Source: Deltaproteobacteria bacterium (GTDB lineage: Bacteria; Desulfobacterota; Desulfobacteria; Desulfobacterales; Desulfosarcinaceae). Taken from it: a stretch of DNA of 64,000 nucleotides. Positions 1 through 64,000 of the stretch are shown here, in pieces. Position 1 is the first letter of the stretch, and each line of letters opens with the position of its first letter. Position numbers and translations under genes: made by a program. Location of the stretch: positions 1 to 64,000 of the forward strand of contig JAHLLR010000018.1 in the NCBI GenBank assembly GCA_020444075.1, written 5' to 3'. The notes under the pieces are model-generated. The model worked only from the letters and a program-made list of their open reading frames with translations. It was not told where the DNA came from and did not search any database.

Positions 1-54
<54 letters not shown>

Positions 55-127
55 TAAAACACCCCCCATACCTGGGGGTAAAATCGCAAATTTTGGCATT
101 CAACCACCACATATAGGAGGCACTAAA

Positions 128-1117
128 ATGAACCAAAACTCACGAACACAGCGGACTATAAATCCCACTGTACGCAATATTTTACCACAATTGTATATTT
201 CGACAATGGTAAATCAGTTTTTAATTGCCAAAGAAACGGAAAACAAACGCCATGGAACGCTCCGTTTTTATTACCAGAAATTGATCGTTTTAGAGGAATT
301 CTGCGAATGCCAGATGATCAAAACAATTGACCAGATTGATGTTCCTGTAATCCGCGAATTTATGGCCTGGTTGGAAGCCAACGGGCACAACCCGGGAGGA
401 CGTCATGCTTTCTTCCGCGCAACCAAGGCATTTCTCAACTGGGCTGCAGAGGAAATTGAAGATGATCTGGTGGACTGGAAAAACCCGTTCCTTTCCAAGC
501 GTCTCAAGGCACCCAAGGTGGACGAGCAGTTATTGGAACCGGTCAACGAGGATCACATCCGCGCCTTATTGTCTGTTTGCGACGATAGCTTCACGGGTAA
601 ACGTGATCTTGCGATCTTCTACGTGCTGATCGATACCGGTGTACGCGCCATGGAACTGGCCTCACTACAGACTGAGGATATTGGCTGGGGAGACCATTCG
701 ATCATGATCCGGCATACCAAAAATCATCACCCGCGCACCGGCTTTTTCTGCCGGGAGACAAAGAGCGCTTTACGGGCCTACCTTAAGCTGCGCGATGATG
801 ATAGTCCTTTCCTGTTTATCACGACCACAGATTTTGACCAGTTCACCTACGATGGTCTGCGTGCCGTTGTAGTCCGACGCGCAAAGCAGGCAGGTATCCC
901 AAATCCGACCATTCATGCTTTCCGGCGAACCTACGCCATCACAATGCTGCGTAAAGGGGTCAATGTCTTTCAGTTGCAGAGGTTGATGGGTCACGGCGAT
1001 TTGCAGGTGCTTACCCGCTACGTCAAGCAGATGAAAGAAGATCTGAGAGCCGCTCACGACATTGGCAGCCCGGTGGAAGAATTACTCAAACGCAAAACCT
1101 GGCGTCCAAAGAGATAA
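128..1117 (+). CDS. int: Tyrosine recombinase / phage integrase
   Basis: A 329-residue XerC/D-type site-specific recombinase that would integrate and excise the element. Residues 25-115 look like the SAM-like core-binding domain and 135-320 like the catalytic domain. The catalytic set is visible: R173 (TGVRAMEL), K198, H263 and R266 (HAFRR), H289 (LMGHGD) and the nucleophile Y298 (TRYVK). The start is fixed by the strong ribosome-binding site AGGAGG at 115-120. A terminator follows directly. It sits 74 bp from a tRNA-Leu, typical company for an integrase, although the tRNA faces the unusual way. A host Xer protein is less likely given the phage context. Confidence 0.95.
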   Translation: MNQNSRTQRTINPTVRNILPQLYISTMVNQFLIAKETENKRHGTLRFYYQKLIVLEEFCECQMIKTIDQIDVPVIREFMAWLEANGHNPGGRHAFFRATKAFLNWAAEEIEDDLVDWKNPFLSKRLKAPKVDEQLLEPVNEDHIRALLSVCDDSFTGKRDLAIFYVLIDTGVRAMELASLQTEDIGWGDHSIMIRHTKNHHPRTGFFCRETKSALRAYLKLRDDDSPFLFITTTDFDQFTYDGLRAVVVRRAKQAGIPNPTIHAFRRTYAITMLRKGVNVFQLQRLMGHGDLQVLTRYVKQMKEDLRAAHDIGSPVEELLKRKTWRPKR

Positions 1118-1145
1118 AAAAAGCCCCGAAAGGGGCTTTATTTTT
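1117..1145. terminator. Rho-independent terminator after int
   Basis: GCCCC-gaaa-GGGGC stem-loop with A-tract before and T-tract after, so it can work for int on plus and for the 1180-2136 gene on minus. Confidence 0.85.
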
Positions 1146-1158
1146 CCGATATCGGAAA
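1143..1158. repeat. Palindrome copy 1 of 20 (exact)
   Basis: TTTCCGATATCGGAAA, intergenic, between the int terminator and the stop of the convergent 1180-2136 gene. Confidence 0.95.
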
Positions 1159-1179
1159 TGTTGGCGAACAAATTTCATG

Positions 1180-2136
1180 TTAATTAGAAAAATAAAAATC
1201 CTCATTATTCATTAATAAATCCAATACTTCTGTAAAGCTATTGGAATTAACAACCAAAATGTGCCTAAAAATACTTAAGTCTTGACATACTAAATATGGA
1301 TCAATCGGATTTTGATCATGCATTATTTGCAGGTAAGGACTAATGGGATATTCATAAAATATATAAGGTGTAAATTCCAATTTGCATTTATCAAGTTTGA
1401 TTTCGCCATTGGATAAATTGATATCAGACAAATCAAAATTTATTTTATATAAATTTGCTGTCGTCACAATAATTGGAAAATAATATATTTTTTTATTAAA
1501 TATGTGTCTAATTGATAATGATGCCTGCCCAAGGGTCGGGGAAATTTGCTCTTTCGAAAATCCATGAGTTCCAAGTAATACTTGATATGCTGCATCTGAT
1601 ATTGATGAATTACTCGTTTTTGTCTTGTTTCTGATATCGCCCTGATATGTTCCTCTGACTTCTCTACAATCACCAGCAACATCAATTTTTTGAACTTCTT
1701 TCGTTATATATCCACTTTCACAAGTGCTATTGTCCCCATTATTTGAGCCATAAAAAGAATTTTGCAAAATGGTTATTGTATTAGATTTCGAATTTGAAAG
1801 TTGCTGCTTAATTCGAGGGAAGAAAACCCAATTTACAAATTCAGGATTACATTTTTTACATTCAATTATCAAGTAAATTGCACTATCATTTCGTGTCTTT
1901 TTAAAATATCCAAGAACATCTATCCTTGTTTCGAATTGCTTAATATCATTGGAAAATTCGATAGGGTATTCTGTATGACAAAGTGACAATTTTGATTTTT
2001 TATACGTTGCGACGGTTTTTGCAATTTGATATTGGAAAAATGTACCATGAATGTTCAATGAATGAATTGTCCATTCCTCGTCAGTTACAGGTCTATTATT
2101 TTCTTGATTTATTTCATAAGGTTCTTTTTCTTCCAT
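1180..2136 (-). CDS. Putative PD-(D/E)XK nuclease-like accessory protein
   Basis: A 318-residue protein that I cannot assign to a named family. Its N-terminal third shows a restriction-endonuclease-like signature: D73 in a strand (TRIDVLGYF), then 18 residues on, E92-C-K94 in a hydrophobic strand (YLIIECKK), matching D-Xn-ExK. The remaining 200 residues look like a separate mixed domain. The gene is much more AT-rich than its neighbours and sits alone between int and the early operon, a typical place for a recently acquired accessory gene. An anti-phage or superinfection-exclusion role is an inference from position and fold signature only. Confidence 0.6.
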   Translation of the reverse strand: MEEKEPYEINQENNRPVTDEEWTIHSLNIHGTFFQYQIAKTVATYKKSKLSLCHTEYPIEFSNDIKQFETRIDVLGYFKKTRNDSAIYLIIECKKCNPEFVNWVFFPRIKQQLSNSKSNTITILQNSFYGSNNGDNSTCESGYITKEVQKIDVAGDCREVRGTYQGDIRNKTKTSNSSISDAAYQVLLGTHGFSKEQISPTLGQASLSIRHIFNKKIYYFPIIVTTANLYKINFDLSDINLSNGEIKLDKCKLEFTPYIFYEYPISPYLQIMHDQNPIDPYLVCQDLSIFRHILVVNSNSFTEVLDLLMNNEDFYFSN

Positions 2137-2234
2137 ATCCCGCCTACTTTCTTTCTACTTTATGCCTGTATGGATTTATTGTATAACATTTTTCTCAAAA
2201 AAGACGGGGATAAGTATCGGAAATGTGAACGAAA

Positions 2235-2550
2235 TTACACCTGCCAAATCGTTTCGTCTCTTTCTACTAATGCAGCCAGATTTTCTTCCAGATCAAATAA
2301 CAGCCAGTTCAAATCAAGCAGGTCCGGACTGTAATATCTACGGTAGAGTATGGCGATGATGTGAACGATCAGTTGACCTTCGACATCAATGGTGTCGGTG
2401 CGGATATTTAACTCCCAACCCGGTGCCAGATCGACCCAGTGGTTCTCCGGAACTTGTTCGATATCATCCATAAGGGTGAAATAGCCATAGATGAACCATT
2501 TGGCACGTTGGATCGCCTGTTCATAAGTAATTTTTTCTTTTTCCATCATA
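2235..2550 (-). CDS. Hypothetical protein
   Basis: A 105-residue acidic, Trp/Tyr-rich protein of unknown function. The start chosen (MMEKEK) overlaps the stop of the upstream gene as ATGA, which indicates translational coupling. An upstream in-frame ATG at 2594 would add 15 residues but lies inside the neighbouring gene. Last gene of the minus-strand early run before the int-proximal AT-rich gene. A half palindrome (ATCGGAAATG) lies just beyond its stop. Confidence 0.6.
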
Positions 2551-2674
2551 AACCGTCCACTTCCAGATCGTGCTCCCAGGCAAACCTGCGGCACTCATCT
2601 AATGTGACATTGTTATCCAGGATCATCAAACTCAGTTGAAAGCCCGGATCGTTATCAATTTCTTCGTCTGTCAT
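2547..2674 (-). CDS. Small acidic hypothetical protein (42 aa)
   Basis: Reads MTDEEIDNDPGF and ends DLEVDGL. About a quarter of the residues are Asp/Glu and there is one Cys. It overlaps the next gene by ATGA and follows the 2694-2960 gene by 19 bp, fitting the tight packing of the operon. No function recognised. Confidence 0.5.
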
Positions 2675-2693
2675 TTCTGACATCCTTTTGGGA

Positions 2694-2960
2694 TCACAGG
2701 CTTCGGATTTCATCAAATATCCATTCTGTAAGATTGATTACGGTTTGGGTGGTGGCGCCCAGCTCAATAACGGTATCCTTGATATCTTCAATCCCGGCAC
2801 TGTCTTCAAATAATTGCCGGCCGATTTCATAGATGGCGTCCTGGCCGCCTTTGGTTTCTTTAATTAATTTGGCAAACTCCTCTTTCTCGACATTGAAATT
2901 GGTTTCCGCATCAGCATAGCCGAGATTGACTTCCAGGTTGACATAAATATCTAATGGCAT
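2694..2960 (-). CDS. Hypothetical acidic protein
   Basis: An 88-residue, mainly helical, acidic protein (MPLDIYVNLEVNLG start) with no recognised domain. A purine-rich site (GGAGGAATT) precedes the ATG. Part of the minus-strand early operon. The size and charge are typical of phage early proteins that bind host factors, but nothing in the sequence shows a partner. Confidence 0.65.
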   Translation of the reverse strand: MPLDIYVNLEVNLGYADAETNFNVEKEEFAKLIKETKGGQDAIYEIGRQLFEDSAGIEDIKDTVIELGATTQTVINLTEWIFDEIRSL

Positions 2961-2985
2961 AATTCCTCCGAATAAAAGACCGGTA

Positions 2986-3102
2986 CTAAATCAGTTCCGG
3001 TTGTTTTATAGTGACTTCCACAGCCTTATCTTGCAGATTTTTTAGTTTTTCCTCTGCTTCTTCCAAGATCATCATCTGCTCGGTCTTGTTCAATTGAAGC
3101 AT
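2986..3102 (-). CDS. Possible small coiled-coil protein (38 aa)
   Basis: An open frame starting MLQLNKTEQM, rich in Glu/Lys with heptad-like Leu spacing. It overlaps the 3' end of the zinc-ribbon gene by about 77 bp in another frame. The ribosome-binding site is weak. It could be a real coupled gene or an overlap artefact. Confidence 0.3.
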   Translation of the reverse strand: MLQLNKTEQMMILEEAEEKLKNLQDKAVEVTIKQPELI

Positions 3103-3376
3103 TTGCAGGATCGACAGAAATTTCTTCGGCTGCACCAGTTTCAGATACTTCGGCATCGCCTGGGTCTGTAACGGGATCGTTTCCCGGTCCGTCACTATCT
3201 GGAATGACAGCCAGACGTTTATCCCCAGCACTTTCAACTTTGACCTCCACGTTCTTGCGTCCGCACAGGGCACACTCATTTCCGATATCGGAAACGTGTA
3301 AGCTGCCGCCGCAAACCGGACACTTGATAATATGGCCGTTTGGCATTTCTTTCATACAAAAAGCACAATATTTCAT
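3026..3376 (-). CDS. Zinc-ribbon protein with acidic disordered tail
   Basis: 116 residues. Two CxxC pairs near the N-terminus (C4/C7 in YCAFC and C19/C22 in CPVCG), followed by another pair (ECALCG), make one or two treble-clef/zinc-ribbon modules in the first 42 residues. The rest is Asp/Glu/Pro/Gly-rich and probably disordered. A palindrome copy lies in the coding sequence and supplies VSDIGN between the zinc modules. Function unknown; zinc ribbons of this size often contact nucleic acid or polymerase. Confidence 0.7.
   Translation of the reverse strand: MKYCAFCMKEMPNGHIIKCPVCGGSLHVSDIGNECALCGRKNVEVKVESAGDKRLAVIPDSDGPGNDPVTDPGDAEVSETGAAEEISVDPANASIEQDRADDDLGRSRGKTKKSAR
3279..3294. repeat. 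Palindrome copy 2 of 20 (exact)
   Basis: Inside the zinc-ribbon gene, translated as VSDIGN on minus. Confidence 0.95.
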
Positions 3377-3418
3377 GATTGATACTCCTATGCACCAATT
3401 ATATCACAACTGTTCCAT

Positions 3419-3679
3419 TTAGGCTATTACAGCGTCGATTTCTAGCTTCTGATAGACGATTTTGATGCTGTCCTGCAGGTATTCGACTGCGACCATGTCA
3501 TAACCGAAATTATTGAACACTTGGGGATTTTTCTTACGGATCAAGGCTTCGGCGGCGCGGGCAACAAACAGGTTCAGGTTCAACAGTTGTGCATCGTGGA
3601 CCAGAATGGCGACCTGCGAGATTTCTTCCGGAGTAACCGTGACATGTAATTCCTGGCCTTCAAAGCGTGCGCTACCCAT
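3419..3679 (-). CDS. Hypothetical protein
   Basis: An 86-residue alpha/beta protein (MGSARFEGQELHVTV start) with no motif I recognise. Two base pairs separate its start from the stop of the upstream gene, so it is in the same transcript. Confidence 0.6.
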   Translation of the reverse strand: MGSARFEGQELHVTVTPEEISQVAILVHDAQLLNLNLFVARAAEALIRKKNPQVFNNFGYDMVAVEYLQDSIKIVYQKLEIDAVIA

Positions 3680-3681
3680 TA

Positions 3682-3936
3682 CTAACTCTCTGGTTTGGCC
3701 TGGGCAAGCGCGTATTCAATATCCTTGGCGATGATACCATCGGTAAACATCCTGTTGTCGGCCAGGACAAGCATCAGGAAATCAGGTTTCGCCGTTCCGA
3801 CGACAATCGGCAGGTATCCGCGTTCACCCAGCTGTTTACCAACCACATTACACTGTTCTTCGGTGAACAGCGCTTCGGTCTGAATATGATGGGTATGGAT
3901 TATTGACTTACTTTTTGCGTGTTTGATAATGTTCAT
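3682..3936 (-). CDS. Hypothetical protein
   Basis: 84 residues from MNIIKHAKSK, chosen because this ATG overlaps the upstream stop as ATGA. The longer frame to 4020 would run through the upstream gene. A His-rich segment (IIHTHHIQTE) follows the start. No recognised family. Confidence 0.6.
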   Translation of the reverse strand: MNIIKHAKSKSIIHTHHIQTEALFTEEQCNVVGKQLGERGYLPIVVGTAKPDFLMLVLADNRMFTDGIIAKDIEYALAQAKPES

Positions 3937-4166
3937 GCAACCTCTAATTCTTTCTCTAAATCCGGAACAATAACACGTTCCCCGACCGGTGTAACGGTAC
4001 AGGGTTCTCCGGGCGGCCATGTAAATACCTGCTTGGTATGCGGGTCCATGACTTTCTCTCCCGGGACGACGATCCGAAAAGGCCCTGCAATGTATGGGTC
4101 ACTTTTCAGAAAGAAATGCAGCATATCCCCGGCTTGGGGATTGTCAACAATGATGATCTCAGGCAT
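3933..4166 (-). CDS. Small beta-rich protein, paralogue of the next upstream gene
   Basis: 77 residues from MPEIIIVDNP, preceded by GAAGAGGTTTAT. It shares a pattern with the adjacent 4159-4368 product: a GD turn, a hydrophobic strand, then GP(F/Y)(R/K)(I/V)V and a basic TK/KE turn. The two look like a tandem duplication of a small SH3- or OB-like barrel. This is a pattern match by eye. Confidence 0.55.
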   Translation of the reverse strand: MPEIIIVDNPQAGDMLHFFLKSDPYIAGPFRIVVPGEKVMDPHTKQVFTWPPGEPCTVTPVGERVIVPDLEKELEVA

Positions 4167-4368
4167 ATAAACCTCTTCCAAAATGATGAAACCGGAAACC
4201 GGTTTCTTTGTGCATAAGCACCTGTTCCGCCGATGAAACAACTTTATAAGGACCTAAGAAGCCTATGGCGCCTTTGAAATAAACGGTGTCACCGGTTTGC
4301 AACCGGCTCCAATCTACTTCAACCAGCTCTCGATTGTTTTTACCGCGCCTGGATCGTTCAGTATCCAT
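4159..4368 (-). CDS. Small beta-rich protein, paralogue of 3933-4166
   Basis: 69 residues. Residues 24-47 (TGDTVYFKGAIGFLGPYKVV) resemble the core of the downstream neighbour. The N-terminal 18 residues overlap the primase 3' end in another frame and are rich in Arg/Lys, so the true start may be later. No named family. Confidence 0.5.
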   Translation of the reverse strand: MDTERSRRGKNNRELVEVDWSRLQTGDTVYFKGAIGFLGPYKVVSSAEQVLMHKETGFRFHHFGRGLYA

Positions 4369-5237
4369 TCATCCACATCCTTATATTCCGATATCGGAAA
4401 TTGCAGATCGGCCTTGAAGTGTTCGGCGCGTTTGACGCCGTACTTCTTGCCAGTTTTATCGTTATCGCCAATCACTACCCGTTTGTAAGACAGGGCCAGC
4501 GCGGTAAACCAGCGGTCACGGTCATTTCTTTCTCCCGTGGTTGGTGCGCACACTTTGAAGCCGTACTGGTATAAAACCATGGCGGCGATTTCACCCTTGA
4601 CAATCAGGACGGGTTCGGTGGTGTAGGCGACTTCGTCATAATTAAATAGACCGCTCATTGAGCCTTTTTTAGCAAAATAGCGCAGCCCGTTTTCGGTCGT
4701 GTTGCGGAATTTGATGCCCATCAGCTTATGATCCTCAAAGGTTGGGATTGCCATCAAATAGCGATCCTGGCCGATGTTGAAGTGTTCCAGCGTTTTGGGT
4801 TCAATTCCTCTTGATTTGGCGTATGCAATTACCCGTTCTCCGGGTGGAACATACTCTTTCCATTCGTGGCCGCTCAGGGTAACCCGGTTGGCGTGCCACT
4901 GCAGATCAGGCATTTCGTAGGTGTACCGTTGCTCAAGCAACTCCAACGCCGCCTCGATATGTTTGGGGTCTTTATCGTTGTAACCGGGCACCCGCAGGTA
5001 TCCGACCAGGTCAACCGCATCGCCTTCATGACCGCAGTTGCCATGGCATTTGAAATACTCTTTGCCATCGGATTTGACCATGATGGAGAAAGACCCGGTA
5101 TTATTCGAATGTATGTGCATTGGCAGCGGGCAAACGATCACACGTTTATTACTATCAAGCCCTAAAATGGATCTGATGGAATGCGTACGACAGGCGTCGT
5201 CAATTCGTTGTGAAAGTTCAACCGCTATGTTTTTCAT
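4314..5237 (-). CDS. DnaG-type DNA primase (zinc finger plus TOPRIM)
   Basis: A 307-residue primase that would make RNA primers for phage DNA replication. Residues 1-90 hold a CHC2-like zinc site (C36, H41 or H43, C64, C68 in KCHGNCG). Residues 205-290 hold a TOPRIM domain with the catalytic Glu in VKGE (E216) and the DND motif (D258, D260) in VVIGDNDKTG. There is no fused helicase domain, so a separate helicase would be needed; none was found in the window. The start overlaps the upstream stop as ATGA. A palindrome copy near the C-terminus reads FPISE. Confidence 0.85.
   Translation of the reverse strand: MKNIAVELSQRIDDACRTHSIRSILGLDSNKRVIVCPLPMHIHSNNTGSFSIMVKSDGKEYFKCHGNCGHEGDAVDLVGYLRVPGYNDKDPKHIEAALELLEQRYTYEMPDLQWHANRVTLSGHEWKEYVPPGERVIAYAKSRGIEPKTLEHFNIGQDRYLMAIPTFEDHKLMGIKFRNTTENGLRYFAKKGSMSGLFNYDEVAYTTEPVLIVKGEIAAMVLYQYGFKVCAPTTGERNDRDRWFTALALSYKRVVIGDNDKTGKKYGVKRAEHFKADLQFPISEYKDVDEWILNDPGAVKTIESWLK
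4385..4400. repeat. Palindrome copy 3 of 20 (one mismatch)
   Basis: First base is A instead of T. Inside the primase gene, translated as FPISE on minus. Confidence 0.9.
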
Positions 5238-5521
5238 ATATCACCACAAATATGCTTTTCGGGCTTGAAGTTCTTTTTGAGATCGTTCAGGTCCTCAAGT
5301 CCGTGGATCGGTATGGACGGTACTTCCTGCTGGCAGCGCTCACAATAACCCATCAGCTTCAATTTCCCGCGGGTTGATGTAAAGGTAAAGCCTTCCGCCG
5401 TGAAGGTGCCGTTCTTGAAATCGATACTGGTATCATCCGGGTCGTAGTCGCCCAGCAGTTTACCGACCAGTTTTTGCGTCGTTTCCGCCTGCATTTTGTA
5501 GGATAGGGCTTCGATACTCAT
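5234..5521 (-). CDS. Putative zinc-binding protein
   Basis: 95 residues. A CxxC (YCERCQQE) near residue 60 and a late HxC (KHICGDI) could bind one zinc ion. Start and stop each overlap neighbours by ATGA, coupling it to the primase downstream and the small membrane protein upstream. Probably a replication-associated accessory factor by position; no family recognised. Confidence 0.6.
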   Translation of the reverse strand: MSIEALSYKMQAETTQKLVGKLLGDYDPDDTSIDFKNGTFTAEGFTFTSTRGKLKLMGYCERCQQEVPSIPIHGLEDLNDLKKNFKPEKHICGDI

Positions 5522-5691
5522 CCGAACCTCTTTTTACCGTATACAAAGCAAAAAAGGTTGGCGGCGACTAAAAATGCACCCAGGATTTCAAACCCCCAGT
5601 CAAATGACAATCCCGGCTTGAAGGTTACGTACAGTGTTGCAAGAAAGATAATGATCGCAAGGATCAAATTGGTGTGATAAAACCTCATCAT
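5518..5691 (-). CDS. Small two-helix membrane protein (57 aa)
   Basis: Reads MMRFYHTNLI. Hydrophobic segments at about residues 8-23 and 33-51, separated by a short polar turn, and ending in a basic KKRFG tail, indicate two transmembrane helices. A perfect AGGAGG-like site precedes the tandem ATGATG. Both ends overlap neighbours by ATGA. Role unknown. Confidence 0.65.
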   Translation of the reverse strand: MMRFYHTNLILAIIIFLATLYVTFKPGLSFDWGFEILGAFLVAANLFCFVYGKKRFG

Positions 5692-5921
5692 ACCTCCTGA
5701 AACAAAGGCAGCTGCATCTGCTGGCAGCGAAATGCGTTGCCGATAAAATTGACATGCTCATATTTCTCCGGATTGGATACCGTCCAGAGATTTTTTACGT
5801 GATCAAAGGTGCGGTCCTCACGTTCTATGGCATTCTTAAAACGGTCAAGATCAGCGGAAAAATCTTTTCCGCTGATCGTAACTTCTGCTTTACTTCCGTT
5901 TATGTGGCAGTCAATCATCAT
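5688..5921 (-). CDS. Hypothetical protein
   Basis: A 77-residue protein with two beta strands at the start (IDCHINGSKAEVTISG) and a helix-rich remainder. It is directly downstream of the E1-like gene, overlapping it by ATGA, and could be a fifth member of the ubiquitin-like cassette or simply the next operon gene. Confidence 0.6.
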   Translation of the reverse strand: MMIDCHINGSKAEVTISGKDFSADLDRFKNAIEREDRTFDHVKNLWTVSNPEKYEHVNFIGNAFRCQQMQLPLFQEV

Positions 5922-6568
5922 GCCACCCCGAATAAACTGTCTTCCAGGATGTTATGGACTGAGAGGAACTTGACAGGTTTCCTGGTGGCGATCATGCGAA
6001 TAGCCCGACCAATATGCCCGGCAGCCATAAATCCCGTGAACATGGTGGCTTTTGCCGTGCAGGGTTCGTCCGTTACGCTCTCGTCAGACAGCTTGAGCAG
6101 CTGGGATGCGTAGGTATCCATGAATTTCTGATCCTGCATGTTGACCGTGTAGAGCTGAAACAACTCCGAAGCCATACGGGCATCCAGATACCAGTCCGGG
6201 CGGGAGGTTTTCACTGCCGCCCAAATGTTGTGCCTGGCATGAATGCTGTCCACTGCAGAGATCACAATATCAGTGTGGAAAGGCGTATCATAGCTGACCC
6301 TGCGTGGCACGGCGACCACTTCGGTATCGGCGTAATCGCTCAGGACTTCTTCTAAAGCCAATGCTTTATTTTTTCCGATATCGGAAATGCGGTGCAGTTG
6401 GGTGGCAATATTGACTTCATCAACGGCGTCGTCGTCATAAAGCGCCAGATGGGCAACGCCCATCTTAGCCAGCGTGATCGCCGCGGTTGCTCCAATACCA
6501 CCGCAGCCAACTAGACTGATGCTCAGTTTGCTGGCGTCGAATATCCCGATGTGTCTGGTGTGATCCAT
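5918..6568 (-). CDS. E1-like ThiF/UBA adenylyltransferase of a ubiquitin-like system
   Basis: A 216-residue ThiF-fold enzyme, predicted to adenylate the C-terminal Gly of the Ubl encoded upstream and then hold it as a thioester. A Rossmann nucleotide loop GCGGIG is at 21-26, acidic LYDDD at 43-47, the SAVDS strand end at 104-108 (D107), R131, and a candidate catalytic Cys at C170 (DEPCTAKATM). No zinc CxxC pairs, which makes it a minimal, PRTRC/JAB-associated type rather than MoeB. It overlaps the JAB gene by about 100 bp. A palindrome copy encodes ISDIGK at residues 61-66. Confidence 0.85.
   Translation of the reverse strand: MDHTRHIGIFDASKLSISLVGCGGIGATAAITLAKMGVAHLALYDDDAVDEVNIATQLHRISDIGKNKALALEEVLSDYADTEVVAVPRRVSYDTPFHTDIVISAVDSIHARHNIWAAVKTSRPDWYLDARMASELFQLYTVNMQDQKFMDTYASQLLKLSDESVTDEPCTAKATMFTGFMAAGHIGRAIRMIATRKPVKFLSVHNILEDSLFGVA
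6372..6387. repeat. Palindrome copy 4 of 20 (exact)
   Basis: Inside the E1-like gene, translated as ISDIGK on minus. Confidence 0.95.
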
Positions 6569-7250
6569 GTGCTGCTCCTTCCGTCATAAGTTCTGGCTGA
6601 AAATTGACCAAATCCTTGGCTTGGTGTTCAATGATGCCTTTTGCTTCGGCGTAATCCATGTCCCAATATTCCTCAGGAAGATCGTCCATGAAATCGTCGA
6701 ACATGCTATCGGCCAGTTCGAGAATTTTTCTTTCGTCTTCGGCGGCCCGCAGTCGTTTTGTTCTTTCTCCTTCCAGAGCCGCGAACGTAGGGTGGTAGCT
6801 GTCGATATTGGGGGTTACTTCAAGGTGCTTGGTGATTACCTTGCCATCCTTGTATTTATCAATACGACCAACCAGTCCCTTGGGGGTCAGAACGATCGAG
6901 ACACTCCACAGCACAAAATGCGGTGGACTTCCCAGTGGTTCCTGGGTGATGGTGTCTTCATCGGTACCGGACCAGTTATGGCGGCCGGGTATTCCATTAC
7001 CCATTGGGTGCCGGTGGACCCACACCTTCAAATTGCGGGCATCTTCACGGGACATCAACGGCAGGATTTTTTCCGGCGAAATTTTGGTGAAGACATAATT
7101 GCCGATATCAAGCGGCTCAAAATCATAGACAAAGATGCCATCAGCCTCCTTGTCAACCTCGCAAAAACCAAATCCGGAAAACTCGTCCCGGGTAAAGGCG
7201 GCAAAAGCCATAATCTTGTTGAAAACTTCCTGATCTAAATAGATTTTCAT
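6465..7250 (-). CDS. JAB/JAMM metalloprotease (deubiquitinase-like)
   Basis: 261 residues. The JAMM zinc-protease signature is intact: E23 (DEFSGFG), H79-x-H81 (VHRHPMG), S94 and D97 (WSGTDED). This family removes ubiquitin-like proteins from targets or trims their C-terminal tails. The C-terminal 90 residues are helical and polar. The start overlaps the E2-like gene as ATGA. With Ubl, E2 and E1 neighbours it is best read as the processing or recycling enzyme of the same pathway. Confidence 0.87.
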   Translation of the reverse strand: MKIYLDQEVFNKIMAFAAFTRDEFSGFGFCEVDKEADGIFVYDFEPLDIGNYVFTKISPEKILPLMSREDARNLKVWVHRHPMGNGIPGRHNWSGTDEDTITQEPLGSPPHFVLWSVSIVLTPKGLVGRIDKYKDGKVITKHLEVTPNIDSYHPTFAALEGERTKRLRAAEDERKILELADSMFDDFMDDLPEEYWDMDYAEAKGIIEHQAKDLVNFQPELMTEGAAHGSHQTHRDIRRQQTEHQSSWLRWYWSNRGDHAG

Positions 7251-7951
7251 GCGATCATCCTTGCAAATGGCATGGCTGCCATTACGCGCGAAACACCAGG
7301 ATGTAATCCGGGTTTAGTTTCATAGGTCATTGGCGGTATTAGCAGACTGCTGAGATAAGTGGTGCTCAAATAGAGATGTAATGAGCGGTAGATTTCCGAG
7401 ATGTTGAAAGCCTGGAACATCTGCGCCGGGTAACTGCCAAACGATCCCCAACATATACGAGGACTGGCGTGCAACGGATTATTGTCCGGAACATCAAGGA
7501 CGTTATTGTGCGGCGTTCGCTGCAGGTTGCGCGGATCGCGTGCCGGGATGAAATGCAGAGCGCCGATTACGCAATCGTTCAGGTAGCTGGCGGGAAAATA
7601 AACATAGTATTTTCCATAATCCATTTGAAAATCGAGCGGTTCTCTGTGCTGACTATCGTATACCTTGGAAATGATCGGTTTGGTGGTGGCCCTGAGATAC
7701 ATTCTCCCGTCGTGATCAATGGCGTCGAATTCCTCATAATCCAGGCAGCGCAGGCGGGTTTTTAAGGTGTCCACACCGTCTGGTTTCAACATTTGTAACA
7801 TGCGGGTGATCGGAACGCCATTAGTCTTTGCGATTATTTCCCGGCGTCCGGGCGGCATGTTACGGTATTTTTCTAATTGGGTGCGGCACTCGTCCTGGAT
7901 GGCTGTGATAAAGGCATCGGTAACGACTGCGCGTTGGGCTATTTTTATCAT
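7247..7951 (-). CDS. Putative E2-like conjugating enzyme (Prok-E2 family D / PRTRC-B-like)
   Basis: 234 residues from MIKIAQRAVV; the ATG is placed by an upstream GGAGGTACTT. The C-terminal half has E2-like order: paired strands (YGKYYVYFPASY), a Pro/Asn-rich segment, then a Cys in RICWGSFG (C167) where E2 enzymes have their catalytic Cys after a short strand, followed by two helices. The N-terminal 90 residues are a separate domain. I cannot confirm the fold without a profile search; the call relies on this motif plus its place between the Ubl and JAB/E1 genes, as in PRTRC-like cassettes. Confidence 0.65.
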   Translation of the reverse strand: MIKIAQRAVVTDAFITAIQDECRTQLEKYRNMPPGRREIIAKTNGVPITRMLQMLKPDGVDTLKTRLRCLDYEEFDAIDHDGRMYLRATTKPIISKVYDSQHREPLDFQMDYGKYYVYFPASYLNDCVIGALHFIPARDPRNLQRTPHNNVLDVPDNNPLHASPRICWGSFGSYPAQMFQAFNISEIYRSLHLYLSTTYLSSLLIPPMTYETKPGLHPGVSRVMAAMPFARMIA

Positions 7952-7973
7952 AAGTACCTCCATGGAAACAAAA

Positions 7974-8001
7974 CAGGCCGCGCATCGGATTACGCGGCCT
8001 G
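7974..8001. promoter_or_regulatory. Hairpin between Ubl and E2 genes
   Basis: A perfect 9-bp stem CAGGCCGCG/CGCGGCCTG around a 10-nt loop, in the 62-bp gap after the Ubl stop. It has no long T-tract, so it may be an attenuator or an mRNA-stabilising 3' end that raises Ubl output over the enzymes. Confidence 0.6.
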
Positions 8002-8013
8002 CATTGGTGAGAA

Positions 8014-8367
8014 TTATCCGCCTTTGACTTCGCCGATTAACATGAGGGTTGAGCCAACGGGAATGACGGTCGCGCCATCAATCACGTTGTTTTCCAGCCA
8101 CATGCTGTAAGCACCGTTGAAACGGATGTTTTGAGCGGTCAGCAAATCATTTGCTGTCATGGGGACTTCTGTGAACTGGTAGCGCGGGCTGGCGCCGTTC
8201 ACAGAAATGGTGATGAAGTTTTCGGACGGAAGCTCGAAGGCTTCTTCGATATCAGCGAAGAAATCTTCTTCAACTTCTTCCTCAACTTCGGTTTGATCTT
8301 CCCAATCAACGGGTTGATCTTGTGGAACTTCTTGCGGAACTTCTTGCTCGGGATTTAGGTTTGTCAT
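8014..8367 (-). CDS. Ubiquitin-like protein ending in Gly-Gly
   Basis: 117 residues from MTNLNPEQEV; this ATG is preceded by TGGAGGAAACC, and the longer frame starts inside that site. Residues 1-48 are an acidic, Pro/Gln/Glu-rich tail. Residues 50-117 fit a beta-grasp fold: strands FITISVNG and RYQFTEVPM, helix TANDLLTAQN, strand YSMWLEN, then VIPVGSTLMLIGEVKGG with a terminal G116-G117 ready for adenylation. The exposed di-Gly needs no cleavage. First gene of the cassette, directly behind a consensus promoter. Prok_Ub or MoaD-like by pattern; the conjugation targets are unknown. Confidence 0.75.
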   Translation of the reverse strand: MTNLNPEQEVPQEVPQDQPVDWEDQTEVEEEVEEDFFADIEEAFELPSENFITISVNGASPRYQFTEVPMTANDLLTAQNIRFNGAYSMWLENNVIDGATVIPVGSTLMLIGEVKGG

Positions 8368-8394
8368 GGTTTCCTCCAAAAATAATATGATGGT

Positions 8395-8423
8395 ATTTTA
8401 GTTGATAATGGAATAGTTGTCAA
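8395..8423 (-). promoter_or_regulatory. Sigma70-type promoter for the Ubl-E2-JAB-E1 operon
   Basis: On minus: -35 TTGACA at 8423-8418, 17-bp spacer, -10 TAAAAT at 8400-8395. The Ubl start is 28 bp further on. Confidence 0.8.
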
Positions 8424-8437
8424 CCAATTAGTTGACA
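8418..8437. promoter_or_regulatory. Operator-like dyad shared by divergent promoters
   Basis: The inverted repeat TGTCAACCAATTAGTTGACA contains the -35 boxes of both divergent promoters. Three TAGTTG(A/T) direct repeats, about 16 bp apart (8399, 8414, 8430), run through the region. A regulator bound here would control both directions. Confidence 0.65.
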
Positions 8438-8460
8438 TATATAACAATTTAATCTATAAT
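8432..8460 (+). promoter_or_regulatory. Sigma70-type promoter for the HTH/terminase-small-like gene
   Basis: -35 TTGACA at 8432-8437, 17-bp spacer, -10 TATAAT at 8455-8460: both boxes match consensus exactly. Confidence 0.85.
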
Positions 8461-8472
8461 TGCCGTTAGGCA
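8461..8472 (+). repeat. Mini-hairpin TGCCGTTAGGCA with T-run
   Basis: 4-bp stem, GTTA tetraloop, followed by seven T within the 5' leader of the HTH gene. The core GCCGTTAGGC recurs at 13641, 32748, 32927 and 34088, always in the same orientation. Here it could act as a weak attenuator. Confidence 0.6.
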
Positions 8473-8491
8473 TTTTTTTATGGGAGCATTT

Positions 8492-9133
8492 ATGAAACGA
8501 ACGCCAATCGAAGAAGTAGAGGCAGTAGGGGCAATGACACGCCGGGAATTGCCAGAGGGTAAACGAACGATCACTTTACGGGCGGATGAGCGCAAGGAAT
8601 TTCTGCGGAAAGAAATGGTTTCGAAAGCGGTGGTACTTTTCCTTGATCTTGAACAGCACCACACCTGGAAACAGATTGCAGAGGAACTGGAAATTTCAAT
8701 GGTCACTTTGAAAGAACTGACCAAATCGAAAGAATTTGTTGAACACTACAATGCACATTTCGCAGAACTTGGCACTGATCCGCGTCTTAGGGCGGCCCGT
8801 GCAAAGGTGACGGACCTGCTGCCGAAAGCGGTTGAAACCCTTGAAAATCTCTTGACTGACAGTCGATCTCCCACGGTTCAGTTGAACGCGGCCAAAGAGG
8901 TGATCCGGCTCAACGGTCTGGTTGAAACTGACAAGGGATCGTCTGACCGGTCTGAACTGGCGGAATTCCTCAAGAAAGCCAATGTTGCCATTGGCGAAGT
9001 CAATATGAATATCACGCCGCCAGATTTCCAGAAGACAATCGAACAGTATCAAAACGGTGAATTTATCGAAGCGCAATATGAGACGCTAAAAAACAATCCC
9101 GAAATGGTCGGGATCGAAGAAGAAGAAGAATAA
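8492..9133 (+). CDS. HTH protein resembling a terminase small subunit
   Basis: 213 residues from MKRTPIEEVE, placed by GGGAGCATTT; an earlier in-frame ATG at 8480 is inside that site. Residues 55-90 form a helix-turn-helix (WKQIAEELEISMVTLKEL). They are followed by a helical block (LLPKAVETLENLLTD, then QLNAAKEVIRLNGL), the usual order in small terminase subunits that recognise packaging sites. The tail is acidic (EEEEE). It is the only plus-strand gene in the early region and lies 33 kb from the large terminase, so a regulatory role is a real alternative. Confidence 0.6.
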   Translation: MKRTPIEEVEAVGAMTRRELPEGKRTITLRADERKEFLRKEMVSKAVVLFLDLEQHHTWKQIAEELEISMVTLKELTKSKEFVEHYNAHFAELGTDPRLRAARAKVTDLLPKAVETLENLLTDSRSPTVQLNAAKEVIRLNGLVETDKGSSDRSELAEFLKKANVAIGEVNMNITPPDFQKTIEQYQNGEFIEAQYETLKNNPEMVGIEEEEE

Positions 9134-9157
9134 TTATTTCATTTTTTTACTCCCCTG

Positions 9158-9183
9158 AAAGCCCCGTGAAATCGGGGTTTTTT
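9158..9183 (+). terminator. Rho-independent terminator
   Basis: GCCCCG-tgaaat-CGGGGT stem followed by six T, 25 bp after the HTH gene stop. Confidence 0.85.
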
Positions 9184-9418
9184 ATACGAAATACTTCATG
9201 TTGGAATAAATCTCTCCGATCGGGCCGGTTTTCTGGACCAGATTTTCAGCGGTCAGTAAAAGTGCGGCTTTTGCCACCGCCACCGGGTGTTTCTTATCTT
9301 CATCGGATAATCCACCGCAGTACCAGGCTTCCTGCATGTTTTTGTCGAATTGATCAAGAAAGGCCTGCAGCAGCTTGGCAACTTCCGGATTAATTACATT
9401 GCTGGATAAGTGTGCCAT
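9182..9418 (-). CDS. Hypothetical protein
   Basis: A 78-residue, mostly helical protein (MAHLSSNVINPEV start). It overlaps the preceding minus-strand gene by 29 bp and ends against the terminator of the convergent HTH gene. No recognised domain. Confidence 0.6.
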   Translation of the reverse strand: MAHLSSNVINPEVAKLLQAFLDQFDKNMQEAWYCGGLSDEDKKHPVAVAKAALLLTAENLVQKTGPIGEIYSNMKYFV

Positions 9419-9758
9419 CTTTATCCCACTTTTTCTTCAATTTGTCCTCAAGGACATAGCTGTCGTCATTCGCCTTTTTCAGATCATCAAACCAATCCGG
9501 CTTGAAGTCCGCATCATCGACATGCCATTCAAGCGCGTCCATGGCGTAATAGCGCACCCAGTCCAGTGCTTCGTTCATTTCCTCAAGGTTTTTGATGCGT
9601 TCTTTTAAGATATCGATCTCTGTCGACTGGCCTTCAATGTGTGGTTCAGCCACACCGGGATCTTCCGAGAACATATCGCAAGCGTCATTCCAGGCTTCAT
9701 CGGCATCTTTTCCGATACCGGAAATGGTCAGATCAAAATAAAAACGTTTCTTTTTCAT
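9390..9758 (-). CDS. Hypothetical acidic protein
   Basis: A 122-residue, acidic, Trp-rich helical protein with an N-terminal strand (KKRFYFDLTISG). A palindrome variant lies at its 5' end and encodes ISGIGK. It overlaps the upstream gene by ATGA. The N-terminus resembles small phage proteins with a double-psi or dodecin-like strand-helix start, but that is not enough to name it. Confidence 0.6.
   Translation of the reverse strand: MKKKRFYFDLTISGIGKDADEAWNDACDMFSEDPGVAEPHIEGQSTEIDILKERIKNLEEMNEALDWVRYYAMDALEWHVDDADFKPDWFDDLKKANDDSYVLEDKLKKKWDKDGTLIQQCN
9709..9724. repeat. Palindrome copy 5 of 20 (one mismatch)
   Basis: TTTCCGATACCGGAAA. Inside the 9390-9758 gene, read as ISGIGK on minus. Confidence 0.9.
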
Positions 9759-10156
9759 GGTTGCACCGCCTCATCAATATAGCCATAGACCCAGTTACCT
9801 GAGCCGCAATGTGGGCATTCTTTCCCGGGATAGCCTGGTGTGGTAAAGGTTTGCTCACAGGTGCAGCACTGCTTGAGTTTTTCATCCAGTAGATCATCCA
9901 GCTCACTTCGCAGGTGATCCCAGGTCAAGCCATAATTGCAGTCATGGGCGTGGTGCATATTATTGATGATCGTATTCTTATCTTCCTGGGTCAGCACAGA
10001 TAAAAGTTGTGTATCGGTAGGGTCTTTATCGTCCTCGTCTTCCAGTTCGTCACCTAACATCATATCGATGTCGTCTCCGCTCCAAATGGCATACGCAACG
10101 ACTTTATCATCATCGTAACCCTGTATGTGTTCCCGTAATTCTTTTATGGTTGGCAT
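9755..10156 (-). CDS. Protein with C-terminal zinc ribbon
   Basis: 133 residues. Residues 95-120 contain CCTCEQTF and CPHCGSGNW, a four-Cys zinc ribbon. The first 90 residues are acidic and include HHAHDCNYG. Good ribosome-binding site (AGGAGGAAAAATG region). Function unknown. Confidence 0.65.
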   Translation of the reverse strand: MPTIKELREHIQGYDDDKVVAYAIWSGDDIDMMLGDELEDEDDKDPTDTQLLSVLTQEDKNTIINNMHHAHDCNYGLTWDHLRSELDDLLDEKLKQCCTCEQTFTTPGYPGKECPHCGSGNWVYGYIDEAVQP

Positions 10157-10166
10157 TTTTCCTCCT

Positions 10167-10379
10167 TTACAAAAATTTCTCTGTTATCTGAGCGATCAAT
10201 TTGATCCTGGGCTGTTTCTTCCAGGGACGCTTTGTGGGATCACATAAAACGGCGTTTTTGATGCCTTTGTATTTGATCCATCTGATACAGGTTCCGGCAC
10301 TAAAAGCAGGCGAAAAATAGATTTGTGTAACCACTTTCTTGCGCCGGTATGGTTTGTAAATTTTATTGATCTCGATCAT
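10167..10379 (-). CDS. Small basic hypothetical protein
   Basis: 70 residues from MIEINKIYKP, rich in Lys/Arg (pI clearly basic), so possibly nucleic-acid binding. The longer frame to 10409 would start inside the palindrome copy at 10390-10405. The only purine-rich stretch near the ATG is the GGAAATAGG that the palindrome edge supplies. Confidence 0.5.
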   Translation of the reverse strand: MIEINKIYKPYRRKKVVTQIYFSPAFSAGTCIRWIKYKGIKNAVLCDPTKRPWKKQPRIKLIAQITEKFL

Positions 10380-10389
10380 GGTTAGCCTA

Positions 10390-10405
10390 TTTCCGATATC
10401 GGAAA
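10390..10405. repeat. Palindrome copy 6 of 20 (exact)
   Basis: Intergenic, abutting the stop of 10406-10720 and 10 bp upstream of the start of 10167-10379. Confidence 0.95.
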
Positions 10406-10720
10406 TCACATCGGGAATTCACCGAACGAAAGCAGGCAGTCTTCCCAAACCTCGACGCCAGTTTCATCTGAGTGGTCAAAATACAAACGAGCGCAGCCTT
10501 TATCGGCAATATACTGGTAATACTCTGCAATGGCCTCCGGTAGGGCAGTAACCGGTAAAAACGCATCCTGTTCATCAGTGAACACATGCAGACTGAGCGT
10601 ATTGGTTTTACCGATATCCTGATTTTTTTGCATATATGCTTTGATGTATTCTGTGATCGCTTCCAGATCGCTCTGCCGGTCGCCATAACCAAAATCGTTT
10701 TCTCCAAATATTTCAAACAT
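10406..10720 (-). CDS. Hypothetical acidic protein
   Basis: A 104-residue acidic protein (MFEIFGENDFGYGDRQ start) with a helical first half and a strand-rich second half. It is preceded by TTGGAGAAATA and lies just beyond the Ro60 terminator. No family recognised. Confidence 0.6.
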   Translation of the reverse strand: MFEIFGENDFGYGDRQSDLEAITEYIKAYMQKNQDIGKTNTLSLHVFTDEQDAFLPVTALPEAIAEYYQYIADKGCARLYFDHSDETGVEVWEDCLLSFGEFPM

Positions 10721-10730
10721 TATTTCTCCA

Positions 10731-10757
10731 AAAAAAAAGCGGGGAGCAATCCCCGCT
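10731..10757 (-). terminator. Rho-independent terminator after Ro60
   Basis: On minus: AAGCGGGG-attgct-CCCCGCTT followed by a run of T, directly after the TROVE gene stop. Confidence 0.88.
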
Positions 10758-12328
10758 TAGATATTCCCTTTTATGAAGTCGGTAATGATGTTACCGACGT
10801 TGGCGTCAAAACCGGCGATGTCGAGCATACCGCTGTCACTTGGATCAGCAATGCTGAATTCCGTGTTCTCGGTGGCAAGTACAACCAGCTTGGCGTTTGG
10901 ATTGATTTTTTCGCGATACTGCTGGAGCGCTTTATAAGGGTGAATATGACCAGCCCAGGTTTCATTGTCTGTCAATACGACGAACAGATCATAAAACTCA
11001 TCTTTGCGTGCAGCATCGATCATCGGCAGGGCACAATCGGTGGCGCCGAACATCATGCCACTAACCCTGCTGACAATCTTCTGGACACTGTCACCAGCCT
11101 GGATATCCAGCCGTTTGAAATTGTGCGAAAAAGCATTGATGGTCAGGTTACCGCAGTTCTGGAACACCTTGATTATGGCTGCAGCAGCCTCCCTGGCAGA
11201 AATACCGGGTAAAACTTCGCCGCCCATCGATCCGCTCACATCCAGACCGATACTGATGCGCAGGCCCATATCTTCCACATTCTTGAGCGCCATGGAAAAA
11301 GCCTGTTCGAGTGCATCTACGATCTCAACACTGACGGCCCATTCACGGCCGTGCTCATTCTTGCCATTCTTATAGGTCATGAGCGCTAGAAAGAGCTGCA
11401 GTGGATGAACGTTCATGGCGGAAATTGATGATTGATCCTTGATGCGGTCACTTAAAAACATCACCCATTCCGGATCATCCATGACACTAGCCATCGCCAT
11501 GCGGGCCAGGGATCGTATGATCGAGATATAGCCCATATTTGTAGACAGCGATCGCCAGACATTTGGCGATTTCAACCATTCGGTTGGAACGACTTCAAAC
11601 GGTGCCTTATAGATATCGATCAGGTCAACGACCGTTTCTTCATCTTCGGCTTTTTTGATCAATTCCAGACCTTTGACCAGCCCGAACAGTTTGTCGTTGA
11701 TATCGTCGTGACCGGTTGCCCAGCGGTACAGGATCAGGTGTTGCTGATCTTTTGGAACCGGATGGGTCAGGCGCAATAAATCTTTATGGCTCCAACCGTT
11801 ACGGCTCTGATACTTTGCCATGGCATAAGACAGCCGATAGGCTTCTTTTTCGGTGTAAAACCTGGAGATGGCTCGTTTAAAAGCGCGTCCCCAGCCTTTG
11901 CCAAACGAACGGGCGTAGGAAATCGCGTCAAATAACTGTGTCGGTGTCGCACACATGACGCCCATGTATTCATACGCTTTTCCATTGATCTGCGGGAACG
12001 GTGACGCCAGTGCCATGCCGAGCACTAACAAGGAAGGATCGACTTTATAAGCCCGGTTATTGGCTTTGACATCCAAAGCCAACTCCAACGCCTGTAAAGC
12101 GCCTTCTTCCGTTGCCATGAATTCTTTGAGGAAATTCATAGTGTTTGCGATTTTCCGGTCCTTGCCAACATAATATGATCCGTTTTCCGACCCTAATATC
12201 AGAAAACGAAGCATTTTAGTCTGGTCATTGACCGTAAAGACGTAACCCCCTGCGTTATTCATCACCTGGTCAGAACGAACCTTGACCATTTGATCCCCGT
12301 TTTCACTTACGACGTAATCCTTATTCAT
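10757..12328 (-). CDS. Ro60/TROVE-domain RNA-binding protein (Rsr-like)
   Basis: 523 residues. Residues 25-340 match the TROVE HEAT-repeat ring (MLRFLILGSENGSYYVG near the start is a hallmark). Residues 350-520 form a von Willebrand A domain with an intact MIDAS: DVSGSM at 363-368, Thr in FGATD and Asp in LTDN (454). Ro proteins bind small Y RNAs and misfolded RNAs, and in bacteria can tether exonucleases. The ATG follows CGGAGGCTAA. A terminator lies downstream, and a structured RNA gene with its own promoter lies immediately upstream on the same strand, as for Y RNA next to rsr in Deinococcus. Confidence 0.93.
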   Translation of the reverse strand: MNKDYVVSENGDQMVKVRSDQVMNNAGGYVFTVNDQTKMLRFLILGSENGSYYVGKDRKIANTMNFLKEFMATEEGALQALELALDVKANNRAYKVDPSLLVLGMALASPFPQINGKAYEYMGVMCATPTQLFDAISYARSFGKGWGRAFKRAISRFYTEKEAYRLSYAMAKYQSRNGWSHKDLLRLTHPVPKDQQHLILYRWATGHDDINDKLFGLVKGLELIKKAEDEETVVDLIDIYKAPFEVVPTEWLKSPNVWRSLSTNMGYISIIRSLARMAMASVMDDPEWVMFLSDRIKDQSSISAMNVHPLQLFLALMTYKNGKNEHGREWAVSVEIVDALEQAFSMALKNVEDMGLRISIGLDVSGSMGGEVLPGISAREAAAAIIKVFQNCGNLTINAFSHNFKRLDIQAGDSVQKIVSRVSGMMFGATDCALPMIDAARKDEFYDLFVVLTDNETWAGHIHPYKALQQYREKINPNAKLVVLATENTEFSIADPSDSGMLDIAGFDANVGNIITDFIKGNI

Positions 12329-12415
12329 TTAGCCTCCGATAATGTGTTTCCGATGAAAAGAGCCGAGACTGTCAGACGACGGGTATTGACTAACAAATCT
12401 CGGCTCTTTTACTGT

Positions 12416-12490
12416 AATCGAGATAAAAGGTGAATTGGGAGTATGGGTCAAATTAGCAGTTTGATATAACCCAATTCGAGCGCCTCGATT
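12416..12490 (-). repeat. RNA module 1
   Basis: Closing helix AATCGAG/CTCGATT (7 bp); inner helix GAATTGGG/CCCAATTC (8 bp); apical TCAAA/TTTGA. Confidence 0.75.
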
Positions 12491-12503
12491 ATTTACTTTT
12501 TAA

Positions 12504-12588
12504 TGGCGAGAAAGTTGATGCGGTGGAGTTTTTTTGATCAAATTTTAAGAAGGTTTGAGGGGTATAACCCACCACGGTCGCCTCGCCA
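12504..12588 (-). repeat. RNA module 2
   Basis: Closing helix TGGCGAG/CTCGCCA (7 bp); inner helix GGTGG/CCACC; apical TCAAA/TTTGA. Helices covary with module 1 while the GGCG, GTTATA and TCAAC segments are kept. Confidence 0.75.
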
Positions 12589-12602
12589 TATTTACAATTG
12601 GA

Positions 12603-12668
12603 TTTTCGAAGTAGTTGATTTTGTGGGAGTAATATTCTGAATGAAATAACCCGCAAAGACGCCTCGAT
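12603..12668 (-). repeat. RNA module 3
   Basis: Closing helix ATCGAG/CTTCGA with one bulge; inner helix TTGTGGG/CCCGCAA with one G-U pair; no apical TCAAA hairpin. Confidence 0.65.
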
Positions 12669-12745
12669 ACATGACTGGAAGTAGAGTGGCTACCGATAAT
12701 TGGAGGTACAGATAAGAGAGTGTTTTTTTCCAGTCGTGTAGTAAT

Positions 12746-12775
12746 AGTATAACATTTGGAGTATAAATATGTCAA
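12746..12775 (-). promoter_or_regulatory. Promoter for the Ro60-linked RNA
   Basis: On minus: -35 TTGACA at 12775-12770, 18-bp spacer, -10 TATACT at 12751-12746. Predicted start near 12739. Confidence 0.78.
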
Positions 12776-12830
12776 GTGAATTTCAGGATTAGTTTAACAT
12801 TTGTTCTATGAAATTGTCAAGGAAAAAATA

Positions 12831-12859
12831 TTTACATGGTGAAACAGTTGGATTAAAAT
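12831..12859 (+). promoter_or_regulatory. Promoter giving a leaderless mRNA
   Basis: -35 TTTACA at 12831-12836, 17-bp spacer, -10 TAAAAT at 12854-12859. The next ATG is 7 nt beyond the -10 box, so transcription should start at the start codon. Confidence 0.65.
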
Positions 12860-12865
12860 TGGTGC

Positions 12866-13063
12866 ATGAGTGAGATGAAAGAGTGTTGTTACTGCAATAT
12901 GGATATTCCGTCGAAGGCACGAATTTGTCCTTACTGTGGCAATGATCCGGATTATATTGGCAGCGATGCGCATAAATCCAGGAAGAACGCAGAAAAGTTC
13001 TTCCTGATTATGCTGGCATTTTTTATCACGGTTGCCTGCCTGATCTTTGCAATGGGGGCTTAA
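12866..13063 (+). CDS. Zinc-ribbon protein with C-terminal membrane helix
   Basis: 65 residues. CCYCNMD and CPYCGND provide a four-Cys zinc ribbon at residues 7-27, and FFLIMLAFFITVACLIFAM at about 45-63 is a single transmembrane helix, so the zinc module faces the cytoplasm or is tail-anchored. There is no ribosome-binding site, but a promoter places the transcript start at the ATG. It is divergent from the Ro60 RNA and isolated from other plus-strand genes. Its stop overlaps that of the convergent neighbour. Confidence 0.65.
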   Translation: MSEMKECCYCNMDIPSKARICPYCGNDPDYIGSDAHKSRKNAEKFFLIMLAFFITVACLIFAMGA

Positions 13064-13380
13064 TCCCACATCGTTCGAAGGCGGTTCTTGACGGTTTCAA
13101 CCCGCTCGGGTGTGATACTGTCGATAATTCCTTTGGCAATATCCAGGAATTTCTTATTGCTCAGGCGTGTTGAGAATGCTCCCTTGGGGTATCCGGCTGC
13201 CTGCAGCTCGTTATGGATAATGGTGACGAATTTGGCATTCACCATGGAATAGTCCATCATGCTGTAAGATTTCCAATGCCCATTTTCTTCATAATTAACT
13301 TTTGGAAAATGTCCCGCCAGAAGAAGCTGGCGTAATTTCTCATCTGCCATTTTGCTTACTAATCGATTTACTTTTGCCAT
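13060..13380 (-). CDS. Hypothetical protein
   Basis: A 106-residue helical protein (MAKVNRLVSKMADEK start) with a good site (AGGAGGTTATC). Central SYSMMDYSMVNAKFV and a basic C-terminal helix. No family recognised. Confidence 0.6.
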   Translation of the reverse strand: MAKVNRLVSKMADEKLRQLLLAGHFPKVNYEENGHWKSYSMMDYSMVNAKFVTIIHNELQAAGYPKGAFSTRLSNKKFLDIAKGIIDSITPERVETVKNRLRTMWD

Positions 13381-13389
13381 GATAACCTC

Positions 13390-13614
13390 CTATGAATTAT
13401 GTCTTTGATACCATCGGTCCTGCTGCTTGCCGGTCAGGCAGTCGCAGTTCCAGTGGTTGTCGATGCAGTCCTCCCCGCAGAGCGGGCAGTTGGTTGTAGA
13501 AATGACTACCAGGTCAGTTGCGATCGCGGATAATAATTCTTCCGCCTCGGCCTGAACCTGGTCGGGATCGTTGATGTGAACTCCTACGATCAGATGATCC
13601 TGAATTCTTTTCAT
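13390..13614 (-). CDS. Small zinc-finger protein
   Basis: 74 residues from MKRIQDHLIV, placed by AAGGAGAAAATCA. CPLCGEDC and the later HWNCDC give a likely zinc site in the second half; the first half is a short alpha/beta segment. Function unknown. Confidence 0.6.
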   Translation of the reverse strand: MKRIQDHLIVGVHINDPDQVQAEAEELLSAIATDLVVISTTNCPLCGEDCIDNHWNCDCLTGKQQDRWYQRHNS

Positions 13615-13638
13615 TGATTTTCTCCTTACAATCAAAAA

Positions 13639-13652
13639 GTGCCGTTAGGCAC
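13639..13652. repeat. Mini-hairpin GTGCCGTTAGGCAC
   Basis: Five-bp stem with GTTA loop, in the gap between 13657 and 13614; same core as at 8461. Confidence 0.6.
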
Positions 13653-13656
13653 CTAT

Positions 13657-13812
13657 TTATTCCGCCAGTATTTCGATATCCATCTGTAGTACGGCACCCT
13701 GCCACTCGTTCTGATAGATGCTGGTTTCCAGAGGAACCAGTGTCAGCTTGATGGTTGTGACTGATATAGACTGCTGCCTCCGGAAATTCAATCCGTGAGT
13801 GTCTTTCTGCAT
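13657..13812 (-). pseudogene. Short or 5'-truncated ORF (51 aa from ATG)
   Basis: Reads MQKDTHGLNF and ends MDIEILAE. The frame stays open and protein-like for 33 more codons upstream, to an in-frame TAG near 13915, without a usable start, so it may be the 3' end of a decayed gene. The 186 bp between 13813 and 13998 hold no other gene that I can support. Confidence 0.35.
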
Positions 13813-13998
13813 GTCATAATTACTGCAGCCGGGAGGGATGATAAATATGCCGGCATTGGTGAGTTTTGTGCCAAAGCCCGGCCGGGGATTTGATACCCCG
13901 ATCTCTCGCGGCTACGAGATTTTACTTAAACTAGCAGGACGGTCAGAGAGGCTGGCAATAACAAGGAGGGGTGGGGAATACTCACTGATATATATTTA

Positions 13999-14406
13999 TT
14001 ACATATGGATACTAACTGTGTCAAGAGTATAGGAAGGTTTTCTTGTTTTTGCGGCACCCAACGCATAGCCGATAACTGACAAGGGTGTTTCCGGCCAACA
14101 GATCGCTTGTATACCGTGAGGTGTACTTATCTGGTAAAAATGAGCGCTTTCTTTGTGAGCCGAACATTCCAGCGCGACCCTGCCTACGGTTGGTATCTGC
14201 AGGACGACCTCAACCTTGACGGCATCATGCTCAATATTCAATTTTTCAATTGCTTTAGCAGTCTGGACGTAAGGTTTTAGTTCATCGGGTAAGGACCTGA
14301 CCGCAATTGCCTCGCGTTCTTTCCAGAACGCTTCATAACGATCCACTTCTTTTATGGCACTGCGCAGAAGAGCGTCGAAGCCATTATCAATATACGTTTC
14401 CGACAT
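13999..14406 (-). CDS. Hypothetical protein whose start codon lies in the palindrome
   Basis: 135 residues from MSETYIDNGF. The ATG is the centre of a palindrome variant (TTTCCGATGTCGGAAA on minus), with AAAGGATTTCCG as its ribosome-binding region. A repressor sitting on this site would also block initiation. The protein is alpha/beta, with a strand pair (KVEVVLQIPTVGRVALE). No family recognised. Confidence 0.6.
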   Translation of the reverse strand: MSETYIDNGFDALLRSAIKEVDRYEAFWKEREAIAVRSLPDELKPYVQTAKAIEKLNIEHDAVKVEVVLQIPTVGRVALECSAHKESAHFYQISTPHGIQAICWPETPLSVIGYALGAAKTRKPSYTLDTVSIHM

Positions 14407-14476
14407 CGGAAATCCTTTCTGGTTGATTTTCTTCTTCGTGAAGATTGACGGCATGCAATATTTCAACATTCATCAT
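14387..14476 (-). CDS. Possible 29-aa overlapping peptide
   Basis: MMNVEILHAV overlaps the upstream stop as ATGATG and runs through the palindrome in the SDVGN frame. It may only serve to couple translation of the 13999-14406 gene. Confidence 0.3.
   Translation of the reverse strand: MMNVEILHAVNLHEEENQPERISDVGNVY
14397..14412. repeat. Palindrome copy 7 of 20 (one mismatch)
   Basis: The centre reads ATGT on minus and provides the ATG of the 13999-14406 gene. Confidence 0.9.
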
Positions 14477-14817
14477 GCTTTTCCTGCATTTTCCGATATC
14501 GGAAATGCCTGGTATTGCTTTGCCATATATCCGACACGGCCGAAGCGCCACATACCGGGGAAATAGGTAGAAAATGCGTGTGGGATTGGGTTCAAATCCT
14601 CCTGATCCGGTTCACGGTAAGCGATGAATTCGGCCGAGGGTTCTTCCGGATCAAACCTGACATCTTCCGGATGCGCCGCCAACTGATCGTTGATCTCCTG
14701 CAGATCATCGACGCTGCAATAACCATTAACTCCGGTTATATAGGGCTGATCAACGTTCTTAATTTCGAGACATATTCCGGATTTCCGGATGATCAAGTCA
14801 TTCGATATGAATTTCAT
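14473..14817 (-). CDS. Hypothetical protein
   Basis: A 114-residue acidic protein (MKFISNDLIIRKSG start), preceded by GGAGATAAAG. The palindrome copy near its 3' end encodes FPISEN. First gene of the left minus-strand early run, so its promoter should lie in the 14820-14900 stretch, but I see no consensus pair. No family recognised. Confidence 0.6.
   Translation of the reverse strand: MKFISNDLIIRKSGICLEIKNVDQPYITGVNGYCSVDDLQEINDQLAAHPEDVRFDPEEPSAEFIAYREPDQEDLNPIPHAFSTYFPGMWRFGRVGYMAKQYQAFPISENAGKA
14490..14505. repeat. Palindrome copy 8 of 20 (exact)
   Basis: Inside 14473-14817, read as FPISEN on minus. Last copy before the 18-kb gap without copies. Confidence 0.95.
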
Positions 14818-14894
14818 CTTTATCTCCTTCCATGTGATTGATTTCTATGAGGAATTTGACCTCAGCTTTGACATCTTCGATTATTTGAATGAGA

Positions 14895-15536
14895 TATAAC
14901 TTTTGAATATGAACACTGGATGAATTTAAGCAGGTGTTTCAGTGACGGTATAAATCCATCCATGGCGTACCCAGAAAGCTTTTGTAACCGTTTCGGGACA
15001 GGATGCAATCATTGCAACGGCTGGTGAGACAGAGCCGGGCAATCCAGACTGGTGATGCCCGGTAAGCGCCTGAAAGTAATGTTTGCATCATTCTGGAAGG
15101 CAAAATGTCAGCTTCCGGGAGTGCAAACTGATTGGATATGGATAAGCGAAAAGCCCCCGATTATTTTGGAAACAGCGGGCAGCTGGTTAAACGAAACATT
15201 TCCTCCCCGGTTTTTGCGGGTTGGGTGAAAGAAACGCAAAAGGCGGAAAGGCAGCTGGGCGGTTTTGGTTGCCTGTCCACCCTTTACGACTTTGGATATA
15301 AATTAAAGACAAAGTTCAAGGGGTTCTTCGGCAAGGGAATCGACAAGTCGAGCGCCTGGCTGGCGAGTTTTCTATGTGCGAAGTGGTCAGGCGCATTGGG
15401 ATAAAATGGGTTTAAGCGCTCGACCACAATCCACATTTTTATGAGTGGTTTGTGATGGTGCGCTGCTCTGCGGATCGGGTGAGTGAAAGCAAAGGGCGGA
15501 CAGGCAACTGTGGGGTTTTGGCTGCCTGTCCGCTTT
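14895..15536 (+). ncRNA. Candidate large structured RNA (about 640 nt), 5' end uncertain
   Basis: About 900 bp here have no convincing gene. The plus strand carries nested hairpins: CCGGGCA/TGCCCGG (15035-15062), GTTTGCA/TGCAAAC enclosing CTGGAAG/CTTCCGG (15081-15128), AGGCAGC/GTTGCCT (about 15250-15275), and a terminator GCGGACAGGCA/TGCCTGTCCGC then TTTTT (15495-15536). A segment of about 62 nt is duplicated (15216-15278 and 15470-15531, roughly three quarters identical). The layout recalls ornate phage RNAs such as GOLLD or ROOL, but I cannot match their motifs. A 90-codon frame at 15132 looks non-coding. It may instead be two tandem RNAs. Confidence 0.5.
15493..15536 (+). terminator. Rho-independent terminator of the structured region
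   Basis: GGCGGACAGGCA pairs with TGCCTGTCCGC across a GGGGTTTTGGC loop and is followed by TTTTT on plus only, which fixes the transcript direction. Confidence 0.82.
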
Positions 15537-15658
15537 TTGCGTGATTGAGTATTGGAATCAGGTTCTTGAACAAAATTGTTCCTTAAAAGTTGATTGAAAG
15601 TACTGACGAATTAATATTTGAAATTTCGCTTGTAACATCTCAATAAAAGTAGGTAGGT

Positions 15659-15690
15659 GGTGTTTAATGGGCTTACGCCCGCTAAACACC
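15659..15690. repeat. Composite hairpin
   Basis: GGTGTTTA/TAAACACC stem enclosing GGGC-ttac-GCCC, 57 bp past the kimA-like stop. No T-run, so REP-like or an mRNA end rather than a classic terminator. Confidence 0.6.
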
Positions 15691-15695
15691 ATGAT

Positions 15696-15715
15696 CCAAA
15701 TTATTGAAAAGATAC
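15696..15715 (+). repeat. 20-bp direct repeat, left copy
   Basis: CCAAATTATTGAAAAGATAC, identical to 20908-20927. The pair brackets the potassium gene block. Confidence 0.9.
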
Positions 15716-15746
15716 TTACGCTTTTAATTAAATGGCTCTAATTTAT

Positions 15747-17654
15747 TCAGGAGTCAATTTGAAATGGGACTTCAATGATGACGATATCCTTGTAGCTTCG
15801 CAGCATGCTCCTTAATCTGCTGGCTGTTTGGTTGTGGAGCAGTCGGGAACTTAATCTTTCCGGAATAAATTCAGGGATGACTACAGTAATCAACTCATCG
15901 GGGAATTCCAATTCATTGACATGTTTAATATAATCCACGATTGGTGTCAGTAAATCACGATAATCATATTCCACCAGTTCCAATTTAGTATCCCTGGTAA
16001 CTTCAGAGAATCGGTTCCAGTGTTTTAAAAATTCGGCTTTACTTTCTTCATCCGTAATAATGGTAACAATTCTGACATCATTGGATAGGCGTTTGGCGTA
16101 TTGAATTGCCCGCAGAGATCCCCGGTGGATATCGGCTATAGGCACGATTACAATATTGGCCACAGCGGTAAGTTCTGCGCTTTCCATGGTACGGGTACTT
16201 AATTTTCTTGAGACATTCGTATAATGCTTTTTAATGGAATAAAACGTATAAACCAGGATTGGAATTAATAACGCGACGATCCAGGCGCCTTCCCGAAATT
16301 TCGTAAACAAAAGAATTAAGAATACACAAAAAGTAATCAAAGCGCCAAAGGCATTCATAATGCGTTTCCATTTTACACCTTGCTCGTAATGTATTTCGGT
16401 TACATTCGTTTGGAGCGTTTCACCAGGTTTAAGATGAGCTATTTTGCCCATTAAGTGAAACATACCGGCCTGCGACAAACTGAAACACAACATAACCCCC
16501 AAAGCGTAGAGTGGAAGCATGGAAATTTCGTCTGCTTTGAAAATAATAATTAACATAGATGCAAACAATGCCAGTGTAACAATTCCTGCACTGAAGACCA
16601 GCCTGTCCCCACGGTTTTTCAACCAACGCGGTAAAAAGTTATCCCGAGCCAAAAAATATGAAAGACGAGGGAAGTCCTGATATCCGGTATTTGCAGCCAT
16701 AAAAAGTATACCGGCAGTAAATACTTGAACCCAATAATATAAAAAACCTGTGCCGGTTGCTCTTCGGGTTAATTGGGAAAGGATTGATTCAGCTTCATGC
16801 GGGATTAATGTCAGATGAGTGGCTAAAAAAGTAATGCCGATGAAAAGTGTCATGGCGATGATCCCCATGGCGACCATCGTTTTCGCTGCATTTTTTGCTT
16901 CCGGATAGCGAAAGGCTTTCACACCATTACTGATCGCCTCAATCCCTGTTAATGCGGTACAGCCACCGGCAAATGCCCTCAATAAAAGCCAGATGTAGGC
17001 AAAACCGGTTAAAGATGTGGTAGAAACCATCAGTTCTTCTGTAACCGCCATGGGTACAGCGCCGAAGATCCCGAAATAACGAACTGTCCCAACAATTATG
17101 GTCAGGAGTACGCCAATTACAAAGGCATATGTTGGTACTGCGAATATTGTGCCGCTCTCACGCACTCCGCGGAGATTAATCCAGGTAATTATTAAAATGG
17201 CCAGTAAAGCTATCCAGATTTTGTAATCTGTGAGTTCCGGAAATGCAGAGGTGACAGCTCGGACACCTGCAGAAATGGAAACCGAAACCGTCAAAACATA
17301 ATCAACCAAAAGAGCTGCCGCCGCCAGAAGAGACGGGGTTTCACCAAGATTGTCTTTTGAAACCGTATAAGCGCCGCCGCCATCCGGGTAATGCAGGATG
17401 GTCTGGATATAACTGAGGATCACTAATAACACCAACGAAGCAACCGCCAGCCCCAGAGGTATCGTCATCGCCAGAGCACCACTGCCTAAAACAATTAACA
17501 CATTCATTATTGCTTCTGTAGCGTATGCATTACTCGAAATCGGATCGGACGCAAACACCGCCAAACCACGTATTTTATCCAGGCGCTCATGTGTCTCATG
17601 GCTGGTAGGGAAGGGTTCACCTATTAAAATGCGTTTAAAATCACCAAACTCCAT
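15747..17654 (-). CDS. kimA: KimA-like potassium/proton symporter (APC/KUP superfamily)
   Basis: 635 residues with about 12 transmembrane helices over residues 25-465 and a cytoplasmic C-terminal domain at 490-635. The sequence around LLVDYVLTVSVSISAGVRA and the acidic-aromatic LHYPDGGGAY match the Bacillus KimA (YdaO) family closely from memory. The family imports K+ with H+ and in Bacillus is inhibited by c-di-AMP on the C-terminal domain. Last gene of a four-gene potassium operon behind kdpD and kdpE, with a 29-bp gap to the Usp-TM gene. No c-di-AMP riboswitch was seen. An amino-acid permease is the alternative. Confidence 0.8.
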   Translation of the reverse strand: MEFGDFKRILIGEPFPTSHETHERLDKIRGLAVFASDPISSNAYATEAIMNVLIVLGSGALAMTIPLGLAVASLVLLVILSYIQTILHYPDGGGAYTVSKDNLGETPSLLAAAALLVDYVLTVSVSISAGVRAVTSAFPELTDYKIWIALLAILIITWINLRGVRESGTIFAVPTYAFVIGVLLTIIVGTVRYFGIFGAVPMAVTEELMVSTTSLTGFAYIWLLLRAFAGGCTALTGIEAISNGVKAFRYPEAKNAAKTMVAMGIIAMTLFIGITFLATHLTLIPHEAESILSQLTRRATGTGFLYYWVQVFTAGILFMAANTGYQDFPRLSYFLARDNFLPRWLKNRGDRLVFSAGIVTLALFASMLIIIFKADEISMLPLYALGVMLCFSLSQAGMFHLMGKIAHLKPGETLQTNVTEIHYEQGVKWKRIMNAFGALITFCVFLILLFTKFREGAWIVALLIPILVYTFYSIKKHYTNVSRKLSTRTMESAELTAVANIVIVPIADIHRGSLRAIQYAKRLSNDVRIVTIITDEESKAEFLKHWNRFSEVTRDTKLELVEYDYRDLLTPIVDYIKHVNELEFPDELITVVIPEFIPERLSSRLLHNQTASRLRSMLRSYKDIVIIEVPFQIDS

Positions 17655-17683
17655 TAAATTCTCCAGATATGTTTATCAATAAC

Positions 17684-18295
17684 TTATGCAAACATAAGCT
17701 TGTACCAAGCCCAAATTAAAGCAACTTCAAGGATAAAGGTGCCGGAAACTAAAATCTGAGCCAGGTTAACCGATAATGTCTGTTCAAAATTGAATTGCAA
17801 CAAGGTAAATATGGAAATGATCAGCAAAAAACCTAAATCTCCGGCAATTTCATGCAGAAAATTTTTCATTCGATCCTTTTGATGCTGATCCAAATCTTTC
17901 ATGATATAAACCGGGATATCAAAATTTTTGGTCAAATAATCAGCAACGGGAATTGTTTTAAAATTTCCGTCGATCACTGTTTGATCCTGCTGGCAGACGA
18001 TCAAATCTTTCGAATTGGCAATTTCACGAAGGACGTCCAGCCAGGTATCCATTTCTATTGTCATCACGTCTACAGATAGTTTATTCGAAGAAGTTACAGC
18101 CTTCATGGTGGCCATATCTCGTGAGATCTCCAATAAATCATCACTTTCATCTGCAAGCACAAGATATAAAACAGATAAGAATTGATGTTCTGACAATTCA
18201 TATACCGCATGCGATAAGGCTTGATTATTTATCTGTCGCGTGGAAATGGGTACAATAACACGCCCTGAATTTTGCCGTTCAACCAATTTTTCCAT
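17684..18295 (-). CDS. Usp-like domain fused to two transmembrane helices
   Basis: 203 residues from MEKLVERQNS, placed by GGAGAGTTGT; a longer frame to 18334 exists. Residues 8-135 resemble a universal-stress-protein alpha/beta fold (GRVIVPISTRQ strand, DLIVCQQD strand, IPVYIMKD), without the usual GxxG-GS nucleotide loop. Residues 148-200 form two membrane helices. The neighbouring KdpD lacks the Usp domain that full-length KdpD carries, so this could be the split-off sensory partner; that is an inference. Confidence 0.6.
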   Translation of the reverse strand: MEKLVERQNSGRVIVPISTRQINNQALSHAVYELSEHQFLSVLYLVLADESDDLLEISRDMATMKAVTSSNKLSVDVMTIEMDTWLDVLREIANSKDLIVCQQDQTVIDGNFKTIPVADYLTKNFDIPVYIMKDLDQHQKDRMKNFLHEIAGDLGFLLIISIFTLLQFNFEQTLSVNLAQILVSGTFILEVALIWAWYKLMFA

Positions 18296-18401
18296 ACAAC
18301 TCTCCATGATGTTCAAAGAGATTGTATCCGGCACAAATAAATTGGGCGTAAAAAAAAAGATTAAATGTATAAAGAAAAAATAAAGATGCTAAAGCAGAAG
18401 A

Positions 18402-19097
18402 TCAATCAATAGATTTCAAGCGATACCCAACACCAGGTTCCGTTAGAATGATCTCAGGTTCATTGGGATTGATTTCCAATTTCTTACGTAACTGGCCGAT
18501 ATAAACCCGCAAATATTCAACCTGGTCCATTTCTGGGAAACCCCACACTTGCGTAAGGATGACTTTATGGGTGATCACCTTATCGGCATTGGAAGCCAGG
18601 AAAGCCAGTAATTTAAATTCAGTCGCGGTCAGCCGAATCTCTTTATCACCTCGGGTGACAATATGTCTGGCGAGGTCGATCATAATTGACCCGGCATTGA
18701 TGACACTTTGATTATTGCCCATCGAAGTTTGTGAGTGCCGTAAGGCTACCCGAATGCGGGCTAAAAGCTCTTCAATGCCGAACGGTTTGGTTAAGTAATC
18801 ATCTGCCCCTTTATCGAGCGCTGCAACCTTATCCTTTTCACTATCCCGTACGGAAAGGACGATAATTGGAACCTTGGACCATTCCCGGATGTTTTCACAT
18901 ACCTGAATGCCATCCATATCCCCCAATGTTAAATCGAGAATAATTATATCCGGCATTTCAACAACTGCCTGCGCCAGACCCTGTTCGCCATTCAATGCAG
19001 TAATAATACGAAAATGATTGGCTGTTAAAATGGTTTTCAGCGCCCTTAAAATTTGCGGTTCATCATCAATGATTAAAATGAGCGGTTCTTTATTCAT
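18402..19097 (-). CDS. kdpE: KdpE-type response regulator
   Basis: 231 residues from MNKEPLILII, preceded by GCGAGGGAATTATTTG. Receiver domain with D11/D12, phosphoacceptor D55 (IILDLTLGD) and the Lys in LTKPF near 105; OmpR-type winged helix at about 130-228 (RLTATEFKLLAFL, then EYLRVYIGQLRKKLE). KdpE activates potassium-uptake genes. It overlaps kdpD by 8 bp. Here the likely target is the kimA-like gene, since no kdpABC is present. Confidence 0.88.
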   Translation of the reverse strand: MNKEPLILIIDDEPQILRALKTILTANHFRIITALNGEQGLAQAVVEMPDIIILDLTLGDMDGIQVCENIREWSKVPIIVLSVRDSEKDKVAALDKGADDYLTKPFGIEELLARIRVALRHSQTSMGNNQSVINAGSIMIDLARHIVTRGDKEIRLTATEFKLLAFLASNADKVITHKVILTQVWGFPEMDQVEYLRVYIGQLRKKLEINPNEPEIILTEPGVGYRLKSID

Positions 19098-20553
19098 CAA
19101 ATAATTCCCTCGCAATAACAGGTGCTGTCCCGTCTATGGCAATCGGCAAAATAAAGTGGAAAACAAAACAAGTGGCTTCATTTTCAGCCCAAATTTTTCC
19201 GCCATGTGCTTCGATTATGCCCTTACATATAGATAACCCCAACCCGGTACCGGTAATGCGCTCTGCGTCGGTAACCCGATAAAATTTATCAAAAATTCTT
19301 GAAAGGTGTTCGCTGGAGACCAGCGGTCCCTGATTTGAAATTTTTACATGGACAAATTCAGCTTCTTTTTGGGCATCGATCAGTATGTTTGAACCATCAG
19401 GAGAATATTTAATACTATTACTGATTAAATTCATAAATACCTGTGCGATCATAACATAATCGGTGTGAACCAGCGGCAGATCTTCCGAGAAAACCATTTC
19501 CAGTTGATGGTTGAGGAGCGACTTGCGCATTTTGGCAGCAACACCGATAGCAATTTCGTCGATCGCATTCCAACTTTTTTGTGGCGATAAAACACCTGCT
19601 TCAATCCTGGACATATCAAGCAGATTTCCGACCAATAAATTCAATTGGTCAGTTTCTTCTTCAATAGACTCAAGGAGTTCCTGACGATCAATAGTATTCC
19701 ATTGCACCATTCCGGAACGGAGGCTGGACACGGAAGCTTTAATCACAGCCAATGGCGTGCGCAATTCATGCGAGACTGAATTAAGCAGGGAAGTTTTTAA
19801 CTGGTCGGTTTCTTCTAATATACGGACCATGTTTTCTCTCTTAGAGAGGCGTAACCTTTCAAAAGCAAGGGCTCCCTGGCTCAAAAACGCCTGTAACAAT
19901 CGGTCTTCCTGTGGTGTAAAAGCCACACCCGATTTCCAGATGCGAATCCGCCCTTCCTTACTTCTGGCTGTTTTCAATGTTAGTTCATGGGTGGGGAGCG
20001 TACGTAAAGGATTATCCAATGGAATACAGATGGAAAATTCTTCATCATCATTGCAATCGATGATGATTTCAACGCTATCCAGGGCAAAAGTCTTAATAGA
20101 ATAGGCACCTAGATTCCGTGCAATGCTTTCCATATCCTTGAGACCTGCCAGTTCGGAAATCAATTCATACATTCTGGTGGCTTCCCATTCACGTGTTCTC
20201 GCCAGACGCATCCCTTCCCGAGCTCTACCAATAAAGCGACTAAGCACTATCGAGACAAACAGAAAAATAATTAACGTTATTACGTCTTGAGTTTGGCGAA
20301 CCAAAAATGTCTCATAGGGCTGGATATAAAAATAATTAAATACCAAAAACGCAATGATTCCAGCCATTATCCCCGATGTAAGACCCCAAAGCACTGTCGC
20401 CAATAATACTGGCAGAAGATAGATCAGCTCAATAATTTGGATTTCCAGGAAAAACTGGACAGGTTGAAGAATCACTTTTGTGAGAAAGACACACAAAAAG
20501 GGACCTATAAAAGGTAAAACAATTGGATGTATCCGTTTAATAATATTTGCCAT
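19090..20553 (-). CDS. kdpD: Short KdpD-type sensor histidine kinase
   Basis: 487 residues against nearly 900 in full KdpD. Four transmembrane helices (about 12-108) form the KdpD membrane domain, then a GAF-like region (130-240), HisKA with H262 in SVSHELRTPL, and an ATPase domain (NSIKYSPDG N-box, GTGLGLSICKG G-box). The N-terminal KdpD and Usp cytoplasmic domains are absent from the gene, and the sequence upstream shows no remnant. A separate Usp-TM protein is encoded two genes downstream. Confidence 0.85.
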   Translation of the reverse strand: MANIIKRIHPIVLPFIGPFLCVFLTKVILQPVQFFLEIQIIELIYLLPVLLATVLWGLTSGIMAGIIAFLVFNYFYIQPYETFLVRQTQDVITLIIFLFVSIVLSRFIGRAREGMRLARTREWEATRMYELISELAGLKDMESIARNLGAYSIKTFALDSVEIIIDCNDDEEFSICIPLDNPLRTLPTHELTLKTARSKEGRIRIWKSGVAFTPQEDRLLQAFLSQGALAFERLRLSKRENMVRILEETDQLKTSLLNSVSHELRTPLAVIKASVSSLRSGMVQWNTIDRQELLESIEEETDQLNLLVGNLLDMSRIEAGVLSPQKSWNAIDEIAIGVAAKMRKSLLNHQLEMVFSEDLPLVHTDYVMIAQVFMNLISNSIKYSPDGSNILIDAQKEAEFVHVKISNQGPLVSSEHLSRIFDKFYRVTDAERITGTGLGLSICKGIIEAHGGKIWAENEATCFVFHFILPIAIDGTAPVIARELFDE

Positions 20554-20907
20554 ATAATCTTGTAAAATCAGAAATTTTTACTACTAATTGCATTGTATTG
20601 AATTTGAAGACAAGAATATTTTTACCCAATTTCTGCAATGTGCTCAAAGGTGTTTAGGTAATCATTAGATTTTAACACAATAATAGATAGACCAATTTCT
20701 TCCCCTTCATGTTTATTGATACAGCAATTCGTCCTGGCTTATCTGCAACATCCTTGGCAAGAATCTAACCCGGAATTTCTATTGCCAATTTAGTTTCGAA
20801 TCCCAAGAAACCGGGTATAAATCTGATCATCATGTATTCTAATTCTCTTATGAAAATCCCCAACATTGTAGATTTGCATTTCACTAACCTGGTTTCAGGC
20901 AGCACCC

Positions 20908-20927
20908 CCAAATTATTGAAAAGATAC
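20908..20927 (+). repeat. 20-bp direct repeat, right copy
   Basis: Identical to 15696-15715, same orientation. Confidence 0.9.
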
Positions 20928-21128
20928 CTCATATCTTTTTAAATTATATACAGCTTCGTTAATCAAGCCGGTGTTAAATACATTAATTAATTCGCGGAGA
21001 AGGCTGCTTAACAAGGAAAATTTTGCAAGTCAAATTAAGGGGGAATTTCGGGTCTAATCGCCGACTTCTTTGCCGATATCGGTTGCACCATGGGATCACA
21101 GGATACCTGCTTTATAAAATTTTTTTCT

Positions 21129-21157
21129 TTGTTTGCCTTTTGAAAGGCGAGTATAAT
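21129..21157 (+). promoter_or_regulatory. Candidate promoter for the ABC transporter genes
   Basis: -35 TTGTTT, 17-bp spacer, -10 TATAAT. It leaves a leader of about 145 nt before the permease start. Confidence 0.5.
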
Positions 21158-21310
21158 TATAAAAAAGTTTGTTTTTACTTTAGAATCCGAAAACATGCAA
21201 TAAAATTCCGACTTATCGGATTACCCTGGTCCGAGAAATCGCTGGTTTGTTCTGGACTGCCACGTTGACCCCGCACATCCAGGTAATTTGAAATTGGAGG
21301 TGCCGGTTAA

Positions 21311-23038
21311 ATGGCACGAAACACTCAAATTTTTCGTACAACTCCACAAAGTTCCCGTTTGTTTACCTGGGGAGACTTCATTGCAATACTCCTGGTAGCA
21401 GCATTATTATACCTGGGTGTAAATTTGGCGTTTAATGCGCCGGAGGTGATTGCTGGTCCAGAGATTTCAATTTCTCCGGCAAAACTTCCATTTTACACAG
21501 CATTATCAGTAGGGCGCATGACGGCTGCGTATATATTATCCATGTTGTTCACGCTGGTTTATGGACGGGCAGCGGCTTATCACCGGCGGGCTGAACGCCT
21601 GCTCATGCCGCTGTTGGATGTGCTGCAGAGTGTTCCAATTCTTTCCTTCCTGCCGGTTGTGCTGCTTAGTTTAAGTGCTATCCTGCCGGAAGGATTAGCT
21701 GTGGAATTGGCCTCTATCGTGTTGATTTTTACCAGTCAAGCCTGGAATCTGACCTTTGCCTGGTACCAGTCATTAAGTACGCTCCCGACGGAACTGCGTG
21801 AAGCCAGCACAATCTTCCGTTTAAATCCGTGGATGAAATTTAAAAAACTTGAACTCCCGTTTGGAATGATCAGCCTGGTATGGAACAGTATGATGTCTTG
21901 GGCAGGCGGCTGGTTCTTCCTGATGGCTGCAGAGACTTTTACGGTTGGTTCACGTGATTTTCGTTTACCGGGTTTAGGCTCTTATTTGCATGAAGCTGCT
22001 GATCAGAATAATTTTAATGCCATTGCTTTAGGTGTCGCTGCCCTGATACTGACCGTCGTTTTGCTGGACCAATTAGTCTGGCGTCCTCTGCTGGCCTGGT
22101 CTGATAAATTTAAAGTGGAAATGATCGAGAACGACAATCCACCCAATTCCTGGTTTTATGAGTTGATTCGTAAATCATTTCTCGCAAAATGGTTTTCGAA
22201 ACGGGTCTTCCAGCCAATAAATGAAACCTTTGACCGGAGTATTCTACGAAGGTTCCCATTTAAATCGGGTATCCGTAGCAATCGAAAGATTCAAGAATTA
22301 GCGACTTATATTTTGATCACATTATTCTCATTAGCCTTAATCTATGTTTTATTCAGAGCCGGTCAGATGCTGATAATGATACCTTTAACTGATTGGGCAC
22401 AGGTCTTCACAGGGGTAGGAGCCACCCTTTTAAGGGTCATGATTGCGCTGCTGTTTGCTCTTATTTGGACTATTCCTATGGGCGTAGCCATTGGTACCAA
22501 CCAACGCTTAGCCGCGATCTTACAACCAGTTGTGCAGGTGACCGCTTCTGTCCCTGCTACTGCACTTTTCCCGGTCATCTTATTACTGGTAATTAACCTT
22601 CCCGGCGGGTTGAACCTGGCTGCTGTTCTGTTGATGTTGATGGGTACGCAATGGTATCTTCTGTTTAACATCATTGCCGGCGCCAGTGCAATTCCACAAG
22701 ACCTGAAATATACAGCAAAATTGATGCAACTATCACGATGGCAGCGCTGGCGCACATTAATATTGCCTGCCATCTTTCCTTATCTCATCACCGGGGCAAT
22801 TACCGCCAGCGGTGGCGCCTGGAACGCGAGTATTATTGCTGAATATCAAAATTTAGGCGGGCAAACATTATCCGTCACCGGGATCGGCTCCTTGATTGCA
22901 AAGGCAACAGCTTTAGGTAATTACCCATTATTATTGGCAGCCACACTGGTAATGGTGCTGACCGTGATTCTGGTCAATCGGCTGCTTTGGCGTCGTTTAT
23001 ATGTATTGGCAGAAGAAAAATACCGCATGGAGGTTTAA
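21311..23038 (+). CDS. ABC transporter permease, fused double NitT/TauT-type domain
   Basis: 575 residues with two binding-protein-dependent transport domains in one chain: helices and an EAA-type loop (ELREASTIFRLNPWMKFKKLELP) in the first half, and a second EAA-like loop (IPQDLKYTAKLMQLSRWQRWRTLILP) in the second half. The family imports nitrate, sulfonate, taurine or bicarbonate-like anions; the substrate cannot be told here. GGAGG lies 10-15 nt before the ATG. It is followed 2 bp later by its ATPase. No periplasmic binding protein is nearby. Confidence 0.85.
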   Translation: MARNTQIFRTTPQSSRLFTWGDFIAILLVAALLYLGVNLAFNAPEVIAGPEISISPAKLPFYTALSVGRMTAAYILSMLFTLVYGRAAAYHRRAERLLMPLLDVLQSVPILSFLPVVLLSLSAILPEGLAVELASIVLIFTSQAWNLTFAWYQSLSTLPTELREASTIFRLNPWMKFKKLELPFGMISLVWNSMMSWAGGWFFLMAAETFTVGSRDFRLPGLGSYLHEAADQNNFNAIALGVAALILTVVLLDQLVWRPLLAWSDKFKVEMIENDNPPNSWFYELIRKSFLAKWFSKRVFQPINETFDRSILRRFPFKSGIRSNRKIQELATYILITLFSLALIYVLFRAGQMLIMIPLTDWAQVFTGVGATLLRVMIALLFALIWTIPMGVAIGTNQRLAAILQPVVQVTASVPATALFPVILLLVINLPGGLNLAAVLLMLMGTQWYLLFNIIAGASAIPQDLKYTAKLMQLSRWQRWRTLILPAIFPYLITGAITASGGAWNASIIAEYQNLGGQTLSVTGIGSLIAKATALGNYPLLLAATLVMVLTVILVNRLLWRRLYVLAEEKYRMEV

Positions 23039-23040
23039 TC

Positions 23041-24342
23041 ATGAGTGAGACATTATTGCAACTTAAAAATATTTTTCAGGAATATGGTACCGGGGTACGT
23101 CGCTTTACTGCTGTTGAAAATGTAAGTCTTACGCTTTCAGATGGTGATTTTGTAGCTTTGCTTGGCCCTTCCGGATGCGGAAAAAGTACATTGTTACGCA
23201 TTATTTCGGGCTTGCAACCTGCTTCCAGCGGCACAGTTCTTTATCGCAATAAGCCTCTTCATGGTGTTAACCCGTTTGCGTCCATTGTTTTTCAAACCTT
23301 TGCCTTGTTCCCCTGGCTCAGTGTCATCGATAATGTATCTCTGGCACTTCAGGTTAAAGGTGTTGAAGAACCCGAACGCTCAAAAAAGGCTGAGGACCTG
23401 CTTGATCGTGTCGGTTTAGATGGTTTCGAATCAGCTTACCCACGAGAACTATCCGGAGGTATGCGCCAGAAGGTAGGGTTTGCGCGTGCCATGGCAGTAG
23501 AGCCAGAATTGCTTTGTCTGGATGAGCCATTTTCTGCATTGGATGTGCTTAGTGCTGAATCGCTGCGCGGTGAACTACTTGAATTATGGACTGAAGGCAA
23601 AATTCCAACAAAGTCAATTTTGATGGTCAGTCATAATATTGAAGAAGCAGTCTTTCTTGCCGACCGTATTGTCGTAATGGACAAGGAACCCGGACGAATT
23701 ATTGCTGAACACATAATCAACCTGCCACATCCTCGTAATCGGAAATCACCTGAATTTCAAACTCATGTTGATCAGGTTTATGCAATCCTGGCAGGCCAGA
23801 CGCGGCCGGAAAAAGAAGAATTAGGAACTGCCCCTGGTGAACCGGGATTGACTCGCCGCTTACCAGAAGTTGAAATAAACGATTTGGCAGGTTTATTAGA
23901 ACATCTGGCTGAAGGTGAGAACCCAAAACATGATTTGTATATTCTTAAAGAAAACCTTGGTGTTGAATCAAATGATCTGTTAAGATTAACAGAAGCAGCA
24001 GAGTTGCTGGGTTTCGCTTCAATATCCAAAGGGGACATCGAATTAACGCCACTCGGCCAGACATATGCTGAGGCAAGTATTTTGGCACGCAAGGAAATCT
24101 TTGCGTCACGTTTACGACGTCTTCCCATGATGCGCTGGATGGTGTCAATGTTACGCGCAGCCGAAAATCATCAATTAAAGTGGAATGTTATCGAAGCTGC
24201 TTTGAGCCTTGAATTTCCTCCTGATGAAATTGAACGCCAGATTGATACATTGATTAATTGGGGTAGGTATGGCGAATTACTGGCTTACGACGATAGCTCG
24301 GAAATTATTACGTTGGAACTGGTAAGAGATAAGGTGTTGTGA
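23041..24342 (+). CDS. ABC transporter ATPase with AAA-associated C-terminal domain
   Basis: 433 residues from MSETLLQLKN; the longer frame to 22987 overlaps the permease and lacks a site, whereas GGAGGTTTAATC precedes this ATG. Walker A GPSGCGKST (42-50), Q-loop FQTFALF, signature LSGGMRQ, Walker B LLCLDEP and H-loop SHNIEEA are all present. Residues 285-433 form a winged-helix-like extension seen in NitT/TauT-type ATPases that work with fused permeases. Confidence 0.9.
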   Translation: MSETLLQLKNIFQEYGTGVRRFTAVENVSLTLSDGDFVALLGPSGCGKSTLLRIISGLQPASSGTVLYRNKPLHGVNPFASIVFQTFALFPWLSVIDNVSLALQVKGVEEPERSKKAEDLLDRVGLDGFESAYPRELSGGMRQKVGFARAMAVEPELLCLDEPFSALDVLSAESLRGELLELWTEGKIPTKSILMVSHNIEEAVFLADRIVVMDKEPGRIIAEHIINLPHPRNRKSPEFQTHVDQVYAILAGQTRPEKEELGTAPGEPGLTRRLPEVEINDLAGLLEHLAEGENPKHDLYILKENLGVESNDLLRLTEAAELLGFASISKGDIELTPLGQTYAEASILARKEIFASRLRRLPMMRWMVSMLRAAENHQLKWNVIEAALSLEFPPDEIERQIDTLINWGRYGELLAYDDSSEIITLELVRDKVL

Positions 24343-24575
24343 CAATTATTAAAAATGAAATTGTGTTTGTGGCCAGTCCATTCACCGGCTTCACGGCCGG
24401 CGGAGGTTAGCTCGTACCTGGTTTGATCGTCTGTTTTGGTGATGGCGATATAACCAAATAGCGCGTAAGCCCCGAGATCCTGGAAGACATTATCCCAAAT
24501 GGTATCAAATGTTCCATATCTGTTGCGAGAAAAGCAAGTCTGGAAGTGAGCGAGTTCGACTGTGAGCCCACTCAC
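24285..24575 (-). pseudogene. Possible gene remnant
   Basis: The frame encodes a protein-like stretch (FGYIAITKTDDQTRYELTSA, winged-helix in flavour) but begins without a ribosome-binding site and its end runs into the convergent ABC gene. Probably the middle of a decayed gene. Confidence 0.35.
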
Positions 24576-24589
24576 ATTCGTTCGGGGTG

Positions 24590-24694
24590 TTACGCAGGAT
24601 TACTCATCAGGTCTCGTTCGATCCGCCAGGTGATGGTTTTGAGGTATCCAAGCTGCTTTTTGGTCGGGGGTGTGGGCATGCATGGATTATCCAT
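24590..24694 (-). pseudogene. Possible N-terminal gene remnant (34 aa)
   Basis: Starts MDNPCMPTPPTKKQLGYLKT and stops early. The frame lies just upstream of the 24285-24575 remnant, so the two may be pieces of one frameshifted gene. The remaining 67 bp to 24761 show nothing else. Confidence 0.35.
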
Positions 24695-24761
24695 TATAAT
24701 AGACATTATGTTCTAATTCAACTGTGGATTTTTTAATTTCTCGCCAGCGGCATTTAGGAAA

Positions 24762-27575
24762 TTAATTAGGTTCAGTTTGACTTCTTGAATAATTTAACTC
24801 TAAGAGTTTTTCTAAAATTTGATTTTCGGAAATATCACTTTCCCAACCATACGCAATTAACACCGCTTGATCCAATTCAATATGAATCCTTCGTAACCAA
24901 GAGGGAATTGTATTATATAAGTTTGTTAGAGTAAAAAATTCAGGATCATTATCTTCTCGAAATCTATTCCTTAGCCAATTATTTCTTAATCTAACAAGTC
25001 TTCTTGCCAGAAGAGATATTCTATTTACTCTTTCGTCATCTTTTGGTTCTTGACCAGGTGGCCAAGGTAATGGAAATGTTTCAAAAGTTGATCTAGGTGT
25101 ATATCTAAATCCACTTTCTTCTTCCCTCAATTGTGTTCCCATATTTCGTGCCCAAAGTTCATGGATTCTTGAATGTAAAATTCCAAAAAAATAATCATCA
25201 TTTCTAGTAAATGCAACTATTGCGCTATCTGGAATAGTAATTCCGCTAACCCAATCGAAGATTCGATGTTTTGAAACTCTCGGCGTAACAATATAACGAT
25301 AATTTCCACGATTGGCTGACTTGAAATGAGCCCCACTTGCACCTAATTTCCACCAATTTTCTCTCCTTCGGTGGTCACGATTTAATAATCTAGATGGCTT
25401 AATTTCTCTAACAACATATTCAAACGGTAATTCATATAACTCAGCTTCCTTTTCTGAATAATCGGAAAAATCAATAATATACATATTCCGAGGAACCCCG
25501 GTAATATCAGATCCATTTAGCCAAGGTTTGATTACATCCTGGTTGCTTCTTCCATTAGGATTTTGAGCATTAAGCATTTGTTGTGCTAATTCATTTGAAA
25601 TTTCAAATGTACCAACTTTTACTGGGCCTTGAAAACAAATTCGAGAATTTTCTGGTAAGGTCTCAGCATTAGTAAGATCTATATCCGATGATAAATCAGC
25701 GAAAATCCTATCTACTTTTTTGTTATCGAGAAAATATTCTTTTAAGCTCCCATCATCAAAACCAACCATCGATATATGGACAGAAGCTCCATCTAAAAAC
25801 CAATTTCTGTCAGAATAGGCAAAGAAAATATTACCCGTATCATTAATTCGATTTAGAACCGTTCTATTAGCCCCACCTCTTATTGCTTGCGTAGCAAGCA
25901 ACCCTACTCTCTTAATTTTTTTACTTTCTAATAAATATCTTGATTTTTCAAACCAAAAACAGCATAGATCACATGCTGGAAGTCGATTATCAAATAATCT
26001 TCTTAGATCTGACGTATATTTTTCTCCCAGGTTTTGAATCATTTTTTGGCTTCCAAGAAAAGGGGGATTTCCTATAATTATGTCAGCTTCAGGCCATTCA
26101 CTTTCGATTGGGTTGCCTCCAGAATCGTAGGCAAGAACAGCATCTTTATTAATGATATTATCTAAAGGTTTTAGTATTGGTTCGGGTGGGAAACCAAATC
26201 CGTTTTCCTGTAACCATTGGATATATCCAATCCAAATAGTAGCCTGAGCAAGCTGATGAGCGTATACATTTACCTCAATGCCAAACAATTGCTCAGGTGT
26301 TGGAGAAATAGTTGTATATGGCATCATGAGTGGCAATCCAAGTTCTTTAGCTTTATTGCTCACTTCTTTCCACAATCCCAATAATTGTTTAAGAGCAACG
26401 TAGAGAAAATTTCCAGAACCACAAGCCGGATCAAGTATTTTAATTTCGGCCAATTCTTGTGAAAAACCTAGTATTGTTGAGGTTAGCTCTTTTGTTAGGA
26501 TATTCCAATCTTTAGTTTGTTGCGCACTTCTAATTATTATTTTATTTCTATCTTGCGAGATTTGAATAGCTTTATCCTTAACTTCAATCCATTTAGCCCG
26601 TAGTGGTTCCATTATGACAGGTTCTATTATAAGCAATATGTCTTCCTTAGAGGTGTAATGCGCACCTAATTGAGATCTTTTTGAAGGATCTAAAGATCTT
26701 TCAAATAATGTTCCAAATATTGATGGTTCAATTTGAGACCAATCTAGGGAACAAATATCTCGCAAAATTGCTATTTCTTCTACACTTAGATTGACTATTT
26801 TCGCATTTTCAAAAAGGTGACCATCAAAATGTAAAATTTTTTCTACTCCGAAATATCCACCAATTGCCATAACTTCAAATAATTGAGAAAGTGATTTATT
26901 GAACATTTCAGGATTTCTTCGTGCATTTTCAACTAACCTCGTAAAAAGCTTATTTGGGATTAAACCTGCATCTTCCGAAAACAAGCAAAAAAGTAATTGA
27001 ATTAGAAAACGAGAAGATAATATCGGTTCTATACCTCTATTTCGCAATCTATCAGATAATCTAGCTAAATTTATTGCGGCATCTTCAGTAACCTGTTGTG
27101 TAGTTTGATGCGGTTGAAGACCTTCCGGATCCAAAAAAACACTTTGTAATAATGTTAAATTCCGAGGATTTATTAGATCATCCAAAGAAAAAATAAGTTC
27201 TTGTTTAACAGTGTTTGTGAAGTTAGTGTGGATATGAATTGTTTCAAAATCAGATGTTATTAATAAAGGAGGATTTCGTAATGCATCTTTATAATTTAAT
27301 AATTGACTATAAGCTTTTGTTAAATCTGCATGTTTTCCTTTATATTCCCATGCAAAATGGTCAGCATACCAAACATCCGCGAACCCTTCTCCTCCTGTTG
27401 CCTTACTTGCCCCAGCTTCAAATGTGTAGAAAGTTCCCTTAGGATCCATTTCAGCAGGGGTTGGGTGGTCGATCAATCTACAAATATCAATAAAGTGTTC
27501 CTGATAAGAGGAACGTTCTTTTAGTTCTGAATTTTTCCATTTTGCTACGAATTCCTGGGGAGTTATTGAGGGCAT
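24762..27575 (-). CDS. MmeI-like type II restriction-modification enzyme (fused nuclease and methylase)
   Basis: 937 residues. Residues 60-90 carry a PD-(D/E)XK site (D67, E77, K79 in FADVWYADHFAWEYKGK). A helical linker follows, then an N6-adenine methylase domain with motif I DPACGSGNFLY near 385 and motif IV NPPF near 510, and a C-terminal target-recognition region (about 650-930). MmeI-type enzymes modify one strand and cut at a distance, using S-adenosylmethionine. All key motifs are intact. The gene is AT-rich relative to the phage genes and lies in the defence-like segment. Confidence 0.88.
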   Translation of the reverse strand: MPSITPQEFVAKWKNSELKERSSYQEHFIDICRLIDHPTPAEMDPKGTFYTFEAGASKATGGEGFADVWYADHFAWEYKGKHADLTKAYSQLLNYKDALRNPPLLITSDFETIHIHTNFTNTVKQELIFSLDDLINPRNLTLLQSVFLDPEGLQPHQTTQQVTEDAAINLARLSDRLRNRGIEPILSSRFLIQLLFCLFSEDAGLIPNKLFTRLVENARRNPEMFNKSLSQLFEVMAIGGYFGVEKILHFDGHLFENAKIVNLSVEEIAILRDICSLDWSQIEPSIFGTLFERSLDPSKRSQLGAHYTSKEDILLIIEPVIMEPLRAKWIEVKDKAIQISQDRNKIIIRSAQQTKDWNILTKELTSTILGFSQELAEIKILDPACGSGNFLYVALKQLLGLWKEVSNKAKELGLPLMMPYTTISPTPEQLFGIEVNVYAHQLAQATIWIGYIQWLQENGFGFPPEPILKPLDNIINKDAVLAYDSGGNPIESEWPEADIIIGNPPFLGSQKMIQNLGEKYTSDLRRLFDNRLPACDLCCFWFEKSRYLLESKKIKRVGLLATQAIRGGANRTVLNRINDTGNIFFAYSDRNWFLDGASVHISMVGFDDGSLKEYFLDNKKVDRIFADLSSDIDLTNAETLPENSRICFQGPVKVGTFEISNELAQQMLNAQNPNGRSNQDVIKPWLNGSDITGVPRNMYIIDFSDYSEKEAELYELPFEYVVREIKPSRLLNRDHRRRENWWKLGASGAHFKSANRGNYRYIVTPRVSKHRIFDWVSGITIPDSAIVAFTRNDDYFFGILHSRIHELWARNMGTQLREEESGFRYTPRSTFETFPLPWPPGQEPKDDERVNRISLLARRLVRLRNNWLRNRFREDNDPEFFTLTNLYNTIPSWLRRIHIELDQAVLIAYGWESDISENQILEKLLELNYSRSQTEPN

Positions 27576-27601
27576 AAGGGCTCCTACAATTTTTATTTAC
27601 T

Positions 27602-27750
27602 TTATTCTATACCCAAATCATCTTGATTATCAGATTCTTGTTGGGATGTGGTGGGGGTTTCTGCCGGGGGTGAAGGTATGGGTTTTTTGAGAAGGTCTTT
27701 GGGGTTTCCGTGGAAGATGGTGTCTTTAGGAAGGGTGCAACTGAATAGCA
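27602..27750 (-). pseudogene. C-terminal remnant upstream of the restriction enzyme gene
   Basis: An open minus frame without a start reads CTLPKDTIFHGNPKDLLKKP, then a Pro/Thr/Gln-rich acidic end (QQESDNQDDLGIE). It looks like the tail of a truncated protein. GC content differs from the AT-rich genes on either side. Confidence 0.35.
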
Positions 27751-27782
27751 AATGAGTTTAATGGTATGGATTATGGACAAAT

Positions 27783-28385
27783 TTAATTATCTGTGTATTT
27801 TTTAAATAAGTCGCCAATGATAAACGAATATTCACCGATGTTATTAATGTTTGCTACTCCGATTTTGAAATAAGCTTCGTTAGATGTCGATAAACCTTTT
27901 AAAATATTTGACCGAAATTCTTCTGCCTGGTCATTTATCCGATTAAATTGTTTTTGTATTTCAATGTCAGGACAATTACTATTAGCTAAAACTGATGAGT
28001 TAGAAACAATATTTTCTGCAACTTGTTTCATACTAAAATCAAAATTTTCTTGACTATATTCCCTTAATTTAAACAATTTAGATAACTCATCAAATGATTT
28101 AATTGCAGCTGTTAAATTTGCGATATATGGTGTGTACTTTGCACTCCACAAATTCATTTGAGTTTGCATGGTTAAAGTTGGTGTTACGGTTGGTGTTGAG
28201 TTCAATGCAATGGTAGGAGTGAAGGTAACGGTCGATGTAGCCTTTTTCAAAAGAGTGCTATTAGGATTTGCATCATTAATGATGAATGCCAAAAACAATA
28301 TTGAAAATACGAGTAATATGCCAAGTAAAATTACTATGATTTGAATTGTTTTATTCATTTTTTGCTTGTACTTTCTTTGGGACAT
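27783..28385 (-). CDS. Membrane-anchored protein with Thr-Pro linker
   Basis: 200 residues from MSQRKYKQKM; GGGGAAA precedes this ATG. A basic N-terminus, one membrane helix (about 14-35), a TPTVTPTLT-type linker typical of Chloroflexota surface proteins, then a helical extracytoplasmic domain of about 130 residues. There is no lipobox. It is divergent from the KAP NTPase. A role with that protein in phage exclusion is possible but unproven. Confidence 0.6.
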   Translation of the reverse strand: MSQRKYKQKMNKTIQIIVILLGILLVFSILFLAFIINDANPNSTLLKKATSTVTFTPTIALNSTPTVTPTLTMQTQMNLWSAKYTPYIANLTAAIKSFDELSKLFKLREYSQENFDFSMKQVAENIVSNSSVLANSNCPDIEIQKQFNRINDQAEEFRSNILKGLSTSNEAYFKIGVANINNIGEYSFIIGDLFKKYTDN

Positions 28386-28494
28386 TTTCCCCAACTATTA
28401 AAATATAATATCATTTTTGAAAGAAAATACAATAAATTAGAGGTATAATTTTTTATAACCTTTTTTTGGAGGATTATTAATCTAAGGTTATGAC

Positions 28495-28557
28495 ATGAAA
28501 ATAAACGGATTTAATTTTTTACCGAAAAAAGATGAATTGCGGATAAATACAATTTGA
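28495..28557 (+). CDS. Possible 20-aa leader peptide
   Basis: MKINGFNFLPKKDELRINTI, preceded by TAAGG, ends 16 bp before the KAP start codon. Could be a leader or chance. Confidence 0.25.
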   Translation: MKINGFNFLPKKDELRINTI

Positions 28558-28573
28558 CAAAAGGGGTAATTTG

Positions 28574-30010
28574 ATGACAAACGAAAAACAACAATTTCTA
28601 GTAAAAAATAAAGAATTTCAATATGATAGTGACAATATTTTTAAGAATGATGCATTAGATAGAAGAATCATAATAGAGAATTTATCTAATTTGCTGTGGA
28701 GCGCCGATCAGTCATTTGTTGTAAGTATTGAATCATCCTGGGGGACAGGTAAAACAGTTTTTGTAAATCTATGGAAACTGTATTTAGAAAAAAATGATAC
28801 ATCTTGCATTTATTTTAATGCCTGGGAAAATGACTTTTATTCTGACCCAATTATCCCGTTTATTGGTTGTTTTGATGAATTTGTAAATAAAGAAATTAAA
28901 AATGTCGATGGCGCTGGATTTGATCAATCCTTAGAAAAAATAAAGAAAATTGGAGGAACATTAGTTAAAAAATCTATTCCTGTTTTTGTCAAGATTGCTA
29001 GCCAAGGATTAGTTGACCTTACTAATATCGACACCGATGCTATTGCAAAAGAGGTTCCTGGATTAGTAGCTGAAATTGCAGAAGAATCAATAGAAAATTT
29101 TGAAAAGAAAAAAAATGAAATAAAAATACTTCAGCAAAATATAGAAAAAGTAGCGAAAAAAATTATTGAAGTCAAAAAAAAGAGAGCCCCTTTGGTTTTT
29201 TTTATTGATGAATTAGACAGATGCAAGCCTGATTTTGCGATTTTATTGCTTGAAAGATTGAAACATATTTTCTCGGTAGAAGATGTGGTATTTGTACTGT
29301 CTGTTGATAGAGGCCAATTGGAAAATTCAGTGAAGGCAATTTATGGAAATAATATTGAAGCCTCTGGATATTTATTAAGATTTATTGATTACCGGTTTAA
29401 ATTACCGGAAATAAAATCCGAAATTAATTTTTATCGCCAACTTTTTGAAAAATATCAGTTGAAAAATTTATTCTCCGAACGGATTAAATCTAACCAGAAT
29501 TATGAAATTAATGATTTTGAAAAACAATTTTTGTTTATGGTGAAATTTTACAAACTAAGTCTTAGGGAAATGGAAAAGTTATTTACTGAAATAAATTTAT
29601 TCATTAGAATATTACCGATTAATACAGTGTTTTTTCCAAGCATAATTTTTTACTTTTTAATTAGTAAGTTAAAAGATGGGGAATTTTTTGAAAAAATTGC
29701 TGATAACAGAATTAGTGTATTAGATTTTGAGAAACATTTTGAAAAACATTTAAATATGTTAGTCGAACCAAATGAAAAATACTTGCTAGGTTTTTTACAG
29801 GGAATGATTTTTAAACATATTGAGAATCATGAAAATAATTCTTCAAAAGAAAAAAATCCAATTGAGTATTTTGAAATTAACAATGATGATAAGTATAAAT
29901 TTGGAAAATTCAGTGGGTATAAGTATGATTCAAACCAAATGTTTTCAATCAAAGCAGTAATACATGTTTATTTTGATACAATTAGTTTAATACAAGAAAT
30001 TAAAATTTAA
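28574..30010 (+). CDS. KAP-family P-loop NTPase
   Basis: 478 residues. Walker A is SSWGTGKT (55-62 counted from the TTG at 28571) and Walker B with the KAP hallmark is VFFIDELDRCKPDF (209-222); the strand ending LSVDRGQLENSV and the sensor Arg region follow. The insertion between Walker A and B is helical, where KAP proteins often carry membrane segments; here residues 130-160 are only mildly hydrophobic. The family is named after Kidins220/ARMS and PifA, the latter excluding phage T7. Very AT-rich, unlike the phage genes. The ATG follows AAGGGG. Confidence 0.87.
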   Translation: MTNEKQQFLVKNKEFQYDSDNIFKNDALDRRIIIENLSNLLWSADQSFVVSIESSWGTGKTVFVNLWKLYLEKNDTSCIYFNAWENDFYSDPIIPFIGCFDEFVNKEIKNVDGAGFDQSLEKIKKIGGTLVKKSIPVFVKIASQGLVDLTNIDTDAIAKEVPGLVAEIAEESIENFEKKKNEIKILQQNIEKVAKKIIEVKKKRAPLVFFIDELDRCKPDFAILLLERLKHIFSVEDVVFVLSVDRGQLENSVKAIYGNNIEASGYLLRFIDYRFKLPEIKSEINFYRQLFEKYQLKNLFSERIKSNQNYEINDFEKQFLFMVKFYKLSLREMEKLFTEINLFIRILPINTVFFPSIIFYFLISKLKDGEFFEKIADNRISVLDFEKHFEKHLNMLVEPNEKYLLGFLQGMIFKHIENHENNSSKEKNPIEYFEINNDDKYKFGKFSGYKYDSNQMFSIKAVIHVYFDTISLIQEIKI

Positions 30011-30103
30011 AATCATTGAAAAAATTAAAAAAAACTATATAATACAAATACACCCGCATATATGGCGGGTTTATGTATTTATATCCCATATATGGTGGTT
30101 TGC

Positions 30104-30242
30104 ATGGCAAGAAGGCGTGGTGGTCAACCGGGAAATGTGAATGCGGTGAAGCATGGTTTTCCGTAGGTGGCGGCGTTTTCGGGACCTGGAGTCCGCAGAT
30201 TTGGAAGGTGCGCTGCAGGATGGTTTGGGGGATGATATTTGA
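30104..30242 (+). pseudogene. Frameshifted remnant of an RGGQPGN-HGF protein
   Basis: The frame MARRRGGQPGNVNAVKHGFP stops at TAG 30164. One base on, the plus-1 frame continues RRWRRFRDLESADLEGALQD to TGA at 30242. The joined sequence matches a family N-terminus seen in bacterial and phage small proteins (GGQPGNQNAxKHGFY followed by RDLExxDL). Only the first 45 codons remain. Confidence 0.65.
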
Positions 30243-30292
30243 ATTCATCACTTTCCTTCCCGCCGTAAGGCATTTTTTAACCAGTGGAATGA

Positions 30293-30322
30293 AAAAAGCG
30301 CCTATCGGCGCGTTATTTTTTA
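30293..30322. terminator. Bidirectional terminator
   Basis: AAAAAAGCGCC-tatc-GGCGCGTTATTTTTT. It closes the cargo segment on the right. Confidence 0.75.
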
Positions 30323-30549
30323 AGTCGTGGATATTTATTTTTTAAGAGACTGGAATTAAGATATTTGTCTCTCCGGCGGGTACGTGTCAATTGTACCCGT
30401 GATTTTCGGATTGTCAAGGGTGATTACCAATTGGTAGTTTATTGTGCCAATGAGCATTTTAAGGTGTAGGCAGTTTCGCAAATTTGCGTTCGTTGCCGTA
30501 AATCAGACTGAACTCTAAAATGCCGGTCTAACTTCCAGGCGCAACATAA

Positions 30550-30577
30550 ATAAAAAAAGGCGGGTTTCCCCGCCTTC
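30550..30577 (-). terminator. Terminator of the right-hand minus early operon
   Basis: On minus: GGCGGG-gaaa-CCCGCC followed by seven T, just past the stop of 30582-32183. Between 30323 and 30550 I see no gene. Confidence 0.85.
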
Positions 30578-30581
30578 TTAC

Positions 30582-32183
30582 TTAGAGCGCATTGACTAAT
30601 TCGACACCCAGCTCGTTCTTCTTGAGACTGTCAATCAATTTCGCTTTGATCTCCTCATTGAACCGGACAAGGTTGCTGGTAATCAGGCTTTTGAATTCCT
30701 TGAAGGGAACCAGGCGTTCCGGAACGTATGCTTTCGGGTTTGGCGATTTCAGGCGGATGCCCTTGGGATTGACTGCCACGATATCATAGCGGCTGTAGAG
30801 TTTGACAAAGGCTTTCCAGGCATCAGAGCGTGATTTCCCTGCTGCGATGGCACGTTTGTAAGCCCGCATTCCCTCAATGTCCTGTTCTTCAAGCCATGAG
30901 TACCAGGCTTGCTGATCCAGTTTGGCGCTGGTGATATCCTGATCGGTGAACAAGCCCTGTAAGACCTGTTTCACGTAGGTGGGCTGTTTCTTGATATCCT
31001 CACTCTTGGGATCGGAAAGCTGTTTGGTATAGAGGCTCAACGTCTGTTCGTTGAACTTATCCAGTGTGCGCATATCGACTTCCGTCCATGTGGGCGATTT
31101 GTCATTGCGCCAATATTCCAGTTCAGGACCGTATATTTCGTACCACTCATAGAGATTGTTACCACGTTGCGTGTGATAACCATCGACGTCCAGCGCCGCC
31201 GAATAATACTCCATCAGTTCCAACTCTGCAGTATCAACGTTCTGCGATATGGTCAAGCCGCGCAAATCGCTTTCAAGGATGCCGTAATCATGGATCAGGT
31301 GCAGGACTGGTTGAAGGACATCAGCCGGGGTGTAGATATGAAGCAACTCCTGCATCTTGTCCAGCAATTCTTTCTTCTGCCAAGACTGATCAATGTTGCG
31401 CTTAATCCGGACGTACTCATTTGCCCTGATTTTGCCGAGTGAAGGGATCAGAATTTTTGGATCATTTGCGGCTTTGGCGGCAATATCACGAAATTCCGCA
31501 ATGGTGCGATCTTCAATCGGTGCGAATTCCGAATTGACACGATCATGAAAATCCTTGATGAACGGGCGCAACTCCGGAGCGGTGATCATGAGGTCTTCGG
31601 TGGGAAGGTTATCGTTCTGCATTTCTGCATAAGACCATTTCTTGACATCGAAATCATCCTCAAATTCTTCCGGATCATCATCGTGATTGAAATCTCCTTG
31701 CGCCTTGGAATAAGCCCGAAAGACGTCAATCGTCCAGCCGTGTTCCTTGAAGTAAGCAAAGCCGGGAGCCGTTTCATCAATTTCGATATTCTTGATGTTG
31801 ACACCCTGCATGAGAAACTCGTCTTCCAGCACTTCACCGGTGTACGCATCGACCCAGGTGGGACTATCAAGTTCGGAGTAAGGCAACGTCTGGCGAAGTG
31901 AGATTTCACGGATCAGATATTTCTCACCGAATTCGCGTAAGATGCCCATCCAGCGGCGATACAGAACGGCTGGTGTGACGATCATCATCTGGCGGTGAAC
32001 TTCATTGCGGACAACACGTTTGAGGTGTGTTTCACTCAGGTGATTGCTGCGCATAGACACTAAGGCATTCTTGAGAATGTACGAACAATTCTCTGCGGTA
32101 AAGATCGTATCAGAGAACTGATAGATGAACGACATTGGGTTTTCAGTATCTTTTACTGCGAACAGAATTTCATTAACAAGCAC
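30582..32183 (-). CDS. Large hypothetical phage protein
   Basis: 533 residues from the GTG that follows AAAGGATTGATC (an earlier GTG at 32198 lacks a site). Mostly helical and acidic with many Trp/Tyr; segments such as DDDPEEFEDDFDVKKW are strongly charged. No nucleotide-binding or catalytic motif seen. Last gene of the operon that includes ssb, so a replication or DNA-processing role is a guess by location. Confidence 0.65.
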   Translation of the reverse strand: MLVNEILFAVKDTENPMSFIYQFSDTIFTAENCSYILKNALVSMRSNHLSETHLKRVVRNEVHRQMMIVTPAVLYRRWMGILREFGEKYLIREISLRQTLPYSELDSPTWVDAYTGEVLEDEFLMQGVNIKNIEIDETAPGFAYFKEHGWTIDVFRAYSKAQGDFNHDDDPEEFEDDFDVKKWSYAEMQNDNLPTEDLMITAPELRPFIKDFHDRVNSEFAPIEDRTIAEFRDIAAKAANDPKILIPSLGKIRANEYVRIKRNIDQSWQKKELLDKMQELLHIYTPADVLQPVLHLIHDYGILESDLRGLTISQNVDTAELELMEYYSAALDVDGYHTQRGNNLYEWYEIYGPELEYWRNDKSPTWTEVDMRTLDKFNEQTLSLYTKQLSDPKSEDIKKQPTYVKQVLQGLFTDQDITSAKLDQQAWYSWLEEQDIEGMRAYKRAIAAGKSRSDAWKAFVKLYSRYDIVAVNPKGIRLKSPNPKAYVPERLVPFKEFKSLITSNLVRFNEEIKAKLIDSLKKNELGVELVNAL

Positions 32184-32275
32184 GATCAATCCTTTCACTA
32201 ATTTTGAAAAAGCAATTTAAACAAAAACAGCCGGAGGCTATTAACCGTCCGGCTGTTCTGGTAAGCTATTTGGTT

Positions 32276-32683
32276 TTAGAAGGGAATGTCTTCCGCCGCA
32301 CCCTCAGCGACAGGTTCCTCGTGATTTTCGATAGCGCCATTGGCGCTATCGAGGAATTGAACAAGTGAGGCAGAGATTTCGAAGGATGATCCGGTTGTCC
32401 CGTCCTGGCGGGTGAAGACCCGCGGATTGCCGGAGCCATCGGGTACGACGCGACCCTCAATTAAGACCTTGGAGCCTTTCTTGAGGTAGTTATTGCAATT
32501 CTCTGCCTGTTTACCCCAGGCGGAAACGCGGAACCAGGTGGTCTCCTTGACCTTTTGTCCGTCCGGACCGGTATAAGTGCGGTTGGTGCCGACACTCATG
32601 TTGGTTACGGCTTGCCCTGATGGTGTGAAGCGCATTTCGGGGTCGCGACCAAGATTACCTACGATTGTGATATTCTGATACAT
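32276..32683 (-). CDS. ssb: Single-stranded DNA-binding protein
   Basis: 135 residues. OB-fold core at 1-105 (NITIVGNLGRDPEMRFTPSG, then WFRVSAWGKQAENC, then GSKVLIEGRV), a short linker and the conserved acidic C-terminal tip EDIPF that recruits replication partners. The linker region of the gene contains a 12-bp-arm inverted repeat. Confidence 0.95.
   Translation of the reverse strand: MYQNITIVGNLGRDPEMRFTPSGQAVTNMSVGTNRTYTGPDGQKVKETTWFRVSAWGKQAENCNNYLKKGSKVLIEGRVVPDGSGNPRVFTRQDGTTGSSFEISASLVQFLDSANGAIENHEEPVAEGAAEDIPF
32328..32352. repeat. Long inverted repeat inside ssb
   Basis: TCGATAGCGCCA, one T, TGGCGCTATCGA: a perfect 12-bp arm pair within the linker codons. It would make a very stable mRNA hairpin or cruciform. 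Confidence 0.85.
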
Positions 32684-32744
32684 GGGATTTGAAATACTCC
32701 TTGAATAAAAGTTTCCGACAATTCGCTTGCCGGTCTAAGGTTTG

Positions 32745-32760
32745 AATGCCGTTAGGCATT
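32745..32760. repeat. Mini-hairpin AATGCCGTTAGGCATT
   Basis: Six-bp stem, GTTA loop, in the leader between rnhA and ssb. Confidence 0.6.
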
Positions 32761-32909
32761 TTATTTGGTACATATAAGAGCCAATTGTACCACAATACTA
32801 CCATTCTTGATAGGGAAAAAACGGCGCAATTCTTTTCTCATCATCTTCTTCTGCTAATCGATCATAGTAAGCATCCTCATCTTCCATTTTTTACTCCTTG
32901 TTTTACGAT

Positions 32910-32925
32910 TTTCCGATATCGGAAA
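32910..32925. repeat. Palindrome copy 9 of 20 (exact)
   Basis: Just past the rnhA stop, abutting a mini-hairpin. Confidence 0.95.
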
Positions 32926-32937
32926 TGCCGTTAGGCA
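32926..32937. repeat. Mini-hairpin TGCCGTTAGGCA
   Basis: Overlaps the last codons of rnhA and touches palindrome copy 9; no T-run on minus. Confidence 0.6.
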
Positions 32938-33356
32938 ACTTTTAATTCCTCAATGGCACGGCAGCACAATTGATCAGCGTACTCATTTAGTTCGATGCCT
33001 GAATGTCCAGCAATGTGCTCGAATTCAAGCTCGACGCCCAATTTCTCTGCGGCATGTTTGATCTTCTCGACTGCCAGTCTGATATGTGCCTTACGGGTCT
33101 TGAATGATCCCTCAATCCATGAGATCGCATTCTGACTATCGGTTACGATTTTTAGCCGACAGGCTTGTTTTATTCTTGAGACTGCCTGATAGATCGCCTC
33201 TAATTCCATCAGGTTGTTAGTTGTCTCATGTACACCGGCTGAGATTTCAGTCCGTTTGACAATCTTACCTTTATCGTTGACTGCGACTAAAATCGCCGCC
33301 CAAGCGCCTCTGCCATCTTTTCTCGCGCCGCCATCTGTATAAGCAATAATATCCAT
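32931..33356 (-). CDS. rnhA: Ribonuclease H type I
   Basis: 141 residues from MDIIAYTDGG; the longer frame to 33419 overlaps the upstream gene. The catalytic set is present: D8 (YTDGG), E in LMELEA, D in VTDSQ and D in NEYAD, with GHSG before the last. It removes RNA from RNA-DNA hybrids, for example primers made by the phage primase. It starts as TAATG with the DUF4326 gene. Confidence 0.9.
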   Translation of the reverse strand: MDIIAYTDGGARKDGRGAWAAILVAVNDKGKIVKRTEISAGVHETTNNLMELEAIYQAVSRIKQACRLKIVTDSQNAISWIEGSFKTRKAHIRLAVEKIKHAAEKLGVELEFEHIAGHSGIELNEYADQLCCRAIEELKVA

Positions 33357-33673
33357 TATGACCTCAACTCTTTCCAAATATTCCAGATTTCCCGTGCGTG
33401 ACATGGCAACGGGTAACACCAGCAGACCAAAATTGAACGCTCAGTGATATCTTCAAGCGCCGCCAATACCAGCTCATCCTTTTTCGCCGCCTTATCCCTG
33501 ATCCAATCCCTGAATTTCAGGATCGATTGTTCACGGGAAACAACCGTTGTCACTGGGAACGGATTGGCTAATACTGACTGCGGTAGCTGGTAAAAAGCAT
33601 TGAAGCGACCTACATAGATCGCTTCAACATTTTCAAGGATACGCGGGTTATTTTTGAAGTTTGCTATTCGCAT
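33356..33673 (-). CDS. DUF4326-family protein
   Basis: 105 residues with the family pattern YVGRFNAFYQLPQSVLANPF, a central helix-rich region, and CWCYPLPCHAREI, where Cys/His residues may bind metal. The biochemical function is unknown; the family is common in phages. It overlaps the SLOG gene by 10 bp. Confidence 0.8.
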   Translation of the reverse strand: MRIANFKNNPRILENVEAIYVGRFNAFYQLPQSVLANPFPVTTVVSREQSILKFRDWIRDKAAKKDELVLAALEDITERSILVCWCYPLPCHAREIWNIWKELRS

Positions 33674-34062
33674 TCTTCAACCTCCGCAAAATTCTTGAGA
33701 AAGGTTTCCTTTTGTAAGATCACCGCCGCATCGTAAGTCAGCTTGGTTCCACGGCTTTGACCATCCCAAACGGCAATGCACATGTCGCATCGCGCCGCCA
33801 TCAACCGATCTCGTTCAGGATACGTACCCTCTATATGCTGGTTGTTATCCTGGTTAGATTTCACCCGCAATTTTCCGTATGCACCCCAAACCTCAACGGG
33901 TACTTTGAGACGGTCGCATTCACGGATCACTGCAGTGTCGATACCGCCTGCGTCACCCACAATAATGCTGTGCCCTTTTTCCTTAGCACGCTTGACGACT
34001 GCTTTCGCATAATTAATCATTTCGACTGAGGCTTGCCGTGAGCCTGTTATCAGGATTTTCAT
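33664..34062 (-). CDS. SLOG-domain (YspA/DUF2493-like) protein
   Basis: 132 residues from MKILITGSRQ, with AAGGCG upstream (a GTG two codons earlier is possible). Rossmann-like: GSR after the first strand, IIVGDAGGIDTAV (the GGxD loop) and RDRLMAARCDMCIAVWDG. SLOG domains bind nucleotide-derived ligands and occur in signalling and defence or counter-defence proteins. Next to a macro-domain gene, so an ADP-ribose or NAD-related ligand is plausible but inferred. Confidence 0.75.
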   Translation of the reverse strand: MKILITGSRQASVEMINYAKAVVKRAKEKGHSIIVGDAGGIDTAVIRECDRLKVPVEVWGAYGKLRVKSNQDNNQHIEGTYPERDRLMAARCDMCIAVWDGQSRGTKLTYDAAVILQKETFLKNFAEVEECE

Positions 34063-34078
34063 GTTCACCGCCTTTCAA

Positions 34079-34498
34079 TTAGTATCTGCCGTTAGGCTTA
34101 TTTATATCGACACAGGATACCCATCTACCCTGTTTGTAAATGTCGCTGATTGACCAATTGATCATCTTGAAAGTCTCAGTGATCGACTTGATAAAACCCA
34201 AAGGATCACTGGTATTGGCTTGATTGACAAGGATCGGTTCACCATTGGTACGGATTTCAATGTGTGCGGTATTGGACATAACGTCATACCAAAGGGTAAT
34301 CTGGTCGAAATCACCCTTGTGCATCAGCGCAGCCATATATTCCGCATGAGACATACAGGAAAGGCAACAACCGGCTTTATGGTTCCAGCGGTTATCCGGC
34401 ACCTTACTGTCGCAATTTGCGCAATAGCGCTCTGGTGGCTCCTGATCGAAAGGATCGACATAATGAACGACTTTGGATTTCACTTTAGTTTGTTTCAA
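34079..34498 (-). CDS. Zinc-ribbon hypothetical protein
   Basis: 139 residues. YCANCDSK and GCCLSCMSH give four Cys ligands at about 25-50; the rest is an alpha/beta domain (HIEIRTNGEPILVNQ). A mini-hairpin core at 34088-34097 encodes the NKPNGR near its C-terminus. Palindrome copy 10 is 21 bp upstream of its start. Confidence 0.65.
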   Translation of the reverse strand: MKQTKVKSKVVHYVDPFDQEPPERYCANCDSKVPDNRWNHKAGCCLSCMSHAEYMAALMHKGDFDQITLWYDVMSNTAHIEIRTNGEPILVNQANTSDPLGFIKSITETFKMINWSISDIYKQGRWVSCVDINKPNGRY

Positions 34499-34519
34499 CT
34501 CAACCTCTCTGGTCTAAGT

Positions 34520-34535
34520 TTTCCGATATCGGAAA
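34520..34535. repeat. Palindrome copy 10 of 20 (exact)
   Basis: Intergenic, between the macro-domain gene and the zinc-ribbon gene. Confidence 0.95.
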
Positions 34536-34565
34536 TGAATAAAATGATCGCGCCGCCTATCCAAC

Positions 34566-35135
34566 CTAGCGGTAACAGATCGTCAATTTATCAAACTGAG
34601 ACAATTTCTTCTCTAATACGGGGATCACTTCATCCCGTTTCAAGCGACCATTCCCGACACCGGGCAAGTTCATGCGTACATTGACATGGGGATTTTGCGT
34701 CATGTACTGGCTCAAATGCACCGCCGACTTTTCGATCAAATCCAAAAGCGCCGCCTCATCCCAACGCTTTTTTACCTGAAACAACCCGACGCCTGCTCTA
34801 TTCTCTAAAGGTCTCTGAGCAATCAATACAAAATAGCGGAAGTAATCAACAATCATCTGAACGGGCTGTTGCACGTTATACCAGTCCGGATCAAATCCCA
34901 GTTGTTTCACCGCATTCAATTTCTGCTGGTCAATACGGTTGATAAGAACTTCGTCCATTTCAACCAGTAGCAATCCCACCCGTTTGTCAAAGCCGGGTAT
35001 CTTTTTGGTCAATTGAAGTGCAGCACCTCTGCCCATCACCAATGACATATCCTTACGTAGCTTGCCATTGGCAGAGACAAGGAATAAAGTATTCGGTTGT
35101 GTATAACGAAATAACTCAGTTCTTAGAATTTGCAC
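34566..35135 (-). CDS. Macro-domain-like ADP-ribose-binding protein
   Basis: 189 residues resembling compact phage macro domains: VSANGKLRKDMSLVMGRGAA near the N-terminus matches the phosphate-binding GxGxA segment, and the C-terminal NLPGVGNGRLKRDEVIPVL matches the second ligand loop. Macro domains bind or hydrolyse ADP-ribose groups from proteins, nucleic acids or NAD metabolites. Phage copies can oppose host ADP-ribosylation defences; that role is inference here. Confidence 0.78.
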   Translation of the reverse strand: MQILRTELFRYTQPNTLFLVSANGKLRKDMSLVMGRGAALQLTKKIPGFDKRVGLLLVEMDEVLINRIDQQKLNAVKQLGFDPDWYNVQQPVQMIVDYFRYFVLIAQRPLENRAGVGLFQVKKRWDEAALLDLIEKSAVHLSQYMTQNPHVNVRMNLPGVGNGRLKRDEVIPVLEKKLSQFDKLTICYR

Positions 35136-35265
35136 GGTTGGCTCCTTTCACCATAACGATGGCTAAACCCAGTAAACAGACGATAGACCCGATCAACCAG
35201 ACATGGTGATCAACAGCAAAGATGAAACAGATATCCATCAGTAAAAGTAGAAAAAGTCCGATCAT
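35116..35265 (-). CDS. Small two-helix membrane protein (49 aa)
   Basis: Reads MIGLFLLLLMDICFIF, then HHVWLIGSIVCLLGLAIVMV and a short basic tail. CGGAGCGTA precedes the ATG; the longer frame to 35385 is not supported by a site. It overlaps the macro-domain gene start by 20 bp. Confidence 0.6.
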   Translation of the reverse strand: MIGLFLLLLMDICFIFAVDHHVWLIGSIVCLLGLAIVMVKGANRANSKN

Positions 35266-35404
35266 TACGCTCCGTTTGGTAGCCACAATATTGTGACAAG
35301 TGATCAGGATTTGGGTGGGGGAATGGGGTACGGTGGTAAAACCCGCCCTTTTCCCCCGCAAATCCCGAAAAAGGGCATAGAACATATATTCTACACCAAA
35401 AACC

Positions 35405-35424
35405 CGCCGAATAGGCGCTTTTTT
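35405..35424. terminator. Bidirectional terminator
   Basis: CGCC-gaata-GGCG flanked by GGTTTTT (minus side) and TTTTTT (plus side), just past the stop of 35440-35667. Confidence 0.65.
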
Positions 35425-35439
35425 GCCCCCAATAAGCCG

Positions 35440-35667
35440 CTACGACCCGCATCCGCCCGGCATCACCGTCGTGATCACCCCATCGACGTAGTACACCGGC
35501 GTCTCGATGCTGACCGTCACCGAATTGCTGGCGTCGAAGTAGGTCACTTCGCCACGCTCCGTGTATTCCTCGGCGAACACGTCCGGCACGTTGGTGTCGA
35601 ACAAATAGGTTTCACCATCCAGCTCGTCCTCAGTGGACACAACTACAGTTAAGCATTTGATTTGCAA
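35440..35667 (-). CDS. Small beta-rich hypothetical protein
   Basis: 75 residues starting at TTG (35667), which GGAG precedes by 7 nt; the nearby ATG is out of frame. Alternating hydrophobic strands and acidic turns suggest a small beta barrel. More GC-rich than its surroundings. The 150 bp upstream hold only a short CCCC/GGGG hairpin. Confidence 0.5.
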   Translation of the reverse strand: MQIKCLTVVVSTEDELDGETYLFDTNVPDVFAEEYTERGEVTYFDASNSVTVSIETPVYYVDGVITTVMPGGCGS

Positions 35668-35818
35668 GGCATACTCCGGTTCTAATTCCCCAAAAGGGGT
35701 TTATTCAATATATCTTTCACCCGCCGGTAGGCAATTAATGGCGAAAAGTCTTCACGACGTAACTGCAGACCCCCGTCGGCACGATAGCGGCGAGAGGATC
35801 AGCGCTGATGTTGTAGGA

Positions 35819-36124
35819 CTACCCGGGCTGGCGCGTTGGCGAAAGGCTTACGCGATGCAACTGCGCAACACGGGCGGCGACATTACGGTGGTGGTGGGGG
35901 CTGGGCGGGCGGGCATTAATAAAAAAACAGTCTATTACCCTCAGGGTTGAATTTGCGTCTGGTTCTTTCCCCCGCTTTCTTTTCGCGCATGGGCGCAGCC
36001 ATACACCGATTACTCTCCCATCACCACACTGCCGGATGCACGTTACTGGTACACCCGGCAGTTGCCGCCGTTCAATTGGGGGATCATTACCTCCCGGTTG
36101 TCCTTTAGGATAGATCATCATCAC
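35819..36124 (-). CDS. Possible basic, Pro/Arg-rich protein
   Basis: A 101-residue frame starting MMMIYPKGQPGGND directly after the PcfJ-like gene, with AAGGAG at the right distance, so translation is likely. The composition (Arg, Pro, His run PHHH) is unlike neighbouring proteins, and the 3' part may be out of frame with an ancestral gene. Confidence 0.4.
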   Translation of the reverse strand: MMMIYPKGQPGGNDPPIERRQLPGVPVTCIRQCGDGRVIGVWLRPCAKRKRGKEPDANSTLRVIDCFFINARPPSPHHHRNVAARVAQLHRVSLSPTRQPG

Positions 36125-36127
36125 TCC

Positions 36128-37786
36128 TTAGAAGGGCAGATCATCATGATCCATATATACTCTGAAATAGTTTGCTGTTGGAATAAACTCACCGGCTTCG
36201 GTCAGTTTTTCACACAAGGCAAACCATTCCTCATTGATCCTTGTGGCATCCTCATAAGCCAGATTGGCGAAACTGGCCCTGATATCATCCCGCATACGCA
36301 ACTGGCAATGGTCGCTCAACCGCATGGTTTCAACCAGACGCCCTTTCTTAAAAACCAGTGTGTCCAGCATCTCACCGGTCACTTCGACGTTGGCCTGCAT
36401 ATCGCTGACCTCATTGATGCGGTTGTAGAAATCATGGGTATCGAACTCGCCGGTGACACGCTTGATCGGTGCTTTGCCGGTGGCTCGTAGCGCTTCACCC
36501 CAGGCATTCAATTCACCGGCGATATATTCACAATCCGGTGTGCGGCTGTCGTAGGTTGAGTATGCCTGACGTACGCGACCTTGCGGTGTTACCTCAATGG
36601 TTACCGGTGTTTTGCCCTGATAGTGGAACAGGTAACATCTGCCTTCAACTGCTGCCGGTGAGTAGCCGCCAACACAGTGGACCATTTCCTTTCCTTCTGC
36701 CACAACCTCGACCATTGTGTCCAGCAGACGCAGCCCTTCAATCTGTGGTAACGGAATGGGTGGTTTCGCCGTGTAAGCTCCCGGATAATCCTCGCTGATC
36801 TCGCAGATGCGCTCTTTGACGCGCACTTCCAGATTGGTGGTGTAACTCCTGTATTTCTTGGCGATACTCAGTACGGTTGCGGTTGGTGCAATCCTGAACG
36901 CACGCTGTTTGCCAATCAGGTCAGAGCAGTGGATCAATACTCTGCCAACTTCACGACGCATGAGAGATCCACCAGTCATAAGCCGTACCGCTTTGCGCAG
37001 CTCTTTCGGTGTCGCCTTGGCAACTGCCATCATGGCATGATAGACGTTGCGGGTAATCTCTACGCCTTTGTAGTTCTGGTTGATTTCAAACCACTGCTGA
37101 TCATTGATGGTGAAGATCGAGTGATCCAGCTGGTACAGATCGATCAGCCATTCCCAGGCCAGATAATCCTTATTTGGTAATACGACATTGGATATCTTTG
37201 CAGCAGTAGAAAAGTCATTAAAACGTAAGCGCCTGTGCAGCCGTCCGAATAACTTCGGATGTACCCAGTCTTTCGGACTGAGCATTTCTGCCACTGCATA
37301 CATGGCCTGATCAGGTGTCTCAATCGGATATCCGTACTTGCCAGCATGGTGCATACAGGTCTTCATCATTTTGTGGTTATGCGGACCGTGGACGCTGTGT
37401 GTGACCGACATCAGTTTACGGATCAGTTCTTCTTCACCGGGAGCAAGTTCTTCTGCCATTTTGCGGAATTCATGGATCAGGGCATTGCGCACATGGTTGC
37501 AGATTTTGTTTCTTGCTTCATAACCATATTCGTGAATTGCACGGTCAAGAGCGGACATAATCCGCATCTCCAAACCGTCGGTGATCTCTTTCCATTCAAC
37601 CAGCGGCCGCTCGTAAGCGCCATCATTTTCCTTGTACCACCATTCGTCCTTATCTTTATCTTTGTAAGGAATTCGGAAGATATGCAATTTTCCCCGTTTT
37701 ACGATCTCGAATTCGGTTGTAAAATTTGGTTTCTTACGGCGGCCCAAAAAGACCATAACTTTGTTGTCACTTACTTCAATACGCAT
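36128..37786 (-). CDS. PcfJ-like protein
   Basis: 552 residues. The C-terminal 200 residues carry the PcfJ-like pattern: a hydrophobic helix, EGKEMVHCVGGYSPAAVEG, then YLFHYQGKTPVTIEVTPQGRVRQAYS and an ending helix. PcfJ was named from a conjugative plasmid; relatives occur in phages and mobile elements, with no settled activity. The N-terminal 300 residues are helical. Probably transcribed with 35819-36124. Confidence 0.75.
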   Translation of the reverse strand: MRIEVSDNKVMVFLGRRKKPNFTTEFEIVKRGKLHIFRIPYKDKDKDEWWYKENDGAYERPLVEWKEITDGLEMRIMSALDRAIHEYGYEARNKICNHVRNALIHEFRKMAEELAPGEEELIRKLMSVTHSVHGPHNHKMMKTCMHHAGKYGYPIETPDQAMYAVAEMLSPKDWVHPKLFGRLHRRLRFNDFSTAAKISNVVLPNKDYLAWEWLIDLYQLDHSIFTINDQQWFEINQNYKGVEITRNVYHAMMAVAKATPKELRKAVRLMTGGSLMRREVGRVLIHCSDLIGKQRAFRIAPTATVLSIAKKYRSYTTNLEVRVKERICEISEDYPGAYTAKPPIPLPQIEGLRLLDTMVEVVAEGKEMVHCVGGYSPAAVEGRCYLFHYQGKTPVTIEVTPQGRVRQAYSTYDSRTPDCEYIAGELNAWGEALRATGKAPIKRVTGEFDTHDFYNRINEVSDMQANVEVTGEMLDTLVFKKGRLVETMRLSDHCQLRMRDDIRASFANLAYEDATRINEEWFALCEKLTEAGEFIPTANYFRVYMDHDDLPF

Positions 37787-37889
37787 TGCAAAACTCCTTA
37801 AATTGAATAATCCCGCAGTAATGCGGGTTGATTGATGTACTAATACATCCGTGACTGCACACCACTACTGTGATGTGCAGATCGGGGTA

Positions 37890-38684
37890 CTAGAACGGGT
37901 AGTCGTAATGGCTGCTTGGCTGATCGTTTGCTTGTGGATCAACCGGTATATTCTTGGGGTCTATATAGAAGGCCCGTTCCTCTGGTGTACGTTTGCCGGC
38001 AGGTATGGCATTGATACGGTGCCACTCTGCATACTGGTCTTCTGCTGTAAGCTGCTGTGTTACTGATCTGATAGCCTTACGCATCACTGCATTGGCTATA
38101 GCCTGTATGATATCTGTTGCCTTATTGGGTGATGGCTCACGTGTACTCCATATATGTTCTAACTCACGCATTGATGCTATCCTTTCCTGATCTGTGAATT
38201 CAATAAACTGACCCATGCTTGGCGCTACAGCCTCTAAGCCATACTCATGCCATGTGGCAAGGCGTCGCTCATCCATCATGCGTTCGAATGAAGGGTCATG
38301 CTTTGGTTCAGGATTGCCAACACGAACAAGCATGTCGAAGTCATAGCTCTCATCGCATGTCTCACAATACACAATCCATCTATTAGGGAAATCCAGCCCT
38401 AAGTAAGTGCCGCAAGCAGGGCACTTGTATCCATCCGGTACATTGAGGGTGCCATCAACGACACCATCTAACTCACGGTCAAGGGCAACAGAGCAGGGAT
38501 TGCAGATCAGGCCATCCTGCATCGTCTCAACAGGCGCTTCCTGCTGGCATCTGCGGCAGATGAAGGTATCCTCTCTCAACGTTTCCATCCAGTCAGGTAA
38601 CGTTACTGTAACCGGCTCATGACCGATGGTACCCTCACCATCATAGACATCAGACACGAATTGTTTGGATTGTAAGTACGACAT
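37890..38684 (-). CDS. Multi-zinc-ribbon protein
   Basis: 264 residues with at least two four-Cys zinc sites: CRRCQQ with CNPCS (about 43-65), and CPACGTYLG with CETCDES (about 90-113). The C-terminal 140 residues are helical. AGGAGTTCTGCA precedes the ATG. Likely nucleic-acid or protein binding; no family recognised. The 103 bp between it and the PcfJ-like gene contain two hairpins (CCCGCA/TGCGGG and CTGCACA/TGTGCAG). Confidence 0.7.
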   Translation of the reverse strand: MSYLQSKQFVSDVYDGEGTIGHEPVTVTLPDWMETLREDTFICRRCQQEAPVETMQDGLICNPCSVALDRELDGVVDGTLNVPDGYKCPACGTYLGLDFPNRWIVYCETCDESYDFDMLVRVGNPEPKHDPSFERMMDERRLATWHEYGLEAVAPSMGQFIEFTDQERIASMRELEHIWSTREPSPNKATDIIQAIANAVMRKAIRSVTQQLTAEDQYAEWHRINAIPAGKRTPEERAFYIDPKNIPVDPQANDQPSSHYDYPF

Positions 38685-38699
38685 TGCAGAACTCCTTTC

Positions 38700-38918
38700 T
38701 TAGTACAAACAGCGTGGATCACGAATTTCATTGAATGAAAACAACGGCTTATATTCCTGCTTTTGGCGGGTCATAATGTCACGGCAGTTCGGGCAATAGC
38801 CACCCTGAACGCCCAGTTTGACATCTTCACAGCGCTTACAATGTTTGTATTCCATCAACCTAGCTTCATAAGCAGCCAATTCAGCATCACTGTATTTGAC
38901 AAACCGTTTCTTATTCAT
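38700..38918 (-). CDS. Small zinc-ribbon protein
   Basis: 72 residues; CKRCEDVKLG and YCPNCRD give a four-Cys site. AAGGAGTTGCAAAG precedes the ATG and lies inside the upstream 37-aa gene, which ends 8 bp past the start. Confidence 0.65.
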   Translation of the reverse strand: MNKKRFVKYSDAELAAYEARLMEYKHCKRCEDVKLGVQGGYCPNCRDIMTRQKQEYKPLFSFNEIRDPRCLY

Positions 38919-39024
38919 CTTTGCAACTCCTTATGTACATGACCAAACATTTAACGACGATGGCTGCCGTGAATAAAAGGCAGCCATTTCCAACAACATT
39001 GAGAATGATCAGGTAGGGGTCCAT
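38911..39024 (-). CDS. Small membrane protein (37 aa)
   Basis: Reads MDPYLIILNV with one membrane helix and ends KCLVMYIRSCKDE. It starts TGATG with the upstream gene. Probably the partner of the 45-aa protein before it. Confidence 0.5.
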   Translation of the reverse strand: MDPYLIILNVVGNGCLLFTAAIVVKCLVMYIRSCKDE

Positions 39025-39161
39025 CACACCACCAGGAATGCCGCAGTCAAAACTGCGACGCCAATAAACTGGTAGTCAATTCCGGTTGAACGAAAGAGCA
39101 CAACCAACCACACGATGCCCAATAGGGCCAAGACCTTGCTGAAAAACTTAAATCCTTTCAT
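39024..39161 (-). CDS. Small membrane protein (45 aa)
   Basis: Reads MKGFKFFSKV with two hydrophobic stretches (about 8-23 and 31-45) and a strong AGGAGG site. First gene of the right-hand minus early operon. Confidence 0.55.
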   Translation of the reverse strand: MKGFKFFSKVLALLGIVWLVVLFRSTGIDYQFIGVAVLTAAFLVV

Positions 39162-39208
39162 TGCCTGCCTCCTGTGCAGATATCCACCCCCCGCGAGGGA
39201 TATAAAAA

Positions 39209-39243
39209 CCCCGCGAGAGATTTACTTTTTGCTCTCGCGGGGT
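39209..39243. terminator. Strong hairpin in the early/late divide
   Basis: ACCCCGCGAGAG pairs with CTCTCGCGGGGT (12 bp). A partial copy of the left arm (CCCCCGCGAG) lies 20 bp upstream. It separates the divergent early (minus) and late (plus) operons and may insulate them. Confidence 0.6.
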
Positions 39244-39329
39244 CAGTGTTATATAGGGGGTGGGTAGTTCATAAATATATAAATGTCAAAGGTTGTTTTA
39301 CCTCTCACACAGGGCAGGCAATCCGGAGA

Positions 39330-39345
39330 TTTCCGATATCGGAAA
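39330..39345. repeat. Palindrome copy 11 of 20 (exact)
   Basis: Ends 3 bp before the -35 box of the late promoter, an operator-like position. Confidence 0.95.
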
Positions 39346-39348
39346 ACC

Positions 39349-39378
39349 TTGACGGGAATAGAACAGATATGCTACAAT
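39349..39378 (+). promoter_or_regulatory. Promoter of the late operon
   Basis: -35 TTGACG, 18-bp spacer, -10 TACAAT, followed by a 55-nt leader to the holin gene. Confidence 0.7.
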
Positions 39379-39433
39379 TGACACAGTTGTCCACCATATT
39401 TAGCGGTACTTTTATTGTTAGAAAGGACTTTCC

Positions 39434-39793
39434 ATGGAAGCTGTTCCAACCCAACTGTTCCAACAGTTACTCACCAGCCTGGTGCTGGTTGTCGTCACCC
39501 TGCTTGTCTATTTCGTCAAGCTGGGCCTTAACAGTTTGATCAAGTACCTGGATGCAAAGATCGGGGGAGAGAAGTCTGCCCAGCTGCAGACTTTTGTCGG
39601 TTCCGTCGTGCGTTTCCTGGAACAAACCGGTGCATTCAAAGCGCTTGATAGCGGCGAGAAGAAAGCCATGGCGATCGTAAAAATTACACAGTATTGCGAG
39701 GAACACGGTCTGCCAGTTGATGAGGCTTACATCAACGTTTTGATTGAAGAAGCGGTTCAGATCATGAACGCAGAATTGGGGAAGGCTCCCTAA
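39434..39793 (+). CDS. Phage holin (LL-H type)
   Basis: 119 residues: one strong membrane helix at about 12-33, then a helical domain. The C-terminal part (AIVKITQYCEEHGLPVDEAYINVLIEEAV) matches the LL-H holin family pattern. Holins set lysis timing by opening the inner membrane. AAAGGACTTTCC precedes the ATG. First gene of the late operon; the lysin candidate is 7 kb downstream. Confidence 0.8.
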   Translation: MEAVPTQLFQQLLTSLVLVVVTLLVYFVKLGLNSLIKYLDAKIGGEKSAQLQTFVGSVVRFLEQTGAFKALDSGEKKAMAIVKITQYCEEHGLPVDEAYINVLIEEAVQIMNAELGKAP

Positions 39794-40275
39794 TGAACAT
39801 CCGCGGCTCTTGGCCATACATTCAAGTTGTAGCCAAGAGCCGCCTCGCACATAACAAGACGCCACGCCATATCTCAAAATATGGCGACAGTCTTGAGATC
39901 ATTGGTGCGGCGGGCGAGATCGTAGCGAGACGGTTCTTGGGGTTGAACGAAAAATTGCATACCGGTTTCGACAACGGAATTGATTTTTATTACGCGGGGA
40001 AAAAGATCGACGTAAAAGCAACCATGCTGACGCCGAAGGTAGATTTTCGAAACTTACAGTGGCCCATTTATAAGATCATCAAGGCCGACATCATCATCCT
40101 GACTGCGATTGACACCATCCGGAAGATCGGCGTCGTTTTGGGCTATGCCACCAAGGACGACATCCTCTCCGCTTACGTCAACCTGGAACGTGAAACGCCC
40201 TGTTATGAAGTACCGGTTGAAAGTTTGAAGCCGGCCTGGAGATTGATTGCGAGAGAACTTGGACGTAAAAGCTGA
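39793..40275 (+). CDS. Putative PD-(D/E)XK endonuclease
   Basis: 160 residues. E42 (AGEIVARRF), D64 (GIDFYY) and D73-V-K75 (IDVKAT) make a restriction-like active site. It overlaps the holin stop by ATGA-type coupling. Possible roles are resolvase, packaging nuclease or host DNA cleavage; the family is not pinned down. Confidence 0.65.
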   Translation: MNIRGSWPYIQVVAKSRLAHNKTPRHISKYGDSLEIIGAAGEIVARRFLGLNEKLHTGFDNGIDFYYAGKKIDVKATMLTPKVDFRNLQWPIYKIIKADIIILTAIDTIRKIGVVLGYATKDDILSAYVNLERETPCYEVPVESLKPAWRLIARELGRKS

Positions 40276-40489
40276 AACCAAAGTATTTACTGTCAATAAA
40301 GGCAGGAAGATACTCAACGTCACCACAGAGATTGTGCGAAATGAAATGTATATGGGTTTTGTGGTCAACGCCTTCTCTCTGGACCTGTGCTTTTCGGTCG
40401 GTGACATTGAGCTGGATGGCGCTTTCCCGGCCTGTCTGTATGCCATCATTCAAAAACGATTAATTGATCACGTAGGAGGCTTATCGTGA
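40247..40489 (+). CDS. Hypothetical protein
   Basis: 80 residues with a non-ATG start (TTG at 40247 or, better spaced behind GAGAG, TTG at 40259). Strand-rich, ending in a helix. It links the nuclease and the DUF5662 gene without gaps. Confidence 0.5.
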   Translation: MRENLDVKAETKVFTVNKGRKILNVTTEIVRNEMYMGFVVNAFSLDLCFSVGDIELDGAFPACLYAIIQKRLIDHVGGLS

Positions 40490-40986
40490 CGTACCTCAAA
40501 TACCTATGGTCTTATTTAGTACATAAGTTCTATTTTTCCCTGTACGGCCTGAAATATGGCGTTTCTCTTGATTTACTGTTCACACACGATTTATCTAAGC
40601 TGCTGCCCTCAGAATTCGTTCCTTATGCCCGTTTTTTCTACGGCAAGTATGGCGATACTTTGGGGGATTACGTTATCAAACGCGGCAAGCGTAATAAGGA
40701 TTTCAATAAAGCCTGGAACCTTCACCAGAAAAGGAATAAGCATCACTGGCAGTATTGGGTATTGATCCAGGACGATAGCGGCGATATGTGCATTGAAATC
40801 CCGATGCGCTATCGCAAAGAAATGGTGGTGGACTGGATGGCTGCAAACAAAGCCTTCGGCGATGGAAAGGTGTGGGAATGGTATTGGGATAACGTCAATA
40901 TCACCCTGGAAACAAAGACCCAGGATTGGGTCGAGGATTTCATGGATATGTTGGAGGACAAATCCAATGATCTACCTTTCGCGTAA
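40486..40986 (+). CDS. DUF5662-family protein
   Basis: 166 residues from GTG, with GGAGG upstream. It contains the family pattern THDLSKLLPSEFVPYARFF, then NKAWNLHQKRNKHHWQYWV and a late EMVVDWMAA; the His/Asp residues suggest an HD-like metal site. Function unknown, frequent in phages. Confidence 0.75.
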   Translation: MTYLKYLWSYLVHKFYFSLYGLKYGVSLDLLFTHDLSKLLPSEFVPYARFFYGKYGDTLGDYVIKRGKRNKDFNKAWNLHQKRNKHHWQYWVLIQDDSGDMCIEIPMRYRKEMVVDWMAANKAFGDGKVWEWYWDNVNITLETKTQDWVEDFMDMLEDKSNDLPFA

Positions 40987-41209
40987 TCCGATCTTTTTTC
41001 ATCCTGACGGATCAAAGCTTCGCTACCGTCGCACCGTTGAGTTTTATGACAAATTCACCGGCAAGCCGAGCCATTGGCGCCATGAACTGCAGCATTTGGA
41101 AGCTGGCTATTACGTGAATGAATGGGCTACGTGTTACAAAGCCGTGAAGGATACCAAGACCTTCCCGTTCACACCGGACAATCTGATCCGATACAGGGTA
41201 GAGCGATGA
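40967..41209 (+). CDS. Hypothetical protein
   Basis: 80 residues from MIYLSRNPIF, with GGAGGACAAATCC before the ATG, overlapping the DUF5662 gene by 20 bp. Rich in aromatic and basic residues. Its stop overlaps the HNH start. Confidence 0.6.
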   Translation: MIYLSRNPIFFHPDGSKLRYRRTVEFYDKFTGKPSHWRHELQHLEAGYYVNEWATCYKAVKDTKTFPFTPDNLIRYRVER

Positions 41210-41487
41210 ACCCTTATCCCAAACGAAAACGCATCGTTGATGAAAACGAAAAGCAGTATGTCCGGGACAGGGATCGCACCTGCCTGGCCGGTTTCTTTCT
41301 CAAAGAGACCTGCAGCGAAGGGGTTGATGTCCATCACATTCACTCCCGGGGTTCCGGCGGTGATGATGTGCGCGAAAACATGATCTGCCTGTGCCGCAAC
41401 CATCATAACCGGGCACACACCGGTCAGATTACACGCAGCCAGCTGGAAGGCTGGCTGACTAAACTTTACAAATACTATTACGGGTAA
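41206..41487 (+). CDS. HNH endonuclease
   Basis: 93 residues from MNPYPKRKRI. HNH core: DVHHIHSRGSGG, then ENMICLCRNHHNRAH, with Cys residues around it that may bind structural zinc. HNH proteins next to terminase genes often help DNA packaging in long-tailed phages. ATGA overlap with the preceding gene. Confidence 0.85.
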   Translation: MNPYPKRKRIVDENEKQYVRDRDRTCLAGFFLKETCSEGVDVHHIHSRGSGGDDVRENMICLCRNHHNRAHTGQITRSQLEGWLTKLYKYYYG

Positions 41488-41490
41488 AAA

Positions 41491-42090
41491 ATGAGCGAAC
41501 AATCCTTTGATTTGAAACTATGCGCCAAATCGGCACTGTCGCTCCGAAAATATCTTTGCATGGGAAAAGATTTGGATGGGAAATATTTTCCCTTTCTGAC
41601 CAACGAGACTATGTCACTGACCTATCTTCCCATGGAAGAAGATGGCAGGATCAGCGCCCTGAGGCATTTTGATGTCCGCTACCCTTTCACCAATCTTAAT
41701 CCGGAAGTTGTGCTGGATTATGAGTTTCCGATATCGGAAAATGAATTCGCCGCCATTTACGACCGTGTCTTTGTCTGGAAGGCTCCTGAATTTGACAAGC
41801 CAACCGAAGCAAAAAAACCGACCTATGAAAAAGCCCTGCAGGATGTCTTTGACGAAGTGATCACCATGTTGAAAGCCAAACACAAAGACTACGGCACCGA
41901 CAATCTCAAACGGCACGGAGAACGGGGCATCATCATCCGCTGTGACGATAAGTTAGCCAGGCTTTCTCACTTGATCGATACACCTGCCGCAGTCAATGAA
42001 AGCGGTGAGGACAGCTGGATGGATCTGATCGGTTACGGCGTTCAGGCCATCATGCTTCGGCGCGGTTGGATCGATTATCCAACCAGTTAA
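41491..42090 (+). CDS. Protein with nucleotide-modification-associated domain (Nmad1/DUF1599-like)
   Basis: 199 residues. The C-terminal half matches the domain: MLKAKHKDYGTDNLKRHGERG, then CDDKLARLSHL and DSWMDLIGYGVQAIMLRRG. Such domains accompany phage DNA base-modification pathways, though no modification enzyme was recognised in this window. A palindrome copy encodes FPISEN at the domain junction. Confidence 0.78.
   Translation: MSEQSFDLKLCAKSALSLRKYLCMGKDLDGKYFPFLTNETMSLTYLPMEEDGRISALRHFDVRYPFTNLNPEVVLDYEFPISENEFAAIYDRVFVWKAPEFDKPTEAKKPTYEKALQDVFDEVITMLKAKHKDYGTDNLKRHGERGIIIRCDDKLARLSHLIDTPAAVNESGEDSWMDLIGYGVQAIMLRRGWIDYPTS
41725..41740. repeat. Palindrome copy 12 of 20 (exact)
   Basis: Inside the Nmad1-like gene, read as FPISEN. 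Confidence 0.95.
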
Positions 42091-42155
42091 TTCAGAGTAA
42101 ATCAGTCAAGTATTCAATTTTTTTCAAAAATTTTCGTCTTTATTGGTAGGTAATT

Positions 42156-43655
42156 ATGGGTATTTTGACCGAAGCTGATCAGCGGCTTTTGCCGCTGGCA
42201 TTAAGAGAGAATGGCGGCTTTCACCTGGCTGCCGAATGGTATTTGAGGGGCTGGTCACCCCTCTGGTATCAATTTTATTTTCATCAGGCACCCCAGCCGA
42301 ACGTCGTTTTCGTGGCTGGGATCGCCTCCGGAAAGACCACCTCTGTGGCCGCCTCCAACATCATCGACTGCCTGACCATTCCTTACTTTCGCGCCCTGAA
42401 TACTTCTGTCACGGCCAAGCAGGCTGAGTTACCGTTTGAGATGGCGATGGGTTGGATTGAGGGTAATCCGCGTCTCGAACATCTGATTGACGATATTTCC
42501 CTGCGGCCCTTTCCCCTGATCAAATTCAAGAACTTCTCGGAATATCTTTTCCGCACCGCTGGTAAGGACGCCCGTTTCATCCGCGGTCAGGAATTCGATC
42601 GCATCAATTTCGATGAGTGTGGTCTGGAACCCTATGGCGAAACGGTCAAGGTTTTGAGAGGCCGCTTACGCGGTAACCGCGTGGATGGAATGCCGCGAAT
42701 GAACCGCATGGACAACACCAGTTCTCCAACCGGCGTACAGTGGTTTCGGGAACGCTTTGAACGCGGCTGGCATGAAAACCCGAATGCCAATCTGGAAGAC
42801 TATCTCTCGATGCGTATTTCGACCTACATGAACACCCGCCTTTCGAAAAAGACCATTGAGCTGATGGAAGCCGAGTACAGCGATGAAATGATCGATGTCG
42901 AACTGCGCGGCATGTTTCCGGAATACGGAATGTCCATGTTCCCCCGGTCGCATGTGACTGCCTGTTTCGATATTGGTCTGAACGATGCAGCTGAGATGGC
43001 ATTGCGGCCAGAAAGCGGAAAACCACTTCCCGGCTATGTAGTTGAAGAACACCCGCGCCACGGCATCACCAAATTTGAACTGCCCTGGGAAGCCGGGCAC
43101 CAGTACATCCTGGGCGGTGATCCGGGAACAGACGGTCCGCCTAAACGTAACGCCGGTGTGATCTTTGCACTGGACGCCACCACTTACCCGCGTAAGGTGG
43201 TTTATTTCGACTGGGTCGATGGACGCGGCTCTTATAATCCCTTCCTGACCTCGTACAAATATGCCATCCGCAAATATCATCCGATCTACAAGGGCATGGA
43301 TACCACCGGTACGCAGAAAGCCATCGATGAGTTGGCTTTTGAAAACCACGGTATTTCGATTGACAGCATCAACTTCAACCGCGATAAGGATGCTGCCCTC
43401 AACACCCTCCAGATGATGATCAGCAACCATGAACTGACCATGCCGATGATCCGCGGGCTGGAACGCCAGATTTTGTCCTATTCCCGTGAGGCGGAAAGGG
43501 ATCATAAACTGGCACAGGATATTGTCATGGCGCTTGCGATCACCGCTTTACTCTCCCGTTATGTACCGGATGAGTACCGTGATAATCGCAAGATGAGTTC
43601 AGAGGCTGGTCCACGAAACCGCCGGGCACGTACAACCAGGAACGCCAGACGATGA
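42156..43655 (+). CDS. terL: Terminase large subunit
   Basis: 499 residues. ATPase: Walker A AGIASGKTT (54-62) and Walker B with catalytic acid RINFDECG (about 148-155). Nuclease: GGDPGTDG near 320, and further acidic residues (VVYFDWVDG). It packages DNA into proheads. The gene before it is not a typical small subunit; the best candidate for that is 33 kb away at 8492. Confidence 0.92.
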   Translation: MGILTEADQRLLPLALRENGGFHLAAEWYLRGWSPLWYQFYFHQAPQPNVVFVAGIASGKTTSVAASNIIDCLTIPYFRALNTSVTAKQAELPFEMAMGWIEGNPRLEHLIDDISLRPFPLIKFKNFSEYLFRTAGKDARFIRGQEFDRINFDECGLEPYGETVKVLRGRLRGNRVDGMPRMNRMDNTSSPTGVQWFRERFERGWHENPNANLEDYLSMRISTYMNTRLSKKTIELMEAEYSDEMIDVELRGMFPEYGMSMFPRSHVTACFDIGLNDAAEMALRPESGKPLPGYVVEEHPRHGITKFELPWEAGHQYILGGDPGTDGPPKRNAGVIFALDATTYPRKVVYFDWVDGRGSYNPFLTSYKYAIRKYHPIYKGMDTTGTQKAIDELAFENHGISIDSINFNRDKDAALNTLQMMISNHELTMPMIRGLERQILSYSREAERDHKLAQDIVMALAITALLSRYVPDEYRDNRKMSSEAGPRNRRARTTRNARR

Positions 43656-43858
43656 TCCACCATCCGCCTGACTGCACCTATTGCAAATATTACCTGCAGC
43701 GCAATGAAGCGCAGCGGGTATCGAAACAGAAGATCGATCTGGTAATGTTCGAACATTGCAGCAAACATGACCGGCGGGTTGTTCCGCCGGGAACGCCGGG
43801 GCGCTGGTGTGAGGATTACCAGAAGAAGGACTGTCCCTGTCCGAAATGTAACAATTAA
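43652..43858 (+). CDS. Cys-rich zinc-binding protein
   Basis: 68 residues; DCTYCKYY, EHCSKH, RWCEDY and CPCPKCNN supply seven Cys, enough for two zinc ions. It overlaps terL by ATGA. Confidence 0.65.
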   Translation: MIHHPPDCTYCKYYLQRNEAQRVSKQKIDLVMFEHCSKHDRRVVPPGTPGRWCEDYQKKDCPCPKCNN

Positions 43859-43897
43859 TATCCAATCGGTTAATAACCTTGACATTATGGAGACTTT

Positions 43898-44185
43898 ATG
43901 ATACTATTACCGGTAGATGTAACCAAGCACGAAAAAGAACTTTTACAAACGATTAAAGATGTCAAATTTGGTGAAATGTTCGGGGTTTTTCTTCCGTTCA
44001 GCACCAAGGACAAGCAGCACAAAGCCAGTGAGAATGATCTCTCGTTACTGGAACTGCTGCGAGAAGGATTGGAAATTTCAGTATTGACTGTCCATAGCGG
44101 CGAAGCAGTTATGGCGGAGATCGACGAAAAAATCGGAGATTTCCGATGTCGGAAAAAAATAAAACTTCCGATCAAACCCGACTAG
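43898..44185 (+). CDS. Hypothetical protein
   Basis: 95 residues, alpha/beta, with GGAGACTTT before the ATG. A palindrome variant near the 3' end is read in the third frame as FRCRK. A terminator follows. Confidence 0.6.
   Translation: MILLPVDVTKHEKELLQTIKDVKFGEMFGVFLPFSTKDKQHKASENDLSLLELLREGLEISVLTVHSGEAVMAEIDEKIGDFRCRKKIKLPIKPD
44140..44155. repeat. Palindrome copy 13 of 20 (one mismatch)
   Basis: TTTCCGATGTCGGAAA, read as FRCRK: the only copy in this frame. Confidence 0.9.
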
Positions 44186-44192
44186 AAAACTA

Positions 44193-44221
44193 GAGGGCTG
44201 ATGAAAATCAGCCCTCTTTTT
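44193..44221 (+). terminator. Rho-independent terminator between packaging and portal genes
   Basis: AGAGGGCTG-atgaaaat-CAGCCCTCT followed by TTTTT. Confidence 0.85.
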
Positions 44222-44232
44222 ATTTGGAGAAT

Positions 44233-45735
44233 ATGCTTTACTACTTTCCTGACACCTCTGATCTAAAAGACGTAAGCGGCGATTTGCGAATGTTTTGGGA
44301 GAATGAATTCTCCATTCGCGAGAATTATGCCCGCTATTTTGATGGGGTTATTTTCAAAGAACGTGTCGATCAGGAAGTCAATATTGAGGATGAAGTCCTG
44401 CTTTATCCGGTCGGCCTTAACCTGGTTAAGATGCTCTGCATCGCCCAGGCCGATGGTCTGTTCGGCGAGTGGGAAGAAAGCATCTTCAATTTTGAAGTAC
44501 GCCGCGAGGACACTGCCACGGAACCTGCCAAAGCAGCCATCAAACTGCTTTCCAGCATCATGGAAAACTCGAATGCCAATGCGATGTTTTGGGAAGCCGC
44601 TCTTGACCGCGAAGTTTACGGCGGTGTGCCGCTCAAAGTTACCCCCGATCTGAAAAAAACCGGTCACATCAAATGGTCGCGTGTTCCGATCCAGTCATTC
44701 TTCCCGGTTTACGATCCGGACGATCCGGACGAACTGCTGGAAGTCTATGTCATTATCCCCATGACCAAGGACCAGGCCAGAGCCAAATACGGCTATACCG
44801 GTTCGACTGAAATCCCGATCCGGGTGGAGCACTGGACCAAAGAATTTTATACCAACGAATTAGACGGTATCCGCATCGATGCTTATTCCGGTATCAACCC
44901 CTGGGGTTTTGTACCATTTGTTTATATCCCGCGCCTGCGCACCCGTTCCTATTTCGGTGACAGCCTGACCGAAGAAATCATTCCGGTCCAGGATGAGCTG
45001 AACATGCGGATGGGCGATTTGAGTGAGGCGATCAATTACAACACGCACCCGATCAAATGGGGCTACAACCTGCCCGCAAAATTCAACGCGGATAACTACT
45101 CAATCGGGTCCAATTCATTTTGGGATTTGGGACGGGTCTTAGGCGGTTCTGAACCGCCCAAAGTCGGTTTGCTGCAGGCAGATAAAGCCATCCCTGACGG
45201 TGCATTCGAGTACCTCAATTTCATTTATGACTGGGGTCGCGTTTCTGCCTTCTCACCGCCGGTGGTCTTCGGAATGGAAGATGGCGGTGGGCAGCGTTCC
45301 GGCGCCACCATCGAATTGCGTATGTGGTCGTATGTCAAATCCCTGCGCCGTTCACGCGCTTATATGACCAACGGTATCAAGAAGCTGGCCTGGATGTCCG
45401 CCATGATCCTGAAACAAAAGAAACTTGAAGATGTTCCTTCACGGGCATTGGACTGCATCCTGAGCGGCGGCGTTGTACCGGTCTTACCCGAAATCATGCC
45501 CCGTGACCATCAGGCAATTGTTGATGAAGTAGTCAAACTGCTCTCACTGGAATATCCCGGTATCTCCATCTACACCGCTCAAAAGAAACTGGGTAACGGT
45601 GCCGGTGAAGTGGACCGCATCAAGGAAATGCTCAAGGACAAAGAACTGCGTAAAGAGCAGTTCAAGATGGACAAGGCCCAACAGGGTGAGAAAGGCAAAA
45701 TGCAGCCGCAGGCCAAGAATGAGGACCCTGAATGA
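44233..45735 (+). CDS. Portal protein
   Basis: 500 residues from MLYYFPDTSD, with TTGGAGAAT as the site. The order fits phage portals: clip/stem region in the middle (SYFGDSLTEEIIPVQDELNMRMGDL), crown helices, and a charged, Gln/Lys-rich C-terminus. It forms the ring through which terL packages DNA. Confidence 0.85.
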   Translation: MLYYFPDTSDLKDVSGDLRMFWENEFSIRENYARYFDGVIFKERVDQEVNIEDEVLLYPVGLNLVKMLCIAQADGLFGEWEESIFNFEVRREDTATEPAKAAIKLLSSIMENSNANAMFWEAALDREVYGGVPLKVTPDLKKTGHIKWSRVPIQSFFPVYDPDDPDELLEVYVIIPMTKDQARAKYGYTGSTEIPIRVEHWTKEFYTNELDGIRIDAYSGINPWGFVPFVYIPRLRTRSYFGDSLTEEIIPVQDELNMRMGDLSEAINYNTHPIKWGYNLPAKFNADNYSIGSNSFWDLGRVLGGSEPPKVGLLQADKAIPDGAFEYLNFIYDWGRVSAFSPPVVFGMEDGGGQRSGATIELRMWSYVKSLRRSRAYMTNGIKKLAWMSAMILKQKKLEDVPSRALDCILSGGVVPVLPEIMPRDHQAIVDEVVKLLSLEYPGISIYTAQKKLGNGAGEVDRIKEMLKDKELRKEQFKMDKAQQGEKGKMQPQAKNEDPE

Positions 45736-46505
45736 GAATAGAGACCCCCCTGGCCCGCATCGCTTTTCCCAGTGATGAACATATTCCCTATCAGAACGAT
45801 TATGCCCGTGCAGTTGCTCTGCAGATTGTGGCTGATTTCAATCCCTCCATCCTGATCAGCGGATCGGACGCCATGGACCTCTACAGCCTGTCCAAGTTTG
45901 ACAAAAATCCGGAACGGATCAAGGGCGGCGTTTACGAGGAAATCAAAATCTGGAACCGCTGTCAGAACGAATGGTTTGACAGCGCTCCCAGTGCAGACCG
46001 TTATTACATCCTGGGCAACCACGAATACCGCTATCTGCGGTTTCTGTGGAATTTGCCTCAGCTGTATTACGTTCCGAAATTTGCTCTGGCGGAAATCCTG
46101 GAACTGGATAAAAAAGGCATCATCTGGAACGACAATGACCGCCTCAATACCGAGCTGCAGGTCAACGACGCTGTCGTGATCAAACACGGCAAGTACGTCC
46201 GCAAGGAAAGCGCCTATTCCGCCCGTGCGGAAGTCGATGGCGAACGTTACTCCATTTCTACCATTACCGGTCACACACATCGCGGCGGATCATATTTTTC
46301 ACGCAGCCGCAGCGGGATCATTCAGGGGCACGAAGCCTTCTGTCTTTGCGATTTGGAGCCGGAATATATCGAACACCCCAACTGGCAAAACGGCATCACG
46401 TTGGCCGAAGTCAAAAACAATGACCTCACCGTTGAAAACATCCTTATTCACGGCGAAGGAAAAAATACTATCGCCCGCTGGCGCGGAAAGGAATATCGAG
46501 CCTAA
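45732..46505 (+). CDS. Calcineurin-like metallophosphoesterase
   Basis: 257 residues with the binuclear metal motifs: DEHIPY (D-x-H), SGSDAMD (Ser-Asp where GD is usual), GNHEYR, KHGK and GHTHRG. It could hydrolyse phosphodiesters such as cyclic nucleotides or modified DNA ends. It overlaps the portal stop by ATGA. Its place inside the head operon is unusual. Confidence 0.85.
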   Translation: MRIETPLARIAFPSDEHIPYQNDYARAVALQIVADFNPSILISGSDAMDLYSLSKFDKNPERIKGGVYEEIKIWNRCQNEWFDSAPSADRYYILGNHEYRYLRFLWNLPQLYYVPKFALAEILELDKKGIIWNDNDRLNTELQVNDAVVIKHGKYVRKESAYSARAEVDGERYSISTITGHTHRGGSYFSRSRSGIIQGHEAFCLCDLEPEYIEHPNWQNGITLAEVKNNDLTVENILIHGEGKNTIARWRGKEYRA

Positions 46506-47395
46506 TGCGAAAAGCTGCCTGGATTTGGAAGATAAAAGACGTGTACGGTGGTGATCCCGCCCTGATTGCTGCCAAGGCCAAAGCTGCCGGTTTTACCGAT
46601 GTTTATATCAAGGTTGCCGATGGCGGCTATACCTACAACATCACCGACGGTGTTGATAAATGCCCTGCCACCGTAGCCGCTTTGAAAGCGGTCGGGATCA
46701 AGGTTTGGGGCTGGCATTATGTCTATGGTTACTATCCCAGTTTAGAGGTTGCTGCTGCGGTCAAACGCATCGGGCAATTAGGTCTGGATGGCTATATTCT
46801 GGACGCTGAGGTGGAATACAAGAACCGCCCGACACAGGCCAGCACGCTCTGTTCCGGGATCAAAAACGCCTATCCCAAACTGCCAATGGCACTCGCCTCT
46901 TTCCGTTTCCCCTCCTATCATCCGGAATTTCCCTGGCGCACCTTCCTGTCAGCCTGCACCGTGAATATGCCGCAGGTGTACTGGCAGGCAGCCCATAACG
47001 CCGGAGATCAGCTGCAGCGCAGTTTTGATGAGTTTGCCGGTCTGAACAAACAGTACGGCCTGAATGTTCCTTTCGAACCGGTTGCCGCTGTTTACAGCGA
47101 ACATGGATGGACACCAACCGCTGATGAGGAAAAAGACTTTATCGAGAGTGCCACTCGTTTGAGCCTTCCCGGCCTCAGTTTTTACTGCTGGGACGACGCG
47201 CTCTTACAGGGACTTTCCGATCAATGGAAAGTTGCCGAAGACTTTCAGAAAGTTATCGCACCGCCTCCGCAACCGGTGGACACAGAAAATTTGGAGACGG
47301 TGATTAACCTGTTGGCCGATGTCATTTCCGATATCGGAAAAGCGGCTGGGCGCCTAAGCAGCTCAGTTGATTTATTGAAGAAATTAGTGAGGTAA
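46505..47395 (+). CDS. TIM-barrel glycosidase-like protein, candidate endolysin
   Basis: 296 residues. Residues 1-255 show a glycoside-hydrolase barrel rhythm (DVYIKVADGG, VKVWGWHYVYG-like strand, DGYILDAEVEYK with an acidic pair, MALASFRFPSY, MPQVYWQ, FYCWDD), similar to GH25-type lysins but not a clear member. The last 40 residues are a helical tail in which a palindrome copy encodes ISDIGK. It lies between phosphoesterase and scaffold, away from the holin. Confidence 0.6.
   Translation: MRKAAWIWKIKDVYGGDPALIAAKAKAAGFTDVYIKVADGGYTYNITDGVDKCPATVAALKAVGIKVWGWHYVYGYYPSLEVAAAVKRIGQLGLDGYILDAEVEYKNRPTQASTLCSGIKNAYPKLPMALASFRFPSYHPEFPWRTFLSACTVNMPQVYWQAAHNAGDQLQRSFDEFAGLNKQYGLNVPFEPVAAVYSEHGWTPTADEEKDFIESATRLSLPGLSFYCWDDALLQGLSDQWKVAEDFQKVIAPPPQPVDTENLETVINLLADVISDIGKAAGRLSSSVDLLKKLVR
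47325..47340. repeat. Palindrome copy 14 of 20 (exact)
   Basis: Inside the lysin-like gene, read as ISDIGK. Confidence 0.95.
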
Positions 47396-47399
47396 TACC

Positions 47400-48032
47400 A
47401 TGCCAGACGAAAATACCCCTGTTGAGCAAGAGCCTCAAAAAGCCCCTCAGCAGCAGGTTCCAGAAGGCTACATCGAACTCGCCCGCTATAACGGACTTGT
47501 CCGCAAGGTGGAAGAACTGACCATTGCCAATCGCCAATTGCAAGCCAGCCTGAACACTAGGACCTCAGAATATGAGCAGCTTAATGTCCAACTGGGGATA
47601 AAAGACAGCGAGAAATCAGCGGCAGTTAGTGAGCGTGACAGGCAATTAGACGAGACCGTCAAGGCTAAATTAGCGCTCGAAGGCGAACTATCTGAATTAC
47701 GTAACCTGAAATTGAAGATGGAAGTTGCTAAAGAGATGGGAAGACCGGATTTATACGGTGTTTTGGATGCCATGCCCAACCTGAGCGATAAAGAAGCGCT
47801 CAAAAGCGTTGTCGGTACGTTTGCGGAGTTCACAGACCAGAAAGTCAGGGCGCGTGAAAAAGAACTGCTCTCCGGCATCACCCCAAATCTCAGCAGCGCC
47901 ACACCTGTTGCTTCCACACCAACCTCAGCGGATGGCTGGACAAAGCATATCGAAAGTTTGCCATTAGGGTCGCCTGAGAGAGACAAGGCCATGGACCAGT
48001 ATTGGGATTTCATGTCCGCTCAAAATTCCTAA
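47400..48032 (+). CDS. Capsid scaffolding protein
   Basis: 210 residues with a long coiled coil (about 30-110), an acidic Pro/Gln-rich N-terminus and a short C-terminal helical end (DKAMDQYWDFMSAQ) of the kind that binds capsid protein. Directly before the major capsid gene. Confidence 0.75.
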   Translation: MPDENTPVEQEPQKAPQQQVPEGYIELARYNGLVRKVEELTIANRQLQASLNTRTSEYEQLNVQLGIKDSEKSAAVSERDRQLDETVKAKLALEGELSELRNLKLKMEVAKEMGRPDLYGVLDAMPNLSDKEALKSVVGTFAEFTDQKVRAREKELLSGITPNLSSATPVASTPTSADGWTKHIESLPLGSPERDKAMDQYWDFMSAQNS

Positions 48033-48045
48033 TTTGAGGTGAAGA

Positions 48046-49320
48046 ATGCCTAACGAATATGTAACTGGCGCACTTTTTAGTCCCGCAATGCCCGCCTGGC
48101 AGCGCGAATACTACGAAGCTGTCCTGCTTGAAACACTGCGGACCAAATCAATTTTGGTTCCTTTCACAGTGATGAAAGAGGATTTCGCCGCAAAAAGCAC
48201 CGGTATTATGAACTATACCGAGGTTTATGACACAGAGCCAAACACCAATGCTCTGAGTGAACAGGATATCTTCCTGCGCGGTGCGCATCTGGATACCCGT
48301 TCCGTTAACCTGACCATGGAAATCCACGGGGATACGCTGAAATTCTCGGATTACAGCGATGTTTTGAACTATCTCAACAGTGGAAATCTCAAGGGTCTGG
48401 TTCGCAACAAAATCGGCCAAAACATGAAGGATACCCTTGATATTTTGGCACGAAACGCTTTCCTTTCCCATCCATACCCTGTATATGCAGGCGGAACGCG
48501 GGCCAACCGTGGTGCCATTCAGGCGACCGATTTGTTTGACCCCGATTTCGGTGAATTAGCCCGAACACACCTGGAAGAAGCAGAAGTTCCCGGTGTTGCC
48601 GCTGTGGGTGACGGTGATGGCGCCACCATCGTGTGCGTGACCACACCCCGCGTTATCCATGATATCCGCACCGCGGCTGGAAACGCCTGGTTAGACACAC
48701 AGAAATACGTCGGAACCAACCGCAAATTCACATCCGAAGTTGGTATGTGGGCTGGCGTGCGTTATATCAAAACCATGCGCAACGTTCTGCGCAATCACGG
48801 TGCTGTAGTTGAACAATGTGTCTTATCCGCAGATACCGTTCCCGGCCAGGGCGCAGCCCAAACCGTCGATCAGGTTTACTCTGTCGGTCAAGCAACCTCC
48901 GTTCGCTATGTGCAGTGCGTCGATGTCACCGGCTTTACCGTCGGTATGTCTGTCACCATCCACAGCCAGGCGATTAACGGCGGAGCCGGTAATCCCCCGC
49001 TCGAAAGCGATGGCACCCAGGAAACACGCCGCATCGTTGCTATTGATGCCGGTAACAACCGCCTGACCTTCGACAAACCTTTGATGAAACCGCATGTGGC
49101 TGGCGATCTCATCACCAACGGTATCAACATTCATGCCTCCTTCTACATTGGCGGACCCTCTGTGGTTTACGGTGTAGCTGAACGGCCGCACCCGGTTTCC
49201 CCACCGAAGTACGACGACATGATGATGATCAACCGTATTGGTTGGAGAGGTTTCCTCAAGATGCAGATGTTCCGCCCGGAATTCATCGAAATCCACGAAA
49301 CCGCAGGATCAACTGACTAA
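48046..49320 (+). CDS. Major capsid protein (N4 gp56-like)
   Basis: 424 residues. The N-terminal sequence, the IMNYTEV/DTRSVNLTMEIHGD strand region and the late WRGFLKMQMFRPEFIEI resemble N4-gp56-type HK97-fold capsid proteins. Residues 255-345 (VTGFTVGMSVTIHS, then RRIVAIDAGNNRLTFDKP) look like an inserted beta domain. GAGGTGAAG precedes the ATG. Confidence 0.8.
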   Translation: MPNEYVTGALFSPAMPAWQREYYEAVLLETLRTKSILVPFTVMKEDFAAKSTGIMNYTEVYDTEPNTNALSEQDIFLRGAHLDTRSVNLTMEIHGDTLKFSDYSDVLNYLNSGNLKGLVRNKIGQNMKDTLDILARNAFLSHPYPVYAGGTRANRGAIQATDLFDPDFGELARTHLEEAEVPGVAAVGDGDGATIVCVTTPRVIHDIRTAAGNAWLDTQKYVGTNRKFTSEVGMWAGVRYIKTMRNVLRNHGAVVEQCVLSADTVPGQGAAQTVDQVYSVGQATSVRYVQCVDVTGFTVGMSVTIHSQAINGGAGNPPLESDGTQETRRIVAIDAGNNRLTFDKPLMKPHVAGDLITNGINIHASFYIGGPSVVYGVAERPHPVSPPKYDDMMMINRIGWRGFLKMQMFRPEFIEIHETAGSTD

Positions 49321-49973
49321 TGATCACCTTCGCCGACCTCCTGAATGATGTCCGTATTGATATGCGAGATGCTAACGCGGCAACACCGCGATGGTCTGAC
49401 GCCGATATTTATCTGGTCGTCAAGGACGGTATTCGGGACTATTCATTGTGGTTCCCTAAGCGCGTAGATCGCCTGGAAATTGCGTCGGTTACCGGCAAAT
49501 TTCCCTTGCCATCTGATTTTATAGAGGATATTCACGTGGAAAGCCCGATCGATACCTATCTCGAAAAACAACGCAGAAGGCCGGGAGTTCGGTATCGTGC
49601 TTCATCAAGACCTATGTACTATTACATTCAGGGCGGGTCCCTGTATCTTTCAAACCCGCCCCTGGATGGGGATACGATTTTCCTTACTTACTCTGCCTTA
49701 CACGGAGTTCCGATATCGGAAAAGGACACAACCTTCGAGTTGACCGTTCCGGAAGTTGACATCGAAGTAATCCGTTTGTATGCCAAGGGTCGTTTATATG
49801 CAAGACTTCGCGGAGGTCAAAGCTCCTTAGACCGGTTCAAACAGACCGGCAAGCGTGACGACAATCCCTTAGTTCCCGAAGTGGACGACACCATGGCAGA
49901 TTACTACCGCGCAATCGCAGTACGTTATCGCGGTGGCGATGTCAAGCTGTACCGATCTGGAAGGATGAAATAA
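49320..49973 (+). CDS. Head-tail connector protein
   Basis: 217 residues. Helical N-terminus (TFADLLNDVRIDMRD, WSDADIYLVVKDGIRDYS) and a beta-rich middle typical of connectors that sit under the portal. It starts as TAATG with the capsid stop. A palindrome variant encodes VPISEK. Confidence 0.65.
   Translation: MITFADLLNDVRIDMRDANAATPRWSDADIYLVVKDGIRDYSLWFPKRVDRLEIASVTGKFPLPSDFIEDIHVESPIDTYLEKQRRRPGVRYRASSRPMYYYIQGGSLYLSNPPLDGDTIFLTYSALHGVPISEKDTTFELTVPEVDIEVIRLYAKGRLYARLRGGQSSLDRFKQTGKRDDNPLVPEVDDTMADYYRAIAVRYRGGDVKLYRSGRMK
49707..49722. repeat. Palindrome copy 15 of 20 (one mismatch)
   Basis: First base G. Inside the connector gene, read as VPISEK. Confidence 0.9.
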
Positions 49974-50530
49974 TGTCCGGAATTCAAGATGCCATTCTCC
50001 TGACACTACAGGCGAAACTGCAGATTGTGATGATTGATGCTTTAGAAGAAGGCGACCCTACCCGTGCCGGTGTGGTCAAGATTGGTGATCTGCAAGGCGA
50101 TCCCGATCCGGACCAGGCACGCATCAGTATCACGCTGTTTGTGAACGATCCGGACCAGGAATTAGGTGGCAACCAGCTCGGTGTCAGCGGTAGTGAGTGG
50201 GACGATCAAATTGAAGAAACCGAAATTGGCGGCGGGATCGTCTGGCGCAGACGCTTCACGGTAAAAGCCCGCTGCCTGATGGTCAATTCCCGGGAAGACG
50301 CGACAACCTCTCGATCAATTGCGACCCAGGTGAAACAACGAATTGAGAAAACCATACTATCCATGAATTACGGTGGAGTTGCGGTTGACAACGAATTCGT
50401 TTGTCGCGGTGCCTTTGGGGATAGTGTCCGTAGCGAAATGCTGTTCTCAGGCGGCCCTCCGGATAGCTACGACTATCACATCAAAATTCGGTTTGATGTC
50501 TTAACTTCTGAAATGATAGGAGTAAATTAA
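49973..50530 (+). CDS. Probable head closure or tail terminator protein
   Basis: 185 residues. Helical start (IQDAILLTLQAKL), strands and a late amphipathic helix, as in tail-completion proteins. Assigned mainly by position between connector and tail tube. Confidence 0.55.
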   Translation: MSGIQDAILLTLQAKLQIVMIDALEEGDPTRAGVVKIGDLQGDPDPDQARISITLFVNDPDQELGGNQLGVSGSEWDDQIEETEIGGGIVWRRRFTVKARCLMVNSREDATTSRSIATQVKQRIEKTILSMNYGGVAVDNEFVCRGAFGDSVRSEMLFSGGPPDSYDYHIKIRFDVLTSEMIGVN

Positions 50531-50531
50531 T

Positions 50532-51557
50532 ATGGCGAGTTCAGATGCCTCTCTGTTTGGTATTGCCAAACAAACAGCGTTAGGAACACCCAACACGACC
50601 GATGCAAGTTTCAAATATTTGCTGTTTAATCGTGGCGGGATCGGTCCTAACAACGTCGTCGTACCGCTCGATAACGAGATCGGCGGCGGCGCGATCACAC
50701 GCGATGTGGTCAAAATGGGCGTTTATTCAGGCGGATCGCTTGAGTTAATCCCCCGTCCTGAAACACTCGGCTGGTTCCTGTTAGGCGCCTTCGGCGCGGT
50801 TGCCACAACCGGTGCTGGTCCGAGTTACGATCACACTTTCAAGCTGGGTACCAATCAGTTTGATGCACCCTATTTCACCGTACGAAGTTCGCCGGGTGGC
50901 TTATGGGGTGAGCAATTCCAGGATATGCGCGTTGCCAGTATCGGACTGCAATTTGCCGGTTCTGATTTTGTACGTTCTCAGGTTGGTTTCATGGGCGGTT
51001 TACCCGCCCGGATCGCAACTGCTGCCTGGAATGCTTCAAGCTATCTGGACGGTGGACCGCAGTTCATCGCCTCTGCAGCCGACACTAAGATTGAATTACC
51101 AACCGCATCCCAGCTGAAAGTTCTGGCTGGCAGCTTTACCGCCGGTATGGCAATCCCGCTCAATGAGCAGTGGGTGCTGGGAAGTTACTCACCGGATGCG
51201 TTCGATATCACCCGACGCGCCTTTGGGGTCAACTTCACGGTCAAAGTAACCGACAGTCTCTTGTATTCCAAGATGGCTTACGGTTCAGATGGCGCTGCAG
51301 TAGCCTGGGCAGCCGATGTCTTCAAGGAAGCCGCTTTCGCAATTTCCCTGTCCTCAGCTGTGTCACCTTTCAAACTGGTGATTTCTGGAAACGGCAGTAA
51401 TGAAGCATCCGGTGCAGCCAATGTCGCCTGGTCCGTCCAGCCGATCGGCTTACGCTCCGGTGGAAACGTGGTCATGAATGTCAGCGGTGTCTTTTTGGCT
51501 GATGGCGAAAACACCTGCCAGGCTGTTCTGACGAACGAAACCGCATCATACGCATAA
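50532..51557 (+). CDS. Tail tube protein
   Basis: 341 residues, beta-rich. It begins SSDASLFGIAKQTALGTPNT, the usual tube-protein opening, followed by strands with many Gly/Ser. Two similar halves may reflect a doubled tube domain. It builds the long tail together with the tape measure. Confidence 0.78.
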   Translation: MASSDASLFGIAKQTALGTPNTTDASFKYLLFNRGGIGPNNVVVPLDNEIGGGAITRDVVKMGVYSGGSLELIPRPETLGWFLLGAFGAVATTGAGPSYDHTFKLGTNQFDAPYFTVRSSPGGLWGEQFQDMRVASIGLQFAGSDFVRSQVGFMGGLPARIATAAWNASSYLDGGPQFIASAADTKIELPTASQLKVLAGSFTAGMAIPLNEQWVLGSYSPDAFDITRRAFGVNFTVKVTDSLLYSKMAYGSDGAAVAWAADVFKEAAFAISLSSAVSPFKLVISGNGSNEASGAANVAWSVQPIGLRSGGNVVMNVSGVFLADGENTCQAVLTNETASYA

Positions 51558-51581
51558 GTATTATTTTAGGAGGCATTTCAC

Positions 51582-52013
51582 ATGAAATCTTTATTTGCTA
51601 AATACGCTGTACTGGACGAAGTTGTCCATCGCATCAAAGAGGACGATAACTACTACTGGAAGATCAAACCGGCTACCTCTGGGGATGATCTTGCCCGCCA
51701 AAAATTCATGTATCAGGAACGTGTCCGCTACGTCGGCACTGAGGCCCGCGAATTTCCGCTCACATCCAGGGAAATTGCTCACCGGGAACTGGCGATCACT
51801 TTCGCTGGAACCAACATTCCTGCAGACGTCAATATTCCGGTGGAAGATGGTGGTTTGCCTCTGATTTCAGTGGACGACAGCATCGAAGAACGAGAGCGAA
51901 AGATCGGTGAAATGCCGCCTAACCTTGTGGATGAATTGTGGTACGCGCTCGGGGAGAGCGTTCCTGGATGGGGTGCATTGCCAAAAAAAAAGACGGAGAA
52001 ACCTACAAGCTAA
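51582..52013 (+). CDS. Tail assembly chaperone (gpG-like)
   Basis: 143 residues, in the position of lambda gpG between tube and tape measure. AGGAGGCATTTCAC precedes the ATG. Its last codons cross a nine-A run where ribosomes can slip into the 52252 frame. Confidence 0.78.
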   Translation: MKSLFAKYAVLDEVVHRIKEDDNYYWKIKPATSGDDLARQKFMYQERVRYVGTEAREFPLTSREIAHRELAITFAGTNIPADVNIPVEDGGLPLISVDDSIEERERKIGEMPPNLVDELWYALGESVPGWGALPKKKTEKPTS

Positions 52014-52252
52014 AGGAACTGCTTGATGAACTCCGTGACATTGTGCTGGATGCTATCTCATTTGAAAACAACGATGATCCCGTACTAAACGCTTTGATCA
52101 ATCTGACGGTCGAGGAAATTACAACAAAAAGACCGTTATTCGCAAGCCCATTGGAGGAACCAGGTTTTTATCAGGATTATTTCAAAAACTGGGTTTTAGA
52201 GGGTATAGCGGAGAAGAAAAAAGTATCAAAGACACCTGAATTACCAAACTAG
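51582..52252 (+). CDS. Frameshifted tail assembly chaperone (gpGT-like fusion)
   Basis: A minus-1 slip at 51983-51991 joins residues 1-136 of the gpG-like protein to the next frame (KKKDGETYKLKELLDELRD and onward to 52252), giving about 222 residues. That second frame has no good start or site of its own. The gpG/gpGT arrangement is conserved in long-tailed phages. Confidence 0.75.
51981..51992 (+). promoter_or_regulatory. Programmed minus-1 frameshift site
   Basis: CCAAAAAAAAAG; in the zero frame CCA-AAA-AAA-AAG, so A-AAA-AAA is a perfect slippery heptamer. Confidence 0.8.
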
Positions 52253-52292
52253 ACAGGAAGCGGGGTAGCCTCCACCCCGCCTCCTGTTTTTT
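52253..52292 (+). terminator. Strong terminator in front of the tape measure gene
   Basis: ACAGGA-A-GCGGGG pairs with CCCCGC-C-TCCTGT (12 bp with one internal mismatch), followed by TTTTTT. It separates the tail chaperone from the largest gene in the window. Confidence 0.85.
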
Positions 52293-52304
52293 ATTGGAGC
52301 CTGA

Positions 52305-55300
52305 ATGAAAAAAAGAAACGACATTGTAAATCACTACCAAAAATTGCGTGAAGAACAGGAGCAGGAGCGATTAAATAACCTGCCTAAAACAATTTACGGC
52401 CTCTATGGGTTGAAAGGTCCGCTCAATGAAGCTGTCGTTTCGCCGGGAACCAGACGGTCTCAGGCGTTTCTCGCTAACGATGATATTGTCCGGGCTGCTT
52501 CCCCAGGGTTTGAACTCGGGATGCTGCCGCGTGCTGTGGCGGAATTCCAGTCACAGGCCATTCAGGCGCCCACCTCACTGGTCAACATCATCGCCGGTGA
52601 AGTTTCCGGCGCGGTTGGCCGGGCCAGGGAAATCTTCACCACCAGCAGCGCATACCATGATTACCTGAGAAGTCAGGCTGGTCTGGTCCATCCGGCCAAA
52701 TCCAGCGAACGGGCGCTCTACATCAAGCAGCTGAATGAAGAAATCTCCAACATGTCCATGCGCGGTCTGGAAGCCCACCACCGCGGCATGTTTTCATCGA
52801 TCGTAAATATCGCCAACCAGCTGCCTGTGGAAGCTGTCCGGAATGTTGCCAATGCCAATATTTTTGACAATGCCACCAAGCAGCAGGTCAGGGCAGGTGA
52901 GGTATTCCCGCAATTAAATACCATCACCAATGTTGGGGAAGCCAGCGATTTTATTTACCGATCCACTTTACCGACTATTCTGGAAGAAGGTGTCCGTACC
53001 GGCCGTAAGGGTGGTAATCTGGCGAATGAGGTCCAGGTGCTTTCCGAAGCTGCCATCAACAGTATTTACACCTTCCAACCTGTCTATGAGACGAAACAGG
53101 GCAATAAGGTCGTTAAGAAAGAAGGCCAATTTCCGACCTACGCAGCCTCTCAGATGAAAGCCCGTCAGCTGGAAGAAATCCGGGCCAATTCCCAGCACAA
53201 CAATGTCGTTTCGCTGGAAGATCCATTCAGTCTAATCACCAATTACAATGACGAGGGCGAGGAAATTGACACCCTGGACGTGCTGGATCGTTCCGGTCCG
53301 GCTTTGGGTGGCTATTCATCCACCGTTGCACCGGAACGCCCTTACGGGCCGCATATCGCCGATTTACTCAATACTTTTGAGCGAGGTGCTGCCGGTTTGG
53401 GCAATCCTGACGACCCAACCCTTGACACGATTTATCAGGGTGCCCTGCAGCGCATTTCCGATATCGGAAAATTCAATCCCGAAGACGCCAAAAATATCGC
53501 CCTGCGCTATTCCGCCGGTCTTTCTCATCTGACCCATCAGCAGCGCCTGGATTTTGCCGAATATATGGAGAGCGGCGGATCGTTCAGTCTTCCCGGTTAC
53601 GGCGCTTTTACTGGTCGCTTCAACCCGGTTCTGGAAACCGAAGCGGAAAGTGATGGTGCTGAATGGATGCGCGTGGTCAAGAGCATGATCAACGGCTCCT
53701 ACTGGCGTACGGAGGATGGTCAGGAGATCGCCGGCATTGACGCCAGATTGCAGACCGGTTCCTATATTCGCAAATCGCAATTAGAGCAATTGGGCGACAA
53801 TCCAATTGCCCGCCAGCTGGGACCGAATGAATTCTTCTCCGCCGATATCCGCAGGCGTGCGCAAATTCCCGCTGGTGAAATGGATCAGTGGACCCAGTTC
53901 AATATGCGACCGCAGGATGTGGATGGCGCAATCGCCATGTACAAATGGGAACGTGCCAACCGCGGTGAAGACGCTGTCAAACCGACTATTCACGGGGGTG
54001 GCGACATCAGTACACCGGTTGAACTGGTGCGCGAAGCCGAAGATTATCTGCGTCCCGAAGCTGAAAACAGTTATGTAGAAATCAGTGATCCTCTGACCGC
54101 TTTCGAAGCCGAGGTGCAGGCACAGAATAACCGTCTGGCATCTCCGGTCACCATGGATCAGCAGATCGCCATTGAACAGGCCAAAGTTGCTTCCGGACAG
54201 CAGGGTGCCCTGATGGCCATTGAATTGGGGCATACCGCTCCGGTTGCCGCCGCCAATGACCCGTCCGCACAAAGACTGGCCGCAAAACGGCAATCCAGAA
54301 AAGCCGCCGCGGAAGCGGCTGCCCTGCAGAACGGGACGGTTGGCGATACCGGTACCATGATCGTTTCTTCGAGGGGCAGAACGGCGCTGGAACGTAATCG
54401 TGAACGCATGAAAGCGGCCGCCTACGAGGAAGCCCGCCACGATTATTTCTATAACACCATGATGCCCCCGGAAGCACAGGCCGCCATTACCGGGAAAAGC
54501 CAGAAGTCACGCAACCGGCAGATTGATGCCTGGGCGATGAAAAATCTTGATCTTGATAATGCCCGCCGGGAATTATGGGTTCAGGGCTGGGATAAAAATT
54601 CCCCCATTCCTGATGATGCCCTGCTCAATCAGAGTGTTCCGGAACACCTGCGTTTCGCCGCCCTGGAAAAACGTACCAGATTACTGAATGCCCAAAAAGA
54701 GACTATGGTCTTTGATCCATCAGACGATGATGATACCGCCGATGTCAATTTCAACACGCCCGCTATCGTGGATAACTGGGAAATGGACCGTCCCATGGAA
54801 AAAGGCGTCCGTTACAAAACCACCACTGTTGTACCGGCAAACGCCAAAGTTGAAGCAGCCCGCACCAATGAATACGTCCTAACTCCGGAAGGGTTGGTTC
54901 CCGCCAATGAAGTCAACGGCGCATTAGCGCCACTTTCCCAGGCTGCCGATCCGGTCATGAACCGCATGGAAATGATCGAAATGGCCGAAATGCAGAATGA
55001 GCGCGTCTTCCCGGGAGAGGAAAGCGAAGTTGAAAAAGAACAGCGCTTGACTGAATGGCGCGAGAAGGTCAATGATCCCCAAGCCGAAGAAAACAGTAAT
55101 TTCCTGGAAGCTACTCGCCTGGTGGATAAAACCGGCGATACCATGCTGGGAAAATTTGCCAGCAATTTCTTCCGCGGGAAAGGTTTCGATTTCCGCAAAA
55201 ACGGAAAAAAACCGATCGGTCAGTTCCTCTCAATGGCATTCTGGCAGGTCGGGAAAAATATCAAGGCACTGGGAAAAACCGGTCGAATTTTCGGTGAGAA

Positions 55301-58300
55301 GAAATCTGAACTCGGTCGTTCCATGACGGTCTTGAATAATGGCAAATGGGATACCGTGACCCCCATCCCCGAAGATGATGAAGAAATAAAAAACCTCGTC
55401 GCCCAGCTGGAAAACGGCAAATCCCCCGAAGAATTAATTGCAGAGGGCTATTTACCCGCTGATGTAAAAGAATTAGCCGAAATCGTAAATCCGGACCTTG
55501 AGGCTCGCTATGGTTTATCGATTGGTGAAGATGTTCCCACTCCACAGACGGAGAAAATTATGCAGCATAAAGAAAAAATCGACGTCATAAAAGCAAAGAT
55601 CGAAAGCCTCAAAAATCCGGATACCCCGGTCAGTGAAGATGTTGGAAATCTGCAGTTTCACCTGAATGAGCGCGGCAGCCGTTTGAACAAGGCTATCAGC
55701 CGCCTGACCGGGAATGTTGCACTTGGTTCAAAAGCTGAGGACTTACTGCGTAACAACATCGTCAACCGCCACAATTCCGATATCGGAAATGGTGGTCAGC
55801 CCCCGGTAAACAACAACACAACCGCCGCACCGGTCGAAGACCCGGATGAACCAAAACCGGCTGTCAATGCCACAAGTCCTCTGGAAGCTGCGGTTACAAA
55901 AGTCCAGGAAGCCAAGGCTAATGTTGGAGCTGGTAATTCGAATAATGCAATTTACGATTTTCCGCTGGGCGTCAATGAACTGACCTACGAGCAGGCTGCT
56001 CAACTGCGTCCTTTCACCCGCCATCCGGAAGATGCCGGTAATGTTGACCTGCGCAACAGCCTTGAAATTCGCGAAGGTGATATTTGGGCACGTACCACCG
56101 GGAATTTTGTCGCCAGTGATACCGGTGATGGCATGGAATGGGTCAACATGGATGCCAGTACGCACACATTCCGCAAAGATGGTTCGATGGAGCGGGATGC
56201 CACTGGAACCCCCTGGGCTATACCGGTAGGATCGGAATATGATCGCGGTGCTGGCACGGTGTATGACCGCACCGGTAAAGTACGCGCCTCGGTCAACGCC
56301 AGCGATCTGAACCGCTGGGAAATTGCCCGCTACAAAGAGGAACGCCTGGCAGCCAACGCCAAAGCCAAAGTGAACGAACTCGGTTTCCCGGAGTGGATCA
56401 GTGATGTCCATCGCGAAAACCAATCCATGACCCGCACCTTTGGGTCTGATCTTGTCCCCGGAAAGAAACGCTTCGAGCAGTATTCCAACCAGATCATTAG
56501 CAGACAACCCATGGCGGATTTATGGGCTGCTGGTGAAAGCAAACGGCGGGGCGATGGTACCGTGGTCAGTCCGGAACGCTACAGCGGCGTGGTGGAAAAT
56601 CTTTACAGCGAACTGGGTGAACTGGACTGGAACAAGGTTTCCAGAGAGCAGGTTACCAGTCGTATCTTGAAACGTATTCCGGAAATGTCTCAGGACCCGC
56701 ACGGTCTGACGAACATGGTCAACCAGGCGGCTCTCGATTATGGTGACAGCCGTTTCGTACCGGAACGCGATCCTGAAACCGGCGCTGTCCAGTATCAAGA
56801 GATCAACTGGAACGAACCGATAGATGCAGGCGAGGTTATTCCCGGACTGAACACTACCAGGAGTATGCTTGCCGATCGGATCGTCAACCGCGGTGGTACC
56901 ATGACTGTACAGGAAGAACGCTTGATGCAGGATCGCCAGTGTGTCCAGCTGTCCACAGAAATTCCTGCCAGATTGAACATGGAAGGCGTTTCCCGCAATA
57001 TATTTAACCGCGGTAAACAGACACCCATTGGGACAGTGGTGCATGACACCAATGCCGCCGGTGATAATCTTATTTCTATCCAGAAAGACGGTCAGGTTGT
57101 TGCTGATAACGGCGATATCACCAAAGCCGTTGGTATGGTGTCCAGTGCAACCAAACAGGCTCTTTCGCAACCTGCTTACGGCAGTCCCGAAGAAGTTGTC
57201 GCCACCATCCGTTCAAGAATTCAAAAAGCACTCAAGAACGAAGAAGATAATCTCAAAAAAGCCTTTGAGGCTGCCGGTCAAAGCCCGATTGATGCCGAAA
57301 GCAATACCAAACGCATTCAGCAGATCACGAAGACAGCTGTCGACGCAGTTATCAATCATGTGTCTGACGCGGTTGGCGGTATTGTTGGTGTTGACCAGGA
57401 AAAATCCTGGCACATCCAGGGGAAAAATATCCCGATCAAAACAGCGGAAGACGCCAGCGCCTTATCAGCAGAACGGCCTGAATTCGCCGCCAAATTCCAG
57501 GAACGCTACGGAAAAACCCCGCTGCAGTATGTACAGGACAGCAAGGGCAATGATATGGCCGAAGTCTTCATGGAGGATGGCGCTGATAATTTTGCCGTTG
57601 GCGGTGGCGGTTGGGGTGTAACCAACGGAGGTAAACGCGGCGGTTTCGGTAATCGTTTTTGGGGTGGCCGCTGGGGTGCAGCCTTTTACTCCGCTTATCT
57701 GGGAAAACGCCTTTATGGCATGACGGTCGGTCCGGAAGTTGCCAATGCCGAAGCCTATGCCAAAGGCATGGAAGATATCGGTATTTCGGCTGGTGAAGGT
57801 GCCTCCGGAGTTGGTGGAGCCGGTGCCCGTTTATCGTTAATTAAGGATGCCCAGCAACGATCCTCTTATGAAGTATATGGCGGTCTTTTAGAGGCTGGTG
57901 CCATGTTCGATACGCCAGGTGGCGGTATTAACCGTATGATGTCATACGGTAAAGCGGCTGCCGGTGTTGCTATGACCACCTCGATCGCCGAAGGTGTTCT
58001 GCCGCAGATCATGCCGAAATTGTTCGCAGAGGGCGGATCAATGGCTGGAATGCTCGGCAAAGTTGGGAGCGGTGGCTTGATTGCCGGTGGTCTCATGATG
58101 GGCATTGGTGGCGCATTTGAAATGTACAACGCCTTCCATCCAGGAGAAGACCCCATTTCTCCGGCCAGTGTGATGGCGGATGCAACCGCCCGTTCTTTCG
58201 CTGCAGGTCAATACCGTCTCGTCAATGGCAAGGACGCTTATAACAACCGCTTCCAGAGTTACGGTTGGAGCGCCAATGTCGGCACGACCTACGGCGCCAA

Positions 58301-60482
58301 TCTGAACGAAAATGTTGCACCGAGCGACGATCAGTGGCTTGATGATATGTTCAACGAAGATGGACTGCTGATAGATGAATACAAATTCGACAAGCAGGGC
58401 CGCGCGCTAACCGCCTCTCAGGTCAACCAGATACAGAGTTTACACGATACGCCCAATCAGAAACAGATCGGTGAATGGGGCAATCTGCTGGCTGGTATCT
58501 CGCCGCAGGATATGGGTAAGACCAAAAGTATCGTGGCGCAGATCGTCGGTAAGGTCGGATTTTCCAACGTAAACGACAACCTGATCAAAAGCATCGGGGT
58601 CACCGCCAATAAAAATGGGGTCACCTCCGAAACAATTACTGGCGAAGCCCTGCAGTATGCTGACGCTTACGCTGTTCCGGGAACAGAAGAATACGTTCAG
58701 CGTATGGAACAATTCTCAAGCGGTGCGACTGATGCCGCCGCCCGTTCCCGTATGACCACCATGGCCGGTCGCGATGCCGGTTACGCAGCTCAAATCCAGG
58801 CCATGCTGCCCAACGCGCCGCAGTTTTCCGATATCGGAAAATTAGCCAACCAGTCCTACGGTATCACTTCCCAAAAAAGCGCTGCCGGTGCAATGGGTCT
58901 GCAGGCTGCAGCCGATAAATGGATCGGTGAATTAACCCCGACGCAGGAAAATGCTCTCCTGTACATGAATGACCGTTTAGGCGGTTCATTTGCCAAACAG
59001 TTGGGCGCTCAGTTTATGTCCCTGGGTGTTTCTGCCGGCTTCGATGTGGAAGCCCTCTCGCAGTTCGGTTCCAGTATGATCGGACCGATGTCGCCACAGC
59101 AACAGACCTATCTGCAGAGTTTCCTCACAGGTGATATGCAGGGTATGTCTTGGGCCGCCTGGATGGCGGAAGAAAACGGCGGCATGTCCAGCCCAATGAC
59201 AAAATTCTTTACCCCCAGCGGAGAAAACATTCTTAACCGCAGTGGCCAGCGTGGATACGAGTTTGCAAAATCCTGGCAGGGTGTTAACCCATTATTAGAC
59301 AAAGCCATGAGCGGGATGAATTTCAATTCATCCCGCGACTGGGCAGTTTCCATGCTGCGCCCAGGTGCTTCAGATCGGGAAATCAACGCTTTTATGGAAG
59401 GTGGACCGCTGGGCTTGAGCCGCGATTTTGCACAGCAATCTTATGATCTTTCCATGGCAAGTGCCGGTATCTCTTTTGCCGGTGTCCAGTTACAGCGCAA
59501 TTTCAACTGGGGCGTGGGCGGTAGCTGGGATAATCCGCAGTCCGGTTCAATGTACTGGTTCCAGGATCGCCAGCGTGAAATGTCCTACCACAGTCAGCAG
59601 GCCGATTTCCGGGCGCAGGATTGGCAGATGAATTTCAATAATGACTTTAGCATGTCGATGGAGAACCTGCAAAGTCAGCGCATGGATGTCACTCAGGGCT
59701 ACAACCTCTGGAACATCGGTTTCAACCGCCAGAACCAGCTGCAGTCGCGTGAATGGGTACAGCAATCCTGGCAGTATCAGGATCAGACCAATAACCTCAA
59801 CTGGGCATGGTCGATGGAAGATATCGATCTTGCAATACGCCAATCCAGCGGACGACAGCGCCGCCAGCTGGAAACACAAAAAGAGCGCATGACCACTTCT
59901 CACAACCTGCAGGGTGAGCAGATCGACGAACAGCGATCCCAGCAGGAAAAGACCTGGCAGCAGGAAGACGAACGCTACAAGAAATCGCTCGACTACACCA
60001 AAGAGTTGATCCGTCTTGATAAGGAAACCTTTGATCTCAACAAGAAGCACCGCGAAGAAAGTTTCGAGTTTGAAACCAAAGAGTTCGCCCGCAAGAAAAA
60101 AGAGTATGAAGAACAGTTCAAGATGGAAACCGAGATCACTGCCCTGCAGCGCAAATACGCCTCAGATCAGCTCGATTTGCAGGCTGCCTCAGCCGGAATA
60201 CAGGCTGCTCAGGCACAACTGCAAAAAGACCAGCTGGACGATCAGAAAAACATTGAAGACAACTGGAACAACATGTGGGGCACCATGGAAAACGTGGTCA
60301 AAAACGAGCAGGCTGCCAACTTTATTACGGCTCTGAGCGGTTTGATGGCAGTTTCCACCGGCGAAAAATCGGTCGTGATTGACAAAATGACCAGCTTTAT
60401 CAAAGTGGTCGGTGATATCAAGACCGGCGGACTGGAAGCCCTCATCCGTATCCTGACCAATAATCTGTTCCACACACCATAG
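52305..60482 (+). CDS. Tape measure protein
   Basis: 2725 residues, the largest gene here. Helical and Ala/Gln/Glu-rich with charged coiled-coil at the C-terminus (about 2460-2680); a Gly-rich hydrophobic block (about 1765-1950: GGGGWGVTNGG, later GGLIAGGLMMGIGG) provides the membrane-active segment. At the usual 0.15 nm per residue it predicts a tail near 400 nm, very long for a siphovirus. The ATG follows TTGGAGCCTGA. Three palindrome copies lie inside it. No peptidase motif was recognised. Confidence 0.88.
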   Translation: MKKRNDIVNHYQKLREEQEQERLNNLPKTIYGLYGLKGPLNEAVVSPGTRRSQAFLANDDIVRAASPGFELGMLPRAVAEFQSQAIQAPTSLVNIIAGEVSGAVGRAREIFTTSSAYHDYLRSQAGLVHPAKSSERALYIKQLNEEISNMSMRGLEAHHRGMFSSIVNIANQLPVEAVRNVANANIFDNATKQQVRAGEVFPQLNTITNVGEASDFIYRSTLPTILEEGVRTGRKGGNLANEVQVLSEAAINSIYTFQPVYETKQGNKVVKKEGQFPTYAASQMKARQLEEIRANSQHNNVVSLEDPFSLITNYNDEGEEIDTLDVLDRSGPALGGYSSTVAPERPYGPHIADLLNTFERGAAGLGNPDDPTLDTIYQGALQRISDIGKFNPEDAKNIALRYSAGLSHLTHQQRLDFAEYMESGGSFSLPGYGAFTGRFNPVLETEAESDGAEWMRVVKSMINGSYWRTEDGQEIAGIDARLQTGSYIRKSQLEQLGDNPIARQLGPNEFFSADIRRRAQIPAGEMDQWTQFNMRPQDVDGAIAMYKWERANRGEDAVKPTIHGGGDISTPVELVREAEDYLRPEAENSYVEISDPLTAFEAEVQAQNNRLASPVTMDQQIAIEQAKVASGQQGALMAIELGHTAPVAAANDPSAQRLAAKRQSRKAAAEAAALQNGTVGDTGTMIVSSRGRTALERNRERMKAAAYEEARHDYFYNTMMPPEAQAAITGKSQKSRNRQIDAWAMKNLDLDNARRELWVQGWDKNSPIPDDALLNQSVPEHLRFAALEKRTRLLNAQKETMVFDPSDDDDTADVNFNTPAIVDNWEMDRPMEKGVRYKTTTVVPANAKVEAARTNEYVLTPEGLVPANEVNGALAPLSQAADPVMNRMEMIEMAEMQNERVFPGEESEVEKEQRLTEWREKVNDPQAEENSNFLEATRLVDKTGDTMLGKFASNFFRGKGFDFRKNGKKPIGQFLSMAFWQVGKNIKALGKTGRIFGEKKSELGRSMTVLNNGKWDTVTPIPEDDEEIKNLVAQLENGKSPEELIAEGYLPADVKELAEIVNPDLEARYGLSIGEDVPTPQTEKIMQHKEKIDVIKAKIESLKNPDTPVSEDVGNLQFHLNERGSRLNKAISRLTGNVALGSKAEDLLRNNIVNRHNSDIGNGGQPPVNNNTTAAPVEDPDEPKPAVNATSPLEAAVTKVQEAKANVGAGNSNNAIYDFPLGVNELTYEQAAQLRPFTRHPEDAGNVDLRNSLEIREGDIWARTTGNFVASDTGDGMEWVNMDASTHTFRKDGSMERDATGTPWAIPVGSEYDRGAGTVYDRTGKVRASVNASDLNRWEIARYKEERLAANAKAKVNELGFPEWISDVHRENQSMTRTFGSDLVPGKKRFEQYSNQIISRQPMADLWAAGESKRRGDGTVVSPERYSGVVENLYSELGELDWNKVSREQVTSRILKRIPEMSQDPHGLTNMVNQAALDYGDSRFVPERDPETGAVQYQEINWNEPIDAGEVIPGLNTTRSMLADRIVNRGGTMTVQEERLMQDRQCVQLSTEIPARLNMEGVSRNIFNRGKQTPIGTVVHDTNAAGDNLISIQKDGQVVADNGDITKAVGMVSSATKQALSQPAYGSPEEVVATIRSRIQKALKNEEDNLKKAFEAAGQSPIDAESNTKRIQQITKTAVDAVINHVSDAVGGIVGVDQEKSWHIQGKNIPIKTAEDASALSAERPEFAAKFQERYGKTPLQYVQDSKGNDMAEVFMEDGADNFAVGGGGWGVTNGGKRGGFGNRFWGGRWGAAFYSAYLGKRLYGMTVGPEVANAEAYAKGMEDIGISAGEGASGVGGAGARLSLIKDAQQRSSYEVYGGLLEAGAMFDTPGGGINRMMSYGKAAAGVAMTTSIAEGVLPQIMPKLFAEGGSMAGMLGKVGSGGLIAGGLMMGIGGAFEMYNAFHPGEDPISPASVMADATARSFAAGQYRLVNGKDAYNNRFQSYGWSANVGTTYGANLNENVAPSDDQWLDDMFNEDGLLIDEYKFDKQGRALTASQVNQIQSLHDTPNQKQIGEWGNLLAGISPQDMGKTKSIVAQIVGKVGFSNVNDNLIKSIGVTANKNGVTSETITGEALQYADAYAVPGTEEYVQRMEQFSSGATDAAARSRMTTMAGRDAGYAAQIQAMLPNAPQFSDIGKLANQSYGITSQKSAAGAMGLQAAADKWIGELTPTQENALLYMNDRLGGSFAKQLGAQFMSLGVSAGFDVEALSQFGSSMIGPMSPQQQTYLQSFLTGDMQGMSWAAWMAEENGGMSSPMTKFFTPSGENILNRSGQRGYEFAKSWQGVNPLLDKAMSGMNFNSSRDWAVSMLRPGASDREINAFMEGGPLGLSRDFAQQSYDLSMASAGISFAGVQLQRNFNWGVGGSWDNPQSGSMYWFQDRQREMSYHSQQADFRAQDWQMNFNNDFSMSMENLQSQRMDVTQGYNLWNIGFNRQNQLQSREWVQQSWQYQDQTNNLNWAWSMEDIDLAIRQSSGRQRRQLETQKERMTTSHNLQGEQIDEQRSQQEKTWQQEDERYKKSLDYTKELIRLDKETFDLNKKHREESFEFETKEFARKKKEYEEQFKMETEITALQRKYASDQLDLQAASAGIQAAQAQLQKDQLDDQKNIEDNWNNMWGTMENVVKNEQAANFITALSGLMAVSTGEKSVVIDKMTSFIKVVGDIKTGGLEALIRILTNNLFHTP
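53455..53470. repeat. Palindrome copy 16 of 20 (exact)
   Basis: Inside the tape measure gene, read as ISDIGK. Confidence 0.95.
55774..55789. repeat. Palindrome copy 17 of 20 (one mismatch)
   Basis: First base A. Inside the tape measure gene, read as NSDIGN. Confidence 0.9.
58825..58840. repeat. Palindrome copy 18 of 20 (exact)
   Basis: Inside the tape measure gene, read as FSDIGK. Confidence 0.95.
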
Positions 60483-60490
60483 GACGCAGT

Positions 60491-60877
60491 ATGAACGATT
60501 ATATTCTCCTTTATATCAGTGGCGACACACCGCTCAAATATCGTACCCCCGTGAATGGATGGAAACCGGTTATGACCAAACCGGCCTCAACCCGTCTGAC
60601 GCTATTAGGTTCGATGGAAGCGACGTATGGACGGGGCGGATTGAAAATCTGGATGGGTCGCATTCGCTGCCGTGTTTCTCCGGAAACCGGATTTGGCAGT
60701 CCTGACGATCTGGAAGCGGTGCTGATGCACCGCGGATCGGTTGTTTTTGTTGATCACAATAATGTGTCCCACACCGTCCATATTACCGGCGGTGTGGAGG
60801 AACATACTTTTACCCCGGGACGCTATAACGCAAACAACCCGGTTGACTACAACGTACAAATGACGGAGGCAATTTAA
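60491..60877 (+). CDS. Minor tail protein
   Basis: 128 residues, beta-rich (GGLKIWMGRIRCRVSP, VVFVDHNNVSHTVHITGG). Between tape measure and the next large tail gene, where distal tail components lie. Family not identified. Confidence 0.55.
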   Translation: MNDYILLYISGDTPLKYRTPVNGWKPVMTKPASTRLTLLGSMEATYGRGGLKIWMGRIRCRVSPETGFGSPDDLEAVLMHRGSVVFVDHNNVSHTVHITGGVEEHTFTPGRYNANNPVDYNVQMTEAI

Positions 60878-63800
60878 TGGGAATTCCCGGTGGTAATACA
60901 TTCCCCTTGGAACGTGTGATTGATGCACGGATCGAGATCGAAGACAGTCATGTCCGATTTGATTATTTTCCGATATCGGAAACGAACCTGTACTGGACGG
61001 ATTATTTCGTTTCCTATGCAGATAACGGCACCCTGTATCGGGTCGCCCTCAAAGAAAACATGATTTGGTACTGTGAAGCGATTGTGTCCCCACTGGACAC
61101 CTTTACCGCTACCTGGCATTCAGTGCCCGGATTTTCGGTGCGTACCGGTTCCAATCTGGCGATTGAAGATGGCTACCTGTTCTACCAGGATGAGGTCACC
61201 GGTGCTGTCAAGCGAATTCTGGTCAGTTCCCTGCCTCAGCTGGGTAGTAAACCTTCTGACCCCGAAACGGTCGGACCGGCAGGTCGTACTGAAACGGTGC
61301 AGATCGCTGCCATTTCTGCCACTGAATGTTATGTATTTCCGATGTCGGAAACCGGCTCAGATCGCTTCACGATTGAATATTGCGTTGGAAGCACGTCGTC
61401 TGCCTGGGACGGAAAATATTACGACGGCGCCGTAGGAGTCCCCCATGTAGCCGCCTATCGCGAAGCCAACACCGATTATGTTTATTTCACGGATGCCCTG
61501 CGCACGCGCACATTTTACATCAAACGCCGTAACGGTTTTTGGAGTGATGTTCGTACCGTCCTGCCGATTGATGTGCTGGATGATATGTCCTCCTTTGAGT
61601 TCACGGGCATTTCCAGCATTGATGGGCTGCCGATCCTGTGCGGTCGCTTACGCCGTTCCTATGGCAATATCGACATGCTGGTTTATATGATTGGACCGGA
61701 AGAATTTACCGCTGGGCGCGATCTGTTCATCGACACCTATGTGGAGCAAAGTTACCGCGGCGCCAATATGGTCAAAGTGGGTAATTACCTTGTGTACGAT
61801 TTCCCCTTTGGACGTTATATTGCCAAGGGCACCAGTGCGGTGGATATCAACAATCCCGATGTGATTTCTTCCAGCGATGAGCTGCTCAATTTCAACCTTT
61901 CCAAGACCAGCAACGAACCGGCTACTTTCAGCTGCCAGTTGAAGAATTCATTTTCACCGCTGCTGGTTTCCGGCGCAGAGATCAAAGTTTATGTCTCAAT
62001 CAATGAGTTTGAAAGGTATGTCGGAAAATTCAACATCGATGGGATTGTGCTGGGCAATGAGAGTTTTTCAAAACCTACCATGATCGGGGCACGATCCAGC
62101 TGTATGAAAAAGCTGGCCCAGTGGAAAAGTGACGCACCATACGACTACTGGTCACAAACCAAACTGACCGCCAATCCGAAAGACCTTTCCGATGTGGTGA
62201 TTACTACCGGTTTATTTGAAGAAGACACGTTGCATGATGGTTTGAAACAACGCACGTTGAACGAAGACGGTGTCTTGTACGTCAACGCCAAGGCTACCAG
62301 AAACGGCATGATCCGCGCCGATTTTATTCATAATTCCATGATGATCAAACCGCGTTTTGGTCTGGCGCTTAATTATTATCGCGAGACCAAGGGTCAGGCA
62401 GCAGAACGGTTGGGGATTTCATCCGACGAAGTGGAAGAAACGGATTACGGCCATTCAGGTATTTTTGCACTGGTAGAAGATAGTGATAGAGGATTTGTCC
62501 TGAACCTTTATTATGTGCATGACAACACCTGGTCACTGCAGGCGCAGGCAACCAATGTGCCCTTGATGGTCGCTACGAATTTCAGCGTAATGATGAAATT
62601 CAAGGATGGTCATATCCGCGTGTACTACAGCAGTGGAACCGCGCAAAACTGGGTGTTGGCGATCAATCATGTTTTCGATCATGAAACCTGGATGCCCTGG
62701 AAGCGGGCGGAACTGGTCAAAGGCGATGCGATTGGCCGCGGTGCCATTCTGCTGAACGGTATCACCAACACGACCACTTCTTTTCCGTTTTCGATTGATG
62801 ATGATTACATTCCGCTGCTGGACAATACCGGATTTCCGACCGTGGATGAACTCCCGCCTTATCTGGCAGATCGCGCCAAAGTCAATGTGGGCGGTGAGAT
62901 TATCAATTACGCCAGCCGGTCAAGAAATGAACTTATTACGGGTTTGAAAGCCAGTCCTGGTGAAGTGTTTATTTCAAATGACAAAAGCAAGGAATTCAGC
63001 CAGATATTTGCCGATCTGCGAACCCGCAACTATATTCGCCAGACAATGACCTGGCCCGCCACCCGCTATGTCACGGCGGTCAGCGTGTACGTCAACCGGC
63101 TCAATTATCCGGACGATGGTTTGTTTCTGTGGCTTTCCAGGGATGTATCCTCCACCAAACCGGTCGGCACCCGCTTTGTCAAGGCCAGCGTGCTTTCAGA
63201 GGATATTCCTGAAAACGGCGGCTGGATCACCTTCCTGTTCGACAAACCAACCGAAGGCAAAAGCGGTGATTTTATCGTCATGACCCGCGGTGTTGATGCA
63301 GCCCATCCGAATGCGCTGTCCTATTATTCCGTTGGTATGAACAGTTCCTCGCCCTATACAGGCGGCCTCTGCCAGACATTCAGTGATAACACCGATCGGT
63401 TCACCACAGTGACCGGCGACATGCTGTTCAAGATGCACGCCGCACCGATTACACCGAACGGCTCCTACTCGATCATGGTTGAAACCACTCCGGAGTTGAG
63501 CGCAATGGCCGGTTATTACAACAACATGGCTTTATATGTATCTGCCGGAGCCGGTATCGGCAATACCTACCGCATTTACGATTATGTTTGGGGCGCAAAT
63601 GTGTCAACGTTTTATCTGGAACGCGAACCGATTGCGCTTGACCTGACCTCCGAATTCACCATCTGCCCGACCCTTTATGGTCTTACCAGAACAGACCAGA
63701 TGGCTCACGGGAAAGAAAAAGTGGACTGGTGGCCGGATAACCCCAGCACAACCTGTACCCGGGTGGATTATTTTTCCAGCAACAAAGATAAGTCACTGGC

Positions 63801-64000
63801 GGACTATTTTGAGATCATCGGGCGCAAAGCCGGTGTCCGAAAATTCTATTACGACTATCTGATCGAACAGGATATCCCACCGGCCTACAGTCTGGCGATG
63901 CTGACGAAAAACAATTTCCTGGCGAACATGCAGGTCCCTTACCAGTTCAGCGGGACGATTGATCTGGAATATCGGGGCGGTAAAACTGTTCTGCGTCTGA
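60877..64000 (+). CDS. Large tail/baseplate protein, 3' end outside window
   Basis: Open from ATG 60877 (TAATG overlap with the gene before) to the window end: at least 1041 residues. All-beta, repetitive strands with aromatic residues in the first 330 residues (propeller-like), then domains with VNVGGEIINYASR and VTAVSVYVNRL that resemble distal-tail or receptor-binding modules. Likely the tail-tip host-recognition protein. Two palindrome copies at the 5' end read FPISET and FPMSET. Confidence 0.7.
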   Translation, partial: MGIPGGNTFPLERVIDARIEIEDSHVRFDYFPISETNLYWTDYFVSYADNGTLYRVALKENMIWYCEAIVSPLDTFTATWHSVPGFSVRTGSNLAIEDGYLFYQDEVTGAVKRILVSSLPQLGSKPSDPETVGPAGRTETVQIAAISATECYVFPMSETGSDRFTIEYCVGSTSSAWDGKYYDGAVGVPHVAAYREANTDYVYFTDALRTRTFYIKRRNGFWSDVRTVLPIDVLDDMSSFEFTGISSIDGLPILCGRLRRSYGNIDMLVYMIGPEEFTAGRDLFIDTYVEQSYRGANMVKVGNYLVYDFPFGRYIAKGTSAVDINNPDVISSSDELLNFNLSKTSNEPATFSCQLKNSFSPLLVSGAEIKVYVSINEFERYVGKFNIDGIVLGNESFSKPTMIGARSSCMKKLAQWKSDAPYDYWSQTKLTANPKDLSDVVITTGLFEEDTLHDGLKQRTLNEDGVLYVNAKATRNGMIRADFIHNSMMIKPRFGLALNYYRETKGQAAERLGISSDEVEETDYGHSGIFALVEDSDRGFVLNLYYVHDNTWSLQAQATNVPLMVATNFSVMMKFKDGHIRVYYSSGTAQNWVLAINHVFDHETWMPWKRAELVKGDAIGRGAILLNGITNTTTSFPFSIDDDYIPLLDNTGFPTVDELPPYLADRAKVNVGGEIINYASRSRNELITGLKASPGEVFISNDKSKEFSQIFADLRTRNYIRQTMTWPATRYVTAVSVYVNRLNYPDDGLFLWLSRDVSSTKPVGTRFVKASVLSEDIPENGGWITFLFDKPTEGKSGDFIVMTRGVDAAHPNALSYYSVGMNSSSPYTGGLCQTFSDNTDRFTTVTGDMLFKMHAAPITPNGSYSIMVETTPELSAMAGYYNNMALYVSAGAGIGNTYRIYDYVWGANVSTFYLEREPIALDLTSEFTICPTLYGLTRTDQMAHGKEKVDWWPDNPSTTCTRVDYFSSNKDKSLADYFEIIGRKAGVRKFYYDYLIEQDIPPAYSLAMLTKNNFLANMQVPYQFSGTIDLEYRGGKTVLRL
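60967..60982. repeat. Palindrome copy 19 of 20 (exact)
   Basis: Inside the tail-tip gene, read as FPISET. Confidence 0.95.
61336..61351. repeat. Palindrome copy 20 of 20 (one mismatch)
   Basis: TTTCCGATGTCGGAAA, read as FPMSET. Closest pair in the window, 369 bp from copy 19. Confidence 0.9.

Follow-up and report, generated by a model that had tools for sequence, protein, structure and literature searches.

To our knowledge, bacterial ubiquitin-like conjugation has been described chiefly in host defence and on mobile elements such as plasmids. The Bil system consists of four genes, which encode a ubiquitin-like protein (Ubl), an E2 enzyme, a JAB-type deubiquitinase, and an E1 enzyme. Bil is mentioned as ubiquitination of phage tails in a passage of one report (PMC12135933), and host immune systems such as CBASS Cap2/Cap3 or Bil are described in parts of another as using E1, E2, and JAB components (PMC10097602). 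A further group is PRTRC, to which, in our reading, operon type 6d of Iyer et al. 2006 corresponds (PMC1779556).

The window, that is, the whole analysed stretch of 64,000 nucleotides from a Deltaproteobacteria bacterium contig (JAHLLR010000018.1), contains an integrated-looking temperate phage with a cassette of four minus-strand genes in the order Ubl-E2-JAB-E1, which spans 8367-5918. The following features are relevant:

13..55, plus strand: left copy of a 43-bp direct repeat, the likely att core (second copy at 76366-76408 of the contig)
128..1117, plus strand: tyrosine integrase (phrog_1, E 1e-39)
4314..5237, minus strand: DnaG/TOPRIM-type primase downstream of the cassette (phrog_47, E 6e-22; TIGR01391, E 3e-8, under the cut-off)
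5688..5921, minus strand: 77-aa protein
5918..6568, minus strand: E1/ThiF-like activating enzyme, 216 aa, with GCGGIG loop, D45, D107, and, within a PCT motif, the candidate catalytic residue C170
6465..7250, minus strand: JAB/JAMM protease, 261 aa, with the JAMM motif (E23, H79xH81P, S94, D97)
7247..7951, minus strand: probable E2-like protein, 234 aa, with invariant C167 in PRICWGSFG
7973..8002, minus strand: terminator-like hairpin with a 12-bp stem between the Ubl and E2 genes (folding z -3.6)
8014..8367, minus strand: Ubl candidate, 117 aa, with an acidic N-terminal half and the C-terminus EVKGG
8395..8423, minus strand: cassette promoter by sequence match, TTGACA-17-TAAAAT (11/12 consensus)
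8432..8460, plus strand: second promoter (12/12 consensus), divergent from the cassette promoter
8480..9133, plus strand: small terminase subunit (terS), the divergent neighbour (phrog_2538, E 9e-10)

All four open reading frames were recovered on the minus strand as adjacent genes in the order that the first-pass annotation had given, and its description of genes that overlap or nearly touch also held: the E2 and JAB genes share 4 nt, the JAB and E1 genes share 104 nt, and the gap from the Ubl gene to the E2 gene is 62 nt. The E1 gene overlaps the small open reading frame of the 77-aa protein, and the primase gene then follows on the same strand. The 77-aa protein has no significant Pfam or PDB match, and a HARP-like domain considered for it was dropped, as comparison with Pfam and PDB gave no support. 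The same prophage encodes an MmeI-like restriction enzyme and a KAP NTPase.

Two of the four products can be assigned with some assurance. The membership of E1 in the ThiF superfamily is firm by sequence: the protein matches Pfam ThiF with E 5e-23 (81.9 bits, cut-off 28.1), its best PDB profile matches are UBA5 and ThiF, and, in agreement with the earlier claim of a nucleotide loop and a candidate cysteine, the GxGGxG loop and D107 (the Mg Asp) are invariant in the E1 alignment, where the candidate cysteine is conserved in 6/6 sequences. For JAB no Pfam JAB match was obtained, and the PDB profile search gave chance-level matches only. The predicted JAB identity rests instead on the JAMM motif, which proved as complete as first described, with the ligand set E, HxHP, and SxxD invariant in five of five JABs, and on the match of the window JAB profile to crAss-phage JABs (E 5e-6); the Flavobacterium phage JAB was matched with E 3e-4, while mismatched control pairs in the crAss and Flavobacterium profile grids had a probability of at most 1.1%.

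The first gene product is probably a β-grasp Ubl and the second probably an E2. Both assignments rest on conserved motifs and gene order, together with a jumbo-phage protein that links E2 to PRTRC B, and they are only probable because neither protein significantly matches a known family. Thus, the complete conjugation cassette proposed at first stands in E1, JAB, the conserved Gly-Gly, and the conserved E2 cysteine, and is a matter of probability in the identity of Ubl and E2. The terminal Gly-Gly is conserved in all five Ubls; the Ubl of one relative (L008) terminates in GGSVA, with residues past Gly-Gly, and therefore would need trimming. The window Ubl has no Pfam match, and family and PDB profile searches with Ubl gave nothing significant. 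Comparison of Ubl with its crAss counterpart reached E 0.007, no better than a mismatched control from elsewhere in the profile comparison (PRTRC B against crAss E1, E 0.0039).

The E2-like cysteine noted at first, C167, is invariant in 7/7 sequences, and a single all-cysteine column is found in each of the window E2 family (7 rows), PRTRC B (5 rows, including one listed simply as a hypothetical protein), and the crAss-type counterpart (8 rows). Two residues past this cysteine the rows of these three families carry glycine, except for two rows of the window E2 family, which have alanine. The E2 profile aligns its cysteine to C666 of a Xanthomonas jumbo-phage protein (HPHMAV...GSLCLGSF) with E 0.007, a value to be taken with caution in view of the E value of the mismatched pair above; the score of this match was reached by none of 100 shuffles, and the PRTRC B profile selects the same C666 (E 0.06). 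When the jumbo-phage stretch was added to the E2 profile, comparison with PRTRC B gave only E 0.043, cysteine on cysteine. Outside the cysteine itself the crAss-type match is poor (from rank 14 of 428 to rank 94 of 420), direct comparison of the E2 profile with the PRTRC B, crAss, and Flavobacterium counterparts gave no match, and no significant family or PDB profile match was obtained for E2, the PDB matches being at chance level.

This E2-like gene bears on the reading of the set as a sulfur-carrier pathway, in which E1 would thiocarboxylate Ubl and JAB would free the Ubl end, as in ThiS/MoaD/CysO. E1 is indeed ThiF-like, and the sole weak family match among the five Ubls, that of the L008 protein, is to ThiS (sub-threshold, E 0.049, ending at Gly-Gly); however, a gene with an invariant E2-like cysteine sits within the set, and the searches with neighbouring proteins revealed neither a sulfurtransferase nor a biosynthetic gene, which makes the sulfur-carrier reading very unlikely.

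The cassette had been described as PRTRC-like in the absence of ParB and other PRTRC genes, and this description is supported for the gene order and for the lack of ParB. The gene order agrees with PRTRC C-(F)-B-A-ThiF, and C-B-A-ThiF was found in three of the five PRTRC loci fetched, the order being different or genes missing in the other two. The ParB_N domain occurs at three places in the genome and nowhere on the contig of the cassette. The window E1 scores 64.4 bits against TIGR03736 (PRTRC ThiF; cut-off 144.75), the E1 proteins of L008 and L012 also stay under the cut-off with 46.5 and 48 bits, and in the tree the window E1 falls outside the PRTRC clade (100/99). Prok_Ub (PF14454, PRTRC protein C) was matched by none of the five Ubls and by both PRTRC C controls (E 8e-22 or better), while the NCBIfam models for PRTRC B and A found no match in the window proteins, the L009 E2, or the L008 JAB. 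When Ubl, E2, and JAB were set against PRTRC through small profiles, the result was also negative, including Ubl against PRTRC C, with B and A below 1%. It follows the shared order to regard the cassette as a PRTRC-related maintenance module that aids persistence of the element, but the contig without ParB, the unmatched PRTRC models, and the position of E1 outside the PRTRC clade render such a role highly improbable.

The absence of the cassette in related phages had been named as a point that would speak against it, and the cassette was found in four further divergent loci (L002, L008, L009, and L012), with the order Ubl-E2-JAB-E1 in 5/5 cassettes. The phage-borne ones, the window and three relatives, all sit between terS and a primase located downstream (4/4), at 21–50% protein identity. 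The L012 cassette has no primase, and its genome has no match to the large terminase of the window phage. A relative of the 77-aa protein lies behind E1 in the window, L001, L002, L008, and L009. The L001 locus retains E1, the 77-aa gene, and the primase, while JAB, E2, and Ubl were not found on its 60.8-kb contig; therefore E1 may act without them, and this counts against an obligate four-gene pathway.

Direct homologue search in 50,697 phage records revealed no relative of E2 or JAB, and the DNA search with 4000-12500 gave no near match among phage records. The viral-contig search with E2 alone confirmed none, the first E2 alignment recovering only an already-known record. JAB was present in 1 of 97 relatives of the host genome and in 1 of 389 genomes of the class, in both cases the window's own genome; the PRTRC B model matched 0/97, an uninformative result since control genomes gave no match either. 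Phages of the crAss-like and Flavobacterium groups show the same gene order, as does a Xanthomonas jumbo phage, where no JAB was seen. Such viral genes, including the set of crAss001, are mostly annotated as hypothetical, metalloprotease, or thiamine biosynthesis, and the E1 of a bajarodcaudo virus already bears the name “E1 enzyme family protein”; similar sets thus seem largely unrecognised in other viruses, gut crAss-like phages included. Among the matches listed for literature titles and abstracts no complete phage-borne cassette was reported, though subscription papers lay mostly outside this search and prior reports may exist.

The fixed position argues against a lysogen defence cassette, with which the prophage would tag and spoil competing phages, as Bil does with tails. 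The parts list equals that of Bil, and the restriction enzyme and KAP NTPase of the prophage would fit such a role; however, the terS-primase position is constant in these divergent phages, unlike that of optional defence cargo, PADLOC-DB 2.0.0 was silent for Ubl, E2, and JAB (the library may not hold Bil models), and the crAss and Flavobacterium phages, which we take to be lytic, have the same order. Defence is consequently considered unlikely. Counter-defence, where JAB and the tag would disturb ubiquitin-like immunity of the host, such as CBASS Cap2/Cap3 or Bil, appears quite unlikely: host systems with E1, E2, and JAB parts do exist, as described in parts of PMC10097602, yet a lone JAB would be enough for this purpose and the entire conjugating set is retained.

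The claim of one consensus promoter was upheld for the 11/12 promoter before the cassette (8423-8395), while the 12/12 promoter at 8432-8460 faces terS. TTGACA-17-TATACT lies upstream of Ubl in L002, L008, and L009, and no such promoter was found in 4700-5500 of L012. A palindrome at the promoter was set aside as chance, because two facing TTGACA boxes create it. In 5/5 cassettes (window and four relatives) the Ubl gene is followed by a hairpin, strong in the four relatives, that the first-pass annotation does not mention; in L002 it has z -6.7 over the whole stretch and is weak (z -0.8) in a shortened stretch. This hairpin may serve as an attenuator.

The reading preferred here, with moderate confidence, is that the products of the four genes act together as a reversible pathway for conjugating a ubiquitin-like protein to other proteins. 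E1 would adenylate the C-terminal glycine of Ubl and then hold Ubl as a thioester on C170, from which it would be handed to C167 of E2; E2 would transfer Ubl to its targets with no need for a dedicated E3, JAB would trim Ubl precursors and take the tag off targets, and the terminator behind the Ubl gene would keep the tag in excess over the enzymes. The targets would most likely be phage or host DNA-replication proteins, because the gene run continues into a primase and because such sets lie within the replication block of phages that have no other relationship. The first-pass annotation had suggested host or virion proteins, and the downstream primase would favour a link with replication over one with virion proteins.

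In a broader and more tentative reading, which is possible though not favoured, a conjugation pathway that belongs to the virus and differs from PRTRC and Bil forms one of the core elements of the replication block in several unrelated tailed-phage groups, namely, the temperate group (seen in Anaerolineae), crAss-like, Flavobacterium FpV4-type, and Xanthomonas/Erwinia jumbo phages, and reversible tagging steers replication. If true, bacterial viruses use ubiquitin-like chemistry for themselves, with the full set near a primase, apparently also in crAss001 and FpV4-type phages. With the apparent recurrence in crAss001, the question can be put to the test in a gut phage that is in culture, and the Ubl-E2-JAB-E1 order common to divergent sets bears on the origin of ubiquitin systems.

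Compared with known systems, the crAss001 genes gp79-gp76 and their FpV4 equivalents, carried by phages of Bacteroidota, share with the window the order of Ubl-like, one-invariant-Cys, JAB, and E1 genes and the primase neighbourhood, with JAB and E1 homologous to those of the window by profile; in contrast, their Ubl-like protein extends into a long tail at the C-terminus, and their E2-like protein is longer, with no detectable sequence homology to the window E2. PRTRC likewise has separate Ubl, E2, JAB, and E1 genes and an E2 with one invariant cysteine in a C-x-G motif, but ParB is part of the locus there, whereas the window set is phage-borne and lies near a primase. CBASS Cap2-Cap3 also brings E1, E2, and JAB functions to a glycine-ended protein; however, Cap2 is a fusion of E1 and E2 whose conjugation substrate is cGAS itself, while in the window E1 and E2 are separate genes and no cGAS-like gene was identified among the proteins searched around the cassette. 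Bil has the same four-part gene set and is a host defence, whereas the window cassette adjoins phage replication genes.

The four-gene cassette proposed in the first-pass annotation stands at the sequence level, since the ORFs of a candidate ubiquitin-like protein (Ubl), an E2-like protein, a JAB protein and an E1 enzyme are all present on the minus strand. The features are as follows:

128-1117, tyrosine integrase
4314-5237, minus strand, primase, two small ORFs beyond the 77-aa gene
downstream of E1, minus strand, 77-aa gene overlapping the E1 gene by 4 nt
5918-6568, minus strand, E1, ThiF family by Pfam
6465-7250, minus strand, JAB
7247-7951, minus strand, E2-like protein
8014-8367, minus strand, Ubl

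The E1 is a ThiF-family enzyme (81.9 bits against a Pfam cut-off of 28.1) with UBA5 and ThiF as its top PDB matches. Searches of Pfam, NCBIfam, PHROGs and PADLOC returned nothing significant for the Ubl, E2 and JAB; the top match of the E2 was MoaA (E 0.012, far under cut-off).

The contig JAHLLR010000018.1 (76,420 bp) also encodes small and large terminase (terS and terL), portal, major head, DnaB-type helicase and a Cro/C1-type regulator, and an exact 43-bp repeat, which we read as the 5' portion of a tRNA-Leu gene, lies 12 bases from either contig end; no complete tRNA was found in the window by ARAGORN. The end repeats together with the integrase and phage genes fit an integrated prophage, and its host probably belongs to the class Anaerolineae, because two relatives sit in Anaerolineae MAGs. 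Other prophage genes encode a Ro60/Rsr-type RNA-binding protein (10757-12328, minus strand) with TROVE and Ro60 vWA domains (NCBIfam Rsr 388 bits against a cut-off of 900) and a PcfJ-like protein (36128-37786, minus strand; Pfam E 2e-8). Cargo at 15747-24342, within the repeat-bounded contig, comprises an APC-type permease, a response regulator, a KdpD-like DUF4118 histidine kinase and two ABC-transporter genes, and the distance from terL to JAB is about 12-20 kb greater than in the related records L002, L008 and L009. At 24762-30010 a KAP NTPase and an MmeI-like restriction-modification protein are located in a region whose G+C falls to 27.5%. By eye, contig positions 66487-67860 (locus L023, 4487-5860) encode a collagen-like GPQG-repeat protein, and the neighbouring ORF resembles a fused glycosyltransferase-methyltransferase.

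Four different cassettes besides that of the window were identified (L002, L008, L009 and L012; L002, L010 and L011 are one record, and L008 and L013 are identical over 11,145 common bases), and the order Ubl-E2-JAB-E1 is kept in all five. Identity to the window is 21-32% for E2, 29-33% for Ubl, 41-44% for JAB and 45-50% for E1. In the alignments of relatives C167-W168 of the E2 is unchanged in 7/7 sequences, the Gly-Gly of the Ubl and the JAMM residues E/H/H/S/D of the JAB in 5/5 each, and GxGGxG, D107 and C170 of the E1 in 6/6. The P-C-T context of C170 is reminiscent of the catalytic Cys of eukaryotic E1s. The L008 Ubl ends in GGSVA and would therefore need a trimming protease, plausibly the L008 JAB. 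Tandem E2 paralogues occur in L002 (3097-4565) and L012 (5281-6867), two genes in each; the conserved Cys is retained in both copies, and CWA replaces CWG in the first. The relative L001 retains E1, the 77-aa gene and primase (4284-6219), and no JAB, E2 or Ubl match was found on its 60.8-kb contig, which may be incomplete; as it stands, this is evidence that E1 can be retained alone.

The cassette promoter matches at 11 of 12 positions in the window, L002, L008 and L009, while none was found within the stretch scanned in L012. In the window Ubl is separated from E2 by a hairpin of 12 bp that is followed by a T-rich tail (RNA fold z -3.6), and strong hairpins lie 3' of the Ubl gene in the four other cassettes (z -6.7 in L002, -5.1 in L012, -3.5 in L008 and -3.2 in L009). 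A terminator scan, permissive as it returned 12 terminator-like sites in 5.2 kb against 5.3 expected, marked the hairpins of L002, L009 and L012, not that of L008 with its weaker T tail; the argument for the hairpin is its conserved place and not the scan alone. By eye, the sequence is common to L008 and L009, the stems are alike in L002 and L012, and that of the window differs. In L002 and L012 the hairpin falls within the first E2 ORF as listed, and a later TTG, preceded by GGAGG, makes a better start codon for the L002 gene. We read the hairpin as a putative attenuator that would keep the tag in excess.

The window E1 as query matched 73 of 50,697 phage records, and ten neighbourhoods were read: seven Crassvirales (L006, crAss001 as L021, L029, L030, L031, L033 and L034), a bajarodcaudo virus (L020), Flavobacterium phage FpV4 (L032) and Xanthomonas jumbo phage PhiXhv-12 (L007). 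In all nine non-jumbo neighbourhoods three genes precede E1, the third being matched by the crAss001 JAB and having an HxH...SxxD motif (9/9); Pfam Prok-JAB was sub-threshold (E 5e-4 for crAss001, 0.008 for FpV4). All-against-all profile comparison of the eight crAss-type sets with FpV4 gave 97-100% for the four same-rank pairs and at most 1.6% for the other 12. The first gene has K-S-G-[AG] near residue 80-95, followed by a tail, in FpV4 and six of eight crAss-type rows (not L029 and L034), a stretch similar to the VKGG end of the window Ubl, and the second has a single invariant Cys (8/8 rows). Against the crAss profiles the window-family E1 (99.8%) and JAB (86%, E 5e-6) were recognised and the E2 was not; the E 0.007 of the Ubl proves nothing alone, because a mismatched pair of PRTRC B and crAss E1 reached E 0.0039 in the same comparison. 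In crAss001 the set is gp79-gp76 (L021, 1241-5651), located behind primase and encoding, in this order, a Ubl-like protein, a one-invariant-Cys protein, JAB and E1, with the annotations hypothetical, metalloprotease and thiamine biosynthesis.

In PhiXhv-12 (L007, 808-4684) a 140-aa protein ending in ASGG and an 892-aa protein with an HPH...CLG motif precede E1, which is near-identical across 4 records. The Ubl profiles did not match the 140-aa protein, and no JAMM motif was found in the 8.5 kb covered. This is possibly a Ubl-E2-E1 set with no JAB in that stretch. The E2 profile aligned with the 892-aa protein over 96 columns (E 0.007), a score reached by none of 100 shuffles nor by the reversed sequence, and its invariant Cys falls on C666 after the HPH, which resembles the HPN of classical E2s. 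C666 was also picked, more weakly (E 0.06), by the profile of PRTRC B (five rows, of which L018 is annotated only as hypothetical). In an ungapped scan with the window-family Cys block the PRTRC B Cys ranked 3rd-7th among about 230 places, also when the Cys column was left out, but the crAss Cys only 14th-94th among about 420. The jumbo-phage and PRTRC B alignments and the common place in gene order make the second gene likely, though not proven, to be an E2.

In the four phage-borne cassettes (window, L002, L008 and L009) the 77-aa gene and primase lie downstream and divergent terS upstream. L012, on a 1.8-Mb Anaerolineaceae contig and adjoining an integrase-like ORF (by eye), has neither terS nor E1-linked primase, and its genome gave no match to the window large terminase. 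The place between terS and primase is kept in 4/4 phage-borne cases despite deep divergence, and this speaks for a function within the phage's own cycle rather than for optional defence cargo. Defence, counter-defence, sulfur transfer and maintenance are rated lower. The neighbours are replication genes, namely primase in the window and crAss loci and primase with uracil-DNA glycosylase in FpV4, which suggests replication proteins as the targets; protein conjugation with such replication-linked targets is, by a modest lead over even chances, the reading we favour.

The cassette does not classify as PRTRC: the E1 scores under the PRTRC cut-off and is placed outside the PRTRC clade (support 100/99) in a midpoint-rooted tree of 22 rows, which has low support for its phage side (59/71) and a long-branch warning for jumbo and host rows; Prok_Ub, PRTRC B and PRTRC A had no match among the cassette proteins, and no ParB was found on the contig. 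In parts and order it resembles both PRTRC and Bil. In the portion of Iyer et al. (2006, PMC1779556) consulted, the phage genes are lambdoid and T1-like tail genes, and bacterial operon type 6d combines these same four activities with a helical protein.
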